Assembly (NCBI GenBank): GCA_020724265.1
Contig: DYHH01000002.1
Location: forward strand, 62,001-126,000
Origin: Melioribacter roseus
Lineage (GTDB): Bacteria > Bacteroidota > Ignavibacteria > Ignavibacteriales > Melioribacteraceae
Direction: 5' to 3'
DNA length: 64,000 bases
Part shown: in pieces, positions 1 to 64,000 of the stretch
Layout: the number at the start of each line of letters is the position of its first letter
Numbering within the stretch: the stretch's first letter is position 1
Notes under the pieces: model-generated
What the model was told of the DNA's origin: nothing
Database searches by the model: none
What the model saw: the letters and a program-made list of their open reading frames with translations, nothing else
Translations under genes and position numbers: made by a program

Positions 1-435
1 CCTCCCGGCACATTAAAATCAATAGCTTTAAGTGGAGTAGGCGGGAGTCAATATGTGACCAATCCTTCGCTACTAACTTATCCGTTAAAAGGCGTAACTT
101 ATGTTGAACTACCTGCTGGAGGAACTTGGAACCCGGCTAATATTGACGGAGAAGGAATCCTGGTTGTTCATAACTCAACAAATGATGCGACAATAAAGAA
201 TATGAACTGGGGTACATTCAAAGGGTTGATGATAGCTGATGATATTGTACATATTCACAATAATATAATTGGTGCGGTAGTAGGTTTATCGCCGTCTCCT
301 TCTAGCGGCAACCAAATCGGTAATGGTACAGGAAGCATATTATATTCTCGCGAAGCTTTGATGAATGCCACTTCGATCGGCGGCAGTTCCGCAGGCGGAA
401 GTAGTACTTCTAATGTTGTTGCTTGGTGGGATTAA
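1..435 (+). CDS. 3' end of an exported hypothetical protein (5' end outside window)
   Basis: The reading frame is open from base 1 to a TAA at 433-435, so this is the last 144 codons of a longer gene; a GTG at 55 is only an internal codon. The visible part is rich in Gly, Ser, Asn and Thr and contains the segment GILVVHNSTNDATIKNMNWG followed by GLMIADDIVHIHNNIIGAVVG. This pattern of a short beta-rich stretch with repeated Gly-Asn resembles the C-terminal part of PilX-like pilus accessory or polymer-forming surface proteins, but that is only a resemblance. It ends with AWWD and overlaps the convergent gene by four bases. No function is assigned. Confidence 0.6.
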   Translation, partial: PPGTLKSIALSGVGGSQYVTNPSLLTYPLKGVTYVELPAGGTWNPANIDGEGILVVHNSTNDATIKNMNWGTFKGLMIADDIVHIHNNIIGAVVGLSPSPSSGNQIGNGTGSILYSREALMNATSIGGSSAGGSSTSNVVAWWD

Positions 436-1346
436 TTATTAAGAATATTATTCAATGCCGTTCGCAAATCTGTATATGAAAAATTAAATCCTTCTTCCAT
501 AGTCCTCTTAGGAATTATCTTCGATCCCTTAACTACAGTTTCGGCAGCTTCGCCAAGAACTAACTTAAGAATAAATTCCGGTACTCTGAACAAAGAAGGA
601 CGGTTAAGCGTTCTTCCTAATATTTTCGAAAAATCATTCATTTTTATATAACCCGGTGCAACTCCGTTTAATATTCCTTTTATATCATTATCAACGGCAA
701 AAATGAAAAGATCCGCAATATCATCAATGTGAATCCAAGGCATCCACTGATTACCAGAACCTAATGGACCTCCAATAAATAATTTAAAAGGGGTCAGCAT
801 TTTTGCAAGAGCTCCGTCATTTTTGGCTAATACAATTCCGGTTCTAATATTAACTCTTCTAACTCCGCAATCATCAATTTTTGTAGATTCTTTTTCCCAT
901 TTTTGTACTACTTCAGATAGAAATCCTTTCCCTTCAGATGAGTATTCATCAACTTCAAGATTAATTTCGTTGTTGTAAAAACCAACTGCTGATGCACAAA
1001 CAAACACTGACGGTTTTTTTTCAGCTTTGCAAACAGCATCAACTATATTTCTTGTACCAATAACCCTGCTATCCAAAACTTTTTTCTTATGAGATTGACC
1101 CCATCTTTTACCCATAACATTTTCGCCTGCAAGATGAATAACTGCATGTGATTCCTCAATATATTCTTGCCATCCTTTTTCTAAGTTATAATCCCAAATA
1201 ACATGTTTAACGGTATCGGGGAAAATAGTTGCTGCTTTCTCTTTTGACCTGGAAAAGATGATAACTTCATCCCCGCGATCTTTTAATTTATTTACAATGC
1301 TTTGACCAATCAAACCTGTTGCACCGGTTACTATAATTTTTTTCAT
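432..1346 (-). CDS. TIGR01777 family NAD(P)-binding epimerase-like protein
   Basis: A 304-residue extended short-chain dehydrogenase/epimerase of the TIGR01777 (YfcH/SulA-like) family. The N-terminus MKKIIVTGATGLIGQSI carries the Rossmann GxxGxxG motif (residues 8-14), and the segment CASAVGFYNN has the family-typical SAVGFY in place of the usual YxxxK neighbourhood. The C-terminus matches the DUF1731 tail (RVPEFILKLVLGEAA). The open frame extends 12 codons further upstream, but the start at 1346 is preferred because GGAG sits five bases before this ATG. It is divergent from the methyltransferase at 1453. The true substrate of this family is not established. Confidence 0.9.
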   Translation of the reverse strand: MKKIIVTGATGLIGQSIVNKLKDRGDEVIIFSRSKEKAATIFPDTVKHVIWDYNLEKGWQEYIEESHAVIHLAGENVMGKRWGQSHKKKVLDSRVIGTRNIVDAVCKAEKKPSVFVCASAVGFYNNEINLEVDEYSSEGKGFLSEVVQKWEKESTKIDDCGVRRVNIRTGIVLAKNDGALAKMLTPFKLFIGGPLGSGNQWMPWIHIDDIADLFIFAVDNDIKGILNGVAPGYIKMNDFSKILGRTLNRPSLFRVPEFILKLVLGEAAETVVKGSKIIPKRTMEEGFNFSYTDLRTALNNILNN

Positions 1347-1452
1347 ATTTTTCTCCATTTCATAATAAATGTATATTAACAACCAAAATTTATCGAATAA
1401 AGTTCATACTAATATTAGAAACATTTAGCAGTCTTCAAAATTTGGAGTTTAT

Positions 1453-2292
1453 GTGTCAAAAGAATTTTATAGAAATACAAAAGCTTATGATATTGCTTTT
1501 TCAGACCGCGAGTTTGATACTGAATGTGATTTTTTAATTTGGTGCTTGCATAACCTAGGTAAGGTAAAAAAAACTAAATTAGAAAAGAAAAATTTTCTTG
1601 AACTCGGATGCGGACCTGCAAGACATACACGTGAATTTGCAAAACGGGGATGGGACTCTTATGCATTGGATATTTCGGATGAAATGATTGAGTATGCTTT
1701 ACACGAAGCACGAAAAGAAAGTCTGCAGATTAACGGTATTGTTGGAAATATGATCGACTTTAAATTGAACAAAAAGGTAATACTTGCAGCAACTTTAATG
1801 GAAAGCATCGCTCATATTTTGACAAATGACGATATGGTTAATCACTTTAAGACTGTTTCTAAAAATTTAGTAGACGGCGGAATATATATAATTGAAGGGA
1901 CACATCCACAGTTCTTCTTCCCCGATGATGAAACAAATTCATGGATTTCGGAAGAGGGAAATTTTTCTGTTGAAATTACATTTGGTACTCCGGAGGATAC
2001 CTATAATTCACTTAAGCAAACTTGGCAAGTATCGAACAAAATGAAAATTAAGCATGGTAATGCGCCGGTTGTGGAAACAAAAAGTATAAGCGAAGTCAGA
2101 TGGTATCTTCTTCAAGAAATGAAACTGCTGATTGAAAAAGCAGGTGTATTTGATAAAGCATGGTTTTTCGGAAGTCTATACACAATTCCGCCATTTGTAA
2201 TTGATGAAACAGAAAATTCCGATGCAATGGTAATTGTTTTACGGAAAGCAAAAAAGAAAGTTAATAAAGTAAAATTCAACTTGGATTTATAA
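1453..2292 (+). CDS. Class I SAM-dependent methyltransferase
   Basis: A 279-residue soluble protein with the SAM-binding motif I FLELGCGPARHTREFA at about residues 48-63, an acidic residue ending beta-2 (ALDISDEMIEYA), and a post-motif region typical of Methyltransf_11/25 enzymes. The start is GTG at 1453, with GGAG five bases upstream (1444-1447); an ATG two bases earlier is out of frame. The C-terminal third (residues 150-279) contains a beta-rich insertion and ends in a basic tail. The substrate cannot be read from the sequence. It lies five bases upstream of the DUF5686 gene and may be cotranscribed with it. Confidence 0.85.
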   Translation: MSKEFYRNTKAYDIAFSDREFDTECDFLIWCLHNLGKVKKTKLEKKNFLELGCGPARHTREFAKRGWDSYALDISDEMIEYALHEARKESLQINGIVGNMIDFKLNKKVILAATLMESIAHILTNDDMVNHFKTVSKNLVDGGIYIIEGTHPQFFFPDDETNSWISEEGNFSVEITFGTPEDTYNSLKQTWQVSNKMKIKHGNAPVVETKSISEVRWYLLQEMKLLIEKAGVFDKAWFFGSLYTIPPFVIDETENSDAMVIVLRKAKKKVNKVKFNLDL

Positions 2293-2297
2293 ATAAC

Positions 2298-4709
2298 ATG
2301 AAGTGTTTTAGAGTAATTTTTATCGGGTTGTTGATAATTACGGGAAATATTATTGGACAAACTTATGAACTCCGCGGAGTAATAATTGACGGAATTCTGG
2401 GCAGCCCGTTAAGTTTTGCAAACATAAGAGCAATTAATACAAACACGGGAACTGCTGCTACAATTAACGGTGAGTATTTATTAAAACTAAATAGCGGAGA
2501 ATATACTTTAGTCGCTTCTTATATCGGTTATAATTCGGATACACTTAGAGTTGATTTAAAGAGCGATCTAAATGTTAATTTTATTTTAATGCCTTCGGCA
2601 ATTGAATTAGGGGAGGTTACTGTTATACCGGGGGTTAATCCGGCAGTTGAAATAATTGAAAAAGCTATTAAAAGAAAACATGAACGTAATGCAATATTGA
2701 CTTCATATATTTTCAATGCTTATACAAAAGGAAAAATATTAAGTACTCAGGAAATTTCAGCTAGAGGAACAAGTATCGGAATAGGTATTGGAAAAGACAC
2801 AGCCGATTTAAAGATTACGGGAATTTTGGAAAATCAAAGTAAGGGTTATTTCCTTAGACCCAACAATTATAAAGAAGAAATAATTGCAAGAAAACAGACA
2901 GCCAATTTTCCGGCAACAATAAACATATTAACCGGCGGCAGAGTTATACAAAATTTTTATTCGGATGATATACAATTTTTCGGAAGGCAATTAGTTGGAC
3001 CGATTTCAGATAATGCACTAAACTATTACTATTATTATATCGAAGATACGCTTGCCATTGATAATAAAAATGTCTTTCAAATATATTTTTCTACTATAGA
3101 TGAAAATGATCCGGGTTTTTACGGAAGAATATTTATTTCTTCAAAAACATATGATCTGTTAAAAATCGATATCGACCTAAATTCAGCGGCAAATCCCGGT
3201 GGTTTATTTACAAATGTGAACATCTTCCAGCAGTTTGTTCCTTATGAAAATAACATTTACGTTCCTATCGATTACCGTTTGTTTGTTGAAGGAAATTATT
3301 TAGGATTATTCAAGTTCGGTTTCGAAATAAACTCAATATTGTATGACTATGAAATTAATCCGGCTCTTAATAAAAATGATTTTGGTATGCTTGTCCTAAA
3401 AGTTCAACCTGAAGCAGATAATAAAGATTCTTCCTATTGGAGGAATATTCAAACAATCCCCTCAAGTTTATATGAAGTTGAAGCATATAAAAGAATTGAC
3501 AGCCTCGAATCAATTGAGAAAACATTTTGGGATAGATTTTCTTTTTTCGCCGACAAGCTCTACTTGAATGATAATTTTTATATTCCGGGAGTTATGGGAC
3601 TATATCATTTCAATCATGTTGAAGGGCATTCGCTGGATTTTTCAACCGGTTTCCAAAGTCTATTTAATGATCGTTTTAACAGCTCACTCGATTTGAGTTA
3701 TGGTTTCTCAGATAAAAAATTAAAAAAAGATGTCAACTTTCTATTTTTATTAGGTGAGTACAGAACCACAAGCGTATCTATCGGAATTTATGACAAAACT
3801 AATATTCTTTTTGATGAATCGGATAATTATAATGCCTTTACTTCAACAATAACGAGTTTATTCGGTAAATATGATTTTCGTGATTATTACAGAACCAGCG
3901 GTTTTTCCGTTGATTACAAAAGTGAAATTTTTCCGATTCTTAGTTTGAATCTTGGATTTATAAATAGAACAGACAAAAGTTTGAGTAGCAAATCCGATTT
4001 CTCATTTTTTAATAAAAACAAATCTTATCCCACTAACTCTTCCGTATACGATAAAAAAATAAATGCGGTTAAGGTAGGCTTTCAATTCGATTTCAGAAAA
4101 TATATTGAAGACGGTAAATTTAGAAGAAGAGTCGGCGGGAGCGGATCAAATATAAGTTTTGGAGGAGAAGCAATGTTCAGCGATCCTTCTTTGCTCAACA
4201 GCGAAATGGATTTCCAAATGTATTCGTTGAATGTTAATTCACGGGTAAGGTCATTTGCATCGACATATTTCAATTTGCTTTTGGAAGGAAATATTTCGAA
4301 AGGTGCTGTCCCTATCCAAGTAATGAAAGCTCTTCCGGGTAATATTGAGTCTTCAGGGAAAAACAATACTTTTCGTACTCTTGGAGTCGGAGAGGTATTT
4401 GGAGATAAAACCATTACTGCTTTTTTTGAATACGATTTTGGAACCGAGTTGTGGAGATTATTAAATATTTCTTTCCTCCAAGATTTACAAATTAATTTAA
4501 CAGCATTCGTTAATGCAGCTTATCTGGATATTTCTCAATCAAGCCGTGATATTTTATCGAACGATTTCAAAACCTTTAAAAATCCTTTTTGGGAAAGTGG
4601 ATTTAGTATCGGGCATCCTTTAATCCCTCTAAGAATTGAGTTTACATGGAAATTAAATCACAGAGGTGATAATAATTTTGTGTTCGGTATAAACACATTT
4701 GTTTTGTAG
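2298..4709 (+). CDS. DUF5686 / carboxypeptidase-regulatory-like outer-membrane protein
   Basis: An 803-residue exported protein. Residues 1-20 form a signal peptide ending IGQ; residues about 22-105 are a carboxypeptidase D regulatory-like beta-sandwich (YELRGVIIDGILGSPLSFANI ... YIGYNSDTL); the motif PGVNPAVEIIEKAIKRK at about 112-128 is the hallmark of DUF5686. The rest is rich in alternating aromatic/polar strands and ends in a short hydrophobic terminus (GINTFVL), as expected for a C-terminal outer-membrane beta-barrel. DUF5686 proteins are widespread in Bacteroidota and relatives and have no settled function. No Shine-Dalgarno site is obvious. The intervening distance of five bases suggests coupling to the methyltransferase. 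Confidence 0.85.
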   Translation: MKCFRVIFIGLLIITGNIIGQTYELRGVIIDGILGSPLSFANIRAINTNTGTAATINGEYLLKLNSGEYTLVASYIGYNSDTLRVDLKSDLNVNFILMPSAIELGEVTVIPGVNPAVEIIEKAIKRKHERNAILTSYIFNAYTKGKILSTQEISARGTSIGIGIGKDTADLKITGILENQSKGYFLRPNNYKEEIIARKQTANFPATINILTGGRVIQNFYSDDIQFFGRQLVGPISDNALNYYYYYIEDTLAIDNKNVFQIYFSTIDENDPGFYGRIFISSKTYDLLKIDIDLNSAANPGGLFTNVNIFQQFVPYENNIYVPIDYRLFVEGNYLGLFKFGFEINSILYDYEINPALNKNDFGMLVLKVQPEADNKDSSYWRNIQTIPSSLYEVEAYKRIDSLESIEKTFWDRFSFFADKLYLNDNFYIPGVMGLYHFNHVEGHSLDFSTGFQSLFNDRFNSSLDLSYGFSDKKLKKDVNFLFLLGEYRTTSVSIGIYDKTNILFDESDNYNAFTSTITSLFGKYDFRDYYRTSGFSVDYKSEIFPILSLNLGFINRTDKSLSSKSDFSFFNKNKSYPTNSSVYDKKINAVKVGFQFDFRKYIEDGKFRRRVGGSGSNISFGGEAMFSDPSLLNSEMDFQMYSLNVNSRVRSFASTYFNLLLEGNISKGAVPIQVMKALPGNIESSGKNNTFRTLGVGEVFGDKTITAFFEYDFGTELWRLLNISFLQDLQINLTAFVNAAYLDISQSSRDILSNDFKTFKNPFWESGFSIGHPLIPLRIEFTWKLNHRGDNNFVFGINTFVL

Positions 4710-4750
4710 TTCTAAGTTTGTTCCGTTTTTTCCCAGTCAAAAAGTGGTTA

Positions 4751-4787
4751 TGACAATTTTTGACAATCTCTTACCTTGCTATGACAA
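4751..4787 (+). promoter_or_regulatory. Three TGACAA direct repeats upstream of the HEAT-repeat gene
   Basis: TGACAA occurs at 4751-4756, 4761-4766 and 4782-4787. The first and last copies extend to TATGACAA. Start-to-start spacings are 10 and 21 bases, close to one and two helical turns, so all copies face the same side of the helix. This is the usual layout of direct-repeat sites for response regulators or activators. The repeats lie about 70-105 bases before the ATG at 4857. The binding protein is unknown. Confidence 0.35.
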
Positions 4788-4856
4788 CTTATCAATTTTA
4801 TCCTCCGTCTGAATTACCAGAAACTAAAAGAAATTAATCATACAAAGGAGGACAAA

Positions 4857-5261
4857 ATGAAACGCTCACTTACTTACTTAACAGTTTTCTTATTTGTTAC
4901 AGTTGGATTTAGCATTGCTCAAACAAAAGATCAATTAAATCCGATAGCAATTGAAAATTTGGTTGCCGGAATTCATTCCGAGAATCTCGGTCTACAAAAA
5001 AGTTCTATATTCTTTGCAGGATTTTACAAAATTGAAGAAACAATGGATGCACTTCGTGAAGAAATGTTGTTGAATGAAAATCCGAGCATAAAGGTTCTAG
5101 CTGCTCTTGCTTTATATGAAATTCATAATGAAGATGTGTTGGATGATTTAGAACGTTTGGTCAGAGATGTTAATCAGGATTATCAAGTAAGAAGAATGGC
5201 TAAAGCAATCTGTGACGAGTGGTATATCAAAGATGCAAATGCAATAACAGTTGCGAAATAG
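4857..5261 (+). CDS. Small exported HEAT-repeat protein
   Basis: A 134-residue protein with an N-terminal signal peptide (MKRSLTYLTVFLFVTVGFSIAQ) followed by helical pairs with the HEAT pattern: SSIFFAGFYKIEETMDALREEM, NPSIKVLAALALYEIHNEDVLDDL and YQVRRMAKAICDEW. It is therefore likely a periplasmic alpha-helical scaffold of about three repeats. A strong AAGGAGG (4845-4851) lies five bases before the ATG. It stands alone, with a terminator hairpin downstream. Its partner is unknown. Confidence 0.8.
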   Translation: MKRSLTYLTVFLFVTVGFSIAQTKDQLNPIAIENLVAGIHSENLGLQKSSIFFAGFYKIEETMDALREEMLLNENPSIKVLAALALYEIHNEDVLDDLERLVRDVNQDYQVRRMAKAICDEWYIKDANAITVAK

Positions 5262-5312
5262 TGATTAACTGATGAGTTCATTGTTTAATAAGATTGCTTT
5301 AAATAAGTACCT

Positions 5313-5358
5313 AACAGCCTTTGTGAAAAAACAACTTTCAAAAAGGCTGTTTTTTTAT
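5313..5358 (+). terminator. Intrinsic terminator after the HEAT-repeat gene
   Basis: AACAGCCTTT (5313-5322) pairs with AAAGGCTGTT (5342-5351) and is followed by a run of T. The gene to the right is convergent, and the opposite strand also offers an A-rich/T-rich flank, so it may work both ways. Confidence 0.8.
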
Positions 5359-5367
5359 TTTTAAGAA

Positions 5368-7395
5368 TCATCGCATTTTATTGGGAAGGGTAAACGAAAA
5401 TGTGCTTCCGTTTCCTAAACTACTTTCGACAAAAATGTGCCCGGAATTTTTTTCAATCATTTCTTTAGATAAAATTAAACCAAGCCCGGTACCCCTTTCT
5501 TGTTTTGTGCCTAATGTGGTATGATTAATATCAATTCTAAACAACTTATGAATATCTTCTTGCAGCATTCCGATACCATAATCTTTAACACTTACTATTA
5601 CTTTGTCTATATCATTTTGGGCAGATATCTCAATACTGGAATTTTCATTTGAAAACTTAATTGCATTTGAAATAATATTTCTAAGAACGGTTGATATCAT
5701 ATTTTGATCCGCATACGCCAGGCATCTATCATCGCACTCAATCAACAATTCAATATTTTTGCTTTTTGCAATTTCTTTTAAAAGATTACATGCCTTTGAA
5801 ATCGTCTGCTCCATGTCGATAACTTCCGGCGAGAAATAGAATTTGTCGGTTTGAATTTTCGACCAATCCAATAAATTGTTAAGCAGGTCAAAAATATTGG
5901 CTGAGACATTGTTGATATGAGTTATATATTCTTTTAATTCCTCTCGGTTAAGTTCATCAAATTCATCAAGTAAAATATCCGAGTAGCTTAAAAGTGCATT
6001 GAAAGGACTGCGTAGATCATGTGCAATTATTGAAAAGAATTTATCCTTAGCATAATTAGAACGCTTCAATTCTTCATTATATTTTTGAATACTTTCTTCT
6101 GTTCTTTTTCTATCTCGAATATCACGGGCAACCAATAAAATATGCTCGTAATGATTCCGCTTTTTCATTTTGGTAAGACTAATTTCAACCGGGATTTTCC
6201 CCTTTTCTTTGTTGATAAGATCAACTTCAAAAAGAAAAAGAGAATCTTTTTTCTTTTCATCAGATAAATATTCAAAAACTTTTCTACTATATTCATGGTT
6301 AAGTATAGCAGAAACATTAGAATTTATTATCTTGTCGGCTTCTAAATTTGTTAAACCAAGTCCTGCTTCATTTATATAAATAATTTTCCCTTCCTGGTCA
6401 TGAACTAAGATCATATCATCAACGTTTTCTGCCAACAATCTATATTTTTCTTCGCTTTCCTTAAGGTTTTGTAGAATCTGTTTATGCTCGTTAATATTCT
6501 CGCAGGCAATAAATATCTGTACTTCCCCGTTTGGCAGATTTAATATGCTAGCCGATTCGCGCACCCAAACAACTTTCCCGCTTTTTGAAATTTTTCTTAG
6601 TTCCCATTTATGATCGGCATCCTTATTCAGCAAACACTCATTTAATGTTTGCTGCACTATTTCTTTGTCTTCTTCGTGAAATACTTTTGTAACATTCAGT
6701 CCTTTCAATTCCTCGGGCGAATATTCCATGTCAATATTTACTCTTGCATTTGCATCGACAATTTTACCTTTCTCATCTAATATGAAAAGCATATAAGGAT
6801 TTTTTTCAAAAAGGATTCTAAATTTTTGTTCGCTGGATTTGAGAAATTCTTCGGATTGCTTATACTTAATTGCTAAAGCGATATGCTGCGAAATCGAACT
6901 CAGAAAATTTATATGTTCTTCATTATAAATTAGTTCATCCGCACTTCGCTGCAAGGCAAGAAGACCGATAGTTTTTTTATCCAATGATTTAAGAGGAACA
7001 CCAAGCCACTCGCTGAACCTTAGCAAGTCAGCCTCAACCACACCTGAACTAATTAGTTCTTTTAACATCTTTGACGTTATTAAAAGGGGATTGGGTTTGC
7101 TGAGTGCGTAATTTGTTATTCCATCAACTTGATTTTTCAATTCTGCCGGGTCGGGAACTGACTCTAACTTGCTTCTGAAGAAAGGATATGTAATTGTTTT
7201 TGTTCTGTAATTATATATTGCAAAATAAAAACTGTCGGTATTTATATACGTACTTATAATTTTATAGATTTTGTTATAAAGTTCATCAATACTACTTGAA
7301 CAGTTAACAGCTTCTGAAATTTTTAGGATCGTTTGAGAAATAATTTGAGAGTTGGTGAGCGAATTTTCAGAGCTAAATTCTACTCTTTTTTCCAT
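5368..7395 (-). CDS. Orphan cytoplasmic sensor histidine kinase (GAF-PAS-PAS-HisKA-HATPase)
   Basis: A 675-residue protein with no membrane segment. Domains in order: GAF-like sensor about 20-180, PAS 1 about 188-305, PAS 2 about 312-430, dimerisation/phosphoacceptor domain about 449-515 and ATPase domain about 560-673. The H-box FFSIIAHDLRSPFNALLSY places the phosphoacceptor at His459. The N-box LRNIISNAIKFSNE (Asn577), the G1 box DYGIGM (605-610) and the G2 box GTGLGL (635-640) are all intact, so it should be catalytically active. No response regulator lies next to it. The start is supported only weakly (AAGG ten bases upstream). The signal sensed is unknown. Confidence 0.9.
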   Translation of the reverse strand: MEKRVEFSSENSLTNSQIISQTILKISEAVNCSSSIDELYNKIYKIISTYINTDSFYFAIYNYRTKTITYPFFRSKLESVPDPAELKNQVDGITNYALSKPNPLLITSKMLKELISSGVVEADLLRFSEWLGVPLKSLDKKTIGLLALQRSADELIYNEEHINFLSSISQHIALAIKYKQSEEFLKSSEQKFRILFEKNPYMLFILDEKGKIVDANARVNIDMEYSPEELKGLNVTKVFHEEDKEIVQQTLNECLLNKDADHKWELRKISKSGKVVWVRESASILNLPNGEVQIFIACENINEHKQILQNLKESEEKYRLLAENVDDMILVHDQEGKIIYINEAGLGLTNLEADKIINSNVSAILNHEYSRKVFEYLSDEKKKDSLFLFEVDLINKEKGKIPVEISLTKMKKRNHYEHILLVARDIRDRKRTEESIQKYNEELKRSNYAKDKFFSIIAHDLRSPFNALLSYSDILLDEFDELNREELKEYITHINNVSANIFDLLNNLLDWSKIQTDKFYFSPEVIDMEQTISKACNLLKEIAKSKNIELLIECDDRCLAYADQNMISTVLRNIISNAIKFSNENSSIEISAQNDIDKVIVSVKDYGIGMLQEDIHKLFRIDINHTTLGTKQERGTGLGLILSKEMIEKNSGHIFVESSLGNGSTFSFTLPNKMR

Positions 7396-7530
7396 GGAGA
7401 ATAACCTTTAAAATTTATCTTGCCTCCTAATTGTAATAAAGTTAATCATTAAACGTAAGTTTTGCAATGTTTAAGTAGCAATTAATATAAAACAAAAGAT
7501 GTTCAGTCTATTGAAGTGAGTGAAAGATAA

Positions 7531-7920
7531 ATGGACTTGAAATCTGTTATTAAAATTAATTACATTTGTAACATGCTATCTCTCATTAAAATAACGCAGG
7601 CAAAAAGATTGTCCTTAACAGTATTGTTTTTCTACGTACTGTTATACCTCTGCATAACTTTTCATTTTCATCCTTTATACATCTATACGGAAAATGAAGT
7701 ACTTAAAAGTGTAAACCCTACGGCAAACAATAATAACAACCACGCCAATTTTCACTGTGAAATTTGTCATATAACTGCTTCTTTTAATTATCTAAAAGTT
7801 TCTGAAAATAATTTAACTGCAATTACCTTTCTTGATTCTAAGGTTATAATTTTAGACAACACCTTTCACTTAAACAACCTACTTTATACTTCCCAGCTTA
7901 GAGCTCCTCCGATAGTTTAG
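7531..7920 (+). CDS. Small membrane protein, DUF2946-like (metal-associated)
   Basis: A 129-residue protein with one hydrophobic segment (LSLTVLFFYVLLYLCITFHF, about residues 27-46), an Asn/His-rich stretch, a CEICH motif at about 76-80 and a C-terminus ending RAPPIV. The combination of an N-terminal membrane anchor, a short Cys/His cluster and a terminal R-x-P-P resembles DUF2946 and other small proteins next to heavy-metal genes. It may bind a metal ion on the periplasmic side. The start is uncertain: no good Shine-Dalgarno site precedes 7531, and an internal ATG at 7573 would still leave the membrane segment. It is followed by a lipoprotein and a ZnuD-like receptor. Confidence 0.6.
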   Translation: MDLKSVIKINYICNMLSLIKITQAKRLSLTVLFFYVLLYLCITFHFHPLYIYTENEVLKSVNPTANNNNNHANFHCEICHITASFNYLKVSENNLTAITFLDSKVIILDNTFHLNNLLYTSQLRAPPIV

Positions 7921-7963
7921 AAATAATATCATTTTTTTATCTAACAAAAATTTGGAGGAGAAT

Positions 7964-8428
7964 ATGTTTTCTATTCTTAAAAAGAATATGACTATTTTAT
8001 TTATTATTTCTTTTATAGTTACATTTACCGCATGCGGCAGTGATGATCCGGTTGCACCACATGAGGAACACTTTGAAGCAATCGGTACCGTGATCTACGA
8101 TGGAACCGGTGCGGAAATTTTTAGAATTTTGAGAGGTGTAACTAATGACACACTCCTTGCAAAAGTTGGAGTTCTTTCGGATCACTTTGATGTTAAATTT
8201 ATAAATGAAGATGAACAAGTTGTAAATCCGCCTGATGATGACGATTTATCCATGGGTATTGATATTACTGATCCAAATCTGCTTGAAATCGAACAGGATG
8301 AACCCGGCGAGTTCGAATTTCATCTAATAGGTCTATCAGAAGGTCTAACTACTATCGAAATAAAAATCTTGCATGGTAATCATGCGGATTACAGATCCGG
8401 CTTAATACCGGTTAAAATAACTAATTAA
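7964..8428 (+). CDS. Acidic/His-containing lipoprotein, probable metal-uptake accessory
   Basis: A 154-residue lipoprotein: the hydrophobic leader ends in FTAC with the lipid-carrying Cys24. The mature part carries HEEHF, four consecutive Asp (NPPDDDD) and HGNHADY, which look suited to metal binding. The in-frame TTG at 7952 is rejected as the start because it lies at the edge of the GGAGGAG Shine-Dalgarno site (7954-7960) that serves the ATG at 7964. It sits between the DUF2946-like gene and the TonB receptor, so a role in delivering a transition metal to the receptor is a fair inference. The family was not recognised. Confidence 0.75.
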   Translation: MFSILKKNMTILFIISFIVTFTACGSDDPVAPHEEHFEAIGTVIYDGTGAEIFRILRGVTNDTLLAKVGVLSDHFDVKFINEDEQVVNPPDDDDLSMGIDITDPNLLEIEQDEPGEFEFHLIGLSEGLTTIEIKILHGNHADYRSGLIPVKITN

Positions 8429-8453
8429 AAAAGTACTTTTATATTTCTTAATT

Positions 8454-10691
8454 ATGAAATTATTTTCTAAAGAACTTAACCGCTCAAATAGTTGGGCGGT
8501 TTTTTTATTTTTTTTGCTTTTCACTAATCTGGTTGCTCTGCATCCGGATTATCATCTTCAAGGGATTGTATTAAACAGCGAAAGCAACAAACCATTAGCT
8601 AATGTTAATATTTTAGTAATTAACCATAACATTTTTGCTGTTACGAAAGATGACGGTTCCTTTGATCTGGAGTTCGAAGAACTTGGTCAATACCAATTAA
8701 AAATTACTCACGTTGCATTTAGAGAAGAGTTGATTACTTTCAATCTTGCAGACTATAATCATAAGAAAATTATTGTTTATATGATTCCCAAGATGATAGA
8801 CATTTCTCCCGTGATTGTTATGGGGCAAAACACACTTACTAAGTTTGATGAGTTATACGAATCTTCGAATGTATTAAGAGGGAAAGAACTACAAAGAGAA
8901 TTAGGATTAAGTTTGGCTGCAACTCTAAAAAATGAAACAGGGTTAGCAATTCGATCTATGGGACCGGCACCGGCTCGCCCGGTTATTAGAGGTTTAGGCG
9001 GTGACAGAGTAATGATAACCGAAGATGGAGTAAAAGTAACTGATCTTTCGGCTACTTCACCTGACCATGCAGTTACAATTGAACCATTTAGTTTGGATAA
9101 AATTGAAGTGATTCGCGGTCCGAGAGTTTTGATTAAAACCCCTATTACTATCGGCGGAGTTGTTAACGTTGTTAGAAATGAAACACCTGTTGAAATACAT
9201 AACCAGGTTTACGGGATTGCAGGCATTTACGGGGAATCCGCAAATAACGGCTATCTCGGTTCTCTTATTTCGGAAATACCATTGAAACCGTTTGTAGTAA
9301 GATTAGAGGGAAGCCGAAGAAAAGTTAATGATTTAATGACTCCCGTTGGAAAGCTGCCGAATTCTTATGCTGAAAATTATAATTGGAGTATCGGAAGTAG
9401 TTATTTTCCTTCATTTGGTAAAGTTGGTGTATCCTACAGGGATTTTAATTTAAGTTACGGAATACCCGGTGGATTTATCGGGGCTCACCCAAATGGTGTC
9501 GATATTGATATGTATAGAAGACAGTTTAACGTAATCTCAAAAATTAATCTCCCTTCAAATACTTTTGACAATATTGAGGTTCATTTAAGTCACGTTGTAT
9601 ATCGCCACAAAGAATTTGAAGATACCGGGTTAATCGGCTCGGAGTTTAAAGTAAAAAGTTACTTAGGCTACATCAACACTAATTACCGTGGGTTTGGATT
9701 TTTAAGTAACGGGACATTCGGAATTTCTTCACAGTACAGGGATTTTGAAATCGGTGGTTTTGTGTTTACCCCACGTTCTAATTCGCTAAACCTATCAACA
9801 TACGTATACGAGTCGTTTAATTATAACAACTTCAGTTTTGAATTTGGAGCAAGATATAATTTCGATAAAATAACACCGGAAGAAGAAAAACCGAATGCAA
9901 AAATCGGTCATGTTAGAGAACGAGAATTTCATACTTACTCACTTTCGTTTTCCGCACTTTATACATTAACGAATATTGTTCATTTCGGCATTAATATTAA
10001 CAAGTCATCTCGTGTACCGACAATTGAAGAATTATATTCAGAAGGACCTCATCTTGCCGCATACTCTTATGAAACCGGTAATCCTGATCTTGAAGATGAA
10101 AGAGGGTGGGGCGCTGAGTTTTTTGTTTATCATAATTTTAGTGATTTGTTTTTTCATCTAAACATTTTCAGAAATGATCTAAGCTATTATATAGTGCCTC
10201 GAAACACGGGTGAATTAAATTACGCTACATTCTTACCAATTTATCAAACCGAGGGTGTCGGTGCATTATTTTATGGGGTTGAAGGTCAAATACAATGGGA
10301 GTTTTTGAACAATTTCAGAATTGGTTTTACAATAAGCCATACAAAGGGGAATTTTAAAAATTCTGATCAGCCATTACCGCAAATTCCACCGCTCAAAGGT
10401 AATTTTGAATTCATATATTTTTCGGATCACTTGACCATAGGCATTAACTCCGAGGTTGCAGCTGCTCAAAAGAGAGTGGATGAATTCGAAGAACCAACTG
10501 CCGGTTACGGAGTGTTGAATTCTTTTATTCAATATTCAATCAGCAATGAAAATTTACTCCACTTATTTTCGTTAAGTGTTGATAATATTTTCGATAAGGA
10601 ATACCGTAATCATCTATCAAGAGTAAAATCAATCCTCCCGGAAGCCGGTAGAAATTTTAGACTAACTTATAAATTGTATTTCCATATCTAA
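8454..10691 (+). CDS. TonB-dependent outer-membrane receptor, ZnuD/metal type
   Basis: A 745-residue receptor. A signal peptide (hydrophobic core FLFFLLFTNLVA) is followed by a carboxypeptidase-like beta-sandwich (about 32-115), a plug domain (about 135-240) and a beta-barrel ending in TYKLYFHI. The plug contains ARPVIRGLGGDRVMITEDG, SATSPDHAVTIEP and IEVIRGPRVLI, which closely follow the zinc receptor ZnuD and related metal receptors. In the barrel, GNPDLEDERGWGAEFF and FDKEYRNHLS are standard receptor motifs. Loop His residues are few. No Shine-Dalgarno site precedes the ATG, and a terminator-like hairpin lies inside codons 9-17 (separate entry); no better in-frame start that keeps a signal peptide exists downstream. 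Confidence 0.88.
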   Translation: MKLFSKELNRSNSWAVFLFFLLFTNLVALHPDYHLQGIVLNSESNKPLANVNILVINHNIFAVTKDDGSFDLEFEELGQYQLKITHVAFREELITFNLADYNHKKIIVYMIPKMIDISPVIVMGQNTLTKFDELYESSNVLRGKELQRELGLSLAATLKNETGLAIRSMGPAPARPVIRGLGGDRVMITEDGVKVTDLSATSPDHAVTIEPFSLDKIEVIRGPRVLIKTPITIGGVVNVVRNETPVEIHNQVYGIAGIYGESANNGYLGSLISEIPLKPFVVRLEGSRRKVNDLMTPVGKLPNSYAENYNWSIGSSYFPSFGKVGVSYRDFNLSYGIPGGFIGAHPNGVDIDMYRRQFNVISKINLPSNTFDNIEVHLSHVVYRHKEFEDTGLIGSEFKVKSYLGYINTNYRGFGFLSNGTFGISSQYRDFEIGGFVFTPRSNSLNLSTYVYESFNYNNFSFEFGARYNFDKITPEEEKPNAKIGHVREREFHTYSLSFSALYTLTNIVHFGININKSSRVPTIEELYSEGPHLAAYSYETGNPDLEDERGWGAEFFVYHNFSDLFFHLNIFRNDLSYYIVPRNTGELNYATFLPIYQTEGVGALFYGVEGQIQWEFLNNFRIGFTISHTKGNFKNSDQPLPQIPPLKGNFEFIYFSDHLTIGINSEVAAAQKRVDEFEEPTAGYGVLNSFIQYSISNENLLHLFSLSVDNIFDKEYRNHLSRVKSILPEAGRNFRLTYKLYFHI
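8478..8515 (+). terminator. Intrinsic-terminator-like hairpin inside the receptor's signal-peptide codons
   Basis: AACCGCTCA (8478-8486) pairs with TGGGCGGTT (8493-8501): nine pairs, one of them G-U, around a six-base loop. TTTTTTATTTTTTTT follows directly. This is a textbook rho-independent terminator, yet it lies 24-61 bases inside the TonB receptor frame, with the T-run encoding part of the Phe/Leu core of the signal peptide. It could end the lipoprotein transcript, or act as an attenuator for the receptor. Confidence 0.65.
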
Positions 10692-10694
10692 TTC

Positions 10695-10723
10695 GTAGTG
10701 GTTGCAAAGTTTGCGACCACTAC
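10695..10723 (+). repeat. 29-base inverted repeat after the TonB receptor
   Basis: GTAGTGGT at 10695-10702 pairs with ACCACTAC at 10716-10723, and the inner GCAAA/TTTGC pair around a single G; one T-G pair interrupts. No T-run follows, so it is not a typical terminator. It starts three bases after the receptor stop codon and lies before the nitroreductase start. It could be an operator or an RNA stabiliser. Confidence 0.55.
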
Positions 10724-10766
10724 CGCCTATTGGAATTTGAACTCTATCAACATTATCTTATCATTT

Positions 10767-11435
10767 ATGAATAAAGAAAAATTTACAGAGCTAAAGAACT
10801 TTCCTAAGTTTTCAATTGATGAAATGAAAAAACGTTCGCTGGAGTTCTCGGATTATCTAAAAAAAAGGAGAACCATTCGCGAATATTCTTCACTTGATTT
10901 TCCGATTGAGATTATTTTGAATTGCATTGACTCTGCCGGTTCATCTCCTAGCGGTGCAAATATGCAACCTTGGCATTTTGTGATTGTAAAAGACACCGCA
11001 GTAAAAAAGAAAATAAGAGAAGGAGCAGAGAAAGAAGAACGCGAATTTTACGGCGGTAAAGCATCTGACGAATGGCTTGAAGCTCTTGAACAATTTGAGA
11101 CGAATGCTGAAAAACCCTTTCTTGAATATGCCCCGTATTTAATCATAATCTTTGAAGAAAAATACGGTTTTGATAAAGAAGGAAACAAGATTAAACATTA
11201 CTATACAAAAGAATCGGTTGGAATTGCTACGGGAGTTTTAATTACTGCCTTACATAATTGTGGATTGGCAACATTAACACATACTCCTAGTCCAATGAAT
11301 TTTTTGAATGAAATTCTCAATCGACCAGAAAACGAAAAACCATATTTAATTCTTGTAACAGGTTTTCCTAAAGAAGGTACGAGAGTTCCTAACATCTCTA
11401 AAAAATCAATTGATGAAATCTGCACAATTATTTAA
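10767..11435 (+). CDS. Nitroreductase-family FMN oxidoreductase
   Basis: A 222-residue protein of the nitroreductase fold, in the group that includes BluB and iodotyrosine deiodinase-like enzymes. The FMN-binding RRTIREYSS motif is near the N-terminus (about residues 34-42), SPSGANMQPWHFVIV follows at about 59-73, and GIATGVLITALHNCGLATLTHTP and LILVTGFPKEG complete the fold. The frame is open back to 10698, but that would place the start inside the inverted repeat; the ATG at 10767 begins just before the family homology. The substrate is not known. The 245-codon version cannot be fully excluded. Confidence 0.85.
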   Translation: MNKEKFTELKNFPKFSIDEMKKRSLEFSDYLKKRRTIREYSSLDFPIEIILNCIDSAGSSPSGANMQPWHFVIVKDTAVKKKIREGAEKEEREFYGGKASDEWLEALEQFETNAEKPFLEYAPYLIIIFEEKYGFDKEGNKIKHYYTKESVGIATGVLITALHNCGLATLTHTPSPMNFLNEILNRPENEKPYLILVTGFPKEGTRVPNISKKSIDEICTII

Positions 11436-11499
11436 TCATCTTGATTCTTACCATAAAGAAAGCTAATATTTCCCACATAATATTATAGAGGGCAAAACA

Positions 11500-12696
11500 A
11501 TGACCTTTCTTTGCATTGCCAGTTACGAAAAGGGCTATGATTTTATGGTAGCTCTAAAGAAGTTAGGAGCAAAAGTAATTTTACTTACCTCGCAAAGTTT
11601 GGAAAATGCAAACTGGCCTCGAGAATTTTTAGATGATATTTATTATATGCCCGATGTAAACAAAGAATGGAACATGAATGATGTCATTAATGCAGTTAGT
11701 TATTTAGCACGCTCTGTTAAAATAGATAGAATTGTTGCACTTGATGACTTTGATGTTGAGAAAGCTGCAAAGTTACGAGAACATTTAAGAGTACCGGGAA
11801 TGGGAGATACGACTGCAAGATATTTTAGAGATAAACTTGCAATGAGAATGAGAGCAAAGGAAGTTGGTATTAATGCTCCTGAATTTGTTCACATATTAAA
11901 TTACGATGATATAAAAAGTTTTCTGAAAAAAGCTGAACCGCCATATGTTCTTAAACCAAGAATGCAAGCCGGTGCAATCGGTATAAAAAAAATTCATTCA
12001 CCGGCTGAGCTCTGGGAAATATTAGATAAACTTGGCGATGATCAATCATTCTATCTGCTTGAACAGTTTATCCCGGGCGATATTTATCATGTCGATTCTA
12101 TCATTTACAATAACGATGTTAAGTTTTCGATTTCAAGTAAATACGGAAATCCGCCAATGGAAGTTGCCCATGAAGGCAGAGTTTTTACAAGCCGTACTAT
12201 CCAAAGAGAAACGAATGAAGACAAAGCAATGAAACTAATGAATAAGCAAGTGCTTAGTGCTATGGGATTGCTGCGTGGTGTTTCTCATACCGAATTTATC
12301 AAAGCCAAAAGTGATGTTAAGTTTTATTTTCTCGAAACATCCGCTCGTGTAGGGGGCGCAAATTTACATGAACTTGTTAAAGCCGCAAGCGGAATTAATC
12401 TTTGGGAAGAATGGGCGAAAATTGAATTGCTTGGCGGTAAGGGGGATTATGATTTACCGAATATTGAGGACAATCATTCTGCAATTTTGCTTTCGCTTGC
12501 CAAACAAGAATGGCCCGATATGAACATGTTCACAGATAAAGAAGTTGTTTGGAAATTGAATAAAAAAAATCACGCCGGAGTTATTGTAAAATCAGAAAAC
12601 TATGAAAGAGTAACAGAATTGATTAATGATTATGTAAAAAGATTTTATGATGAGTTTTTTGCAAGTTATCCCGCACCGGATAAACCAACCGACTAG
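11500..12696 (+). CDS. ATP-grasp domain protein
   Basis: A 398-residue soluble protein with a preATP-grasp domain (about 1-105) and an ATP-grasp fold (about 110-310), related to the carbamoyl-phosphate-synthase/biotin-carboxylase-like group. The segment PPYVLKPRMQAGAIGIKKI has the adenine-binding lysine region and small-residue loop; FYLLEQFIPGDIYHVDSII and KFYFLETSARVGGANLHEL hold the Mg-ATP-binding acidic and Asn-like positions. AGAGGG (11487-11492) precedes the ATG by seven bases. Such enzymes form amide or carboxylate bonds; the acceptor is unknown and no neighbour suggests one. Confidence 0.85.
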   Translation: MTFLCIASYEKGYDFMVALKKLGAKVILLTSQSLENANWPREFLDDIYYMPDVNKEWNMNDVINAVSYLARSVKIDRIVALDDFDVEKAAKLREHLRVPGMGDTTARYFRDKLAMRMRAKEVGINAPEFVHILNYDDIKSFLKKAEPPYVLKPRMQAGAIGIKKIHSPAELWEILDKLGDDQSFYLLEQFIPGDIYHVDSIIYNNDVKFSISSKYGNPPMEVAHEGRVFTSRTIQRETNEDKAMKLMNKQVLSAMGLLRGVSHTEFIKAKSDVKFYFLETSARVGGANLHELVKAASGINLWEEWAKIELLGGKGDYDLPNIEDNHSAILLSLAKQEWPDMNMFTDKEVVWKLNKKNHAGVIVKSENYERVTELINDYVKRFYDEFFASYPAPDKPTD

Positions 12697-12705
12697 AAAG
12701 AAAAC

Positions 12706-12738
12706 AGAGATTCCATCTTTTGGAAAGATGGAATCTCT
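12706..12738. terminator. Perfect 15-bp hairpin between convergent genes
   Basis: AGAGATTCCATCTTT (12706-12720) pairs perfectly with AAAGATGGAATCTCT (12724-12738) around TGG. The minus-strand reading is followed by a T-rich GTTTTCTTTC, so it most probably terminates the minus-strand dehydrogenase gene and perhaps the plus-strand ATP-grasp gene as well. Confidence 0.75.
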
Positions 12739-12751
12739 AATAATGAAATAC

Positions 12752-14380
12752 TTATTTCTGCATAAACGGATACTTCCAATCTTTGGGAGGATCGAAAGTT
12801 TCTTTCATTGTTCTAACCGACACCCATCTCATTAAGTTCATTGCACTACCGGCTTTATCATTTGTACCGCTTGCTCTACCGCCGCCAAATGGTTGTTGAC
12901 CAACAACTGCGGCAGTAGGTTTATCATTGATATAGAAATTACCCGCAGCATTCTTAAGTTTATCCGACATCTTGATCAACGCATATCTATCTTGTGCCCA
13001 AATTGCACCGGTTAATGCATAAGGTGAAGTTGTATCACATAGATCAAGAGCTTCATCAAATTTTTCATCTTCGTAAACATAAATAGTTAATACCGGTCCG
13101 AAGATTTCTTCCTGCATTGTTTTGAACATTGGATCTGTTGTGACAATTGTAGTCGGTTCAATAAAGTAACCTTTAGAATCGTCATAATTTCCGCCGGTTA
13201 TTATTTCAGCATCTTTAGATTCTTTTGCGTAGTCAATATATTCTGTAATAGATTTGAAAGCCGCATCATCAATAACTGCAGAAAAGAAATTAGTGAAGTC
13301 TTCTACATCACCCATTTTAATTTTCTTAACTTCCGCAACAAACTTTTCTTTGAACTCACCCCAAATGGATTTTGGAACATACATTCTTGAAGCGGCAGAA
13401 CATTTCTGTCCTTGATATTCAAACGCTCCGCGAAGTGCGGCAACTACAAGTGCATCAACATCTGCTGAATTGTGAGCAAAGATAAAATCTTTACCGCCTG
13501 TTTCACCGACAATTCTCGGATAGTATTTCATTTTAGAAATATTATCACCAACGGTTTTCCACATATTTTGGAAAACTGCCGTAGAACCGGTGAAGTGGAT
13601 GCCTGCTAAATGTGGACTTGCCATTACGGGGTTGCCTACTTGTCCGCCCGAACCGGGAACATAATTAATAACACCTTTTGGAAGACCGGCTTCTTCAAAC
13701 AATTTCATTAACCAATAACCGGAATAAACTGAACTTGATGCCGGTTTCCACAGTGATACGTTGCCGACTATTGCAGGAGCAGTAGGAAGATTACCTGCAA
13801 TAGATGTAAAGTTAAAAGGAGTTACAGCAAAGATAAATCCCTCGAGCGGTCTGTATTCAACCCGATTCCACATTCCCGCAGGAGAATAAGGTTGATCGGA
13901 CATAATTTGTGTCATGTAATAAGTATTGAATCTGTAAAAATCAATTAGCTCACATGCTGAATCAATTTCTGCCTGATAAACTGTTTTGGATTGACCGAGC
14001 ATTGTAGCAGCATTTAAAGTTGCCCGCCATGGACCGGCAAGTAAATCAGCCATCTTTAAGAATATAGCAGCACGTTGTTCCCAAGGCATATCTGCCCATT
14101 TTTTTCTGGCTTCAAGAGCTGCTTCAATTGCCATATCAACTTCTTTTTTGCCTGCTTTGTGATAAACTCCAAGAACATGTTTATGGTTGTGGGGGATAAC
14201 CATTTCCTGGGTGTTGCCGGTTTTAACCTCTTCACCACCGATTATTAACGGCACTTCGATTTGCTGGGATTTTAATTCACTTATTCTTTTAGTAAGTGCT
14301 TCTCTTTCGGGACTTCCCGGAACATAACTTTTTACCGGTTCGTTAACAGGTACCGGAACCTTGAAATACGCGTTAGACAT
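12752..14380 (-). CDS. pruA: L-glutamate gamma-semialdehyde (1-pyrroline-5-carboxylate) dehydrogenase
   Basis: A 542-residue aldehyde dehydrogenase that oxidises glutamate semialdehyde to glutamate with NAD, the second step of proline breakdown. Catalytic elements are intact: VTPFNFTSIAGN (oxyanion Asn190), VGETGGKD (general base Glu293) and GQKCSAASRMYVP (nucleophile Cys327). The length and the N-terminal extension with PYSPAGMWNRVEYRPLEGF match the stand-alone group 1 P5C dehydrogenase (TIGR01236) and not bifunctional PutA. GGAGG lies seven bases before the ATG. No proline dehydrogenase gene is adjacent. Confidence 0.95.
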   Translation of the reverse strand: MSNAYFKVPVPVNEPVKSYVPGSPEREALTKRISELKSQQIEVPLIIGGEEVKTGNTQEMVIPHNHKHVLGVYHKAGKKEVDMAIEAALEARKKWADMPWEQRAAIFLKMADLLAGPWRATLNAATMLGQSKTVYQAEIDSACELIDFYRFNTYYMTQIMSDQPYSPAGMWNRVEYRPLEGFIFAVTPFNFTSIAGNLPTAPAIVGNVSLWKPASSSVYSGYWLMKLFEEAGLPKGVINYVPGSGGQVGNPVMASPHLAGIHFTGSTAVFQNMWKTVGDNISKMKYYPRIVGETGGKDFIFAHNSADVDALVVAALRGAFEYQGQKCSAASRMYVPKSIWGEFKEKFVAEVKKIKMGDVEDFTNFFSAVIDDAAFKSITEYIDYAKESKDAEIITGGNYDDSKGYFIEPTTIVTTDPMFKTMQEEIFGPVLTIYVYEDEKFDEALDLCDTTSPYALTGAIWAQDRYALIKMSDKLKNAAGNFYINDKPTAAVVGQQPFGGGRASGTNDKAGSAMNLMRWVSVRTMKETFDPPKDWKYPFMQK

Positions 14381-14856
14381 ACAACTACCTCCATCTTCCT
14401 TTCAATTTCTAAATGATATTTATTCGTACTTTTTATAAAAAATGTATGAGTAAAAATAGTATTAACCCCCTGTAAATACAATCAAAAGAGACTGAAATCG
14501 GCTTTAGAATTCGTTATTTTTACGTACAGATTTGTACATATTCCGTTCCCGAATAGATTATCTCAAATTGTCGGTTAGGAAAGTTTATCAATATCGTAAT
14601 TAAAAAATTTCAGTATGTATAAAAAATCATAATTAGTGGTCAGTATAATCATTTAAGTAATTATATTGTTCTATTCTTAGGAAATAATTTTATGTCGGTT
14701 TTCAAGTTGAACAAATTATATAATATTCATATTATAACTAAGGTGATAACATTTCATAATAATCGGAATATTGTTTAGTTATGCAGGTAGTAATTTTTAT
14801 GAAAACTTCACTATTTCTTGATTAAATTTAGTCTTTAGAATAATGCGGAAACAAAC
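14381..14856. other. Intergenic region of 476 bases with a small palindrome
   Basis: This AT-rich divergent spacer must hold the promoters for the P5C dehydrogenase (leftward) and the sigma factor operon (rightward). The only clear element is the inverted repeat GTACA-gatt-TGTAC at 14524-14537, a possible operator. No convincing promoter hexamers and no credible gene were seen; the few ATG-initiated frames are under 30 codons. Confidence 0.4.
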
Positions 14857-15387
14857 TTGCCTGAACCGAATGTTACATACATAAAATATTTGCTCGGTCT
14901 TTCTCAAAAAGGAAGAAAGAATTCTTTCTTAGAACTTTGTGAACTTAATCTTAACAAAGTTTTTGCTATCTGTGGTTTATGCTTAGGCGATGTTAAAATT
15001 GCCGAAGAAGTTGCAAAGGATGTTTTTCTTTCCGCTTGGCACAATTTAAAATTTGTACGAGAAGATACGTCGGTAAACTCATGGCTGAGGGGTATTGCTG
15101 TCTTTGAAATTATGGAAGAATTACGAACTCGTGAAAGAAGACAAAAAGTTTATCCCAAAGCCAAAAAGTTTGACTCTACGGTTTATAACCGCGTTCACAC
15201 AAACAACCAGTTCGAAAGTACAATTTTAGAATTACCCGAATTAGAAAGAACTATCTTTGTTCTTCATGATGTTGAGGGCTATGACTTTGACGAAATAGCC
15301 GGTTTTTTTGATGACCTTTCCATCGCTGAAATTAAAAAAATAATTCGTACTACAAGAGCAAGCTTAGTCGGAGTTGATATTCAATGA
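14857..15387 (+). CDS. ECF-type RNA polymerase sigma factor
   Basis: A 176-residue sigma-70 family protein with the two ECF domains: region 2 at about 15-85 (NKVFAICGLCLGDVKIAEEVAKDVFLSAWHNL ... SWLRGIAVFEIMEELRTRERR) and region 4 at about 118-172 (ELPELERTIFVLHDVEGYDFDEIAGFF ... IAEIKKIIRTTRASL). It starts with TTG; a stop codon lies 21 bases upstream and the nearby ATG at 14843 is out of frame. The stop overlaps the start of the anti-sigma gene by four bases, so the two are translationally coupled. The region 4 helix-turn-helix looks somewhat divergent. Confidence 0.85.
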   Translation: MPEPNVTYIKYLLGLSQKGRKNSFLELCELNLNKVFAICGLCLGDVKIAEEVAKDVFLSAWHNLKFVREDTSVNSWLRGIAVFEIMEELRTRERRQKVYPKAKKFDSTVYNRVHTNNQFESTILELPELERTIFVLHDVEGYDFDEIAGFFDDLSIAEIKKIIRTTRASLVGVDIQ

Positions 15388-16580
15388 CTCGAGATGAAGT
15401 AAGAAATATGATGCATGATTATGTTGACGGATTACTTTCTCCCGAAGACAAAAGCAAAGTTGACTCTTATTTAGAAGAGTATACGGATGTTGCAGGAGAG
15501 TATGATTTACTAAAAAAACTTCTTAATAAAGCAGAGTCTCTTCCAATTGGTATAAAAACTCCCGAAACGCTTCTTGAAAAAATTTCAGAAGAACTTCTTT
15601 CGAAAAGCTTTGAGAGAATAGAGGAAGAGAAACAAAAAAAACTTAAGCAGTTAACCGAGAATACAGAAGCTATTGGAGAGAAAAGAAAAAAAATTGTCAA
15701 GACTCGAGATTCTAATAGAGATTCAGATTCAACATCTTCAGACAAGATTGAAAGTAAAAAAGTTAATTCAGTGAATCTCTGGATTATTGTTGTTGTCCTG
15801 CTGACAATAGTAGGGGCGTATTTCTTATTTGATTTTCTTAATACAAACTTACCCTGGCAATTAAAATTAGATTATGGTAATTATCAAATAGGGTCTGTTG
15901 GTCAGAAATCAACTATCGATCTTGATGAAACATTAACAACATTTGATTCTACAAAAGTTACAATGATTATACCCAATGCAGGTAGATTAGAAATCGGAAG
16001 TTTCTCATCTATAAAAGTTGTAAAAGGAAAAGACAGCGATAACATTATATCCTTTATATCCGGGAAAATTTATGGTAATTGTAAAATCGATGACCCTCGA
16101 TTAACCATCAAAACAAATATTTCTGAAATAAAAGTAGTAGCGGGGAAATTTATATCCGAGATTAATGATTACGGTGAACTTAACCTTATAACAAATAATG
16201 GAAAGCTCAAGATAACCACACCGAATAGAGAATTCTTCCTTGTAAAAGACCATAGATGTAAAATATCAGCAAACGGAAATGTCGGTATACCAATTCATCT
16301 CAAAACAAATCATCAACTGGCGGAAATATTTGAACAAATTAGCTATGACGATAAAAAAGTAAATAACTATGGTTTGATATTGCAATTATCCTCACCTGTG
16401 GATGGAATTACTATACTGCATCTTATTATGAAAGCAAAAACTATAGAGGAAAGACTACCGCTTTATGACAAATTAAATGAATTTTATCCGATTGTTCCCG
16501 GAATTACCAAAGAAGGGATTCTTAATTTGGATAAAGACATGCTGAATGAATGGCAGAGAGATATTGAATGGCAGTTATAA
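15384..16580 (+). CDS. Membrane anti-sigma factor with FecR domain
   Basis: A 398-residue protein. Residues 1-45 resemble the anti-sigma N-terminal domain (HDYVDGLLSPEDKSKVDSYLEEYTDVAGEY), but the zinc ligands of the HxxxCxxC motif are replaced (Tyr in place of Cys), so it is probably zinc-free. A charged linker follows, then one membrane segment at about 131-150 (NLWIIVVVLLTIVGAYFLFD) and a periplasmic FecR-like beta domain at about 180-265 (TFDSTKVTMIIPNAGRLEIG ... FISGKIYG). The arrangement implies that the N-terminus binds the coupled sigma factor and the FecR part senses an envelope signal. No regulated receptor is adjacent. Confidence 0.82.
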   Translation: MTRDEVRNMMHDYVDGLLSPEDKSKVDSYLEEYTDVAGEYDLLKKLLNKAESLPIGIKTPETLLEKISEELLSKSFERIEEEKQKKLKQLTENTEAIGEKRKKIVKTRDSNRDSDSTSSDKIESKKVNSVNLWIIVVVLLTIVGAYFLFDFLNTNLPWQLKLDYGNYQIGSVGQKSTIDLDETLTTFDSTKVTMIIPNAGRLEIGSFSSIKVVKGKDSDNIISFISGKIYGNCKIDDPRLTIKTNISEIKVVAGKFISEINDYGELNLITNNGKLKITTPNREFFLVKDHRCKISANGNVGIPIHLKTNHQLAEIFEQISYDDKKVNNYGLILQLSSPVDGITILHLIMKAKTIEERLPLYDKLNEFYPIVPGITKEGILNLDKDMLNEWQRDIEWQL

Positions 16581-16705
16581 AAAATTTCCTTAAACAATTA
16601 CCCCCGCATTTTAGTTTATAAAAATTTCGTTATATCCAAGTGCATTTCATTTTTTAATTCACGTCTAATTTTCTATTTTCGATGAATCAACAAAACAAAA
16701 TCTAA

Positions 16706-17620
16706 ATGAAAAAATTTTTAGTTGGAATTGACGGCGGAGGAAGCAACACAAAGTTATTGCTCACAGATACTAATTTAAATATACTTGAAGAATCTGTTGG
16801 TGGACCATCCAATTTCTTGAAGATAGGACATGAATCTGCATCACGAAATATTTATGAGTTAGTTATTCCCTTTATTCATAAATACAAAAATGATGAGTTT
16901 TATATTGTGATTGGAACAGCAGGTGCCGGGAGAAAAAATGATGCCGAAGAATTTGAGTTAAACCTTAGAAATAGTTTTTACCGAAATACAGTTGTTAAAG
17001 TTGTTTCCGATGCGGAGATAACATTAAAGGGTGCATTTGAAAATGAAAAAGGTGCAATTTTAATTGCCGGTACAGGTTCAATTTTATATTATAAATCAGA
17101 TCGAGAAGTAAGTAGAGTCGGTGGTTTTGGAAGACTAATTGGTGATGAAGGCTCGGGTTATTCAATTGGGAGAAAAGGATTAAACACATTAGCTAAAATT
17201 TTAGATGGTCGTCTGCAGTCTTCCGGTATAAGGATTATAGCCGAAGAAAAATTCGAAATTAATTCTCAAGAATCACTTATCAACAAAGTTTATAAAGGAA
17301 GTTTTGATATTGCATCTTTTGCCGAGGTTGTGATTGAAGCTGCAAAGCAAAGAGATGAATATTCATTGAAAATTCTTGAAGAAGAAGCCGTAGAATTGTT
17401 TGATCATATCACAACTCTAATTGGAAAAGAAAATTTAAAGAAACTTAATCTTGTTTTAACCGGCGGATTATTATCTAATGATAATATCTTTAAATCAATA
17501 TTAATGAATAAAATAAAAAAAGAACTACCTCAGGTTGAAGTTGTAAATCCCAAACATTCACCGGAATATGGTGCATTGTTAATTTCTAAAGAAATTATTA
17601 CGGAAAAAAATGAAAATTAA
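16706..17620 (+). CDS. BadF/BadG-type sugar kinase, probable N-acetylglucosamine (amino-sugar) kinase
   Basis: A 304-residue ASKHA-fold kinase. The phosphate-1 motif GIDGGGSNTKLLL is at residues 8-20, followed by the phosphate-2 region GAILIAGTGSILYYK and the motif GGFGRLIGDEGSGYSIGRKGL typical of the N-acetylglucosamine kinase branch of the BadF family; VLTGGLLSN is the adenosine motif. It overlaps the AmpG-like permease by 11 bases, and a NagZ-like enzyme follows. Phosphorylation of GlcNAc or anhydro-MurNAc released from muropeptides is the most likely role. Confidence 0.82.
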   Translation: MKKFLVGIDGGGSNTKLLLTDTNLNILEESVGGPSNFLKIGHESASRNIYELVIPFIHKYKNDEFYIVIGTAGAGRKNDAEEFELNLRNSFYRNTVVKVVSDAEITLKGAFENEKGAILIAGTGSILYYKSDREVSRVGGFGRLIGDEGSGYSIGRKGLNTLAKILDGRLQSSGIRIIAEEKFEINSQESLINKVYKGSFDIASFAEVVIEAAKQRDEYSLKILEEEAVELFDHITTLIGKENLKKLNLVLTGGLLSNDNIFKSILMNKIKKELPQVEVVNPKHSPEYGALLISKEIITEKNEN

Positions 17621-18890
17621 AACTAGTAGAAATCCATGGAGCTGGGTGCCTTCATTATACTTTGCCGAAGGGATGCCTTACATAATTGTAATGACGGTAT
17701 CGGTTATTATGTATAAACGTTTAGGTCTATCAAATACCGATATAGCACTATACACAAGCTGGTTATATTTACCCTGGGTTATTAAACCGTTATGGAGTCC
17801 TGTTGTTGATCTTTTCAAAACAAAAAGATTTTGGATTATTGCAATGCAGTTAATTATCGGTGCAGGTTTAGCCGGGGTTGCTTTGACAATTCCAACCGAA
17901 TCATTTTTAAAATATACATTGATGTTTTTCTGGCTTATGGCTTTCAGTTCTGCTACGCATGATATTGCTGCCGATGGATTCTATATGCTTGGTTTAACCG
18001 AAAATCAGCAGGCATTTTTTGTCGGAATTAGATCTACATTCTATCGTTTAGCAATGTTAACCGGTCAAGGTCTGCTTGTAATATTAGCAGGTTATTTTGA
18101 AAATATTTATTCAATAGAAATAGCATGGTTGATTGTTTTTATAATATTAGCAGGTTTGTTTGTTCTATTTTTTCTTTATCACAATTTTATTCTTCCGTAT
18201 CCCCCGAGCGATACATTAAGAAGCACGACTTCGCCGCAAAAATTTGTTGAAGATTTTTTTAACACTTTTATTTTATTCTTCCGAAGAAAAGGAATACTCA
18301 TAATCATAGGTTTTTTATTATTATATAGATTCAGCGAAGCACAGCTTGTAAAAATTGCAGCCCCGTTCTTATTAGACGGTAGAGATATAGGCGGTTTGGG
18401 TTTAAGCACGAGTGAAGTAGGTGTCATCTACGGAACAATCGGATTAATTGCATTAATGGTAGGCGGAATTTCCGGCGGATTAGTCTGCGCTAAAGACGGT
18501 TTAAAGAAATGGCTTTGGTGGATGTTAATATCAATTAATTTGCCGAACGCAGTTTATCTTTACATGTCCGTCTTTCAACCGGAATCGTTTATAACCATAA
18601 GCTCACTAATTGCTGTTGAGCAATTCGGTTACGGTTTCGGGTTTACTGCCTATATGCTTTATATGATTCACATTTCAGAAGGGGCTCACAAAACTTCACA
18701 CTACGCAATTGCTACCGGTTTTATGGCTTTAGGTATGATGATACCCGGAATGTTCAGCGGATGGATTCAAGAAAGTCTCGGTTACAAATTATTTTTTATG
18801 TGGATATTATTTGCAACGATTCCTTCTTTTATCATTGCAAAATTTGTAAAAATTGATCCAACTTTCGGAATAAAAAAGAAAACTAGTTGA
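17610..18890 (+). CDS. AmpG-like muropeptide MFS permease
   Basis: A 426-residue integral membrane protein with about 12 hydrophobic helices. The N-terminal NPWSWVPSLYFAEGMPYIIV and YLPWVIKPLWSPVVDL are typical of the AmpG/PAT branch of the major facilitator superfamily, which imports anhydro-muropeptides into the cytoplasm; SSATHDIAADGFYM matches the family pattern A-T-Q-D-I-x-x-D with His for Gln. It is translationally coupled to genes on both sides (11-base overlap upstream, 1-base downstream), forming a peptidoglycan-recycling operon. Confidence 0.85.
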   Translation: MKIKTSRNPWSWVPSLYFAEGMPYIIVMTVSVIMYKRLGLSNTDIALYTSWLYLPWVIKPLWSPVVDLFKTKRFWIIAMQLIIGAGLAGVALTIPTESFLKYTLMFFWLMAFSSATHDIAADGFYMLGLTENQQAFFVGIRSTFYRLAMLTGQGLLVILAGYFENIYSIEIAWLIVFIILAGLFVLFFLYHNFILPYPPSDTLRSTTSPQKFVEDFFNTFILFFRRKGILIIIGFLLLYRFSEAQLVKIAAPFLLDGRDIGGLGLSTSEVGVIYGTIGLIALMVGGISGGLVCAKDGLKKWLWWMLISINLPNAVYLYMSVFQPESFITISSLIAVEQFGYGFGFTAYMLYMIHISEGAHKTSHYAIATGFMALGMMIPGMFSGWIQESLGYKLFFMWILFATIPSFIIAKFVKIDPTFGIKKKTS

Positions 18891-21763
18891 TGCGATATAC
18901 AATTTCTATAATTGTTTTTTTAGTAATATCATTGCTGATTCCTTCCGAAAGAGTTAATCAGTATAGCAAACCTAAATATACGTTCGATAAACTATTTCCC
19001 TTACAAGTAAAAGATCTTCTTTGGATTGATTCAGTTTTCAACTCGTTAACATTAAGAGAAAAAGTTGCCCAGCTCATTATTCCATATGCTTACGGTAGAG
19101 ATACAATTGAGGACTCAAAGCAATATAGACGTCTTAAGCAACTGGCAGAAGAAGAAAAGGTTGGAGGATTCTTATTTCTTCAAGGTACAATAAAAAACCA
19201 AATTGCTATTCTTAATCAACTTCAAAAGAAATCAAAAGTGCCACTATTAATTTCAGCAGATTATGAAAGAGGTTTGGGAATGCGACTTAATGATGCAGTT
19301 GAATTCCCATATAAAATGGCTTTCGCCGCTGCCGGTAAACCGGTTAATGATTATCAAATGGGGAAAATAGTTGGACAAGAAGCGCTGGCTATCGGAGTTC
19401 ATCACAATTATTCTCCTTTGGTTGATGTTGTTCATGATTATCGCAACCCGATTGTAAATGTTCGCTCATATTCTTCCGATCCCGAAATTATTTCGATTCA
19501 CTCGGAAGCATTCATTAAAGGAATGCATGAAAGCAAAGTAATCACAACAGCAAAGCATTTCCCCGGTCACGGAGCAACTGATTTGGATTCGCATAATGAA
19601 CTACCGTTAATCGATTTAACAAAAGATGAGTTGTGGAAAGTCGATTTGAAAACTTTTAAATCGGTTATAGAAGCCGGTGTTAAATCTGTTATGATAGGTC
19701 ATCTTGATGTTCCGGAATTATCCGATGTTAACGGAGTTCCTGCAACATTTTCTTACAATGTTGTAACAAGACTATTAAAAAATGAAATAGGTTTTGACGG
19801 ACTTATTGTAACGGATGCTCTTAATATGCAAGCATTGACAAAAGAGTATTCACAAAAGCAAATTGGTGTTTTATCAATTCAAGCCGGTAATGACATTTTG
19901 TTATTTCCTTCAAATGAAAAAGAAATGATCGACGGTATTGTTGAAGCGGTTAATACAGGAAGATTGTCGGAAGAACGAATCAATGAATCGGTTAGAAAAA
20001 TCTTAAAAGTAAAAAAATGGCTTGAGCTTGATAAAAACCGTTATGTAGATTTTCTAAAAGCGGAAAAAGAAATAAATAAAAAATCTCATTTCAGGTTAGC
20101 GCAGGATATTGCGGAAGCTTCGGTTACTTTGGTTAAAGACGCAGCAAAACTAATTCCCATTGATCCGAATAAGTATGGAAAAGTTTACAGTATTACTATT
20201 AGCGACAGCAGATTCAAAAGAACAATTGAAGAACCCTTCCCTTTCGAGAAGTCACTAAATGAAAACTTCGGTTATGTAAAAAATTACCGAGTCAATTTCA
20301 GCACTAAAAAAAATGAATACAAAAAAATACTTTCGGAAATTCGGCAAGCTGATTTAATTATTATTTCGATCTATGCAAATGTACGTTCATCTAGCGGTAG
20401 AATAGATTTACATCAAGAGCAGTTTGATTTTATAAATGCTATACTTGACTTAAATAAACCGACTGCTGCAGTTAGTCTTGGCAATCCCTTTATACTTTCC
20501 GAGGTTACAAGAATCCCAACATACCTGACTACATACGGCAACGTTGCTTTATCACAAATCGCCGCACTCGAGGCAATATTGGGCAACACAAAAATTTCCG
20601 GTAAACTTCCGGTATCACTTCCTAATACTGAGTTTATTATTGGAAGCGGAATTAGTAAATCGGCTAAAGGTTTATTCTTCGCCAGGAATAGAGTAGATAC
20701 AAATTACAATTTCAACAAAGTTGACTCGTTGATGAAGAATGCACTAAAGGAAAAAATATTCCCCGGCGCATCAATAATAATTGGTCATAGAAATAGAATA
20801 GTATATCATCAATATTATGGTAAAGGGACTTATGAAAAAGATGGAAAACCGATAGATGATAATTCTATTTTTGATATCGCATCTTTGACAAAAGTTACTG
20901 CAACTACTTCCGCTGTTATGCATTTGTTAGATCAAAATAAAATTAATCTCGATGATAAAGTTATAAAGTATCTCCCTAATTTCGGAAATAATAATAAAGA
21001 TAAAATTTCAATTAAGAATTTACTTCTACATAATTCAGGATTGCCTGCCTTCAAACCTTTCTATAAAAATTACAAAGGAGCAGAGGAAGTTATTAATGCA
21101 ATAATGAACACGAAACTGGAATCTAATCCGGGTGAAAAATATTTATATAGCGATATTGGTATGATAGTTTTGCAAAAGGTAATTGAAAAAATTACAAATC
21201 AAAGGATGGATGAATATCTTAAAGATAATCTGTTTGATTTGCTTGGAATGAATATCACATTTTTTAATCCATCTCCGAAAGTCTGGTATAACTGTGTTCC
21301 CACAGAGAATGATGATTATTGGAGAATGCAAACATTAAAAGGCAAAGTTCATGATGAGACTGCCTACCTGCTTGGTGGTGTTGCCGGTCATGCCGGGTTA
21401 TTTTCAACAGCGGAAGATTTAGCAAAACTTATTTCTTTATATGTTAACGATGGATATTACGGAGATAAACAAATTTTTAAAAAAGAAACTATCGATTTGT
21501 TTACAACGAAAAATTCTAAGTTAAGTTCAAGAGCTTTGGGCTGGGATACAAAATCCGATGAAAAATCTTCTGCAGGAAATTTGTTTTCCGAAGAATCGTT
21601 CGGGCACAATGGATTTACCGGAACGTCAATCTGGGTCGATAAAAATGAAGGATTATTCGTAATTCTTCTTACTAACCGGGTTCATCCTTCAAGATCTAAT
21701 ACGAAAATTATTCAATTTAGACCCTTGCTGCATGATGAGATTTTTAAAGCGGTAACTGATTAA
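18890..21763 (+). CDS. NagZ-like GH3 beta-N-acetylglucosaminidase fused to a serine beta-lactamase-fold domain
   Basis: A 957-residue two-enzyme protein. After a signal-anchor-like N-terminus, residues about 40-580 form a GH3 unit: KHFPGHGATDLDSH (222-235) is the NagZ catalytic loop with its Asp-His pair and TDALNMQAL gives the nucleophile Asp309. Residues about 610-950 are a class C beta-lactamase/esterase-like domain with SLTK (Ser665-Lys668), YSD (753-755) and HNGFTG in the KTG position. The first domain should remove GlcNAc from muropeptides or chitobiose-like ends; the second may cut a peptide or ester. The TTG one codon upstream is ignored because ATG overlaps the permease stop. Similar fusions occur in Bacteroidota. 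Confidence 0.88.
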   Translation: MRYTISIIVFLVISLLIPSERVNQYSKPKYTFDKLFPLQVKDLLWIDSVFNSLTLREKVAQLIIPYAYGRDTIEDSKQYRRLKQLAEEEKVGGFLFLQGTIKNQIAILNQLQKKSKVPLLISADYERGLGMRLNDAVEFPYKMAFAAAGKPVNDYQMGKIVGQEALAIGVHHNYSPLVDVVHDYRNPIVNVRSYSSDPEIISIHSEAFIKGMHESKVITTAKHFPGHGATDLDSHNELPLIDLTKDELWKVDLKTFKSVIEAGVKSVMIGHLDVPELSDVNGVPATFSYNVVTRLLKNEIGFDGLIVTDALNMQALTKEYSQKQIGVLSIQAGNDILLFPSNEKEMIDGIVEAVNTGRLSEERINESVRKILKVKKWLELDKNRYVDFLKAEKEINKKSHFRLAQDIAEASVTLVKDAAKLIPIDPNKYGKVYSITISDSRFKRTIEEPFPFEKSLNENFGYVKNYRVNFSTKKNEYKKILSEIRQADLIIISIYANVRSSSGRIDLHQEQFDFINAILDLNKPTAAVSLGNPFILSEVTRIPTYLTTYGNVALSQIAALEAILGNTKISGKLPVSLPNTEFIIGSGISKSAKGLFFARNRVDTNYNFNKVDSLMKNALKEKIFPGASIIIGHRNRIVYHQYYGKGTYEKDGKPIDDNSIFDIASLTKVTATTSAVMHLLDQNKINLDDKVIKYLPNFGNNNKDKISIKNLLLHNSGLPAFKPFYKNYKGAEEVINAIMNTKLESNPGEKYLYSDIGMIVLQKVIEKITNQRMDEYLKDNLFDLLGMNITFFNPSPKVWYNCVPTENDDYWRMQTLKGKVHDETAYLLGGVAGHAGLFSTAEDLAKLISLYVNDGYYGDKQIFKKETIDLFTTKNSKLSSRALGWDTKSDEKSSAGNLFSEESFGHNGFTGTSIWVDKNEGLFVILLTNRVHPSRSNTKIIQFRPLLHDEIFKAVTD

Positions 21764-21778
21764 ATCACCTTACGCATG

Positions 21779-21878
21779 AACCTGGAAGGTCGTCAGACTT
21801 CACTCGTTAGAGTCCGGAGACTCCAACGGAGTCTTCGACCGAACTCTAGCGAGTCACTTGTATTTGACCTTCCAGGTT
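21779..21878. repeat. Nested 100-base inverted repeat (cruciform/terminator)
   Basis: Three stems are nested: AACCTGGAAGGTC (21779-21791) with GACCTTCCAGGTT (21866-21878), perfect; ACTCGTTAGAGT (21802-21813) with ACTCTAGCGAGT (21843-21854), one G-U pair; and GGAGACTCC (21815-21823) with GGAGTCTTC (21828-21836), one G-U pair. It lies 15 bases after the GH3 gene. No T-run follows. It may be an intergenic repeat element, a transcript-stabilising structure or a terminator. Confidence 0.75.
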
Positions 21879-21942
21879 GCTTTAATAGTTAAGTAACTTC
21901 ATTCATTCAGTTACGTCTAAACATCAAAATTGTTGAGGCATT

Positions 21943-22863
21943 TTGAATACTGAAAAAATTATCGAGGTAAAGGGATTAACTAAAAAGTATAAAAATTTAG
22001 TTGCCGTCGACAACCTCGATCTGAATGTTTACCGGGGAGATGTTTTCGGGTTTTTAGGACCAAACGGCGCCGGTAAAAGCACAACAATCAGGATGCTTCT
22101 TACTTTAATTAAGCCTACATCAGGTTATATTAAAATCTTCGGGAAACCACTTCAAAAAAGTCGAATTGAAATTTTAAAAAAAATTGGCGCTATTGTAGAG
22201 AAACCGGATTTCTATCTTTATCTAACCGCATATAAAAATTTGGAAGTACTTGGTAAAATTTCCGGGGGAGATACTTCGAAAAAAAATATCATGAAAATGC
22301 TTGAACTTGTTGGTCTTGAGAAAAGATACAATAGCAAAGTAAAAACTTTTTCGCACGGTATGAAACAAAGACTTGGAATAGCTCAAGCATTACTGCATGA
22401 CCCGGAGTTGATTATTCTTGATGAGCCAACAACCGGTTTAGACCCACAAGGTATGAAAGAGATTAGAGACTTAATTCTTTATTTAAGTAAGGAAAAAAAG
22501 AAAACTGTTTTTCTCTCTTCACATATACTTCATGAAGTGGAGATGATAGCAAATAGAATGATTATAATTAATAAAGGTACAACTCAAGTTGAGGGTACTG
22601 TTGATGAATTACTAAATCCTGATAAACTACGTGTAACATTCGAAGTAAACGATATTTCAAAAGCTTTTGAAATTGTTAAACTAACAAAGTGGAATGAAAG
22701 TTTTGTGATGAAAGAAAAGAATCAACTAGTATTTAACCTCCCGAAGAATGAAACTTCTGAGCTAAATAAATATTTTGTTGAAAACGGGCTTGATGTTAGT
22801 GCTGTAATTCCAACAAGATCATTAGAGGATTATTTTTTAAAAATTACCGAGACAAGCAAATGA
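21943..22863 (+). CDS. ABC transporter ATP-binding protein (drug/lantibiotic-export type)
   Basis: A 306-residue ATPase. Walker A GPNGAGKST is at 39-47, the signature FSHGMKQRLG at about 137-146, Walker B LIILDEPTTGLD at about 155-166, and the switch His in LSSHILHEVE. The C-terminal 80 residues are the regulatory tail typical of ABC-2 exporters of the CcmA/NatA/Bcr type. It starts with TTG. It overlaps the permease gene by four bases (ATGA), so the two form one transporter. The substrate is unknown. Confidence 0.9.
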   Translation: MNTEKIIEVKGLTKKYKNLVAVDNLDLNVYRGDVFGFLGPNGAGKSTTIRMLLTLIKPTSGYIKIFGKPLQKSRIEILKKIGAIVEKPDFYLYLTAYKNLEVLGKISGGDTSKKNIMKMLELVGLEKRYNSKVKTFSHGMKQRLGIAQALLHDPELIILDEPTTGLDPQGMKEIRDLILYLSKEKKKTVFLSSHILHEVEMIANRMIIINKGTTQVEGTVDELLNPDKLRVTFEVNDISKAFEIVKLTKWNESFVMKEKNQLVFNLPKNETSELNKYFVENGLDVSAVIPTRSLEDYFLKITETSK

Positions 22864-23699
22864 TTCTAAAATTAATATTAATAGAACTCGGTAAAATATT
22901 TAGAAAGTTGAGAACATATATTGGGTTTATCGCTATTGGAGTACTTGTCCCGGTTGTTCAAATATCTTTATACTTTACCGGCGAAGGTTATGTAGATTTT
23001 GCAACACGTAATTTAAAAGACTCGTTTATTTTTGTCGGGAATTTATTGAATGGATATTTAATTGCTTATCTAATACTGCAAGCTTTGTTTATTCATATAC
23101 CATTCTTGATCGTTTTAGTTGGCAGCGATTTACTTGCGGGGGAAGCTACTTCCGGTACTTATAGAATGCTTGTTACAAGACCGGTATCAAGAATTAGTAT
23201 TTCTATTTCTAAGTTTGTTGCCGGATTTATTTATACAAATATACTTCTTCTATGGTTGTTAATAATCAGTCTATTTGTTAGTATTATAATATTCGGAACC
23301 GGGGAACTTATCGTACTTCGTGACAAAGTTTATATTTTTGCTTCGGACGATATTTTGTGGAGGTTTTTTCTCGCCTACGGTTTTGCAGTTTTAAGTATGA
23401 CCACCGTTTTAGCATTATCTTATCTTTTCTCCTCAATGGTTGAAAATGCAATTGGTCCAATTGTCGCATCGATGGCGGTAATGATAGTCTTTATAATAAT
23501 TTCGGCTCTGCCAATTGATATTTTAGAACCGTTTAGACCATATCTTTTTACAAATCATATGATTAAATGGAGAGAGTTTTTTGGTGATCCAGTGAATTAT
23601 TCTGAAGCGATTAACTCCGCTTTAATACTATTATTACATATAATAGGATTATTTTTAATAACAACGTTTATTTTTAATCGCAAGGATATTCTTTCATGA
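22860..23699 (+). CDS. ABC-2 type transporter permease
   Basis: A 279-residue membrane protein with six hydrophobic segments (about 18-38, 60-90, 115-145, 165-190, 200-225 and 250-272). The motif AGEATSGTYRMLVTRPVSRISI in the first cytoplasmic region is the usual signature of the ABC-2 permease family (Gly-Glu coupling helix region). It overlaps both the ATPase gene and the following LolA-like gene by four bases, indicating tight coexpression of all three. Confidence 0.88.
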   Translation: MILKLILIELGKIFRKLRTYIGFIAIGVLVPVVQISLYFTGEGYVDFATRNLKDSFIFVGNLLNGYLIAYLILQALFIHIPFLIVLVGSDLLAGEATSGTYRMLVTRPVSRISISISKFVAGFIYTNILLLWLLIISLFVSIIIFGTGELIVLRDKVYIFASDDILWRFFLAYGFAVLSMTTVLALSYLFSSMVENAIGPIVASMAVMIVFIIISALPIDILEPFRPYLFTNHMIKWREFFGDPVNYSEAINSALILLLHIIGLFLITTFIFNRKDILS

Positions 23700-24397
23700 A
23701 AAAAATATTTATATCGATTGCTTTAACATTACTAACTATATCGGCTGGACTACCGGATCCCGATGAGATTTTAGAAAATGTTAAATCAAAAATAAACGGA
23801 GTAAACGATTACAAAGTTGAAGCGGTTATAAAAGTAGATGTTAATTTTTTAAGAGTACCGGAAACACAAGCAACAATTTTCTTTAAACAACCCGATAAGA
23901 TAAAATTAGAATCAGACGGGTTTGCTTTATTGCCGAAAGAAGGATTGAATTTTTCTCCTGCTAAATTATTGAAAGACGACTACACAGCCGTTATTGCAAA
24001 GGAAGAGATCATTGACGGTAATGATGTTTATCTAATTAAAATTATTCCTCTTTCCGATACAAGAGAATTTGTTTTAGCAAACTTATGGATTGATAAAAAT
24101 GAATATGTTGTTCACAAGATTGAAACAACAACAAAGAAAAGCGGTACGGTAACAATTGAACTTAGCTATAAAGACCAAATAAAATATGCTCTCCCGTCAG
24201 AATTGAAATTGTCGTTCAAAGTTGAGCAGATGAATCTGCCGCCGGGTATGACCGGTGAATACCAGCAGAATCAAGAAACTCAAAAATCAGGTAAAATGAC
24301 CGGAAAAGTTATTGTTGAGTATAAAGATTATCAAACTAATATCGGTTTAAGTGATGAGTTTTTTAATGAATCTGTTAAGGAAGATAAAACTAAATAA
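23696..24397 (+). CDS. LolA-like outer-membrane lipoprotein carrier family protein
   Basis: A 233-residue exported protein with signal peptide MKKIFISIALTLLTISAG and an all-beta body. The pattern YKVEAVIKVDVNFLRVPE...ATIFFKQPDKIKLESDGFALLP, then NLWIDKNEYVVHKIETTTKKSGTVTIELSY, follows the half-barrel LolA/LppX-like fold that carries lipids or lipoproteins across the periplasm. It is coupled by ATGA overlap to the ABC permease, so it probably acts with that exporter on a hydrophobic substrate. The family position is judged from pattern only. Confidence 0.65.
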   Translation: MKKIFISIALTLLTISAGLPDPDEILENVKSKINGVNDYKVEAVIKVDVNFLRVPETQATIFFKQPDKIKLESDGFALLPKEGLNFSPAKLLKDDYTAVIAKEEIIDGNDVYLIKIIPLSDTREFVLANLWIDKNEYVVHKIETTTKKSGTVTIELSYKDQIKYALPSELKLSFKVEQMNLPPGMTGEYQQNQETQKSGKMTGKVIVEYKDYQTNIGLSDEFFNESVKEDKTK

Positions 24398-24451
24398 CAT
24401 TCGAAATCCCCGTTTTACACATCCGTCAGAACACATGACAAATATGGAATA

Positions 24452-24500
24452 AACCTTCGAGGTAAGGATATGCACTTTATGTAGTTTTTCCTCGAAGGTT
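24452..24500. repeat. 11-bp inverted repeat, possible terminator
   Basis: AACCTTCGAGG (24452-24462) pairs perfectly with CCTCGAAGGTT (24490-24500) around a 27-base loop. It lies between the LolA-like gene and sucC and may end the exporter operon; no clear T-run follows. Confidence 0.6.
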
Positions 24501-24582
24501 GCTAAGGTGACTCAAATTGATTCTTAAAACCAAAAGGTTTAATTTAGCACTCAATTTTAACGGAAATTAACGGAAGGAAAGA

Positions 24583-25743
24583 ATGAAAATCCACGAATAT
24601 CAAGCAAAAGAGATATTAAGAAAGTTTAAGGTGCCGGTACCCGAAGGTATGGTTGCATTTAATGTTGATGAAGCTGTCACTGCTGCAGAAAAAATCGGCG
24701 GAAAGGTTTGGGTTGTTAAAGCTCAAATTCATGCAGGTGGAAGAGGTAAAGGCGGTGGTGTTAAAGTTGCCAAAAGTTTGGATGAAGTCCGTACTTATGC
24801 ACAGCAAATTTTAGGTATGAATTTAGTTACTCATCAAACAGGACCCGAAGGAAGAGTAGTTAAAAGATTATTGATTGAGCAGGGTATCAACATTGATCGT
24901 GAACTTTATATTGGCATTACACTTGACAGAGCACAATCAAAAAATGTAATTATGGTTTCAACCGAAGGAGGAGTAGAAATTGAAAAAGTAGCAGCCGAAA
25001 CCCCAGAAAAAATATTGAAAGAAACTATTGACCCATCGGTTGGAATTCAAACATATCAAGCAAGAAAACTTGCATTCGGTTTAGGATTACAGGGAGATCA
25101 ATTAAAGAATGCGGTGAAATTCATTTTATCGCTTTATAAAGCTTATGAAGAAACCGATGCATCGCTTGCCGAAATTAATCCACTTGTAGTTACAAAAGAA
25201 GGTAGTGTTATTGCATTAGATGCGAAAATGAATTTTGATGATAATGCTTTGTATCGTCATCCTGATATTCTTGAATACAGAGATTTGGATGAAGAGGAAC
25301 CGCTTGAAATAGAAGCATCAAAATATAATCTCAACTATATTAAGTTAGACGGCAATGTGGGTTGTATGGTAAACGGTGCAGGGTTAGCGATGGCAACTAT
25401 GGATATTATTAAACTTGCCGGTGGTGAACCTGCCAACTTTTTAGATGTAGGCGGCGGTGCAAATAAAGAAACAGTTGCTAACGGATTTAAAATAATTTTA
25501 TCCGATAAAAACGTAAAAGCAATATTAATAAATATCTTCGGCGGAATTGTTAGATGTGATAGAGTTGCCCAAGGTGTTATTGATGCGGTTAAAGAAATTA
25601 ATGTGCAGGTTCCTATTGTTGTTAGATTAGAGGGAACTAATGCAGAAGAAGCAGGTGTTTTGTTAAATGAATCCGGACTTAAATTCGAAGTTGCACAGAG
25701 CTTACAGGAAGCAGCTCAAAAAGTAACAACAGTTTTGAACTAA
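24583..25743 (+). CDS. sucC: Succinyl-CoA synthetase, beta subunit (ADP-forming)
   Basis: A 386-residue protein, full length for the family. The N-terminal ATP-grasp part begins [20 protein letters not shown] and has the Gly-rich loop [14 protein letters not shown]; the C-terminal ligase-CoA part has [25 protein letters not shown] and [14 protein letters not shown]. It makes succinate and ATP from succinyl-CoA in the citric acid cycle, together with an alpha subunit (SucD) that is not in this window. GGAAGGAAAG precedes the ATG. It appears monocistronic, with hairpins before and after. Confidence 0.97.
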
Positions 25744-25770
25744 AAGAGTTACTGAAATTCTAAACATAAA

Positions 25771-25799
25771 AATGGCGGTATGTCTTTTATATCGCCATT
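25771..25799 (+). terminator. Hairpin downstream of sucC
   Basis: AATGGCGGTA (25771-25780) pairs with TATCGCCATT (25790-25799), one G-U pair, loop nine bases. No strong T-run follows, so it is a weak terminator or 3'-end stabiliser. Confidence 0.5.
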
Positions 25800-25872
25800 A
25801 TCAAAGAATCAATTTTAACTTGTCTTTTTTCTTTAGTTTTTTATCTTACACTAAACAGAAAAAATTATAACC

Positions 25873-26244
25873 ATGATTGAAATAAATTTACCTACTGAAG
25901 CGGCAATAAACTTATTGAATGATCAATTTGTTCATGAGTTTAAACATCAAAAGAAAATAAAAAAAGTTAAACCCGGTATTTCTATAACTGAGCTTAACGG
26001 AAAACAGTTTAAGGAAATTTTAGAATTAGCACTTTTTGATATTCTAATTCTTTTACCGGTGACTCTAATCACAGAAGAAAGTAACCTGAGCTCAATTATC
26101 AAAAAATCAGTCAAAGGGTTGTCTATAAAATACAATAAAGCAGAAACTTTGAAATTCACCGAAAATGATGCTGAAAAGTTGTTAATTAGAATTAAAAAAT
26201 CCTTCGGAAATTTTAGTAGCTCAACTACCTACCAGAATAATTAA
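25873..26244 (+). CDS. Hypothetical cytoplasmic protein
   Basis: A 123-residue protein without signal peptide or clear membrane segment. It is Lys/Ile/Leu-rich; one hydrophobic stretch (FKEILELALFDILILLPVTLI, about residues 50-70) is too short and too charged around its edges to be a sure membrane helix. No motif was recognised. It stands alone between sucC and the von Willebrand A lipoprotein. Its reality rests on an open frame with codon use like its neighbours. Confidence 0.5.
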   Translation: MIEINLPTEAAINLLNDQFVHEFKHQKKIKKVKPGISITELNGKQFKEILELALFDILILLPVTLITEESNLSSIIKKSVKGLSIKYNKAETLKFTENDAEKLLIRIKKSFGNFSSSTTYQNN

Positions 26245-26373
26245 CTTCAAAATTTACTTTGTTGCAGTTCACAAACTCTGTAATGGACTGTTGTGTCTAA
26301 TTTTTTAATTCTCTACTTTACATTTGGTTTCGTAAAAAATTTTACAAATTATTTCTAACTATAAGGAGGGATC

Positions 26374-27477
26374 ATGTCAAAAAAATTATTACTTATTCTT
26401 TTGGTTGTAATGAGCTTAATATTCTTTGGTTGCGATAAGGCAGAAGATGATGATAATTCAAATAAAGATATTCCTGCTGATCCGGTTAATGTAACACCAC
26501 CAAATCCAACAAAAAATAATGTTCAACCTACCGCAACTTTTCAAGCTCAGGGCGAACGTATTAAGTTAAATTTGCAAGGGCTGGTTGATCCGAATACATT
26601 ACAGCCGATTACACTTTTCTACAATGCATCAAACCCGTCTGGATCAAACATTTTCGTTACTCAAAACGGGGTTACAAAAGGTTTATTGTTAACTAAAGTA
26701 AGTACCGGTAATGTTCTAAAGGCTGATGTAGTTTTTACTGTTGATAATTCCGGTAGTATGTGGGAAGAAGCCGATGTTGTTGCTAATAATATCGTTAGCT
26801 TTGCTCAAGCACTTGCTGCAAGCGGCTTGGATGTTCAGTTCGGTTGCGTCGGTTACGATGGACCCGTTAATGGTGCACTTAATATGACAACCTCCGCAAG
26901 TCTTTCGACTTATCTTAATCGTTCAGGTTATACAGGAACATTCCGCACTTATGGATTTGAAGGACCCGACGCAACAACACTTCAGAATGCGGCATCAGGT
27001 TTTGCGCCAGGTGTTTGGGGTGAAAACGGAGCGATGGCTGTACTATATGCACACCAGTATTTTGCATGGAGAGCAGGAGCTTCAAGAGTATTTATCAACT
27101 TCACCGATGAGTCAACTCAACCGGCTTCTGACTTAAGTTTTAATACAGCTCAAATGTGTAACACTATTGGTGGTCTGGCAACTGTTCATACAGTATATAG
27201 CGGTCCTGCAGATACTACTCGAGGCTTAAACGGAGCATGGAGCGATCGCCACGAAAGACCGTGGTTAATGTCCGACTGTACAGGCGGTACAAAGAAATTT
27301 ATTGCTCAAGATGCGTCTGACTTGGTGCTTACCGATCTTCCGGTAGTCGGGGCTCTGTCTAATAGTTATCTTGTTGAATATCTGAAAGGTTCATCTGAGG
27401 TTCAAGATTGGCTTGTAAAGATCATTATATATACAGCCACCGCCGATGGATCAACAACTTATTCGGTTAGATATTAG
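26374..27477 (+). CDS. Lipoprotein with von Willebrand factor A domain
   Basis: A 367-residue lipoprotein: the leader ends LIFFGC with lipid-carrying Cys20, followed by an acidic, Pro/Asn-rich linker. A von Willebrand A domain spans about 117-310. Its metal-ion-dependent adhesion site is present: DNSGSM (Asp124, Ser126, Ser128) fits DxSxS, with downstream acidic positions in FTDEST. The C-terminal strands (VQDWLVKIIIYTATADGSTTYSVRY) suggest a small beta-domain. AAGGAGGG lies six bases before the ATG. It probably binds a protein or polymer at the cell surface; the partner is unknown. Confidence 0.82.
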   Translation: MSKKLLLILLVVMSLIFFGCDKAEDDDNSNKDIPADPVNVTPPNPTKNNVQPTATFQAQGERIKLNLQGLVDPNTLQPITLFYNASNPSGSNIFVTQNGVTKGLLLTKVSTGNVLKADVVFTVDNSGSMWEEADVVANNIVSFAQALAASGLDVQFGCVGYDGPVNGALNMTTSASLSTYLNRSGYTGTFRTYGFEGPDATTLQNAASGFAPGVWGENGAMAVLYAHQYFAWRAGASRVFINFTDESTQPASDLSFNTAQMCNTIGGLATVHTVYSGPADTTRGLNGAWSDRHERPWLMSDCTGGTKKFIAQDASDLVLTDLPVVGALSNSYLVEYLKGSSEVQDWLVKIIIYTATADGSTTYSVRY

Positions 27478-27556
27478 TGTTGAAATTTATTTTGCTCTTT
27501 GATAAGTTTTTATATCCAATAACAATAATTAGTGAGGAGACTCTCACTACTTGCCG

Positions 27557-27594
27557 ACAAACCCATCATAACACGATGGGTTTGTTGTTTTAAA
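27557..27594 (+). terminator. Intrinsic terminator after the von Willebrand A gene
   Basis: ACAAACCCATC (27557-27567) pairs perfectly with GATGGGTTTGT (27575-27585); TGTTTTAAAT follows. Confidence 0.75.
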
Positions 27595-27664
27595 TAATAA
27601 ATTTATTGTTCTGCATTCAAATTAATTTTGCTATTTTATCTTATCACCATAAAGGAGATTATTC

Positions 27665-28114
27665 ATGCTAAAAGAATTCAAAGAATTTGCAATGCGGGGG
27701 AATGTAGTAGATATGGCAGTCGGTATTATAATTGGTGCCGCATTCGGTACGATAGTAAAATCCTTAGTCTCCGATGTAATAATGCCGCCGGTAGGTTTGC
27801 TGCTTGGAGGCGTTGATTTCTCAAATTTGTTTTTTGTAATTAGAGAAGGAACAATTTCCGGTCCTTTTGATACGCTCAAGCAAGCACAGGAAGCAGGTGC
27901 AGTTACATTAAATTATGGTGTATTTTTAGATACCGTAGTGAGCTTTTTAATTGTAGCATGGGCAATCTTTATTCTTATTAAAGGTATGAACAAAATGAAA
28001 AAGAAGGAAGCAGAAGTTCCGGCAGAAGCAACTACAAAAGAATGTCCTTATTGTTTTAACACAATTTCAATCAAAGCAACAAGATGTCCGGCTTGTACTT
28101 CTTCACTTACATAA
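27665..28114 (+). CDS. mscL: Large-conductance mechanosensitive channel with zinc-ribbon tail
   Basis: A 149-residue MscL. The N-terminal helix and TM1 ([20 protein letters not shown] ... [18 protein letters not shown]) and TM2 (about 83-107) match the family, which opens under membrane tension to release solutes during osmotic downshock. The C-terminus has two CxxC pairs (Cys127/Cys130 and Cys141/Cys144), a short zinc-ribbon seen in many MscL proteins outside the enterobacteria. AAAGGAG lies before the ATG. It is flanked by terminators and so is monocistronic. Confidence 0.95.
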
Positions 28115-28137
28115 AGAATTAATACCAAATTGTTTGA

Positions 28138-28175
28138 CAAACCCGGATTGCTAATATGATTCGGGTTTTGTTTTA
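28138..28175 (+). terminator. Intrinsic terminator after mscL
   Basis: AAACCCGGAT (28139-28148) pairs with ATTCGGGTTT (28159-28168), one G-U pair, followed by TGTTTTACT. Confidence 0.75.
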
Positions 28176-28224
28176 CTATTCAATTCGTGATTCGAAATTA
28201 ACTTGAAAATAAAATTGGTTAAGC

Positions 28225-28797
28225 ATGCAACCTAAATTTTTTAAAACTCAAAAGGACTTAAGAAGTTGGTTTGAAAAGAATCATAATACATTAGATGAAA
28301 TATGGATTGGCTATTATAAAATAGCAACAGGTAAGCAAAGTATTACCTGGTCTGAATCTGTTGATGAAGCAATTTGTTTCGGGTGGATTGATGGAATTAG
28401 GAAATCGATTAATGATATAAGTTATATGATTCGCTTCACACCGCGGAAACCCAACAGTAACTGGAGTGCTGTTAACATAGAAAAAGTAAAAAGGTTGACT
28501 AAGCTCGAATTAATGAAACCGGAAGGGATTGAAGCTTACAAAAGAAGACAAGAACATAAATCAAAAATATATTCATACGAACAAAAGGTTGTTCAATTAG
28601 AAAAAAGCTATAAGGTAAAATTTAAAGAGAATAAAAAAGCATGGCAGTTTTTCAATGAGAAGTTAGCCCCATCATATAGAAAAACTTCAATCAGATGGGT
28701 AATGAGTGCAAGGCAAGAAAAGACGAGAATAAAAAGGCTGGAAATATTAATTGCCTCCTCTGCGAAAGGAGAAAAAATCCCACTACTTGTTAGATAG
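28225..28797 (+). CDS. YdeI/OmpD-associated family protein
   Basis: A 190-residue soluble protein. The N-terminal half has the family features LRSWFEKNHNTLDEIWIGYYK, ESVDEAICFGWIDGI and RFTPRKPNSNWSAVN, and the C-terminal half the OmdA-like region (FFNEKLAPSYRKTSIRWVMSA). Members have been linked loosely to peptide/bacteriocin resistance and OmpD, but their molecular function is not established. No Shine-Dalgarno site is evident. It stands alone. Confidence 0.85.
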   Translation: MQPKFFKTQKDLRSWFEKNHNTLDEIWIGYYKIATGKQSITWSESVDEAICFGWIDGIRKSINDISYMIRFTPRKPNSNWSAVNIEKVKRLTKLELMKPEGIEAYKRRQEHKSKIYSYEQKVVQLEKSYKVKFKENKKAWQFFNEKLAPSYRKTSIRWVMSARQEKTRIKRLEILIASSAKGEKIPLLVR

Positions 28798-28810
28798 TGG
28801 AATTTATTTA

Positions 28811-28847
28811 AAACAAAAAAAGCCCGAATTCTTAACGAAATCGAGCT
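28811..28847 (-). terminator. Terminator of the tRNA-Thr transcript
   Basis: Read on the minus strand, AGCTCGATTTC pairs with GAATTCGGGCT (one G-U pair and one mismatch) and is followed by a run of seven T. It lies just downstream of the tRNA gene. Confidence 0.7.
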
Positions 28848-28855
28848 TAATTAAG

Positions 28856-28928
28856 AGCTGGCAATGGGACTCGAACCCGCAACCTGCTGATTACAAATCA
28901 GCTGCTCTACCAATTGAGCTATGCCAGC
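28856..28928 (-). tRNA. tRNA-Thr (anticodon TGT)
   Basis: A 73-base cloverleaf on the minus strand. The acceptor stem GCTGGCA pairs with TGCCAGC, the D-arm is AGCTCAATTGGTAGAGC, the anticodon arm is GCTGA-TTTGTAA-TCAGC with anticodon TGT (plus-strand 28893-28895), and the T-arm contains GGTTCGAGTCC. The discriminator base is T and CCA is not encoded. Confidence 0.96.
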
Positions 28929-29038
28929 ATTTTTGAAGAACACAAATCTAATATTTTTTCATTTTCTAAACAAGACTAAGATTAATATTCTGTTATGTGA
29001 TATATTTGCAGATAATAAAGTTCAAGAAAGGAAAATTT

Positions 29039-29380
29039 GTGAGTCCGACTCAAATAAAAATCACCGATAAAAATTCTTTGAAAATAAATTGGGATGACAA
29101 TTCTCAAAGTGATATTTCATTAAATTATCTGCGCGATGAATGTCCTTGTGCAAATTGTAAAGGTGAGACAATATTATTAAAAACTATGCGTCCGGCAAGA
29201 CAAAATAAACTTGCTGTTGGAAGATACAACATTACCAATATAGAAGTTGTCGGCGGCTATGCGGTAAAAATTTCATGGAAGGATGGCCATGATACCGGTA
29301 TTTACAGTTGGCAGTATCTTAAAACTCTTGCAGATGACGAGGCTAGCGGTATCTCGCACGATTACAAACCATTGGTATAA
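29039..29380 (+). CDS. DUF971 domain protein
   Basis: A 113-residue protein made almost entirely of a DUF971 (GBBH-like N-terminal) domain: ITDKNSLKINWDDNSQSDISLNYLRDECPCANCKGE with a CxCxxC cluster, and YAVKISWKDGHDTGIYSWQYLKTL. The start chosen is GTG at 29039 because AAGGA lies six bases upstream and the homology begins here; the frame runs open to a GTG at 28997. The domain appears in iron-sulfur and carnitine-related proteins, and its exact role is not settled. It abuts the RNA methyltransferase gene with no gap. Confidence 0.85.
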   Translation: MSPTQIKITDKNSLKINWDDNSQSDISLNYLRDECPCANCKGETILLKTMRPARQNKLAVGRYNITNIEVVGGYAVKISWKDGHDTGIYSWQYLKTLADDEASGISHDYKPLV

Positions 29381-30136
29381 ATGCTTAGCAAAAACGGTGT
29401 AAAATATTATTCTACTCTCCTTCTTAAAAAGTATAGAGATCGCGAGCGTAAATTCATTGTCGAGGGAAAACGTCTTGTTGAAGAGGTATTTAAAAGCTCA
29501 TTCGAATGTGAAGTGGTTGTCGTAACAGAAAATTTTATTTCTAGTAATCACGTTCTTATTTCGGAAATTCGAAAGAACCATACATTGGAAATTGTAAAGG
29601 AAGTTGATTTTAATCGAATGACCGATACACAAAATCCGCAAGGAATTTTAGCCGTATTGAAGAAAAAGAATTTGAAATTCATCTTTGAACCAAACTCTAA
29701 TTTTATCCTTGCTTTAGAAAATATTTCGGATCCAGGAAACCTTGGAACAATTTTCCGGAATGCGGATTGGTTTGGTATCGAGCAGATTGCTTTAAGTAAT
29801 GATTCGGCTGAAGTTTACAATCCAAAAGTTTTACGTGCTTCGATGGGTTCGGTTTTTCATGTTGAATTTTCTGACGGATTAGACCTTTACCATGAATTAA
29901 CTCATCTAAATAAAAAAGGTTATCAAATTATTACTGCCGATATGAAAGGAGAGAATATTTATTCTTTCAACAAACCGGAAAAGTTTATTTTGGTTTTATG
30001 CAATGAAGCTCACGGACCTTCCGAGAAATTATTACAAATAACGGATTCTCAAATAACAATTCCAGGAAAAGGGAATGCCGAATCGCTAAATGTTGCAAGT
30101 GCTTCGGCTATCCTTTTAAGTGAACTTACTAAATAA
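29381..30136 (+). CDS. SpoU/TrmH-family RNA 2'-O-methyltransferase
   Basis: A 251-residue SPOUT methyltransferase. An N-terminal substrate-binding domain (about 1-95, FIVEGKRLVEEVF) is followed by the knotted domain with motif 1 DPGNLGTIFRNADWFG (Asn120, Arg126), motif 2 LVLCNEAHGPSE and motif 3 ITIPGKGNAESLNVASASAI. It methylates a ribose in rRNA or tRNA using SAM; the exact nucleotide cannot be told. Its ATG directly follows the DUF971 stop codon, so the two are cotranscribed. Confidence 0.9.
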   Translation: MLSKNGVKYYSTLLLKKYRDRERKFIVEGKRLVEEVFKSSFECEVVVVTENFISSNHVLISEIRKNHTLEIVKEVDFNRMTDTQNPQGILAVLKKKNLKFIFEPNSNFILALENISDPGNLGTIFRNADWFGIEQIALSNDSAEVYNPKVLRASMGSVFHVEFSDGLDLYHELTHLNKKGYQIITADMKGENIYSFNKPEKFILVLCNEAHGPSEKLLQITDSQITIPGKGNAESLNVASASAILLSELTK

Positions 30137-30578
30137 TTATTCTCTCACATAAATAATGTGATCAATTCTAGCTGCTTCAAATCGATTCTAATAAAGTAGT
30201 TGATTAGTTATTACAACTGTTGTATGGTAGTAACTGAAAGAACTGTTTTTATAGATTGACTTTTTTAACATTATCCCCACTAATTTATCCGGTTAGGAAC
30301 CATATTGTTCCCCTGTATCAAAGAAATCAATTGATATACTCCTTTAGCATTTTATGCATGAAAATATTGATGAATCGCGAATAGAGATTCCTTTTTAATT
30401 TACATCAATAATAAAAAGCCATTGTGTTCACTGTTATACTGGGATACAGGTATTAGAATGCATAATCTTTTTTACATTGCAAAAACGATATAATTGTACG
30501 GTTTTTCTTGCAATAATATTCTGCCTTCTATATATTTGGACATACTTGGTATATTAAGTATACTAAATAGAGCGAAAA
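30137..30578. other. Intergenic/leader region of 442 bases before the uronate locus
   Basis: No gene was found. The strand to the right must hold the promoter of the large downstream cluster. A TATAAT box occurs at 30489-30494 without a well-spaced -35 box. It sits inside an imperfect inverted repeat: TTGCAAAAAC at 30477-30486 against GTTTTTCTTGCAA at 30501-30513, with one bulge. The sequence TTATACTGGGATACAGG near 30432-30451 looks like a weak relative of the operator at 30542-30566. Confidence 0.4.
30542..30566. promoter_or_regulatory. Palindromic operator candidate before the AraR-type regulator
   Basis: Two overlapping inverted repeats are present: ATACTT-N8-AAGTAT (30542-30547 with 30556-30561) and GTATA-TTAAG-TATAC (30549-30563), the latter flanked by TT and AA in symmetric positions. 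It ends 12 bases before the regulator's ATG. GntR-type regulators bind such short AT-rich palindromes, so autoregulation is likely. Confidence 0.55.
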
Positions 30579-31745
30579 ATGCCAGAAAAACTTAAATTCA
30601 ACGACCCAACACCCCTTTATGAGCAAATTCAGATTGATATAAAGAAACGAATTGAATCAGGCGAACTCAACGTCGGAGATCAGGTTGGTTCTCAAAATGA
30701 ACTTGCACGGGAATATGACGTGAGTGTAATTACAATTAAAAAGGCTCTGCTGAACTTAGTAAATGAAGGAATTTTATATACTCGAGTCGGTAAAGGCACT
30801 TATGTCTCCGACCAAACATTTTCGAAGAGAAAATTCTCCGATCAAAAAACTATTGGGCTGGTTCTTAGAGATCTTAAGCATCCGTTCTTCTCTATGATAG
30901 TTCAAAGTATCGAAGAGGAAGCATATAATCTTGGCTATACTCTTGTTCTTACAAGTTCGTCAAATAAGATTGAAAAAGAAGAGTATCAAATAAAGAATTT
31001 TAAAAACATGGGGGTTGAAGGATTAATTATTGCATCTCTTTCTCTGGAATATACAGCCACAAATTACATTCAAAAACTTCATGATGATAAATTCCCTTAT
31101 ATAATGATCTCATATATGCATGACCCGCAATATTGGTTTATTGGCTCCGATCATGAATTTGGCGGTTATTTGGCAACCGAACATTTGATTAAAACCGGAT
31201 ATAAACGAATTGGTTATGTTCATATAGGAAAAGGCAATTTACTTAGTGAAGTAAGAAAAAACGGGTATTCCCGGGCTTTAATGGATTACGGAATTCCATT
31301 CGATTCAAAACTAATCTTCTCTTTAAGAAAGGAACAATTCGATTCAGGCGAAGATAGAGTTGAACTTGGTTATGAATTCGGTAGTGAGTTTATAAATATG
31401 AAACAAAAACCGGAAGCCCTGTTCTTTTATAACGATTCTACTGCATTAGGTTTTATTAAATCACTCAATGAACATAATTTTAAAGTGCCAAACGATATTG
31501 CTATTGTTGGTTATGATGATATTGAGTTGGCAAAATTTGCATCGGTTCCTCTTACAACAATCCGGCAGCCGGTTAGTAAAATCGGGTCTCAAGCCGTTCA
31601 AATAATTCATAGACGAATAAATGGAGAAGATGTAACAAACAGAACTATTTATCGCCCCGAACTGGTGATCCGAAATTCATGTGGTTCAAAAGTTCATTCG
31701 AATAATAATCTTATAAATCAACAACAAGAACCGGAAGGAATCTGA
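30579..31745 (+). CDS. AraR-type regulator: GntR DNA-binding domain fused to LacI-type sugar sensor
   Basis: A 388-residue repressor-like protein. Residues 1-80 form a GntR winged helix (PLYEQIQIDIKKRIESGELNVGD, ELAREYDVSVITIKKALLNL, GILYTRVGKGTYV). Residues about 90-370 form a LacI/GalR-type periplasmic-binding-protein fold (KTIGLVLRDLKHPFFSMIVQSIEEEA, GFIKSLNEHNFKVPNDIAIVGYDDIELAKF). This is the AraR architecture. It is the first gene of the 33-kb run and is followed after seven bases by the TRAP transporter, so the ligand is probably a uronate or a uronate-pathway intermediate. Confidence 0.88.
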   Translation: MPEKLKFNDPTPLYEQIQIDIKKRIESGELNVGDQVGSQNELAREYDVSVITIKKALLNLVNEGILYTRVGKGTYVSDQTFSKRKFSDQKTIGLVLRDLKHPFFSMIVQSIEEEAYNLGYTLVLTSSSNKIEKEEYQIKNFKNMGVEGLIIASLSLEYTATNYIQKLHDDKFPYIMISYMHDPQYWFIGSDHEFGGYLATEHLIKTGYKRIGYVHIGKGNLLSEVRKNGYSRALMDYGIPFDSKLIFSLRKEQFDSGEDRVELGYEFGSEFINMKQKPEALFFYNDSTALGFIKSLNEHNFKVPNDIAIVGYDDIELAKFASVPLTTIRQPVSKIGSQAVQIIHRRINGEDVTNRTIYRPELVIRNSCGSKVHSNNNLINQQQEPEGI

Positions 31746-31752
31746 TTACGTA

Positions 31753-32766
31753 ATGATATTGATTGATAAAAAATATAATCGTGCACTTAAACGATTACTT
31801 AATATTGTATTTAGTACGTTTATCATTTTAATGATGATTTCTTGTGATTCAGATTCATCGATCAAACATTTAAAAATAGGACATGGGTTGGACAGGACAC
31901 ACCCTGTTCACCTTGCAATGGAATTTCTTGCTGATAGAGTTTACGAGAAGTCAAGTGGGAAAATTGAAATAACCGTTTATCCCAGCCAACAACTTGGAAC
32001 AGAAAGGGAATGTCTGGAATTACTTCAAATCGGTAGCCTTGCCATGACAAAAGTTTCAGCATCGGTATTGGAAGGATTTGCACCTAATTTTAAAGTTTTT
32101 TCTCTACCGTATATTTTTAGAAGCGACGAACATAAGTTCGCTTTTTTTGAAAGTGATTTGGGACAGGAATTACTCCGGAGTCCGAAGGAGTTTTGGCTTA
32201 GAGGACTTTGCTATTATGATGCGGGAAGCAGAAGTTTTTATACGATAAGCAAACCGATACTATCACCGGATGATTTAACCGGATTAAAAATTAGAACGCA
32301 GGAAAGTCCGACTTCCGTAAAATTAGTTAACTCACTTGGCGGTTCTGCAACTCCAATTTCTTGGGGTGAACTTTATACTGCGCTGCAACAAGGTGTTGTC
32401 GATGGTGCCGAGAATAATCCACCTTCATTTTACTTATCAAGACATTATGAAGTATGCAAATTTTATTCATTAAACGAGCATACCTCTGTTCCCGATGTTT
32501 TACTTATTAGTACAATAATTTGGGATGAACTTTCCGGCGAAGAACAAAAATGGCTTGAAGATGCTGCAATGGAATCTTATGATTATCAAAAAAAGCTTTG
32601 GCAGAAGGCTACTGTAGAAGCACTTGAAAAAGTTAAAGAAGCCGGAGTAGAAATATATTATCCCGATAAAGAATTATTTGCTGAGAAAGCCGAATCGCTT
32701 TTACTCGAGTTCAGAAATCAACCGGAAGTTTGGGAGCTAATTCAAAAAATTGATGAGATACAATGA
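31753..32766 (+). CDS. dctP: TRAP transporter substrate-binding lipoprotein
   Basis: A 337-residue DctP/TeaA-type receptor. The leader ends MMISC (Cys31), so it is probably a lipoprotein and not a free periplasmic protein. The body shows the family signature: IGHGLDRTHPVHLAMEFLAD, YPSQQLGTERECLELLQIGSLAMT, LKIRTQESPTSVKLVNSLGGSATPISWGELYTALQQGVVDGAENN; the Arg of IRTQ is the carboxylate-binding position in this family. A carboxylated sugar (galacturonate, glucuronate or an unsaturated uronate) is therefore the expected ligand. It overlaps dctQ by four bases. Confidence 0.92.
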   Translation: MILIDKKYNRALKRLLNIVFSTFIILMMISCDSDSSIKHLKIGHGLDRTHPVHLAMEFLADRVYEKSSGKIEITVYPSQQLGTERECLELLQIGSLAMTKVSASVLEGFAPNFKVFSLPYIFRSDEHKFAFFESDLGQELLRSPKEFWLRGLCYYDAGSRSFYTISKPILSPDDLTGLKIRTQESPTSVKLVNSLGGSATPISWGELYTALQQGVVDGAENNPPSFYLSRHYEVCKFYSLNEHTSVPDVLLISTIIWDELSGEEQKWLEDAAMESYDYQKKLWQKATVEALEKVKEAGVEIYYPDKELFAEKAESLLLEFRNQPEVWELIQKIDEIQ

Positions 32767-33260
32767 AACTTTCTCAAGTTAAAAATAGAGTAGATTCAGT
32801 GCTGAAGTGGTTTCTTATAATTCTTATGGCACTTATGACAGTCAATGTTTTATGGCAAGTTTTTTCGAGATTTGTTTTACAAACTCCCAGTTCATTTACC
32901 GAAGAACTTGCCCGATATATGTTAATTTGGGTTGGAATTTTGGGCGCTGCTTATGTTGCCGGACAAAAAATGCATCTTGCGATTGATCTTCTTCCAACCA
33001 AATTAAAAGGAAAGTCAAAAGCTGTTCTTGACATTTTTATTCAATCGACAATTTTTTTGTTTGCTCTTGTTGTTATGGTCATCGGTGGAATACGATTAGT
33101 TGTTATAACGTTAACATTGAAACAGATTTCCGCGGCAATGCAAATTCCACTTGGATACATTTATACAGTTTTACCTCTTAGCGGAGCACTGATGGTGTTT
33201 TATTCTTACTACTTTATTATTTCACAAATAAAAAGGCTCAAGAGTATAAAGGTAAATTAA
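32763..33260 (+). CDS. dctQ: TRAP transporter small permease
   Basis: A 165-residue protein with four membrane helices (about 14-34, 47-66, 88-110 and 129-150). FSRFVLQTPSSFTEELARYMLIWVGILGAAYVAGQKMHLAIDLL is the classic DctQ region. It forms the scaffold of the transporter with DctM, driven by a sodium gradient. It is coupled to dctP by an ATGA overlap and followed 11 bases later by dctM. Confidence 0.93.
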   Translation: MKLSQVKNRVDSVLKWFLIILMALMTVNVLWQVFSRFVLQTPSSFTEELARYMLIWVGILGAAYVAGQKMHLAIDLLPTKLKGKSKAVLDIFIQSTIFLFALVVMVIGGIRLVVITLTLKQISAAMQIPLGYIYTVLPLSGALMVFYSYYFIISQIKRLKSIKVN

Positions 33261-33271
33261 GAGAAAATATT

Positions 33272-34570
33272 ATGGAATTACTGGAGATAACCATACTAAT
33301 ATTAACATTTGTAATACTGCTTGCGGTTGGTGTTCCAATTTCATTTAGTATCGGCATTTCAAGTTTGGTTACTATGTTGATAAGTATTAACACAATCCCA
33401 TCCTTTACTACAGTTGCTCAAAGGATGGCAACCGGTCTTGACAGCTTTGCATTACTTGCAATACCTTTTTTTATACTTGCGGGTCAGTTAATGAACAGCG
33501 GCGGTATTGCAAGAAGATTAATAGATTTTGCTAAGGTACTTGTCGGTAAACTTCCCGGTGGACTTGCATTCGTAAACATTATGGCAGCAATGTTATTTGG
33601 AGCAATTTCCGGCTCTGCAGTTGCCGCTGCTTCTGCCATTGGTGGGTTTATGACTCCGGTTATGAAAAAAGAAGGGTATGATACTGGGTTTTCTGCCGCT
33701 GTAAATATAACATCATCAACTACTGGTCTTATTATTCCGCCAAGCAACATACTTATAGTTTATTCTTTAGCAAGCGGCGGTGTTTCGATTGCTGCGCTTT
33801 TCCTTGCAGGTTATATTCCGGGAATTATAATTGGTCTTAGCTTAATGATAGTTGCCGGTATATATGCAAATCGAAGTGACTACAAAGTTAAATTCGATAT
33901 TACTTTCGGCTATGCTGTAAAAAAATTTTTCGACGCAATTCCCAGTTTACTGCTTATCGTAATTGTAATAGGCGGAATTGTTGCGGGATATTTTACAGCT
34001 ACCGAAGCCTCAGCTGTTGCTGTTTTGTATGCGTTTATTTTATCGGTATTCATCTATCGCGAAGTAAAGTTTAAAGATCTCTCAAAAATTTTATTGAGCA
34101 GTGTTACAACTACTGCAATAGTAATGTTGTTAGTTGGTACTTCTATGGCAATGTCTTGGGTTATGGCTTATGAGAATATTCCGCAAAATGTAGCAGAGGC
34201 ACTATTAGCATTATCCGATAACGGTATAGTAATATTAATAATCATTAATCTTATTCTTTTGTTTATCGGTACTTTCATGGATATGACACCGGCAGTACTC
34301 ATATTTACCCCTATATTTCTGCCTATAGCTGTTCAATTAGGGGTTGACCCGATCCACTTCGGAATATTTATGGTGATGAATCTCAGTATCGGGTTATGTA
34401 CACCGCCTGTCGGTAGTGTTTTATTTGTCGGATGCTCCGTTGCAGATTTACCGATTACTAAAGTTATTAAGCCGCTCATTCCGATGTTTATCGCAATGAT
34501 TATTTCACTTTTGTTGGTTACCTATATTCCTGAGTTGAGCTTATTTATTCCCAAATTATTTGGTTATTAA
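33272..34570 (+). CDS. dctM: TRAP transporter large permease
   Basis: A 432-residue protein with about 12 hydrophobic segments and the DctM signatures AIPFFILAGQLMNSGGIARRLIDF, FGAISGSAVAAASAIGGFMTPVMKKEGYD, TGLIIPPSNILIVYS, TATEASAVAVLYA and LGLCTPPVGSVLF-like (GLCTPPVGSVLFVGC). It is the transport channel of the TRAP system. All three TRAP subunits are present and intact, which gives the locus a dedicated uptake route for uronates. Confidence 0.95.
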   Translation: MELLEITILILTFVILLAVGVPISFSIGISSLVTMLISINTIPSFTTVAQRMATGLDSFALLAIPFFILAGQLMNSGGIARRLIDFAKVLVGKLPGGLAFVNIMAAMLFGAISGSAVAAASAIGGFMTPVMKKEGYDTGFSAAVNITSSTTGLIIPPSNILIVYSLASGGVSIAALFLAGYIPGIIIGLSLMIVAGIYANRSDYKVKFDITFGYAVKKFFDAIPSLLLIVIVIGGIVAGYFTATEASAVAVLYAFILSVFIYREVKFKDLSKILLSSVTTTAIVMLLVGTSMAMSWVMAYENIPQNVAEALLALSDNGIVILIIINLILLFIGTFMDMTPAVLIFTPIFLPIAVQLGVDPIHFGIFMVMNLSIGLCTPPVGSVLFVGCSVADLPITKVIKPLIPMFIAMIISLLLVTYIPELSLFIPKLFGY

Positions 34571-34617
34571 AAAGAAGAAAACGTGTAATTGTATTAATAT
34601 AAAATAAAGGGTGAATC

Positions 34618-35880
34618 ATGAAAAAAAAATATGTGATAGTGTTTACGACAATAGTTTTGATTCTCTTTTCCGCAGTTAAGATCGAAGCCGAAGATAATTT
34701 GAAAAAGCAAAAAGTGCTTCAGGCACTAAATGAATTAGCATATCACGCAAGTAACGTACTTCTTGATGAAGAAGGAAAATCCAGATGTGATTATAATATT
34801 GTGCAGGGCAAATGGTATCCTTATGAACCTGCCTGGCATACTGGTCAAATAATTAACGGACTGGTTGATGCTTATCGAGTTACGGATAATGAAGAATATT
34901 TAATCGCTGCAAAAAAAGCTGGAAATTGGTGGACAAGTTTACTTATTAAAGATCATCCTAAATTAGAAGGAATGTTATATGCAGTTCACGGCGATCATGC
35001 CGGAGAGGTATTAGTGTTTGCTACTATTTCTGACGGCACACCAGGATTGTTTAATCTTTATAAAGCAACTAAAATTGATAAATATGCTGCAGTTCCTACA
35101 AGTGCAGGCAGATGGATGCTTGAACATATGTATGTTCCCGAACATGGAGTTTTTTATGACACTGTTGACCCTGAAACAGGTGAAGTTAGAAAAGAAAACA
35201 GTCCTTTTTGGAAAGATAAAGAAGTACAAGAATTATTCGATGTTTCCAGACCAAATAATGAAGGTTCGCTTTTCAAAGATATGTATGAATATACCGGAGA
35301 TGAAAAGTATAAAAAAGTATTTATAGAACTCTGCAACAGTTTAGTTGAAAAGCAAGATGAATACGGTTTGTGGATGGATTTTATGCCTAATCACAAACAT
35401 GAAGGAACTTTTCATCCAAGATTTAACTTATGGTACGCCGAATCATTAATTGACGGATATGAATTGACAGGCGACAAGAGATACCTTGAAGCAGCAAGAA
35501 AAACTTTAGAGTTTCATGTTAAGTTCCAAGGCAAGGATGGTTCATTTCATTATGTAAATTATGTCGACGGTAGAACCGATAGAGGTTCAAAAACTGGTTC
35601 GGCAGTTGCATTCATTGGAATTTTAGGAATCAGGTTAATAGAACATGGCGTTGGTGAACAATTCAAAGATAACGTAGAAAGATCATTTAACTGGGTAATT
35701 AAAAATCGATACGCTCAAAATCATCCTGATCCAAACTTGAGAGGCGGATTGATTAATCTTAGATCTCGTCATCGTCAAGGGATGCATTGGATTACTCAAA
35801 GAGATGTAGGTACGGCATTCGGAATGAGATTTCTCGCAAAATATTACGAACATTATTTCGGTGACGAAAATAAAAAATGA
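34618..35880 (+). CDS. Exported alpha/alpha-barrel glycosidase-like protein, function unknown
   Basis: A 420-residue protein with signal peptide (MKKKYVIVFTTIVLILFSAVKIEAE). The body is a series of helical hairpins with the motif pattern TGQIINGLVDAYRVTDNEEYLIAAKKAGNWW, NLYKATKIDKY, GSLFKDMYEYTGDEKYKKVF and WYAESLIDGYELTGDKRYLEAARKTLEF. This is the six-hairpin (alpha/alpha)6 toroid of GH88/GH105, epimerase and lyase-like enzymes. I could not place it in one family. In this locus an action on unsaturated or saturated uronosyl residues is plausible. Its stop overlaps the next gene by four bases. Confidence 0.6.
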   Translation: MKKKYVIVFTTIVLILFSAVKIEAEDNLKKQKVLQALNELAYHASNVLLDEEGKSRCDYNIVQGKWYPYEPAWHTGQIINGLVDAYRVTDNEEYLIAAKKAGNWWTSLLIKDHPKLEGMLYAVHGDHAGEVLVFATISDGTPGLFNLYKATKIDKYAAVPTSAGRWMLEHMYVPEHGVFYDTVDPETGEVRKENSPFWKDKEVQELFDVSRPNNEGSLFKDMYEYTGDEKYKKVFIELCNSLVEKQDEYGLWMDFMPNHKHEGTFHPRFNLWYAESLIDGYELTGDKRYLEAARKTLEFHVKFQGKDGSFHYVNYVDGRTDRGSKTGSAVAFIGILGIRLIEHGVGEQFKDNVERSFNWVIKNRYAQNHPDPNLRGGLINLRSRHRQGMHWITQRDVGTAFGMRFLAKYYEHYFGDENKK

Positions 35881-37652
35881 AACTAAAAATATTTTCAATA
35901 TTATTTTTAGCAGTGAGTTGGACGTTTGCTCAAATATTACAACCGCAGCCAAAAGAGATTGTTAATCTTAATCAATCAATAATTCTGGATTCTGATTATT
36001 CTGTTCAAGTAAATTATACAAATGAAATTGAACATAAAGCAGCAAATTATCTTGAAAGATTGATAGTGCAGAAATTTAACAATCGTTTTTCGGTTGCCGA
36101 AAGCGAAAGCAAATCAAATTGGGAAATAGTTTTTAATTTAATCCCATTTTCTGATAAACATATTAATGATCAATATTATGAGCTAAATCCATCGGTAGAT
36201 AAAAAAATAATAGAAATATCTTCTCCGAGTCAACTCGGTTTACTTTATGGTGCTGTTACTTTTATTGATTTATTAATAAATAAAGATGATAGACTTAATT
36301 TTGATTTGGTTGAGATTAAGGATTATCCGGATTTTTCAAGAAGATTGCTTGTAGCTAATCCTTCCCCAAATGAAGTATCAGCTCTTTTTGATTTAGCACT
36401 TCAAAACAAATTTGAAACAGTAGTTATTGCAAGCCGCCAGCACCCGTGGTACGAATTAAGCGATGAGTATTTATCCATACTTAAAGAAATAAAAATTTGG
36501 AAAAATAGATACGGCGGCCCAAAAGTTATGCAGTCGCATAATGTTTATGAAGAAAAGAAAATCATTATTTCAAATCAATCGCATGTTAATGCATTGAAAG
36601 AGGTGATTGAAACTTCATATCTGCATGGGATTGAAAAACTTATGATTCTTTCGGATGATACTCCACCGTATAAGTTTGGTGAAGGTTATATACTTGTTGA
36701 TGAGAACGATAAAAAAACATTCCCGCATTTTGAAGCCGCCAACACATATTTAATGAATGAACTTGAAAATTGGTTTAACGAGAAGAACTATAATATTGAA
36801 TCCTATTATGTGCCGGCATATTATACTTATGAAGATATGCATCAAGGCGATATTGAATTATTCATTGGTACACAATGGGAAAGTGGTGCTTTGGAACCGC
36901 TGTATAGAGATTTGGAATACATTGGAACTAATATGAATGAGAGTATTTTCCTTATTTGGTGCGGTCCTTATGTGCGGAGCAGAATAATTACTAAAGAACA
37001 TATCGATGATTGGACGAAAAATCTAAGTGGTAGAGTTCCTTTCTTATGGGATAACACAATTTACAGTCATCATCCCTTTACGAGTACCCCGTTATTCACT
37101 GCTTATGAAAATGAATTCCCTAATAAATTTTTTTTGCTTACAGGGGGCAATGGTATTTTTATAAACGGTGATTTCAATTTGGAAGATCACAAAGTCGCGG
37201 CAATCACTGCAAATGATTATATGTGGAATCCGAATGATTATAATCCGGAATTATCACTTAAGCAAGCTATTGTTAGAATGTATGGTTCACAATTATATAA
37301 TCCACTTCTGGAATTTAAAGAGAAAGAATTAGAGATGAGAAAAGTAATTGGTCAAAGAAAACTTTGGTTTGAGACGGAAAAACTTTGGCAGCAAATTCGG
37401 AATGTGAGATTTGTTACAGATAAAAATCCATTTGACTATCACCTGAATTATACCCGGTTGAAAGGGTTGAGATTGCAATTGAAATCTTCGGTGCCGGAAC
37501 CCAAGTCTAAAGAAGACTTTATCTCGGAATGTAAAGTATTGGAAATGCAAAGAGAGCAAGTGTTGAATAAAATTAAATCACTTGACGAATCGGTTTTTAT
37601 GAGAATTAAAAAATTAGCAATTGAGTTACCGGATTTTGAAACGATTGATTAA
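35877..37652 (+). CDS. GH84-like (beta-N-acetylglucosaminidase-type) exported protein
   Basis: A 591-residue exported protein (signal peptide ending FAQ). Residues about 20-145 resemble the GH20b/NAGidase N-terminal domain (ISSPSQLGLLYGAVTFIDLL, VEIKDYPDFSRR). The central barrel contains KLMILSDDTPPYKFG with an Asp-Asp pair (Asp260-Asp261) in the position of the GH84 catalytic pair, and RVPFLWDNTIYSHHP in place of the usual WDNYPVND. The C-terminal helices (YMWNPNDYNPELSLKQAI) also fit the family. Divergence from true GH84 enzymes leaves the substrate open. Confidence 0.62.
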   Translation: MKLKIFSILFLAVSWTFAQILQPQPKEIVNLNQSIILDSDYSVQVNYTNEIEHKAANYLERLIVQKFNNRFSVAESESKSNWEIVFNLIPFSDKHINDQYYELNPSVDKKIIEISSPSQLGLLYGAVTFIDLLINKDDRLNFDLVEIKDYPDFSRRLLVANPSPNEVSALFDLALQNKFETVVIASRQHPWYELSDEYLSILKEIKIWKNRYGGPKVMQSHNVYEEKKIIISNQSHVNALKEVIETSYLHGIEKLMILSDDTPPYKFGEGYILVDENDKKTFPHFEAANTYLMNELENWFNEKNYNIESYYVPAYYTYEDMHQGDIELFIGTQWESGALEPLYRDLEYIGTNMNESIFLIWCGPYVRSRIITKEHIDDWTKNLSGRVPFLWDNTIYSHHPFTSTPLFTAYENEFPNKFFLLTGGNGIFINGDFNLEDHKVAAITANDYMWNPNDYNPELSLKQAIVRMYGSQLYNPLLEFKEKELEMRKVIGQRKLWFETEKLWQQIRNVRFVTDKNPFDYHLNYTRLKGLRLQLKSSVPEPKSKEDFISECKVLEMQREQVLNKIKSLDESVFMRIKKLAIELPDFETID

Positions 37653-37674
37653 AGCTAATAAGCGGAGTTAAAAA

Positions 37675-38916
37675 TTGAAAAAATCTTGGAAGAAAATATT
37701 ACTATTTATTTCTACGATCGGTCCCGGACTTTTTTTGGTAGGATATAATATCGGAACCGGCAGTGTAACAACAATGGCTTCTGCCGGGGCGGCTCATGGA
37801 ATGGGACTCACATGGGCGGTGTTACTTTCTGTAATCTTCACTTATTTCTTAATTATTATCTTCGGAAAATTTACGCTGGTTACCGGAGACACTGCCTTGC
37901 ACAGTTATAAAAAACATTTTGGTAAAGGTTATGCCGGATTTGTATTAGTAACATTGATCTTCACAGAAATGATATCAAGTATGGGTGTGATGGCTGTTGT
38001 AGTTGAAGTTGTAAACGAGTGGTCAAAACCTCTTACACCATCGGGTGAAGGATTTGATATGATAGTTGTTACAATCTTCTTTGCTGTCATCTTAGTTTAC
38101 TTTTTATTCAGCGGTCATTACAGAAAAATTGAAAATATTCTTGCATTCTTTGTTGCAATAATGGGTTTAAGTTTTATACTATCTGCTTTTATGGTAATTC
38201 CTGATGCTGCAATGGTAATTTCAGGTCTTGTTCCCAATATACCCGGTGGTGAAAACGGCGGATTAATTGTAGCCGGAATGATCGGAACTACTATGGGAGG
38301 AGTTTTATTTATTGTAAGATCGGCAACTATTAAACAAAAAGATTGGAGTCTCAAAGATCTTAAAACCGAAAAGCGTGATGCAATAATTTCTGTATCGCTT
38401 ATGTTTTTTCTTAGTTTGGCAATTATGGCAGCCGCTGCCGGCACTCTTAATCCGTTGGGGTTAACAGTTGAAAATGCAGTAGATATGGTCAAATCGTTGG
38501 AACCGATAGCGGGAAGGTTTGCTATATCAATATTTGTGACTGGAATTGTTGCCGCAGGTTTATCTTCGTTATTCCCTCATTATATTTTAGTTCCTCTTTT
38601 ATTATCGGATTATAAGCAAGAAGAATTTACACTTAACAGTTGGCGGAACAGAGGTATAATAATTTTTTATGCATCACTCGGTCTTGTAATTCCCATCTTT
38701 GGCGGGCGTCCTGTCTTAGTTTTAATAATTGCTCAAGCTTTAACCCTGGTTGCTACTCCTTTGGTTCTTATTCTAATGATGATATTAATTAACCGTGAAG
38801 GTTTGATGGGGAAATACAAAGCGAATCTTTTCACAAACATTTTAATGGTATTAGTTACTTTATTCACCGCCGCAATGGCTATGGTTGGTATTGTTGGAAT
38901 AATGGAAAGTTTTTAA
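37675..38916 (+). CDS. Nramp-fold transporter lacking canonical metal-binding motifs
   Basis: A 413-residue membrane protein with about 11 hydrophobic helices, recognisable as Nramp-like from FISTIGPGLFLVGYNIGTGS in TM1 and GMIGTTMGGVLFIVRSATIKQ in TM6. In metal-transporting Nramp proteins these helices carry DPGN and MPH, which bind the ion; here they read as GYNIGTGS and MGG. The metal ligands are therefore missing and transport of Mn or Fe is doubtful. It starts probably with TTG at 37675. Its place inside a uronate locus suggests a different substrate, which is inference. Confidence 0.8.
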   Translation: MKKSWKKILLFISTIGPGLFLVGYNIGTGSVTTMASAGAAHGMGLTWAVLLSVIFTYFLIIIFGKFTLVTGDTALHSYKKHFGKGYAGFVLVTLIFTEMISSMGVMAVVVEVVNEWSKPLTPSGEGFDMIVVTIFFAVILVYFLFSGHYRKIENILAFFVAIMGLSFILSAFMVIPDAAMVISGLVPNIPGGENGGLIVAGMIGTTMGGVLFIVRSATIKQKDWSLKDLKTEKRDAIISVSLMFFLSLAIMAAAAGTLNPLGLTVENAVDMVKSLEPIAGRFAISIFVTGIVAAGLSSLFPHYILVPLLLSDYKQEEFTLNSWRNRGIIIFYASLGLVIPIFGGRPVLVLIIAQALTLVATPLVLILMMILINREGLMGKYKANLFTNILMVLVTLFTAAMAMVGIVGIMESF

Positions 38917-38917
38917 A

Positions 38918-39835
38918 ATGAATAAAAAATTTAATTCAAATATTGTCTGTGCTTATTTATACACAATTACAAAATACGGTTATCCCCCACCTGTTGATAA
39001 TTACATTAAGCAAATTGAAGAAATGGTTGCGCTCGGTTTTGAAAGTATTGAACTGGAAGGTATTAGGGAAGAGCATTTAACAGCAGTCTATAAGATTAAG
39101 GATAAGATTAACAATCGAATAACAGATTTGAAAATAAAAGTACCTCATTTTTGTACAGTCTTACCCGGTCTTTCAAGTACAGATCAAAATGTTAAAGAAG
39201 AGCAAATTAATCTATTCGAAAAAGGTTGTGAAATTGCCGTTGCTATTGGTGCAAAATCCGTTCTAGATAATGGACCTTTACCCCCGTTTACTTTTGAAGA
39301 TGATATCCCGATTACCCGGCATTATGATTCAAAAACTTTAGCGAATGCGTATATCCCGAAAAATTTAGATTGGAAGAAGTATTGGCTAACCTTAATTGAA
39401 ACTATGAAAACATTATGTGACATTGCCAAGAGTTATAGGTTAACTTATCAAATTCATCCGGCGGAAGGTGTTTTGTGTTCAACAACCGACGGATTTCTCA
39501 ATTTATTTGATGCGGTTAAAAAAGATAATTTAAAATTTACTTTTGATACGGCAAACCAATTTGCTGTAAAAGAGAATTTATCAATGTCTTTACACAGGCT
39601 CAAAGATCATATTGATTACATTCATATTTCGGATAACAGCGGTGATAGAATTGAACACCTTGAATTAACGAAAGGACAAATTAATTGGGATATATTCTTC
39701 GAAACATTAGACGTAATAAATTATAAAGGTGAGTTTGGTTTAGATATTGGTGGAGCGGAATCTAATGTTGAAGATTTGGATTCGGCATATATAAATTCTG
39801 CAGAGTACTTACAGCAAAAATATTTTTCTAAATAA
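38918..39835 (+). CDS. Sugar phosphate isomerase/epimerase-like TIM-barrel protein
   Basis: A 305-residue protein of the xylose isomerase-like AP endonuclease-2 fold. Metal-ligand positions typical of the family are visible: GFESIELEG, YQIHPAEG, KFTFDTANQF, DYIHISDNSGDRIEHLELTKGQINW and GEFGLDIGG. It lacks a signal peptide and so is cytoplasmic. It lies one base after the Nramp-like gene. The Gfo/Idh/MocA oxidoreductase two genes downstream is a frequent companion of this family in sugar conversion. The substrate is unknown. Confidence 0.78.
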   Translation: MNKKFNSNIVCAYLYTITKYGYPPPVDNYIKQIEEMVALGFESIELEGIREEHLTAVYKIKDKINNRITDLKIKVPHFCTVLPGLSSTDQNVKEEQINLFEKGCEIAVAIGAKSVLDNGPLPPFTFEDDIPITRHYDSKTLANAYIPKNLDWKKYWLTLIETMKTLCDIAKSYRLTYQIHPAEGVLCSTTDGFLNLFDAVKKDNLKFTFDTANQFAVKENLSMSLHRLKDHIDYIHISDNSGDRIEHLELTKGQINWDIFFETLDVINYKGEFGLDIGGAESNVEDLDSAYINSAEYLQQKYFSK

Positions 39836-39839
39836 AAAA

Positions 39840-42410
39840 ATGAACGAAATGAAAAAACTACTATCAATTATAATATTCACTTTACTTTTAGGTTTTAATG
39901 AAGCATCTGAGCTTCCCGTTATTCCTTTGCCGAAACAAGTCGATTACAATAATTCGAAATTTTCTCTTGAAGTTTCGGATTTAAATCTAAAATTATTTGT
40001 AAAGGATACTAACCAAGTAATGCATGGTGTTTCCGAGTTACAAGTTGAATTCAAAAGATGGCATAATATAAATGTTAATTTATCCGAGAATCAAAATGCC
40101 CAAATTATATTGGGATTAAAAGGGAGCAATAAAAATTTTGATAAGCTTTGCAAAGAAGCAAACTTTAATTTAGAAAATGAGATTGGTAAACAAGGTTATC
40201 AACTGCAAATATCTAATGATCGAATTATTATAGCTGCAAACAAGAAACAAGGGCTTTATTACGGAATCCAAACTTTAAAACAACTGCTAAGAGGTTTTCT
40301 TAATCAAACCGAGTTGCCGGGAATGATTGTTAGAGATTATCCTGATCTGAAATATCGTTTTTTGATGGATGATATAAGCCGAGGTCCAATCCCTACAATG
40401 GAATTTATGAAATATCAGATTAGGCGTATTGCCGAATTAAAAATGAATGGTATGACTCATTATGTAGAGCATGTTGTTAAAACCAAGAAACATGGTGCAT
40501 TTGCTCCTCCTGATGGATCAATTACAATTGAAGAGTGGAAAGAACTTTCAAGTTATGCAAAAAAATATTTTGTAACTCTTGTAGGAAGCTTTCAGTCTTT
40601 CGGGCATTTCCAGAGTATCCAAAATCATCCGAAATATGCACCCCTTGCTGAAAGTGGAAGCTTAATATCCCCTGTTTTGCCTGAAAGCATTGAGTTTTTA
40701 AGAGATATATATGAAGAAATGATTCCAGCCTTTGATGCTCCTTGGTTTGCTATTAATTGTGATGAAACTTTTGATCTTGGCAGAGGATACTCAAAACAAT
40801 TAGTTGAAGAGATCGGCTATGCTCAAGTATATAAAAAACATGTGCTTAAGTTAAATGATATTGTTAAAGATCACGGAAAAAGATCGTGGATTTGGGGTGA
40901 TATAATGTTGCAATATCCCGAACTGATAGACCAACTTCCAAAGGATATGATTGTCGGTACCTGGACTTATGATTCCCGTGATTCGTTTGATGAGTATATA
41001 ATTCCATTTAAGGAAAAAGGATTTGATGTTCTTGTTGTACCGGGTGTTTTAAATTCAACCAGAACAATGCCTGATTGGAATCAAACCGTTATTAATATTC
41101 ATAATTTTATTAGAGACGGTGTAAAGCATAATGCTATGGGTTTCTTAAATACGGTTTGGGATGATGGCGGATTTGCTTTTTTCTCTCTTGACTGGTATGG
41201 AGTAGTATACTCGGCAGATCAAGGCTGGTATTCGCGAGAAATAAATCTTGAAAGTTTTCACAATCGATTTAACCGGTCAATTAATGTTGATGACAGTAAT
41301 AATTTTACCGATGCCCTTTATAAATTGCTGGAGATAGGTGAACTTTCACCAACAGGCAGAATGAGCCAGAAAGTTGTGTGGTTAAAAGTTCTACCTGAAA
41401 AATATGAGAGTGTTAATATATCTATTGATGAATGGGATCAAGTTCTTAATCTATGCGATCAAGCCGAAGAATTGTTAAATAATTCATCCCCACAATTATA
41501 TACCGAGCAGAAAGAATATTTCCAATTTATTGTTGAACTTTATCGATCGATGGCAAAGAAAAGATTTAATATGATTGATGCAGCCGATATATATAAAGAA
41601 GCATCTATTTTGCAGGACGCTGCCCCTGAAAACTCGAGAGAATTACTTTTAAAGGCACTTGAGCTAATTTCTAATACAAAACAAATGCAGATTAAATTAG
41701 CAGCTCAGTATAAATCCCTTTGGCTAAAAGAAAATCATACATATTCGTTGATGAAAATTGTTGACCAGTTCTATAAAGAAATTGATGATCTGTATGAAAT
41801 TGAAAAATTAGTTTTTGATGCACTCAAACTTTTTGATTCCGGTTTGTATATACCCAATCCAAACGAAGTTAGATTGGAAATAAATCAAGTATCAGGTAAG
41901 TATTTCAGAGAATGGATGATGATAAACCCGCTTCCAAATGATGATAATCTTCCAAGTTCACAAATTGATTATCTTGTTGAAATGGGGGGAGAAAAAAATG
42001 CTAAACCAAAAGTAACCCAAGAATTTTTCTATGATAGTCAAAAATATAGATGGAGAAGAGTTGAAACCGAATATTTTGATGTAGTAAATCTTGCCGAACT
42101 TTTTCCGGATAAAAATGAAAATGTAGTTATGTATGCACATGCAACTATAAATTCTCCAATAGCACAAGTTGTTAAGGCTTCTGTCGGCAGCGCTGATGGT
42201 ATAAAAGTTTTCATAAACAGTAATATCGTTTATGAGTTTGACCGGACACGAACTTTGTCGCCTGATGAAGATTCATTTGAGATAAACCTGAATGAAGGTG
42301 TCAATCATCTGTTGATTAAGATTACTCAATTATCGGGAGAATGGGGATTCACATTTCGGCTTCCTGAAAGCAAAGTACAAAACAGCAAGAATCGCTATTA
42401 CATAAGATGA
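39840..42410 (+). CDS. GH20-family beta-N-acetylhexosaminidase-like protein
   Basis: An 856-residue exported protein. Signal peptide, then a GH20b-type N-terminal domain (about 25-165), then a GH20-like barrel beginning YRFLMDDISRGPIPTMEFMK. The catalytic acid pair is Asp308-Glu309 in AINCDETFDLG. WIWGDIMLQYPEL and FLNTVWDDGGFAFFSLDWYGV are further barrel strands. Residues about 700-850 form an extra beta-sandwich (VKASVGSADGIKVFINSNIVYEF) that may bind carbohydrate. An ATG three codons in (39849) is an equally good start. It probably removes terminal N-acetylhexosamine; its stop overlaps the next gene by four bases. Confidence 0.78.
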   Translation: MNEMKKLLSIIIFTLLLGFNEASELPVIPLPKQVDYNNSKFSLEVSDLNLKLFVKDTNQVMHGVSELQVEFKRWHNINVNLSENQNAQIILGLKGSNKNFDKLCKEANFNLENEIGKQGYQLQISNDRIIIAANKKQGLYYGIQTLKQLLRGFLNQTELPGMIVRDYPDLKYRFLMDDISRGPIPTMEFMKYQIRRIAELKMNGMTHYVEHVVKTKKHGAFAPPDGSITIEEWKELSSYAKKYFVTLVGSFQSFGHFQSIQNHPKYAPLAESGSLISPVLPESIEFLRDIYEEMIPAFDAPWFAINCDETFDLGRGYSKQLVEEIGYAQVYKKHVLKLNDIVKDHGKRSWIWGDIMLQYPELIDQLPKDMIVGTWTYDSRDSFDEYIIPFKEKGFDVLVVPGVLNSTRTMPDWNQTVINIHNFIRDGVKHNAMGFLNTVWDDGGFAFFSLDWYGVVYSADQGWYSREINLESFHNRFNRSINVDDSNNFTDALYKLLEIGELSPTGRMSQKVVWLKVLPEKYESVNISIDEWDQVLNLCDQAEELLNNSSPQLYTEQKEYFQFIVELYRSMAKKRFNMIDAADIYKEASILQDAAPENSRELLLKALELISNTKQMQIKLAAQYKSLWLKENHTYSLMKIVDQFYKEIDDLYEIEKLVFDALKLFDSGLYIPNPNEVRLEINQVSGKYFREWMMINPLPNDDNLPSSQIDYLVEMGGEKNAKPKVTQEFFYDSQKYRWRRVETEYFDVVNLAELFPDKNENVVMYAHATINSPIAQVVKASVGSADGIKVFINSNIVYEFDRTRTLSPDEDSFEINLNEGVNHLLIKITQLSGEWGFTFRLPESKVQNSKNRYYIR

Positions 42411-43456
42411 ACGATAACAAAGTAAAAATAGGAATTGTAGGATGCGGAAATATTGCCCCTGTTCATGCAGAAGCAATAAGCAGCACCAATTACGGCATAC
42501 TGATTTCTGTTTTTAGTAGAAGTGAATCAAATATAAATAAGATGAAAGATAGATTTAATGTTGCCGGATATGATGATTATGAAAAATTCTTATCGGATCC
42601 CAATTTAGATGCAGTCAGCATTTGTACACCCAACGGAACACATCTTGAATTTGCGGAAATGGCGGCAAAAGCAGGCAAACATGTTGTTATTGAAAAACCA
42701 ATTGAAGTTGATATTCGCCGAGCTAAAAGAATAATTGATATATGTAATAAGAATAATGTTAAGCTCGCCGTTATTTATCAAAATAGATTTTTGGATGATG
42801 TGATAAAAATGAAAAATGTAATTGATAAAGGAGTTCTTGGTAAAATATTTATGTCTGATGCTCGTATTAAGTGGTATAGAGATCAGCAATATTATGATAG
42901 TGCTCAATGGCGTGGTTCTTTTAAATTGGATGGTGGCGGAGTACTTATCAATCAAGCAATTCACACAATCGATCTTTGGCTGTGGATGTTGGGAGAGCCC
43001 AAAACAATCTTTGCTCATACAGGAACTTTTACTCACAATAATATCGAAGGCGAAGATAATGCAGTTGCCGTAGTAGAATTTCGAAATGGATCAATAGGAG
43101 TTCTACAAGGTTCAACTTCAATTATTCCGGCAATGAAAAGAAGAATTGAGATTCATGGTGAAAATGGGACGGGAATTTTAGACGGAGATGTTTTTTATTT
43201 GCTCGATAATCAGAACAAAGTTATCAAAGAAGATAATAATTCTATTAATACGGGCGGGGCTAGCCCATTAGCCGGTTTTTCAATTGAACATCATAAAAAA
43301 CAATTTGAACAAATCTTTGATGCAATAATAAACAATAAAAAACCGGTTGTATCAGGTGAAGAAAGTTTGAAATCTCTCGCATTTGTCAAAGCAGTATATG
43401 AGTCAGCAAAAAACAGAACAGAAGTAAACTACGATGAATATTTGGCTGGTCAATAA
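42407..43456 (+). CDS. Gfo/Idh/MocA-family oxidoreductase
   Basis: A 349-residue NAD(P)-dependent sugar oxidoreductase. The N-terminal Rossmann motif is KIGIVGCGNIAPVHAEAI, the family EKP motif is HVVIEKPIEVD with the catalytic-type Lys, and GGGVLINQAIHTIDLWLWMLGEP supplies the conserved His/Asp helix. No signal peptide is present, so it acts in the cytoplasm. Coupled to the GH20 gene by ATGA overlap. Oxidation of a released sugar or glycoside is likely; the substrate is unknown. Confidence 0.9.
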   Translation: MNDNKVKIGIVGCGNIAPVHAEAISSTNYGILISVFSRSESNINKMKDRFNVAGYDDYEKFLSDPNLDAVSICTPNGTHLEFAEMAAKAGKHVVIEKPIEVDIRRAKRIIDICNKNNVKLAVIYQNRFLDDVIKMKNVIDKGVLGKIFMSDARIKWYRDQQYYDSAQWRGSFKLDGGGVLINQAIHTIDLWLWMLGEPKTIFAHTGTFTHNNIEGEDNAVAVVEFRNGSIGVLQGSTSIIPAMKRRIEIHGENGTGILDGDVFYLLDNQNKVIKEDNNSINTGGASPLAGFSIEHHKKQFEQIFDAIINNKKPVVSGEESLKSLAFVKAVYESAKNRTEVNYDEYLAGQ

Positions 43457-43476
43457 TAATTAATTTGAGAAATGAA

Positions 43477-44727
43477 ATGAACAAAAATGCTATACTATTA
43501 TTAATAACGTTATTTATAATTTCATGTGGTGATAAAAATGAAAGAAACATATCTCTTGCTGTTCATAATCCCACTAATATTGAAAGGGAATCGGAGTTTG
43601 TTTTAGTTGACCTTAGTAAACTGAAAGAAAAATATCGTGATTTCAACATTGAGGCTTTTAGAATATTCGATGGAGAAACAGAGCTTCCCTATCAAATTAT
43701 TGATAATAATTTTGCCGGGTTTACACTTAATGTTGATGCAGCAGCCAGTAAAAAAATTAAAATCACTTTTTTAAAAGAAGGGAAACTGAATATTAAGTAT
43801 CCTCCCAAAACTTATGCTGAAATTGCAATGAAAGTCGATTATGATTATAAAGATGGAAAATATACGGGAGGTCGTTTTCAAAATTTTTCAAGAGTAAGAA
43901 TTCCGGATGACCATATTGATCATAATGCACTATTTAAGTATGAAGGTCCCGGTTGGGAGTCAGACAAAATTGGATATCGTTTATATATTGATTGGCGTAA
44001 TCGAATTGATATCTTCGGTAAGAAAACAAATAATCTTGTCTTGAGCAAGGTTGGAATTAATGATTTGGATGCGGAAGACGATTCCTACCATTATATGCAG
44101 GAGTGGGGAAAAGACATCTTTAAAGTAGGGAGCTCTTTAGGAATCGGTTCTTTCGGAATGATGGTAAATGATGAAATAATTATGGTTTCCAAAAGAGACA
44201 GTGTTATTTGTGAGATAATCGAAAATGGACCGGTTCAAGCCGCAGTTAAAGTTGATTATTTCGGTTGGGAAGTTGATAAAAGAAAATTTGATTTGAACGC
44301 ACGACTTTCAATCAATTCGGCGAGTAGATTAACAAAAGTTCAACTAACTGCAAATGACTATCCGGAAAATTTTGTTACAGGTTTTGCAAAACATGCAAAT
44401 ACAGAATTTTCTTCATCAATAAATGAAAACGAATGGTCTTACATTTCTTTATTTGGAGTACAAACAGCTGCCGACTATGGTGATCCGCGTAACGCTGTTG
44501 ATAATTTAGGTATTGCGGTTTTCTTTCTGGAAGAAGATCTTATCGGACAAACCGAGACAGATGATAGTTATGTATTGATCCTAAATCCGACAGATGGAAA
44601 ATTAAATTATTACTTTGCTGCAGCTTGGGAACAAGAACCCGAAGGTATTAAAACTTATGAAGAATTCATCAATTATTTAGAAGAGACATTAATAATTCTT
44701 AATCAGCCTTTAGAAGTCATTTTTTAA
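43477..44727 (+). CDS. DUF4861 lipoprotein
   Basis: A 416-residue lipoprotein with leader MNKNAILLLITLFIISC (lipid-carrying Cys17). The body follows DUF4861: ISLAVHNPTNIERESEFVLVDLS at the start, then GPGWESDKIGYRLYIDWRNRIDIFGKK, YHYMQEWGKDIFKVGSSLGIGSFG and a late LTANDYPENFVTGFAKH. This family is common in pectin/uronate loci of Bacteroidota and relatives, but its activity is not established to my knowledge. The in-frame TTG at 43465 is rejected because the ATG at 43477 gives a normal leader. Confidence 0.82.
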   Translation: MNKNAILLLITLFIISCGDKNERNISLAVHNPTNIERESEFVLVDLSKLKEKYRDFNIEAFRIFDGETELPYQIIDNNFAGFTLNVDAAASKKIKITFLKEGKLNIKYPPKTYAEIAMKVDYDYKDGKYTGGRFQNFSRVRIPDDHIDHNALFKYEGPGWESDKIGYRLYIDWRNRIDIFGKKTNNLVLSKVGINDLDAEDDSYHYMQEWGKDIFKVGSSLGIGSFGMMVNDEIIMVSKRDSVICEIIENGPVQAAVKVDYFGWEVDKRKFDLNARLSINSASRLTKVQLTANDYPENFVTGFAKHANTEFSSSINENEWSYISLFGVQTAADYGDPRNAVDNLGIAVFFLEEDLIGQTETDDSYVLILNPTDGKLNYYFAAAWEQEPEGIKTYEEFINYLEETLIILNQPLEVIF

Positions 44728-44742
44728 ATTTTGGAGTAAGTA

Positions 44743-46155
44743 ATGCCTGTATACAGTTTGCATAAAGATAGATTTTTTGACCCCGACCCAACAGTCAGAA
44801 AATTTGCAAGCGAAATTTATAATAGTACAAAAGAATTACCGATTGTAAGTCCGCATGGTCATGTAGATCCGAAAATTTTTGCGGATAACCATCCTTTTCC
44901 AAATCCAACTGAATTGTTTCTAATACCCGACCATTATTTGTTTCGGATGCTTTATTCTCAAGGCATTTCGCTTGAATCACTTGGCATTCCGTCTGTTAAT
45001 GGTAAAAAAGTTGAAACCGATCCCCAAAAAATTTGGAAAATTTTTGCAGAAAATTATTACCTGTTTAATGGAACCCCGTCCGGTGTTTGGCTCGATTATG
45101 AATTTAATCAAGTCTTCGGGATAAAAGAAAAGCTTAATAGTAATAATGCAATTAAGATTTATGATGAACTTCAGGAGAAAATTAATTCCCCCGAATTTTT
45201 ACCGCGAAATCTTTTCGATAAATTTAATATAGAAATACTTGCTACTACTGATTGTGTTATAGATGATTTAACATTTCACAAAGAAATCAAGACTTCAGGT
45301 TGGAATGGGAAAATTGTTCCCTGCTTTAGACCGGATAGTCTAACAGACCTCTCTTCTAACATGTGGATGCCGAATATTATTAAACTTGGTGAAAAATTCG
45401 GAAGTGAAATCACTTCATATAAGAAATACATTCAAGCTTTAGAGGAACGAAGAAAATTCTTTAAAGAAATGGGAGCTACATCAACCGATCATGGTGTTTT
45501 TTCTCCTTTCACTCAAGAGTTATCTTACAACAAAGTTGAAGAAATTTTTCAAAGGGCATTAAAAGGTGATTCGACGCAGGAGGATGTAAAATTATTCACA
45601 GCGCATATGTTAATGGAAATGGCAAGAATGAGTTCTGAAGACGGACTAGTAATGCAAATCCATCCAGGTTCTTATAGGAATCATAATCAAATTGTCTTTG
45701 AAAAATTTGGTGCAGATAAAGGGTGTGATATTCCTATCAAAATGGATTTTACATTCAATTTGAAAGAGCTGCTTAACAAGTATGGAAATAACCCGAATTA
45801 TACACTTATAATTTTTACATTGGATGAGTCAACTTATTCAAGAGAATTAGCTCCTCTTGCCGGTCATTATCCGGCAATGAAACTTGGACCGGCTTGGTGG
45901 TTTCTTGATAGTATTGAAGGAATGACTCGATATCGTGAATTAGTTACCGAAACCGCGGGTTTTTATAATACGGTCGGATTTAACGATGATACAAGGGCTT
46001 TCGTATCAATTCCTGCAAGGCATGATTTGTCAAGACGTGTTGATGCTAATTATTTAGCCAAACTTACGGCTAAACATATTATTAATATAAGTGAAGCAAT
46101 TGAAATTGGATATCAGCTTGCTTATGAATTAGTTAAAAAAACTTACAAGTTGTAA
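44743..46155 (+). CDS. uxaC: Uronate (glucuronate/galacturonate) isomerase
   Basis: A 470-residue amidohydrolase-fold isomerase. The metal-binding HxH is in VSPHGHVDP (His38, His40), and FNGTPSGVWLDYEF, TTDCVIDD, PCFRPDSL, MQIHPGSYRNHN and TLDESTYSRELAPLAGHYPAMKLGPAWWF are family signatures. It converts D-galacturonate to D-tagaturonate and D-glucuronate to D-fructuronate. GGAG precedes the ATG. UxaE, KDPG aldolase, mannonate oxidoreductase and KDG kinase follow with gaps below 35 bases, giving a near-complete cytoplasmic uronate route. Confidence 0.97.
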   Translation: MPVYSLHKDRFFDPDPTVRKFASEIYNSTKELPIVSPHGHVDPKIFADNHPFPNPTELFLIPDHYLFRMLYSQGISLESLGIPSVNGKKVETDPQKIWKIFAENYYLFNGTPSGVWLDYEFNQVFGIKEKLNSNNAIKIYDELQEKINSPEFLPRNLFDKFNIEILATTDCVIDDLTFHKEIKTSGWNGKIVPCFRPDSLTDLSSNMWMPNIIKLGEKFGSEITSYKKYIQALEERRKFFKEMGATSTDHGVFSPFTQELSYNKVEEIFQRALKGDSTQEDVKLFTAHMLMEMARMSSEDGLVMQIHPGSYRNHNQIVFEKFGADKGCDIPIKMDFTFNLKELLNKYGNNPNYTLIIFTLDESTYSRELAPLAGHYPAMKLGPAWWFLDSIEGMTRYRELVTETAGFYNTVGFNDDTRAFVSIPARHDLSRRVDANYLAKLTAKHIINISEAIEIGYQLAYELVKKTYKL

Positions 46156-46174
46156 ATAATAAGTTGGGGAATAT

Positions 46175-47728
46175 ATGTACGCTGTCAACATCAAAGAAAA
46201 AATTAAAATTGATCAGACCAAACCGAATTATTTAATTCAACTCGATCTTGATCAAAATATTAAAGTAGTGGCTTACTCAAAATCCATCTTAGAAAGTAAA
46301 GAGAAAGTATTTTTTATTGCTAGAGAAAACAAAAATAAGTATCTCTATATTATTAAGAATAATATGAAGGGAACTACAGTTGATTTATCTCATTTTGAAG
46401 GAACTTTTGTTGATGCAAATAAATTGGTTATGAGATGTGAATTATCAACTAAAAACAGGAAAGCTCTACAAAGGGAATTATCTTTCGCAAATCCTTCGGT
46501 TCTTGGCTTGAGCAATTCATTCGGTTTTGGTGATAGACTTGGTCTTTCAAACCCCGGTCATTTAAGAGCACTTCGTAACTCAAAATTCAAACCAGTACTT
46601 GCTCAGCAATCTATTCGTGAATTAATGCGAACCAATAGAACTCCCGATGAAGTTATGGATGCGGCTGTTTGGGCGGTTGTTCAAGAAGGTTATAAAGAAG
46701 GATTTGGTGCCGATGCAGATCATCTTAAAACTACTGATGATATTGATCTTATGGTAAAAGCCGGGTTTACTATGTTTACTTTTGACCCTAGCGAACATGT
46801 TGATAATGAAGCTGATAACTATGATGAAGAAACACTCTTGGAAATGTTGGCAGCCTTACCTTGGAAATTACTTGAAGACTCTTTCCCTGATGCTGAGCAA
46901 AGATATCTTTCAAAACCTATAAAGATTTCTGAAAGTTTAATCATTTCACCTAACGAAATTGAGTTACTTAGAGCTTATTCCAAATACGGTAAAGCTATTG
47001 CTCACATCAAGAATCTTTATAAGTATATTCAGGAAAATTACTCAAACCTTGAATTTGAAATAGAAGTTTCTGTGGATGAGACTGAATCCGTCACTTCTCC
47101 TTTTGAACATTTCTTTTTCTCAAATGAGTTAATACGGCTTGGTGTGAGATTCATTAGTCTTGCTCCCCGATTCATTGGTGATTTTGAAAAAGGAATTGAT
47201 TACAAGGGGGACTTAATTGCATTTGAAGAAGAATATAAAAAACATCTTGCAATAACCGAATATTTTGATTCTTATAAAATCAGCCTTCATTCAGGTAGTG
47301 ATAAATTTTCTGTTTATCACATTATCGGGAAATTGAAAAGCGGTAAAACTCATGTAAAAACTGCCGGTACAAGTTATCTTGAAGCACTTAAAACTGCTGC
47401 AATAAAGCAGCCCGATTTATTCAGAGAGATTTTAGATTATTCAAGAAATTTGTATGAACATGAAAAGAAAACATACCATGTTTCTGCTGATATCAATAAA
47501 GTTCAACCATCAGTAAAATATAGTAATGAAGAATTGTTGAAACTTTTTCTATCAGATGATGCAAGACAAATATTGCATGTTACTTTTGGACGAGTATTAA
47601 CGGATAAAGATGATAAAGGTAATTATATTTTTAAGAATAAAATTCTCGATTGCCTCAGGGAAAATGAAGATACGCATTATGATTTGCTTATTGAACATTT
47701 TCGAAAACACTTGGAGCCATTCGAATAA
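46175..47728 (+). CDS. uxaE: Tagaturonate/fructuronate epimerase
   Basis: A 517-residue protein of the UxaE family, whose members interconvert D-tagaturonate and D-fructuronate and so merge galacturonate and glucuronate catabolism without a tagaturonate reductase. Recognised from LSNSFGFGDRLGLSNPGHLRAL, FGADADHLKTTDDIDLM, FTFDPSEHVDNEAD, EIEVSVDETESVTSPFEHFF, FISLAPRFIGDFEKGIDY and KISLHSGSDKFSVY. GGGGA lies four bases before the ATG. Its position between uxaC and kdgA matches the proposed role. No UxaB or UxaA is present, which is consistent with this shortcut. Confidence 0.9.
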   Translation: MYAVNIKEKIKIDQTKPNYLIQLDLDQNIKVVAYSKSILESKEKVFFIARENKNKYLYIIKNNMKGTTVDLSHFEGTFVDANKLVMRCELSTKNRKALQRELSFANPSVLGLSNSFGFGDRLGLSNPGHLRALRNSKFKPVLAQQSIRELMRTNRTPDEVMDAAVWAVVQEGYKEGFGADADHLKTTDDIDLMVKAGFTMFTFDPSEHVDNEADNYDEETLLEMLAALPWKLLEDSFPDAEQRYLSKPIKISESLIISPNEIELLRAYSKYGKAIAHIKNLYKYIQENYSNLEFEIEVSVDETESVTSPFEHFFFSNELIRLGVRFISLAPRFIGDFEKGIDYKGDLIAFEEEYKKHLAITEYFDSYKISLHSGSDKFSVYHIIGKLKSGKTHVKTAGTSYLEALKTAAIKQPDLFREILDYSRNLYEHEKKTYHVSADINKVQPSVKYSNEELLKLFLSDDARQILHVTFGRVLTDKDDKGNYIFKNKILDCLRENEDTHYDLLIEHFRKHLEPFE

Positions 47729-47729
47729 A

Positions 47730-48380
47730 ATGAATAAGAAAAAAATACTCGATGAAATATTCAAACGTAAAATCATTGCTGTAATACGTTTAGATGATAA
47801 TGACAAGTTGATTAATGTTATTAAAGCTATTTATAATGGCGGAGTATCGGTAATTGAAATAACAATGACTGTGCCGGATGCAATCAAAATGGTTAAGAAA
47901 ATATCTAATCAACTGGATGAGGATATAATTCTTGGTGTAGGCTCGGTTGGTGATTCAAAAACTGCGGAAAGAGCAATTCAAGCCGGGGCACAATTTGTGG
48001 TAAGTCCTTTTTTTAAAAAAGAAATTATTAAGATTGCTCATAAATATGATACAGCGGTTATGTCCGGTGCATTCACTCCGACGGAAATACAAAAAGCTTA
48101 TGAATCCGGTGCCGATGTAATAAAGATATTTCCCGCAGATGTTGTTGGTATGAAATTTTTTAAAGCCGTTCTTGCACCAATGCCATATGTAAAGTTAATG
48201 CCGACCGGAGGAGTCAATTTAGATAATGCAGGTGAATGGATTAGAACCGGTGCATGTGCCGTGGGTGTTGGTTCTGCATTACTAGATAAGTTTGCAATCA
48301 ACAACAATAGGTTTGATACATTAACACAGAATGCAAAAAGAATAGTTGCTTCATTAACAAATATTAATAAGATAGAATAG
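47730..48380 (+). CDS. eda: KDPG/KHG aldolase
   Basis: A 216-residue class I aldolase that splits 2-keto-3-deoxy-6-phosphogluconate into pyruvate and glyceraldehyde 3-phosphate. IAVIRLDDNDKLINVIKAIYNGGVSVIEITMT carries the catalytic Glu region, GAFTPTEI the substrate-binding Thr, and DVIKIFPAD the Schiff-base Lys132. The frame is open far upstream, to 47610, but that extension would overlap uxaE by about 120 bases; the ATG at 47730 starts one base after the uxaE stop and at the family N-terminus. Confidence 0.95.
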   Translation: MNKKKILDEIFKRKIIAVIRLDDNDKLINVIKAIYNGGVSVIEITMTVPDAIKMVKKISNQLDEDIILGVGSVGDSKTAERAIQAGAQFVVSPFFKKEIIKIAHKYDTAVMSGAFTPTEIQKAYESGADVIKIFPADVVGMKFFKAVLAPMPYVKLMPTGGVNLDNAGEWIRTGACAVGVGSALLDKFAINNNRFDTLTQNAKRIVASLTNINKIE

Positions 48381-48388
48381 AGGCTGAA

Positions 48389-49237
48389 ATGCATAATGAT
48401 TTTTTTGAAGAAATTGAAGGTAAGGTTTGTGTTATTACAGGAGGTGGAGGTGTTATTGGAACCACTATTGCATTAAACCTTGCTAAACTCGGGGCTAAAA
48501 TTGCCATTCTTGATTACAAAAAGGATAGATGCGATAGTTGTGCTAAAATACTAACTGAAAATGCAGGCACTAAAGTTAAATGTCTTGTCGCTGATGTTCT
48601 AAATAAAGAAATGCTAGTAGAAGCCAGAGAAGAATTAAATAGAGATTTCGGAAAAATTGATGTTTTGGTAAATGCTGCCGGGGGTAATAGCCCTGCTGCA
48701 ACAACTAAAGATGAATTTATTACACCCGAAAATTTCGAAAACTGGGATGACAATTTTTTTGGATTGAGTCTAAATGGATTTCGGGATGTATTTGATCTTA
48801 ATTTTTTAGGGACACTGTTGCCGAGTATGGTCTTTGCAAAGGATATGGTAAACAGAGGTGGATCAATAATTAATGTTTCTTCGATGAATTCATTCAGACC
48901 ACTTACAAAAATACCTGCTTATTCGGTTGCTAAAGCTTCTGTAAATAATTTCACACAGTGGCTTGCCGTTCATTTAGCTAAAATTAATGTTAGAGTAAAT
49001 GCAATTGCGCCCGGATTTCTTTTAACTCAGCAGAATGAATTTCTACTGATTGATGAAAAAACAGGTGAGTTAACTGAAAGAGGTAAAAAAATTATTAATA
49101 GTACTCCAATGGAAAGATTCGGAGAACCTGAAGAAATGGTTGGAACTGTTCTTTATTTAATGTCGGATCTTTCAAAATTTGTAACCGGAACTGTAATTCC
49201 TGTTGATGGTGGATTTAGCGCTTATAGTGGAGTATAG
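48389..49237 (+). CDS. uxuB: SDR-type D-mannonate oxidoreductase (fructuronate reductase)
   Basis: A 282-residue short-chain dehydrogenase. The cofactor motif is TGGGGVIG near residue 16, NAAGG follows, and the catalytic set is Ser (NVSSMNSF) and YSVAK. The insertion SPAATTKDEFITPENFENWDDNFFGLSLNGFRDVFDLN is typical of the SDR-type mannonate oxidoreductases (YjmF/UxuB of Firmicutes and Bacteroidota), which reduce D-fructuronate to D-mannonate. The gene lies between kdgA and the KDG kinase. An alternative is another sugar-acid dehydrogenase, but the context favours UxuB. Confidence 0.87.
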   Translation: MHNDFFEEIEGKVCVITGGGGVIGTTIALNLAKLGAKIAILDYKKDRCDSCAKILTENAGTKVKCLVADVLNKEMLVEAREELNRDFGKIDVLVNAAGGNSPAATTKDEFITPENFENWDDNFFGLSLNGFRDVFDLNFLGTLLPSMVFAKDMVNRGGSIINVSSMNSFRPLTKIPAYSVAKASVNNFTQWLAVHLAKINVRVNAIAPGFLLTQQNEFLLIDEKTGELTERGKKIINSTPMERFGEPEEMVGTVLYLMSDLSKFVTGTVIPVDGGFSAYSGV

Positions 49238-49271
49238 TAATTGTTAGTTGATTTAAAAATTGTGAGGTATT

Positions 49272-50351
49272 ATGTCTATTCAATTAAAAGATGATTGTAA
49301 ATATTCATTGGTTGTTCCAACAAGTATCGGTATAAGAATAACACCGGTAAACGGACAACCGGTTCACAGCAGCGATGTTTTTATGATGCAGGTTACAAGT
49401 GCTGAAACAAATGTTGCAAGTATTTCTTCTTATTTAGGTTTGCCTGTAAAAGTATTAACAACTTTTGTAAAAGATAGTCCGATTTCCGAAAAAATTAAAA
49501 GCAACTTGAAAAGTAGATTCATGGATTTCGAAGGACCTGAAGTAGAACAAGAGACCCCATGGGGATTTAGACATCAATTTAATATTGCCGACAGCGGTTA
49601 TGGTTCTCGCGGACCAAGAGTACATAATGATCGTGCAGGAGAAGTCGGTCGAACTCTTAATGTAAAAGATTTTGACCTGGAAAGAATTTTTGGAATAGAA
49701 GGTGTTCAGGTTATTCATCTATCCGGATTAATTGCGGCACTTTCGGAAGAAACAAGTACTTTTTGTTTAGAACTTGCTAGGGCTGCAAAAAAATACGGCA
49801 CCCGTATTTCATTTGATCTTAACTACCGCGCTTCTTTCTGGAAAGGAAGAGAAAAAGAATTGAGAGAAGCATTTACCGAAATTGCCTCCGTATCGGATAT
49901 TTTAGTTGGTAACGAAGAGGATTTCCAACTTTGCTTAGGTATAAAAGGACCTGAAGCAGGAGGTAAGGATATCAAAGCAAAGATAGATAGCTTTAAAGAA
50001 ATGATAACAAGAGTTAAAAAAGAATTTTCCAATTCTTCGGTATTTGCAACTACACTTAGAGAAGTAGTAAATACTAACAAACATCTTTGGGGAGCTATTA
50101 TGTTAAGCGGGGATAAATGGCATGTTGTTGAACCGAGAGAAATCAATGTGCTTGATCGTATCGGCGGTGGTGATGGATTTGTCGGCGGTATGATATACGC
50201 AATTTTAAAAGGTTGGGAATCAGAGAAATGGATTCAATTTGGCTGGGCGAGCGGTGCATTGGCAACAACTTTTTTAACGGATTATGCTCAACCGGCAGAT
50301 GAGGAAATGATTTGGAGCATTTGGCACGGTAATGCCCGGGTTAAAAGATAA
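49272..50351 (+). CDS. kdgK: 2-keto-3-deoxygluconate kinase (PfkB family)
   Basis: A 359-residue ribokinase-fold sugar kinase. The C-terminal anion hole/catalytic motif is IGGGDGFVGG (catalytic Asp301), and ISFDLNYRASFWK and ILVGNEEDF are PfkB signatures. The N-terminal GIRITPVNGQPVHSSDVFMMQVTSAETNVA departs from ribokinase as is usual for KDG kinases. It makes KDPG from KDG for the aldolase two genes upstream. GAGG precedes the ATG. KDG should come from KduD and from mannonate or gluconate dehydration. Confidence 0.88.
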   Translation: MSIQLKDDCKYSLVVPTSIGIRITPVNGQPVHSSDVFMMQVTSAETNVASISSYLGLPVKVLTTFVKDSPISEKIKSNLKSRFMDFEGPEVEQETPWGFRHQFNIADSGYGSRGPRVHNDRAGEVGRTLNVKDFDLERIFGIEGVQVIHLSGLIAALSEETSTFCLELARAAKKYGTRISFDLNYRASFWKGREKELREAFTEIASVSDILVGNEEDFQLCLGIKGPEAGGKDIKAKIDSFKEMITRVKKEFSNSSVFATTLREVVNTNKHLWGAIMLSGDKWHVVEPREINVLDRIGGGDGFVGGMIYAILKGWESEKWIQFGWASGALATTFLTDYAQPADEEMIWSIWHGNARVKR

Positions 50352-50359
50352 TTATAGAA

Positions 50360-50374
50360 ATATACTTGATATTC
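50360..50374. promoter_or_regulatory. Possible second copy of the regulator's operator
   Basis: ATATACTTGATATTC (50360-50374) matches 12 of 15 bases of GTATACTTAATATAC, the minus-strand reading of the palindrome at 30549-30563. It lies in a 65-base gap, the largest inside the cluster from here back to the regulator, 43 bases before the LarA-like gene. It may control an internal promoter. Confidence 0.3.
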
Positions 50375-50416
50375 TGTTGCATAATAAATCATTAATTACG
50401 TTAATATGAGTTAAAG

Positions 50417-51691
50417 ATGTTATACTACTCAAAAGGTTCCGTAAATACCGTAATAACAAGAGATGAAGTCAAAGAAGCATTATTCACCACCTATGATAAG
50501 ATTGGTGCCAAGAATAAAGTACTGGCACTTCCACCCGATTTTACCCGCTTTCATTCAAAAGCCGGTGAATTAACATCTATAACTTATGAATATTATAAAG
50601 ATAAACTCACCGATATTCTACCCGCAATCGGTACGCACTACCCCATGACGGGAAAAGAAATTGATATAATGTTTAAAGACATTCCTCATAATTTATTTAG
50701 AATTCATAAGTGGAGAGATGATTTAGTTACACTTGGAGTTGTGCCTTCCGAATTTATATATGAGGTGTCTGAAGGAAAATTAGATTACAGTTGGCCGGCT
50801 CAAGTTAATAAACTGCTTAAAGTAGGCGGACACGATTTAATACTGTCAATCGGACAAGTTGTTCCTCATGAAGTAGTTGGAATGGCTAACTACAATAAGA
50901 ATGTTTTTATTGGAACCGGCGGGCAAGAAGGTATAAACAAAAGTCATTTCCTCGGCGCTGTTTATGGTATGGAAAGAATGATGGGAAGAGCCGATACACC
51001 GGTTAGAAGGGTTCTTAATTATGCCTCCGATAATTTTGCCCAAGATCTCCCGATAATATATGTGTTAACAGTTGTTGCAAAAGATGAGAATAACAACCTT
51101 GTATTACGTGGATTATATATTGGTGATGATTATGAATGTTTCGAGAAAGCAGCAGAGTTATCATTAAAAGTAAATTTCATTATGCTTGATGAACCTCTAA
51201 AAAAAGTTGTAGTATATCTTGATCCCGGCGAGTTTAAAACTACATGGCTCGGAAATAAAAGTATTTATAGAACAAGGATGGCAATTGCAGACAATGGCGA
51301 GTTAATTGTTATTGCTCCAGGCTTAAAAGAGTTTGGTGAAGACAAAGAGATTGATAAATTAATTAGAAAATATGGTTACCAAACAACCCCGGAAATTTTA
51401 GACTTCGTTGAACACAACGATGACTTAAGAAATAATTTAAGCGCAGCCGCTCATCTTATTCACGGTTCATCGGAAAATCGGTTTAAAATTACTTATGCAC
51501 CAGGTCATATCACAAAAGAAAATATTGAATCGGTTAATTTTTGTTATGCAGATCTAAAAGAAACGATTATAAGGTACAACCCGGAAGTATTAAAAGATGG
51601 CTATAATACATTACCCGACGGTGAAGAAATATTTTTTATTTCAAATCCGGCTTTAGGTCTATGGGCATGCAAAGATAAATTTATTGAATAA
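50417..51691 (+). CDS. LarA-superfamily (nickel-pincer cofactor) hydroxyacid epimerase homologue
   Basis: A 424-residue protein of the lactate-racemase (DUF2088/LarA) superfamily. LPPDFTRFHSKAGE and GTHYPMTGKE are N-domain signatures. His151, Lys161 and His177 (in VVPHEVVGMANYNKNVF ... INKSHFLG) have the same spacing as LarA His174, Lys184 and His200, which bind the nickel pincer cofactor and act in catalysis; His97 may match His108. It should therefore be a nickel-dependent 2-hydroxyacid racemase or epimerase. Other superfamily members include a D-gluconate 2-epimerase, and a mannonate/gluconate exchange would fit here. That assignment is inference. Confidence 0.78.
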   Translation: MLYYSKGSVNTVITRDEVKEALFTTYDKIGAKNKVLALPPDFTRFHSKAGELTSITYEYYKDKLTDILPAIGTHYPMTGKEIDIMFKDIPHNLFRIHKWRDDLVTLGVVPSEFIYEVSEGKLDYSWPAQVNKLLKVGGHDLILSIGQVVPHEVVGMANYNKNVFIGTGGQEGINKSHFLGAVYGMERMMGRADTPVRRVLNYASDNFAQDLPIIYVLTVVAKDENNNLVLRGLYIGDDYECFEKAAELSLKVNFIMLDEPLKKVVVYLDPGEFKTTWLGNKSIYRTRMAIADNGELIVIAPGLKEFGEDKEIDKLIRKYGYQTTPEILDFVEHNDDLRNNLSAAAHLIHGSSENRFKITYAPGHITKENIESVNFCYADLKETIIRYNPEVLKDGYNTLPDGEEIFFISNPALGLWACKDKFIE

Positions 51692-51706
51692 ATACAGGAG
51701 CAAAAA

Positions 51707-53158
51707 ATGAGTAAAGCAGATATCGGTTTAATTGGATTAGCAGTAATGGGAGAAAACTTAGTTCTTAATATGGAAAGTCACGGTTACACTGTTGCTGTTT
51801 ATAATCGTACAACACAAAAAGTTGATGACTTCATTAACGGAAGAGGAAAAGGAAAAAATATTATTGGAACGCGTACGGTAGAAGAGTTAATTGAAAACTT
51901 AAAGTCACCACGCAAAGTTATGATCATGGTAAAAGCCGGTAAGCCGGTTGATGCAGTGATTGATCAATTGCTTCCTTTGTTAGATAAAGGCGATATTATT
52001 ATTGACGGCGGAAATTCACATTTTCCCGATTCAATTAGACGAACCAAAGATCTCGAAGAGAAAGGATTTCTCTATATCGGTACCGGAGTTTCAGGCGGTG
52101 AAGAAGGAGCTTTAAAAGGTCCTTCTATTATGCCCGGTGGTTCGCCTGCTGCATGGGAATATGTTAAACCAATATTTCAATCAATTTCAGCAAAAGTTGA
52201 AGATGGATCTCCTTGCTGCGATTGGGTTGGCGAAGGTGGTGCCGGTCATTTTGTTAAAATGGTTCATAACGGAATTGAATACGGAGATATGCAATTGATT
52301 TGCGAAGCTTATCAAATAATGAAAGAATTACTTGGTATGAATTACGAAGAAATGCATGACGTATTCAAACAATGGAATGAAGGCGAGTTAGATAGTTATC
52401 TTATCGAAATTACAAGAGATATACTTGCATATAAAGATGAAGACGGTCAACCGCTTGTTGAAAAAATACTTGACACTGCCGGACAAAAAGGAACCGGTAA
52501 ATGGACCGGTATTGCTTCTCTCGAAATAGGCGTGCCGTTAACATTAATAGGTGAAGCTGTTTATGCAAGAACTCTTTCAGCACAGAAAGAAGATAGGGTT
52601 GAAGCTTCAAAAATTCTATCGGGTCCCAAACCAAAATTTGAAGGGGATAAGAAACAGTTTATCGAACAATTAAGGCAAGCATTATATGCTTCAAAATTAG
52701 TTTCTTATGCACAAGGATATGTTCTTATGAAACACGCCGCTAAAGAATATGGTTGGCATCTTAATTATGGCGGTATAGCCCTAATGTGGCGCGGAGGCTG
52801 TATTATTCGTTCGGTATTCTTAGGAAAAATTAAAGAAGCTTTTGTTAAGAATCCGGATTTAAACAACTTACTGTTAGATCCATTCTTCAAAGAAAAAATT
52901 GAAAATGCACAAAACGCTTGGCGAAAAGTTGTAAGCACCGCAATTACCAACGGCATTTGGATCCCGGCTATGTCAACGGCAATTAATTATTACGACGGGT
53001 ATAGAACGGAAAAACTTCCGGCTAATTTGCTTCAAGCACAAAGAGATTATTTTGGTGCACATACTTATGAAAGAATAGATAAACCACGAGGAGAGTTCTT
53101 CCATACTAATTGGACCGGAAGGGGAGGAACTACCGCTTCGTCAACTTATAATGTTTAG
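51707..53158 (+). CDS. gnd: 6-phosphogluconate dehydrogenase (decarboxylating)
   Basis: A 483-residue enzyme of the long, NADP-type group. GLIGLAVMGENLVLNMESHGY is the cofactor loop, YNRTTQKVD continues it, and IGTGVSGGEEGALKGPSIMPGG and GAGHFVKMVHNGIEYGDMQLI hold the substrate-binding and catalytic Lys/Asn/Glu. The C-terminus with NWTGRGGTTASSTYNV is full length. It converts 6-phosphogluconate to ribulose 5-phosphate with release of CO2. A strong AGGAG precedes the ATG. Its presence in a uronate locus suggests that some gluconate is made here and phosphorylated. Confidence 0.96.
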   Translation: MSKADIGLIGLAVMGENLVLNMESHGYTVAVYNRTTQKVDDFINGRGKGKNIIGTRTVEELIENLKSPRKVMIMVKAGKPVDAVIDQLLPLLDKGDIIIDGGNSHFPDSIRRTKDLEEKGFLYIGTGVSGGEEGALKGPSIMPGGSPAAWEYVKPIFQSISAKVEDGSPCCDWVGEGGAGHFVKMVHNGIEYGDMQLICEAYQIMKELLGMNYEEMHDVFKQWNEGELDSYLIEITRDILAYKDEDGQPLVEKILDTAGQKGTGKWTGIASLEIGVPLTLIGEAVYARTLSAQKEDRVEASKILSGPKPKFEGDKKQFIEQLRQALYASKLVSYAQGYVLMKHAAKEYGWHLNYGGIALMWRGGCIIRSVFLGKIKEAFVKNPDLNNLLLDPFFKEKIENAQNAWRKVVSTAITNGIWIPAMSTAINYYDGYRTEKLPANLLQAQRDYFGAHTYERIDKPRGEFFHTNWTGRGGTTASSTYNV

Positions 53159-53167
53159 GGGAAAAAC

Positions 53168-53938
53168 ATGAGCATTATTTCAGAATATACTTTTGATCAT
53201 TTGCGTACGATTGTTTATGAAGATAGGAATTCAATGGGTAAAGCTGCGGCAAATTATGTAGAAGAAATAATTAACAAATTACTTGTAGAGCAAGATGAAA
53301 TACGAATGATTTTTGCAGCAGCTCCTTCTCAAAACGAATTTCTTATTGAGTTAATTACTAAAGATATTGATTGGAAGAATGTAATTGCTTTTCATATGGA
53401 TGAATATGTTGGGTTGAAAGCCGGTGCCGATGAGTTATTTGGAACTTTTCTTAGAAAAAATATATTCGATAAAGTGAACTTAAAAAAAGTTCACTTTATC
53501 AACCCGATATATTATGATCTTGATGCAGAATGTGCTAGATATTCAAGATTGCTTTCGGAAAGACCAATCGATATTGTTTGTATGGGAATCGGTGAAAATG
53601 GTCATTTAGCATTTAATGACCCACCAGTTGCAGACTTTAATGATCCAAAGAGTGTTAAAGTAGTTGAACTTGATCAGGCTTGTAGAACACAACAAGTAAA
53701 TGATGGCTGCTTCAAGAAAATAGAAGATGTACCGACTCATGCAATCACTCTTACAATACCTACATTAATATCAGCTAAATTCCTCTCTGTAGTTGTCCCG
53801 GGTAAATCCAAAGCAACGGCAGTAAAAAATACGCTTATTGGTAATATTTCAACTGAATGTCCATCTTCTATTCTTAGAATGCGCGATAATGCAGTTTTGT
53901 TTTTAGATAAAGATTCTGCAGCAAAAATTTTAGAATAA
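53168..53938 (+). CDS. nagB: Glucosamine-6-phosphate deaminase family protein
   Basis: A 256-residue NagB-type enzyme. VIAFHMDEYVGL carries the catalytic Asp-Glu, GIGENGHLAFNDPP the second active-site loop (rather than the 6-phosphogluconolactonase loop), and VPTHAITLTIPTLISAKFLSVVVPGKSKATAVKNTL the C-terminal part. It turns glucosamine 6-phosphate into fructose 6-phosphate and ammonia. Together with the GH20 and GH84-like proteins it points to amino-sugar residues in the target polysaccharide. A 14-bp perfect palindrome lies inside the gene (separate entry). GGGGA precedes the ATG. Confidence 0.9.
   Translation: MSIISEYTFDHLRTIVYEDRNSMGKAAANYVEEIINKLLVEQDEIRMIFAAAPSQNEFLIELITKDIDWKNVIAFHMDEYVGLKAGADELFGTFLRKNIFDKVNLKKVHFINPIYYDLDAECARYSRLLSERPIDIVCMGIGENGHLAFNDPPVADFNDPKSVKVVELDQACRTQQVNDGCFKKIEDVPTHAITLTIPTLISAKFLSVVVPGKSKATAVKNTLIGNISTECPSSILRMRDNAVLFLDKDSAAKILE
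53468..53500. repeat. Perfect 14-bp palindrome inside the nagB-like coding region
   Basis: GATAAAGTGAACTT (53468-53481) pairs without mismatch with AAGTTCACTTTATC (53487-53500) around AAAAA. It encodes part of DKVNLKKVHFIN and needs no special codons. It could be a DNA-binding site or an RNA structure, or chance. Confidence 0.6.
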
Positions 53939-53963
53939 TTTCTTTTACTAATTTGAGAGTTTG

Positions 53964-56486
53964 ATGAATAAGAAAAATATTTTCGTTTACTTCTTTGCTT
54001 TTTTATTTGTAAGTGCTTTTAAACTTAATGCCGGTGAACCACAATACAGTCATTTCTTTTTTGATGCCGGGAGTATAAATACTAATAAAAATGAATTCGC
54101 CGTTAAAATCACTAAAGATGATATTTACAATGAAAACATCGGGTATGGTTGGCTTGAAAACAATTATGAAGAATTTGTCAGTGAAGATTATCGAAGAAGA
54201 TCAATTAGAGATGAACTTACTTATGACGGTATTAAAGCAAAAGAAATCAATTTCAAAATTGATCTTGAAAAGGGAGATTGGTGGTTCACATTTTGGGTTG
54301 AAACAGGCTATGAACATGTTGCTACAACAAAATTATTTATAAATGATAATTTTCATCCTCTTGTCTGGCATGAGTTAAAACCCGGAGCAGAAGATATACC
54401 TTCACAATTAGCAAACTACAGAGTTATCCACACAAAAGTAAGTGTATCAGAAAACGGTTTAACATTTCGTTTAACAGGCGAATCCGATTTTATTTATTTG
54501 ATGGGATTCAGTTTTATTAATAGCGAACAAGTAAAAAAAGATGTCGATGAAAGTATTTTAAAGATTGTAAAAAGAGCTGGTAAATATAAATCTTCGGTAA
54601 TACTTTCCGATCTTGCATCGGCATTGGAAGGGCGTTATCGTGATAATAGATCTAATAACTTTTACTTCTACTGGTATCAGCAATCTAAGCTTTTTGCAGA
54701 GGCAGAGAGATATCAAAATACAATGGGTTGGGAATGGTCACGACAGTTAATCGGATTATCGATTTTTGATCGCATGCATCAAGCATTATTTTTACTCGAT
54801 TCTCAAATCGAAAATTTTGATACAAGCAATTATCTATTTAATGAAAGGGCACTATGGAATCGCGGAAAAATTTCTTATGATCTGGTTCTTGAGCGAGGCG
54901 GTGATTATCAAAAACAAATTTATGAAAATGATCTGCCGAAGCTTTTAATGTGGTACCCAAATGATGATAATCTTGCAATGCTTAATGGAAAGAAAATTAG
55001 CCGCCCCCACCATTGCGATAACTTACCTTCTTATTCCAATGCTCCTAATTGGGCATTACTGCAGCGTGAAGCAATCTGCCGATTGAGTAGTGAAATTGAT
55101 TGGTGGATATACGAACGGCAAGATCCGCATGGAGAACTTGGCGGGAAAATCGGAGATGATGTTGAAATTTTACGAGAATGGACTCCTTTACTTTTTTTAG
55201 GTGATTATAATACACGGGTTGGTTGGAGAAAGTTGGCTGGAGCTGTTTGGGCAGATTCAAAAGTTTATAGAGGGTTCTCAGCTCGCCCTATTGATGTTGA
55301 ACATGCTTCAGAATTTATTTCTGATTCGACACCGGAACTTCTGCTATTGAATCACGATTCAAAAGTGAAGGAGATTCTTACTTACACAGCAGAGTATTTT
55401 GAAAATTTGTGGACATTTAGAAATGATTACGGCAGAAGATACTTTAAATCAAGCTGGTATAGCTCAACCGAAGTTGTTGAAACTCCTCCTAAAAATCGCG
55501 ATTTAGGTTATAACACGAGAACCGCAAAACCGCTTAATTACCTAGCGTGGACTTCTAGAAATTCTGATTATATAAAATTATTAAAGGAATGGGCAGATGG
55601 TTGGCATTTTGCCGCAATGTCTACTGACAAAAACAAACCTATTGGAATAATTCCGGCATCCATAAGATACTATGATGAATCTATTAATGGTGATGAAAAC
55701 ACTTGGTATAAAGCAAATATGTATTGGACTTATTTTGACTGGCAGCATGATGCCGGAACAATGATTTTAGATCAACTGCTATTTACTTATACGATTACCA
55801 ATGACGAAAAATATTTACAGCCTATTGAATATGCTCTCGGATTAGTTGAAAAATATAAAGATCAATTAGGTATCCCAGCCAATTTCGAGGAAGGTAGCGA
55901 AACCTGGGTTGCTTCAACTATTATTAGAAAAAATAGTTTCTGGAATGTTGTTCAGAGATGGAGAATACTAACCGGTAATAATAAATATGATGAACTGATT
56001 GATTATTTCGGAAATCCTTATATAAAATATGTACTTACAAAAGATGAAAAGTTTCTCGAAAAGACACTTCAGAGTTTATTGGATCAACTTAGATATAATG
56101 TACCACTAAGAACTACCCTGGTTGTTCATACCGATAGAGTAAGAATAAATGGTACGGATGACTTAAAAGCAATGATTACCGGGGACGGAGGATCAGGTAA
56201 TTCTCCTTACTTTGCAGTTACATGGGAAAAAGCCGAGAAAGATATAGCAATTCTTGTTGAAGAATCTTCTTCAGAATATCTTCATGTAAAAGTTTTTTCT
56301 TTCGATGATACTAAAAAAGAAATAATAGCAAAACCATGGGCATTGGAAAGAGGTTCATATAAAGTAATTCTGGAAGAACCCGAACAAACAAGATCGGAAG
56401 AAATAATTATAAGCAATCAAGGTCAAGATACTCCTTTGATAATCAGCCCCAAAATTTTAACATCAATAAAGTTTATAAAGAATTAA
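53964..56486 (+). CDS. Large exported protein of unknown function, carbohydrate-active-like
   Basis: An 840-residue exported protein (signal peptide ending LNAGE). The N-terminal domain (about 25-190) resembles the malectin/CBM35-like beta-sandwich found at the front of pectin-active enzymes: HFFFDAGSINTNKNEFAVKI, then IGYGWLENN and LEKGDWWFTFWVETG. The rest is rich in Trp and Tyr and helical (about 200-720), with WYQQSKLFAEAERYQNTMGWEW and FDWQHDAGTMILDQLLFTYTITNDEKYLQPI in an alpha/alpha-barrel style, followed by a beta-rich tail. I do not recognise a named catalytic family. An upstream TTG is ignored in favour of the ATG. Confidence 0.6.
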   Translation: MNKKNIFVYFFAFLFVSAFKLNAGEPQYSHFFFDAGSINTNKNEFAVKITKDDIYNENIGYGWLENNYEEFVSEDYRRRSIRDELTYDGIKAKEINFKIDLEKGDWWFTFWVETGYEHVATTKLFINDNFHPLVWHELKPGAEDIPSQLANYRVIHTKVSVSENGLTFRLTGESDFIYLMGFSFINSEQVKKDVDESILKIVKRAGKYKSSVILSDLASALEGRYRDNRSNNFYFYWYQQSKLFAEAERYQNTMGWEWSRQLIGLSIFDRMHQALFLLDSQIENFDTSNYLFNERALWNRGKISYDLVLERGGDYQKQIYENDLPKLLMWYPNDDNLAMLNGKKISRPHHCDNLPSYSNAPNWALLQREAICRLSSEIDWWIYERQDPHGELGGKIGDDVEILREWTPLLFLGDYNTRVGWRKLAGAVWADSKVYRGFSARPIDVEHASEFISDSTPELLLLNHDSKVKEILTYTAEYFENLWTFRNDYGRRYFKSSWYSSTEVVETPPKNRDLGYNTRTAKPLNYLAWTSRNSDYIKLLKEWADGWHFAAMSTDKNKPIGIIPASIRYYDESINGDENTWYKANMYWTYFDWQHDAGTMILDQLLFTYTITNDEKYLQPIEYALGLVEKYKDQLGIPANFEEGSETWVASTIIRKNSFWNVVQRWRILTGNNKYDELIDYFGNPYIKYVLTKDEKFLEKTLQSLLDQLRYNVPLRTTLVVHTDRVRINGTDDLKAMITGDGGSGNSPYFAVTWEKAEKDIAILVEESSSEYLHVKVFSFDDTKKEIIAKPWALERGSYKVILEEPEQTRSEEIIISNQGQDTPLIISPKILTSIKFIKN

Positions 56487-56501
56487 AAATAGGAGGAAAG
56501 A

Positions 56502-57335
56502 ATGGATGTTAGATATTCACCTGACCGTGAAGGATTTCAATTTATGACGACAGATGAATTAAGAGAAACATTTTTGATTGATAATCTTTTTCAAAAAAAT
56601 AAAATACCGATGACATACTCTGATATTGATAGATCAATTACCGGTTCGGCAGTACCTTCGGGCAAGTCTTTTAAATTAACCGCTTCAAAAAAAGAAATGG
56701 CAGCAAAATATTTTACCGAACGAAGAGAAATTGGTGTAATCAATATCGGTGGTAAGGGTACTATTAAAGTTGGTAGTAAAGAATTTAAGATGGATCCTAA
56801 AGATGCTCTTTATATCGGAAGAGGAAAACACAATATCGAATTTAGAAGTGATAAAGCTAATCAACCTGCAATGTTTTATTTTGTCAGTTATCCAGCACAC
56901 ACAGAATATCCATCTAAACAAATAAAATTTGCAAAATCTACTCCTGTAAAATTAGGCTCTGATAGAGCGGCAAACAAACGAACTATTTATAAATATATTC
57001 ATCCCGGTACTATGCCGACATGCCAATTGGTAATGGGTTTGACTGAATTAGAAGAAGGGAGTGTTTGGAATACAATGCCGGCGCATACTCACCAGCGAAG
57101 ATCAGAAGTGTATATGTATTTTGGAATTGAAAAGAACTCTATTTTAATTCATATCTTCGGTGAACCAACGGAAACAAGACATATAATTATTAGAGATAAA
57201 CAAGCGGCTCTGTCGCCAAGCTGGTCAATGCATGCAGGCTGCGGAACTCAAAACTACTCCTTCATTTGGGCAATGGGTGGTGAAAATCAAGATTTTGATG
57301 ATATGGACTCTATACCAATGAAAGAATTGAAATAA
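56502..57335 (+). CDS. kduI: 5-dehydro-4-deoxy-D-glucuronate isomerase
   Basis: A 277-residue cupin enzyme, full length for KduI. MDVRYSPDREGFQFMTTDELRETFLI is the family start, and the zinc ligands are His195, His197 and Glu202 in PAHTHQRRSEVYMYF together with His244 in SPSWSMHAGCG. It converts 4-deoxy-L-threo-5-hexosulose uronate (from unsaturated uronates released by pectate or glycosaminoglycan lyases/hydrolases) to 2,5-diketo-3-deoxygluconate. A strong AGGAGG precedes the ATG. kduD follows after 22 bases. Confidence 0.97.
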   Translation: MDVRYSPDREGFQFMTTDELRETFLIDNLFQKNKIPMTYSDIDRSITGSAVPSGKSFKLTASKKEMAAKYFTERREIGVINIGGKGTIKVGSKEFKMDPKDALYIGRGKHNIEFRSDKANQPAMFYFVSYPAHTEYPSKQIKFAKSTPVKLGSDRAANKRTIYKYIHPGTMPTCQLVMGLTELEEGSVWNTMPAHTHQRRSEVYMYFGIEKNSILIHIFGEPTETRHIIIRDKQAALSPSWSMHAGCGTQNYSFIWAMGGENQDFDDMDSIPMKELK

Positions 57336-57357
57336 TGTAAAACAAATTGGTGTTGAA

Positions 57358-58125
57358 ATGATTCTAGATAAATTTAAACTCGATGGTAAAACAGCATTAG
57401 TCACAGGTTGTAAACGTGGAATTGGGAAAGCAATGGCGGTTGGATTAGCTGAAGCCGGAGCGGATGTTATTGGCGTAAGTGCTTCACTTGAAACTACCGG
57501 TAGCGATGTTGAAAAAGAAGTGAAAGCCTTAGGACGTAATTTCTTTGGTTATAAATGTGACTTTTCAAATCGCGACGAGCTTTATCATTTCATTAATAAA
57601 GTAATTAGTGACCAAGCAGAAATTGATATCTTAGTAAATAATGCAGGTACGATTATGCGTAAACCTGCTGTTGAACATTCCGATGATTATTGGGATAAAG
57701 TTATTGAAGTGAATTTGAATGCACAGTTTATTCTTTCTCGCGAAATCGGGAAACAAATGGTTAAAAGAGGACAAGGCAAAATTATTTTTACCGCCTCTTT
57801 GTTATCATTTCAAGGAGGAATTACTGTTCCAAGCTACTCCGCCAGTAAAGGCGGAATTAAACAAATCACAATGGCCCTTTCAAACGAATGGGCGGGTAAA
57901 GGCGTTAATGTAAATGCTATTGCACCGGGTTATATCCGGACTGACAATACCCAAGCATTACAAGATGATGAGAATAGAAACAGACAAATTCTAGAAAGAA
58001 TACCTTCCGGTAGATGGGGTGAACCGGAAGATTTTAAAGGAATTGTCGTTTTCCTTGCATCAGAAGCTTCAAACTATATTAACGGAACTACAATTTTATG
58101 TGACGGCGGTTGGATGGGAAGATGA
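57358..58125 (+). CDS. kduD: 2-dehydro-3-deoxy-D-gluconate 5-dehydrogenase
   Basis: A 255-residue short-chain dehydrogenase. TGCKRGIGKA is the cofactor loop, NNAGT follows and YSASKGG is the active-site Tyr/Lys motif; the C-terminal CDGGWMGR is typical of KduD. It reduces 2,5-diketo-3-deoxygluconate, the product of KduI, to KDG, which then enters the kinase and aldolase steps encoded upstream. Its stop overlaps the next gene. Confidence 0.94.
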   Translation: MILDKFKLDGKTALVTGCKRGIGKAMAVGLAEAGADVIGVSASLETTGSDVEKEVKALGRNFFGYKCDFSNRDELYHFINKVISDQAEIDILVNNAGTIMRKPAVEHSDDYWDKVIEVNLNAQFILSREIGKQMVKRGQGKIIFTASLLSFQGGITVPSYSASKGGIKQITMALSNEWAGKGVNVNAIAPGYIRTDNTQALQDDENRNRQILERIPSGRWGEPEDFKGIVVFLASEASNYINGTTILCDGGWMGR

Positions 58126-59162
58126 AAGCTTATCTTTTCATAATAACAATCTCCTTTAATTTATTAATAGGATGTTTTTCAACTGAACAAGCGTCAAGTG
58201 AGACATACGATTCAGACTTAGTAGAATTGATATCAAAGTCAAAACCGGTTTATCCAGAAATTGCGAAATTAAAAAATCAAGAAGGAAGTGTTGAGCTTTA
58301 TTTATTAATAGATACAACCGGGCACGTAAAAAAAGTCAATCTTAGTAAATCTTCAGGATATCAAAAGTTAGATTACGCAGCACAAACTTATTCTTCAAAT
58401 CTAATCTTTAAGCCGATTATTATTGAAGGCAAACCGGTAGTTAAATGGGTAAAATGGAAAGTTAATTATAAGTTAGAAGAGGACTTAATGGCAGCCGGAC
58501 TTAGTGGTTTGAGCATTCTTCTCTATACCAAAGCAAATGAATTTGCACATGAATCCAGACATGCGGGAATTGAAGCAATAAACAATCTAAGTAATGAATT
58601 TAACTTTAATGTTTTTGCTACTGAAGATTCCAGTTACTTTAACGAAGAAAATTTAGCAAAGTATGATGTAATAATATTTTTAAGTACAAGCGGTAATGTA
58701 TTGGATGATAATGGAAAAAGGTCACTTAAAAAATTTGTTAATAAAGGTGGTGGATTTGTCGGAATTCATGCTGCAACAGATACGGAATGTGATTGGGAAT
58801 GGTATGGTGAATTGATCGGTAATTATTTTAAGGATCATCCCAAACAGCAAGAAGCCGTTATTAATGTTTTAATTGAAGACCACCCTTCAACAAAACATCT
58901 ACCATCAAAATGGAAGTGGTTTGATGAGTGGTATAATTGGAGTAATGACTTTAATGAAAACATTACGGTTCTTATGACTGTTGATGAATCTACATATGAT
59001 GGCGGAATTCACGGCGATTTCCACCCTGTTGCCTGGTGCCAAGAATTTGAAGGGGGAAGATCATGGTATACAGCTTTAGGTCATAGAGAAGAACATTTTA
59101 AGGATGAAAATTTCCTGAAACATATACTAGGGGGAATTCTTTGGGCAGCAAATACAGACTGA
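58122..59162 (+). CDS. Lipoprotein fusing a TonB C-terminal-like domain to a ThuA-like domain
   Basis: A 346-residue lipoprotein (leader ends LLIGC, Cys18). Residues about 32-115 match the TonB C-terminal domain: KPVYPEIAKLKNQEGSVELYLLIDTTGHVKKVNLSKSSGYQKLDYAAQ, ending in FKPIIIEGKPVVKWVKWKVNYKL. Residues about 120-346 form a ThuA/GATase-like domain (FVNKGGGFVGIHAATDTECDWEWYGELIGNYFKDHP, EGGRSWYTALGHREEHF). ThuA-like proteins act in disaccharide metabolism in some bacteria. This combination is unusual. The start is the ATG overlapping kduD, not the TTG at 58110. Confidence 0.75.
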   Translation: MKAYLFIITISFNLLIGCFSTEQASSETYDSDLVELISKSKPVYPEIAKLKNQEGSVELYLLIDTTGHVKKVNLSKSSGYQKLDYAAQTYSSNLIFKPIIIEGKPVVKWVKWKVNYKLEEDLMAAGLSGLSILLYTKANEFAHESRHAGIEAINNLSNEFNFNVFATEDSSYFNEENLAKYDVIIFLSTSGNVLDDNGKRSLKKFVNKGGGFVGIHAATDTECDWEWYGELIGNYFKDHPKQQEAVINVLIEDHPSTKHLPSKWKWFDEWYNWSNDFNENITVLMTVDESTYDGGIHGDFHPVAWCQEFEGGRSWYTALGHREEHFKDENFLKHILGGILWAANTD

Positions 59163-59221
59163 TCAGTAATTAATAATAGATAGTTGATAAAAATAAATTT
59201 AAATACATATTGGGAGTGAAA

Positions 59222-59773
59222 ATGAAAATAATCAAAATAGTACCCCTCCTTCTAGTTTTAATTTTTGTTTTCTATGGAAACACACACGAACCACCTTTTC
59301 AAATGATAACTCCAAGTTCTGAAATCAATGAAAGAATTATAGGAAAGAAAATAGATGAAACAGGTTTAATAAGATTTGAATACGAAGACGGGAAAATTAT
59401 TTTAGACCCTACAATTCCTTCTGAATGGACTTGGGTTGCCGGTAAAAACTTGAACTCGAATAATGGCAGAATCGATTTCTTTTTTTGGAACGGATTAATG
59501 TTTACAAATAACACGGATGTGGAATATGTCAATTATAGAATTAGAACTTTTCCAAAATTATTTACAGACCAAATAGAAAGTAATGCCTTTGTTATAGGAT
59601 TTGAAAAAGAAGATAAAGGAATTCTTTTCGTTGCAACCGATGAAGCAAAAGATATTTATGTTAGAATGCCGGAAGAGTTAATGGGGCGGGAAATGATCTA
59701 TAATTTCCGTCTCGAAAAAAACGAAGCAAAAATGTTCCGCATTACTCGAAAAACAAAACCGTTTCTGCCATAA
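59222..59773 (+). CDS. Small exported protein of unknown function
   Basis: A 183-residue protein with signal peptide MKIIKIVPLLLVLIFVFYGNTHE. The body is beta-rich with several Trp/Phe (PSEWTWVAGKN, GRIDFFFWNGLMFTNNTDVEYVNYRIRTFP) and no Cys. GGAG five bases before the ATG at 59222 decides the start over the TTG at 59210. It lies between the TonB/ThuA fusion and the GH2 gene, so it may take part in polysaccharide handling. No family was recognised. Confidence 0.6.
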   Translation: MKIIKIVPLLLVLIFVFYGNTHEPPFQMITPSSEINERIIGKKIDETGLIRFEYEDGKIILDPTIPSEWTWVAGKNLNSNNGRIDFFFWNGLMFTNNTDVEYVNYRIRTFPKLFTDQIESNAFVIGFEKEDKGILFVATDEAKDIYVRMPEELMGREMIYNFRLEKNEAKMFRITRKTKPFLP

Positions 59774-59782
59774 GGGGGGAAA

Positions 59783-61831
59783 ATGAAAAGTATATTTATA
59801 ATAATTCTCGCTTTAGTAATAAATACCACATTTAGTTACACAGGTATCAGAGAAAAAATAAATATAAATGAAGACTGGTTTTTTATTAAAGGAGAACTGA
59901 AAACCGGTTTCGCAAAGAATTTAGCTCTACTTGAATGGGATAAAGTTAATCTTCCGCATACATGGAATGTTTGGGATTCGTTTGATACAAGAGTTGAGGA
60001 AGATTCTCTCTTTGATATTGCGGAATATTATTATCGAGGTCCCGGGTGGTATAGAAAAGAAATCTTTTTCCCGAAATCCGATAAAGGGAAAAGAATCTTT
60101 ATTGAATTTGAAGCAGCTAATGTTCTTGCAGATGTCTGGGTTAATGAAATACATGTTGGACAACATATTGGCGGCTATTCCGGATTTAAATATGATATTA
60201 CAGATTATTTGTACTACGGTAAAAATAATCTCATTGCAGTTAGAGTTGATAATTCATTCAATTATGATATTCCTCCTCAGCGTGCAGACTATACAATGTA
60301 CGGCGGAATATATAGAGATGTTTACTTAGTAAAAACAAACCAAACTTATTTTGAATATGTTCATATTACTTCGCCAAAAGTTTCGGAAAAAGAAGCAGAA
60401 ATTTTTATTGAGCCTTTTATAATCAACAAAAGCGAAAATGATTTTATTGGTAGTCTTAAATTTGAAATTTTTGATCCGGTAAAGAAAAAAATTAGCGAAA
60501 AAAGTTTCGAAATTTTTATTAAAGACCAAGATTCGGTAAAACTTAAATTCGATTTAGCAAATGTTGTTGATCCAAAGTTTTGGTCACCCGACTCGCCAAA
60601 TTTATACAATTTTGCTGCTTCAATAGAAATTAATAGTTCTTCTGTCGATAGAATCACAAATCATTTTGGAATAAGGTGGTATGAGTTTGACGGACAAGAA
60701 GGATTTTTTTTAAATGGTAGTTACTTAAAACTGCATGGAGTTAACCGTCATCAAGATAGATATGGTTATGGGAATGCTCTTCCTAATGAACTCCATCGCG
60801 AAGATGTTAGAATGATTAAAGATATTGGTGCAAACTTTCTTCGGCTAGCTCATTATCAGCAAGATCCCGTTGTATTGAATATGTGTGATAGTCTGGGTCT
60901 ACTTGTCTGGGAAGAAATTCCTGTGATTACTTCTGTCGGCGAAGATAAATTTAAAGAAAATGCAAAAAGTATGTTATATGAAATGATAACGCAGCATTAC
61001 AATCATCCAAGTATAATTGTTTGGGGGTTGATGAATGAAACAGTTAGAAGCCAACCGAATGATAGACTTCATATTAATGTTGAAATTTGTAAAGAGCTTA
61101 GTGAGATGGCTAAAGAATTAGATCCTTACAGATACACAACACAAGCTCAAATGCGTGCTCGTGGTGAAGATATTCATAAATATACCGATATAAGAGCTTG
61201 GAATAAGTATTTTGGCTGGTACTATGATGACTTTGAAGATTTTGGTCCTTTTATGGATAATGAACATGCAAAAGATCCAAACCAACCTTTTATAATTAGC
61301 GAATACGGGGCAGGAAGCAAACTCGGTTATCATGTTGAGAATCCTACTGAACCGGATTTTAGTGAAGAATGGGCCCTTGAATTTCACCGTTCGCATTGGG
61401 AACAAATAAAAGAAAGAAAATGGATTGCTGGCTCAACCGTATGGAATATGTTCGATTTTGCTTCCGATGAAAAAGCCGGAAATGAACCCCACATAAATCA
61501 AAAAGGTTTAGCCTCTTTCGATCGAAAACCTAAAGATGTTTTTTATTATTACCAAAGTGAATGGTCTAAAGAACCGATGATTTATATTGTTTCGCACACT
61601 TGGCTTGAACGTGAAGGGAAGAAGAATGAATTGAAAACATTAGAGGTGTTCTCTAACTGCTACGAAGTAGAATTAGTATTAAATGAAAAGAGTTTTGGTA
61701 CAAAAACAAATAAACCATTTATATGGGAAGTAAATTATCAACCTGGAAAAAATATAATTAAAGCAATGGGGATTATGAAAGATGTTAAAGTGTACGATGA
61801 ACTTGAGATAAATTATATAGTTATTGACTAA
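59783..61831 (+). CDS. GH2-family exo-glycosidase (beta-galactosidase/beta-glucuronidase type)
   Basis: A 682-residue exported glycoside hydrolase. Jelly-roll sugar-binding domain at about 20-190 (LPHTWNVWDSFD, YYRGPGWYRKEIF, GGYSGFKYDITDYL), immunoglobulin-like domain about 195-300, then the catalytic barrel (LHGVNRHQDRYGYGNALPNE). The acid/base Glu is Glu419 in WGLMNETV, and the nucleophile Glu507 in IISEYGAGS. The specificity (galactoside or glucuronide) cannot be told from motifs. GGGGGG lies before the ATG. It would act in the periplasm or at the surface on side chains or oligomers. Confidence 0.9.
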   Translation: MKSIFIIILALVINTTFSYTGIREKININEDWFFIKGELKTGFAKNLALLEWDKVNLPHTWNVWDSFDTRVEEDSLFDIAEYYYRGPGWYRKEIFFPKSDKGKRIFIEFEAANVLADVWVNEIHVGQHIGGYSGFKYDITDYLYYGKNNLIAVRVDNSFNYDIPPQRADYTMYGGIYRDVYLVKTNQTYFEYVHITSPKVSEKEAEIFIEPFIINKSENDFIGSLKFEIFDPVKKKISEKSFEIFIKDQDSVKLKFDLANVVDPKFWSPDSPNLYNFAASIEINSSSVDRITNHFGIRWYEFDGQEGFFLNGSYLKLHGVNRHQDRYGYGNALPNELHREDVRMIKDIGANFLRLAHYQQDPVVLNMCDSLGLLVWEEIPVITSVGEDKFKENAKSMLYEMITQHYNHPSIIVWGLMNETVRSQPNDRLHINVEICKELSEMAKELDPYRYTTQAQMRARGEDIHKYTDIRAWNKYFGWYYDDFEDFGPFMDNEHAKDPNQPFIISEYGAGSKLGYHVENPTEPDFSEEWALEFHRSHWEQIKERKWIAGSTVWNMFDFASDEKAGNEPHINQKGLASFDRKPKDVFYYYQSEWSKEPMIYIVSHTWLEREGKKNELKTLEVFSNCYEVELVLNEKSFGTKTNKPFIWEVNYQPGKNIIKAMGIMKDVKVYDELEINYIVID

Positions 61832-61849
61832 AGACTTGAAGGTAAATCT

Positions 61850-63454
61850 ATGATTAAGAAAACATCTATTTTTGTTTTGTTGATTGTTTTATTAACGACA
61901 TCTTTTAACTCGCAAATAGCAAGTAGTACTATTTATAATATTGTTGACTTTGGGGCCGTAGCTGACGGCAAATCATTAAGTACACAAGCAATTCAAAAAG
62001 CGGTTGATATGTGTTCGGAAACAGGGGGTACAGTTTTAATCCCTGCCGGCACTTTTTTAACCGGCTCGATTGAATTAAAAAACAACGTTACTATTTATCT
62101 TCAACAAGGTGCTCTTCTTTTAGGAAGTACTAATATTGACGACTATAAATCCTTTATACCTGAGCTCAAATCATATAACGACCTTTTTCTTGAGTACAGC
62201 ATCTTCTATGCAGAGAAAAAAGAAAATATTTCAATTAGAGGTGAAGGAACAATTGACGGACAAGGTTGGGCATTTCAAGCAACCACTCTTAAGAAACCCG
62301 ATAGATATAAAAATCGCCCTTTTGTAATTCGTTTTGTACAATGTAAGAATATAAAAATTATGGATGTTACTCTGCAGAATTCGGCTATGTGGATGCAACA
62401 GTACCTTGCATGCGAAGATTTGATCATCAAAGGCATCAGAGTGTACAATCACGTTAACAAAAATAATGATATGATCGATATTGACGGCTGCAAGAATGTA
62501 ATTATATCGGATTGTATAGGCGATACTGATGATGATGCATTAACTCTAAAAAGCACTTCTCCTTATATAACTGAAAATGTAACAATAACAAATTGTGTAA
62601 TTAGTAGTCATTGCAATGCTATAAAATTCGGCACTGAATCTACCGGTGGATTTAGAAATATTACTATATCCAATATTGTAATTAAACCCTCATCTTCCGA
62701 GACAAAGATTTATGGATTCGATGAAGGCATTAGCGGTATTACCTTAGCAACTGTTGACGGCGGTATAGTTGAAGGAATACTTATTAATAACATTAGGATT
62801 GACGGTCCGCAAGTACCAATTTATCTTCGTTTAGGTAATAGAGCTCGTAAACATACTGAGAATGCTCCTACCCCCGAAGTTGGTATTTTCAAAAATGTAA
62901 AGATCAGCAATATTATCGCGACTAATATCAAATCTATCGGCTCATCAATAACAGGGATACCAGGACATAAAATTAAAAATGTAGTTTTAGAAAACATCTC
63001 TATCGAATACGGCGGCGGTGGAACTTTAGAAGATGCCGATAAAATAATTCCTAATCTTGAAGATCATTATCCCGAAAGTACAAAGTGGGGATTGCTTCCA
63101 GCATACGGATTTTATGTTAGGCATGTTGAAAATATTACTCTTAACAACATAGAAGTAAAATTTAAGAAACCCGAACTAAGACCGGCATTTATTTTGGAGA
63201 ATGTAGTGGGTTTAAGGATGTCTTTAATAAAAGCCGAATGTGATCAAAATACTAAATCCATTATTAAGTTTAATAATGTTTTTGATGCATCAATATTCAA
63301 TTCAATGGCTGCATCGCCGGTTGAAAATTTCTTAATTGTCGATGGGGAAGATTCAGATAATATTCGACTAATTGGAAATGATTTTTCGAATGTAAACGAA
63401 AGTGTTCTGAACAAAACTAATGCTGAAATAAAACAAAACGGAAACATACGTTGA
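61850..63454 (+). CDS. GH28-family polygalacturonase-like protein
   Basis: A 534-residue exported right-handed beta-helix enzyme: VDFGAVADGKSLSTQAIQKAVDMCSETGGTVLIPAG is the usual start of the fold. Catalytic region: NNDMIDIDG (Asp207, in the NTD position) and GDTDDDALTLKS (Asp228-Asp229); the usual GHG loop is SSHCNAIKFGTES (His254), as in some bacterial exo-acting GH28 enzymes. It probably releases galacturonate or related uronate from pectin or rhamnogalacturonan. This is the clearest indication of a pectic substrate in the locus. Confidence 0.85.
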   Translation: MIKKTSIFVLLIVLLTTSFNSQIASSTIYNIVDFGAVADGKSLSTQAIQKAVDMCSETGGTVLIPAGTFLTGSIELKNNVTIYLQQGALLLGSTNIDDYKSFIPELKSYNDLFLEYSIFYAEKKENISIRGEGTIDGQGWAFQATTLKKPDRYKNRPFVIRFVQCKNIKIMDVTLQNSAMWMQQYLACEDLIIKGIRVYNHVNKNNDMIDIDGCKNVIISDCIGDTDDDALTLKSTSPYITENVTITNCVISSHCNAIKFGTESTGGFRNITISNIVIKPSSSETKIYGFDEGISGITLATVDGGIVEGILINNIRIDGPQVPIYLRLGNRARKHTENAPTPEVGIFKNVKISNIIATNIKSIGSSITGIPGHKIKNVVLENISIEYGGGGTLEDADKIIPNLEDHYPESTKWGLLPAYGFYVRHVENITLNNIEVKFKKPELRPAFILENVVGLRMSLIKAECDQNTKSIIKFNNVFDASIFNSMAASPVENFLIVDGEDSDNIRLIGNDFSNVNESVLNKTNAEIKQNGNIR

Positions 63455-63476
63455 TAATCAATAAAAGGTAACTGTA

Positions 63477-64000
63477 ATGAAAAGAAAAGATTTCTTTAAA
63501 AACGCTTCTTTTTTATCAATGGCGGCTCTTGCTTATCCCTCTTATATTTTAGCAGATAAAAATTCATTTGAAATTAAAACCGGAGTTACTGTTAAATCAA
63601 TCGAGACTTATGTCTTTAAAAAAGCAACATATGTCAAAATTATTTCAAGTGAGGGAGTCAGCGGCTGGGGAGAAGCAGATCATGATCATCCGGAATTAAC
63701 TGCAAAGGTAATCGAAAAAATTTGTAAACCTATTGTAATAGGACAAGATCCTTTTGATACCGAATACTTATGGCATCAAATGTACTTCAAAGGTGAAGAT
63801 ATTGGAAATACGGGGTTGCTGCCCGGTGCAATTGCCGGTATTGATAATGCTTTATGGGATCTAAAAGGAAAGTTGTTAAATATGCCGGTACATAAAATTT
63901 CCGGCAGCTTTGCAGTTGAAAAGGTTCGAGTTTACGGCAGTTTCGGTAGAGGTGATAATCCTAAAACAAGAAAAGGTCCTGAGGAGATGGCAAAAATTGC
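63477..64000 (+). CDS. Enolase-superfamily (mandelate racemase/muconate lactonizing) protein, 5' part
   Basis: The gene begins at an ATG preceded by AAAGG (63464-63468) and runs off the window; 174 codons are visible. MKRKDFFKNASFLSMAALAYPSYILA looks like a Tat-type or Sec export signal with Lys-Arg in place of Arg-Arg. The N-terminal capping domain of the MR/MLE family follows: VKSIETYVFKKATYVKIISSEGVSGWGEAD, IGQDPFDTEYLWHQMYF, LPGAIAGIDNALWDLKGKLLNMPVHKI. Its active-site half is outside the window. Sugar-acid dehydration (galactonate, mannonate or similar) is common in this superfamily. Confidence 0.78.
   Translation, partial: MKRKDFFKNASFLSMAALAYPSYILADKNSFEIKTGVTVKSIETYVFKKATYVKIISSEGVSGWGEADHDHPELTAKVIEKICKPIVIGQDPFDTEYLWHQMYFKGEDIGNTGLLPGAIAGIDNALWDLKGKLLNMPVHKISGSFAVEKVRVYGSFGRGDNPKTRKGPEEMAKI

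Follow-up and report, generated by a model that had tools for sequence, protein, structure and literature searches.

The window, a stretch of 64,000 nucleotides of Melioribacter roseus DNA, encodes an Nramp-related transporter (37675-38916, + strand; 413 aa, TTG start) in which the canonical metal site of this family is absent. Sequence comparison places it in a well-supported clade, newly described here as the IGTGS clade, which stands apart from the canonical Nramps, the Mg-type NRMTs and the PxpT group; no paper describing it was found in a literature search. It constitutes a coherent new branch of an established superfamily, for which a new class of substrate is proposed, and not a new kind of system. 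The loss of the metal site, together with a setting, in many bacteria, among genes for the digestion of sugars and acids, makes small organic nutrients, and not metals, the most likely imported substrates. The protein is probably a LeuT-fold secondary importer which has given up the metal site and moves small organic molecules through the inner membrane, possibly of the hexosamine type in the window's locus. What we infer for it is that it works inwards, that its substrate is a hexosamine and that transport is coupled to an ion gradient. That the clade carries organic substrates is considered quite likely, while a hexosamine-type sugar as the cargo of the window's own member is put forward tentatively.

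Loss of the metal site

The frame at 37675-38916 is open throughout and was the sole sensible reading when both strands were compared. It matches Pfam family PF01566 (Nramp) with 190.7 bits (gathering score 29.8; E 5e-56), the alignment covering protein residues 31-384 and profile positions 1-356 of 357, and the Pfam scan showed no added regulatory domain. The ORF scores over the cut-off of the NCBIfam Nramp_1 model and far below that of the MntH model (72.6 bits vs 430). Its relatives in the PDB by sequence are EleNRMT, BfraNramp and DraNramp. An AF2 model (53 aligned sequences; pLDDT 87.4) had its best PDB matches in DraNramp (TM 0.81), EleNRMT (TM 0.81) and BfraNramp, with AdiC-type amino-acid transporters as distant next matches, and the Nramp-type LeuT fold is present in this predicted structure. 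Taken together, the Pfam match, the PDB relatives and the TM score to DraNramp place homology to Nramp beyond chance.

An earlier note on this DNA, made from its letters, had claimed that the DPGN and MPH motifs are absent and that their loss is not an alignment gap, and both statements were borne out. TM1 and TM6 align with DraNramp without gaps, D56-P-G-N59 falling on G27-T-G-S30 (D56 to G27, P57 to T28, N59 to S30) and M230-P-H232 on G208-G-V210 (M230 to G208, P231 to G209, H232 to V210, flanked by A227 to T205 and H237 to R215). GTGS (residues 27-30; 37753-37764, + strand), invariant in 95 clade members, replaces DPGN, and GTTMGGV (residues 204-210; 38284-38304, + strand) replaces GATVMPH in the alignment. 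An alignment gap as the source of the missing motifs was ruled out because both helices align ungapped and the change is clade-wide. The canonical DPGN/MPH site occurs in none of the 95 members, and the clade alignment retains no conserved Asp, Met, His or Cys at the TM1/TM6 site. The 'MGG' motif named earlier stood in its GG part (G208-G209) and fell in its first residue, M207, which aligns to V229 and varies (M/C/L/V/F).

Changes extend beyond these two helices. Arg215 (38317-38319, + strand), at the position of DraNramp His237, is invariant in the clade (95/95). The TM3 proton-path acids of DraNramp (D131/E134) are neutral residues in the window protein; in TM9, Arg352 is retained as R326 and Arg353 is lost; in TM10, Gln378 is retained as Gln354. 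Ser297 in TM8 is conserved in the clade and in canonical Nramps too, and is therefore of no use as evidence for sodium coupling. It has been described that Nramp-related proteins without the canonical site form a diverse, paraphyletic outgroup (PMC12873925, PMC4072509, PMC10606218) and that NRMTs, which likewise have no canonical site, transport Mg and Mn (PMC8806188), so that motif loss alone has precedent and does not establish a non-metal substrate. The earlier argument from the missing ligands needs this qualification: the loss by itself does not prove that metal transport has gone, as NRMTs and YcsG illustrate.

The IGTGS clade and its relatives

A similarity search over 297 genomes of the phylum, in which the motif was not used, located 20 hits in 19 genomes, with the window's own among them. 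Clade relatives other than the window's share 36-66% identity with it, followed by a sharp fall to 23-30% for other Nramp types, and IGTGS is present in 19 of 19 aligned rows (window's gene counted; rows collected independently of the motif). Scanning GTDB genomes by pattern yielded at least 571 relatives, with 80 loci kept, and motif conservation within this set is partly circular since the scan picks on the motif. The kept loci come from Bacteroidota, Chlorobiota/Ignavibacteria, KSB1, Gemmatimonadota, Acidobacteriota, Glassbacteria, Neomarinimicrobiota and Pseudomonadota. Phylogeny of the GYNIGTGS homologues, proposed as a check in the earlier note, returned a monophyletic group in two maximum-likelihood trees (support 100/99 and 100/100).

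Nramp proteins of the same phylum fall into five classes: canonical DPGN/MPH, NDAGG/GTTIAPW (NRMT, adjoining MgtE_N), IGPGT/GTTVVPYN (the PxpT class, with PxpA, PxpB and PxpC genes downstream), GPGS and IGTGS. Most clade-bearing genomes carry other Nramps as well. In the trees, the GPGS group is nearest to the IGTGS clade, and the PxpT group lies between the clade and the canonical and NRMT proteins. The GPGS-type group (TM1 GPGS, TM6 SSFSIAG) was seen at L115:5977-9298 and in loci L121 and L119; in L115 and L121 the gene is followed by two conserved genes with no Pfam or NCBIfam match. This group is possibly another organic-substrate branch.

Along the Nramp backbone of the tree, the closest group with functional studies is PxpT/YcsG, for which two competing readings exist: Mn import, as reported for YcsG, whose overproduction raises Mn (PMC10448178), and 5-oxoproline uptake, C. 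glutamicum requiring the Nramp-family protein PxpT to grow on 5-oxoproline (PMC13274462). Like the window protein, this group has the PF01566 fold, lacks the TM1 Asp and is encoded alongside genes for the catabolism of an organic compound. It differs in TM1 (IGPGT), TM6 (GTTVVPY) and its pxpABC neighbours, and forms a clade of its own (support 100/98-100/99); no pxp genes were found in the window operon or among the listed clade neighbours. NRMTs, represented by EleNRMT, resemble the window protein in fold (TM 0.81), in Thr205 of TM6, as in TxxA, and in having no canonical proton path, but they keep the TM1 Asp (DAGG), have MgtE_N or M-box partners and form a separate clade. When the DxxG feature of NRMTs was looked for, the TM1 Asp was Gly in 95 of 95 members and the TM6 Thr of TxxA/T was present; no MgtE-like partner was found in the window run or among the listed clade neighbours. 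Membership of either group was ruled out by motif, tree and context. Canonical Nramp/MntH proteins (DraNramp, BfraNramp) share the Pfam family, the fold (TM 0.81), the TM10 Gln and the TM8 Ser, whereas the window protein is without DPGN, MPH and the TM3 Asp/Glu and lies in a separate clade. An Nramp in the alginate system of Alteromonas has been labelled a metal-ion transporter (PMC6431674).

Gene context and proposed function

The transporter gene lies within a long same-strand run with gaps of mostly 0-50 bp (all features on the + strand). At its head is a regulator with a GntR-type HTH and a LacI-type periplasmic/sugar-binding domain (30579-31745), followed by the three genes of a TRAP transporter, DctP-DctQ-DctM (31753-34570), likely the uronate importer of the locus. 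Next come a GH88/C5-epimerase-like protein (34618-35880; exported type by its N-terminus) and a protein with a GH84-like beta-N-acetylglucosaminidase domain and a signal-peptide-like N-terminus (35877-37652). One bp past the transporter begins a cytosolic AP_endonuc_2 protein, a TIM barrel of the sugar isomerase/epimerase type (38918-39835) which co-occurs with the transporter, and this is followed by a GH20-like glycosidase (39840-42410; exported type by its N-terminus), a Gfo/Idh/MocA oxidoreductase (42407-43456) and a DUF4861 protein. The enclosure by glycosidase and epimerase genes described earlier was thus found as stated. The run continues with genes for uronate catabolism (UxaC glucuronate isomerase, UxaE tagaturonate epimerase and KDPG aldolase, 44743-48380), SDR and PfkB kinase, and farther on with a cytosolic protein of the glucosamine-6-phosphate deaminase family (NagB-like, 53168-53938) and KduI. 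Compared with E. coli NagB, the phosphate-loop region of the NagB-like protein seems shortened and the Arg172 equivalent lost, which would suggest an unphosphorylated substrate; this is a lead only.

Three other proteins of the window were noted. The DUF4861 protein (43465-44727) matches the NCBIfam BT3233 polysaccharide utilization family below cut-off, an 841-aa protein with no Pfam match (53961-56486) recurs in nine related loci, and at 58110-59162 a TonB C-terminal domain (residues 45-122) is fused to a ThuA domain (136-346).

Comparable settings were found across the clade. In a scan of 126 genes lying on the same strand as, and no more than 300 bp from, 84 clade genes, AP_endonuc_2 (22), NagB-type (20) and NagA-type (19-20) were the most frequent families, counts that represent association and not effect size given simple ORF calling and related, non-independent genomes. 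These were followed by GH88, GH20, GH2, GH28, KDPG aldolase and SSF, and none of the 25 neighbour families listed is metal-related. Other Nramp classes of the phylum differ markedly in their surroundings, the PxpT class being accompanied by pxpABC and NRMT by MgtE_N. The first of three recurring contexts, that of the window, consists of glycan loci with AP_endonuc_2 and GH20-like genes. In the second, that of a second subclade, the order is MocA-MocA-NagA-transporter-NagB, with no uronate genes. The third, in flavobacterial members of one subclade, comprises alginate/KDG operons with KDG kinase and KDPG aldolase, named by sequence resemblance and by matches to window genes. The window's subclade (at least 52% identity to the window protein) is present in 9 of the 297 genomes and the neighbouring isomerase in 10; both occur in 9, always in one locus (hypergeometric p 2e-16 by genome, 4e-11 by genus). 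In all 9 subclade genomes a NagB-like gene of 51% or higher identity lies within about 15 kb. The earlier note had recommended inspecting gene neighbourhoods and had regarded a home mostly in metal operons as fatal to an organic cargo; the clade was instead found in carbohydrate or organic-acid catabolic operons.

Loci around NagB-like genes were also surveyed in genomes or contigs with no clade transporter nearby. The slot X of MocA-NagA-X-NagB operons is occupied by the clade protein, a NagP/GluP-type MFS permease or an SSF symporter, never by two, and no two of these types occur within three same-strand genes of one NagA. The order is NagA-MFS-NagB in L214 and L215, where NagB is 67-68% identical to the clade-associated NagB, and MocA-MFS-NagA-NagB in L205 and L207; an SSF symporter is present in L201, L203, L204, L208 and L210. 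The four MFS proteins reach 377-390 bits against NagP_SO3503 (NF046060), below the equivalog cut-off, and score above the cut-off for the glucose/galactose MFS model TIGR01272. These permeases have folds unrelated to that of the clade protein and are thus analogues sharing the same slot, not relatives. No other single argument against a metal role is as strong as the occupation of the slot by sugar-type permeases in otherwise alike operons, and this occupation, with the clade contexts, supports the earlier suggestion of an organic substrate.

A crude hydropathy test was used to assign topology. Signal peptides are absent from the NagB-like and AP_endonuc_2 proteins, MocA proteins carry Tat motifs and glycosidases have Sec-type N-termini. 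The NagA proteins beside second-subclade transporters are exported (21 Sec-like and one Tat-like, the latter, in L138, being of a different NagA lineage), whereas those beside MFS or SSF permeases are cytosolic (10/10; in two of these, L207 and L214, the called ORF runs too far, reaching the MFS gene that overlaps it). The NagA tree requires at least two changes, that is, at least two independent origins of exported NagA. This contrast sets the clade protein of the second context between a periplasmic deacetylase and a cytosolic deaminase and suggests that deacetylation precedes import there, in which case the imported sugar would be the free amino sugar. Coupling of exported NagA with the clade is not perfect, since NagA is cytosolic in L051, which belongs to the window's subclade, and L212 has an exported NagA with no adjacent transporter. 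As no NagA above cut-off was found in the window's genome and the one NagA-adjacent case in its subclade (L051) is cytosolic, the deacetylated-sugar inference fails for the window, whose genome also yielded no GluP-type MFS. Tat-exported MocA oxidoreductases recur with NagA and NagB in L201-L217 under any transporter type, which may point to an oxidation step in the periplasm when amino sugars are used.

For the window locus, it is proposed that the exported GH84-like, GH20-like and GH88-like glycosidases would free monosaccharides from a polymer that includes uronic acid and hexosamine, that the TRAP system would take up the uronate and that the Nramp-related protein would take up a hexosamine-type sugar or derivative, to be processed by the cytosolic AP_endonuc_2 isomerase and NagB-like deaminase. 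Import would proceed by alternating access between the TM1 and TM6 breaks; the small residues Gly27, Ser30, Gly208 and Gly209 would leave room at the former metal position, with Gln354 and the invariant Arg215 as candidate polar contacts. Because some loci contain a second transporter, namely TRAP in the window and SSF in L038, L042 and L059, exclusion does not reveal the substrate.

It is considered unlikely that the protein imports a divalent metal (Mn, Mg or another ion) by way of a rearranged site and is co-expressed so as to furnish sugar enzymes with the metal they depend on. AP_endonuc_2 isomerases and NagA belong to metalloenzyme families and use metal ions, so a metal-supply role would fit the context alone; furthermore, the TM10 Gln is kept and no other Nramp above cut-off was found in the window's genome. 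Such a role has likewise been proposed for MumT, which is encoded in a urea operon with urea carboxylase and raises cell Mn (PMC5050338), and the effects of YcsG (PMC10448178) and NRMT (PMC8806188) on Mn or Mg transport point the same way. However, the TM1 Asp and Asn and the TM6 Met and His are all lost, including the Asp that NRMTs keep, sugar-type permeases replace the protein in the same operons, the listed neighbour families include none from a metal regulon, and positions 28.5-60 kb of the window showed neither a Mg nor a Mn riboswitch. Most clade-bearing genomes have other Nramps and the window's genome encodes FeoB; no ZIP was found there as another metal route. Judged from the DNA, then, no metal-site feature, metal gene or metal riboswitch appears to support metal import.

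Slightly less probable still is the import of a uronate, keto acid or similar acid in place of a hexosamine, with Arg215 binding the carboxylate. The invariance of this residue, the wealth of uronate genes in the window locus, the link of one subclade to KDG kinase and KDPG aldolase and a CoA transferase in an E. coli operon of the clade (see below) would agree with it. The window, however, already has a TRAP system, a family typically carrying acids, and the second subclade lies between NagA and NagB with no uronate genes. LeuT-fold proteins can act as receptors, but it is very improbable that the protein senses or exports, or is retained for some other reason, given the conservation pattern of a full transporter at the TM1/TM6/TM10 site, the replacement of MFS and SSF importers and the lack of an added regulatory domain.

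Occurrence in Escherichia coli and significance

The clade locus was identified in 827 of 5,426 complete E. coli genomes (about 15%, one in seven). Strain SK1144 encodes an intact 409-aa clade protein, annotated 'Nramp family divalent metal transporter', with 39% identity to the window protein and a position inside the IGTGS clade in the tree. Its gene stands between those of an enoyl-CoA hydratase and an FAD-dependent oxidoreductase, and the operon (L223:4291-9988) further encodes a CoA transferase and a LacI regulator. This uncharacterised operon is inserted between dnaB and qorA, a site that is empty in K-12. Its context is one of organic-acid catabolism, so substrates within the clade would be diverse. 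It is reasonably probable that the clade as a whole, found in Bacteroidota, KSB1, Gemmatimonadota, Acidobacteriota and Pseudomonadota and in some 15% of complete E. coli genomes, brings sugars, amino sugars and organic acids into the cell and not metals, and that the label 'Nramp family divalent metal transporter' is a misannotation.

Textbooks treat Nramps as metal transporters, and the origin of a metal-selective site in a fold whose other members carry amino acids and further organic compounds is an open question, in which Nramp-related proteins have been placed as possible intermediates (PMC12873925, PMC4072509). If the proposal is true, organic-nutrient relatives of Nramp would give this question a testable start, automatic annotation would be corrected in hundreds of genomes and a missing transport step would be filled in the amino-sugar and uronate catabolism of bacteria without NagP or PTS. 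The E. coli member makes the clade directly accessible to genetics. A broken member was also found, through a plasmid search, in CP054241.1 (L222), an 834-kb E. coli 'plasmid' record which carries dnaB, alr and tyrB and therefore looks like a piece of chromosome.
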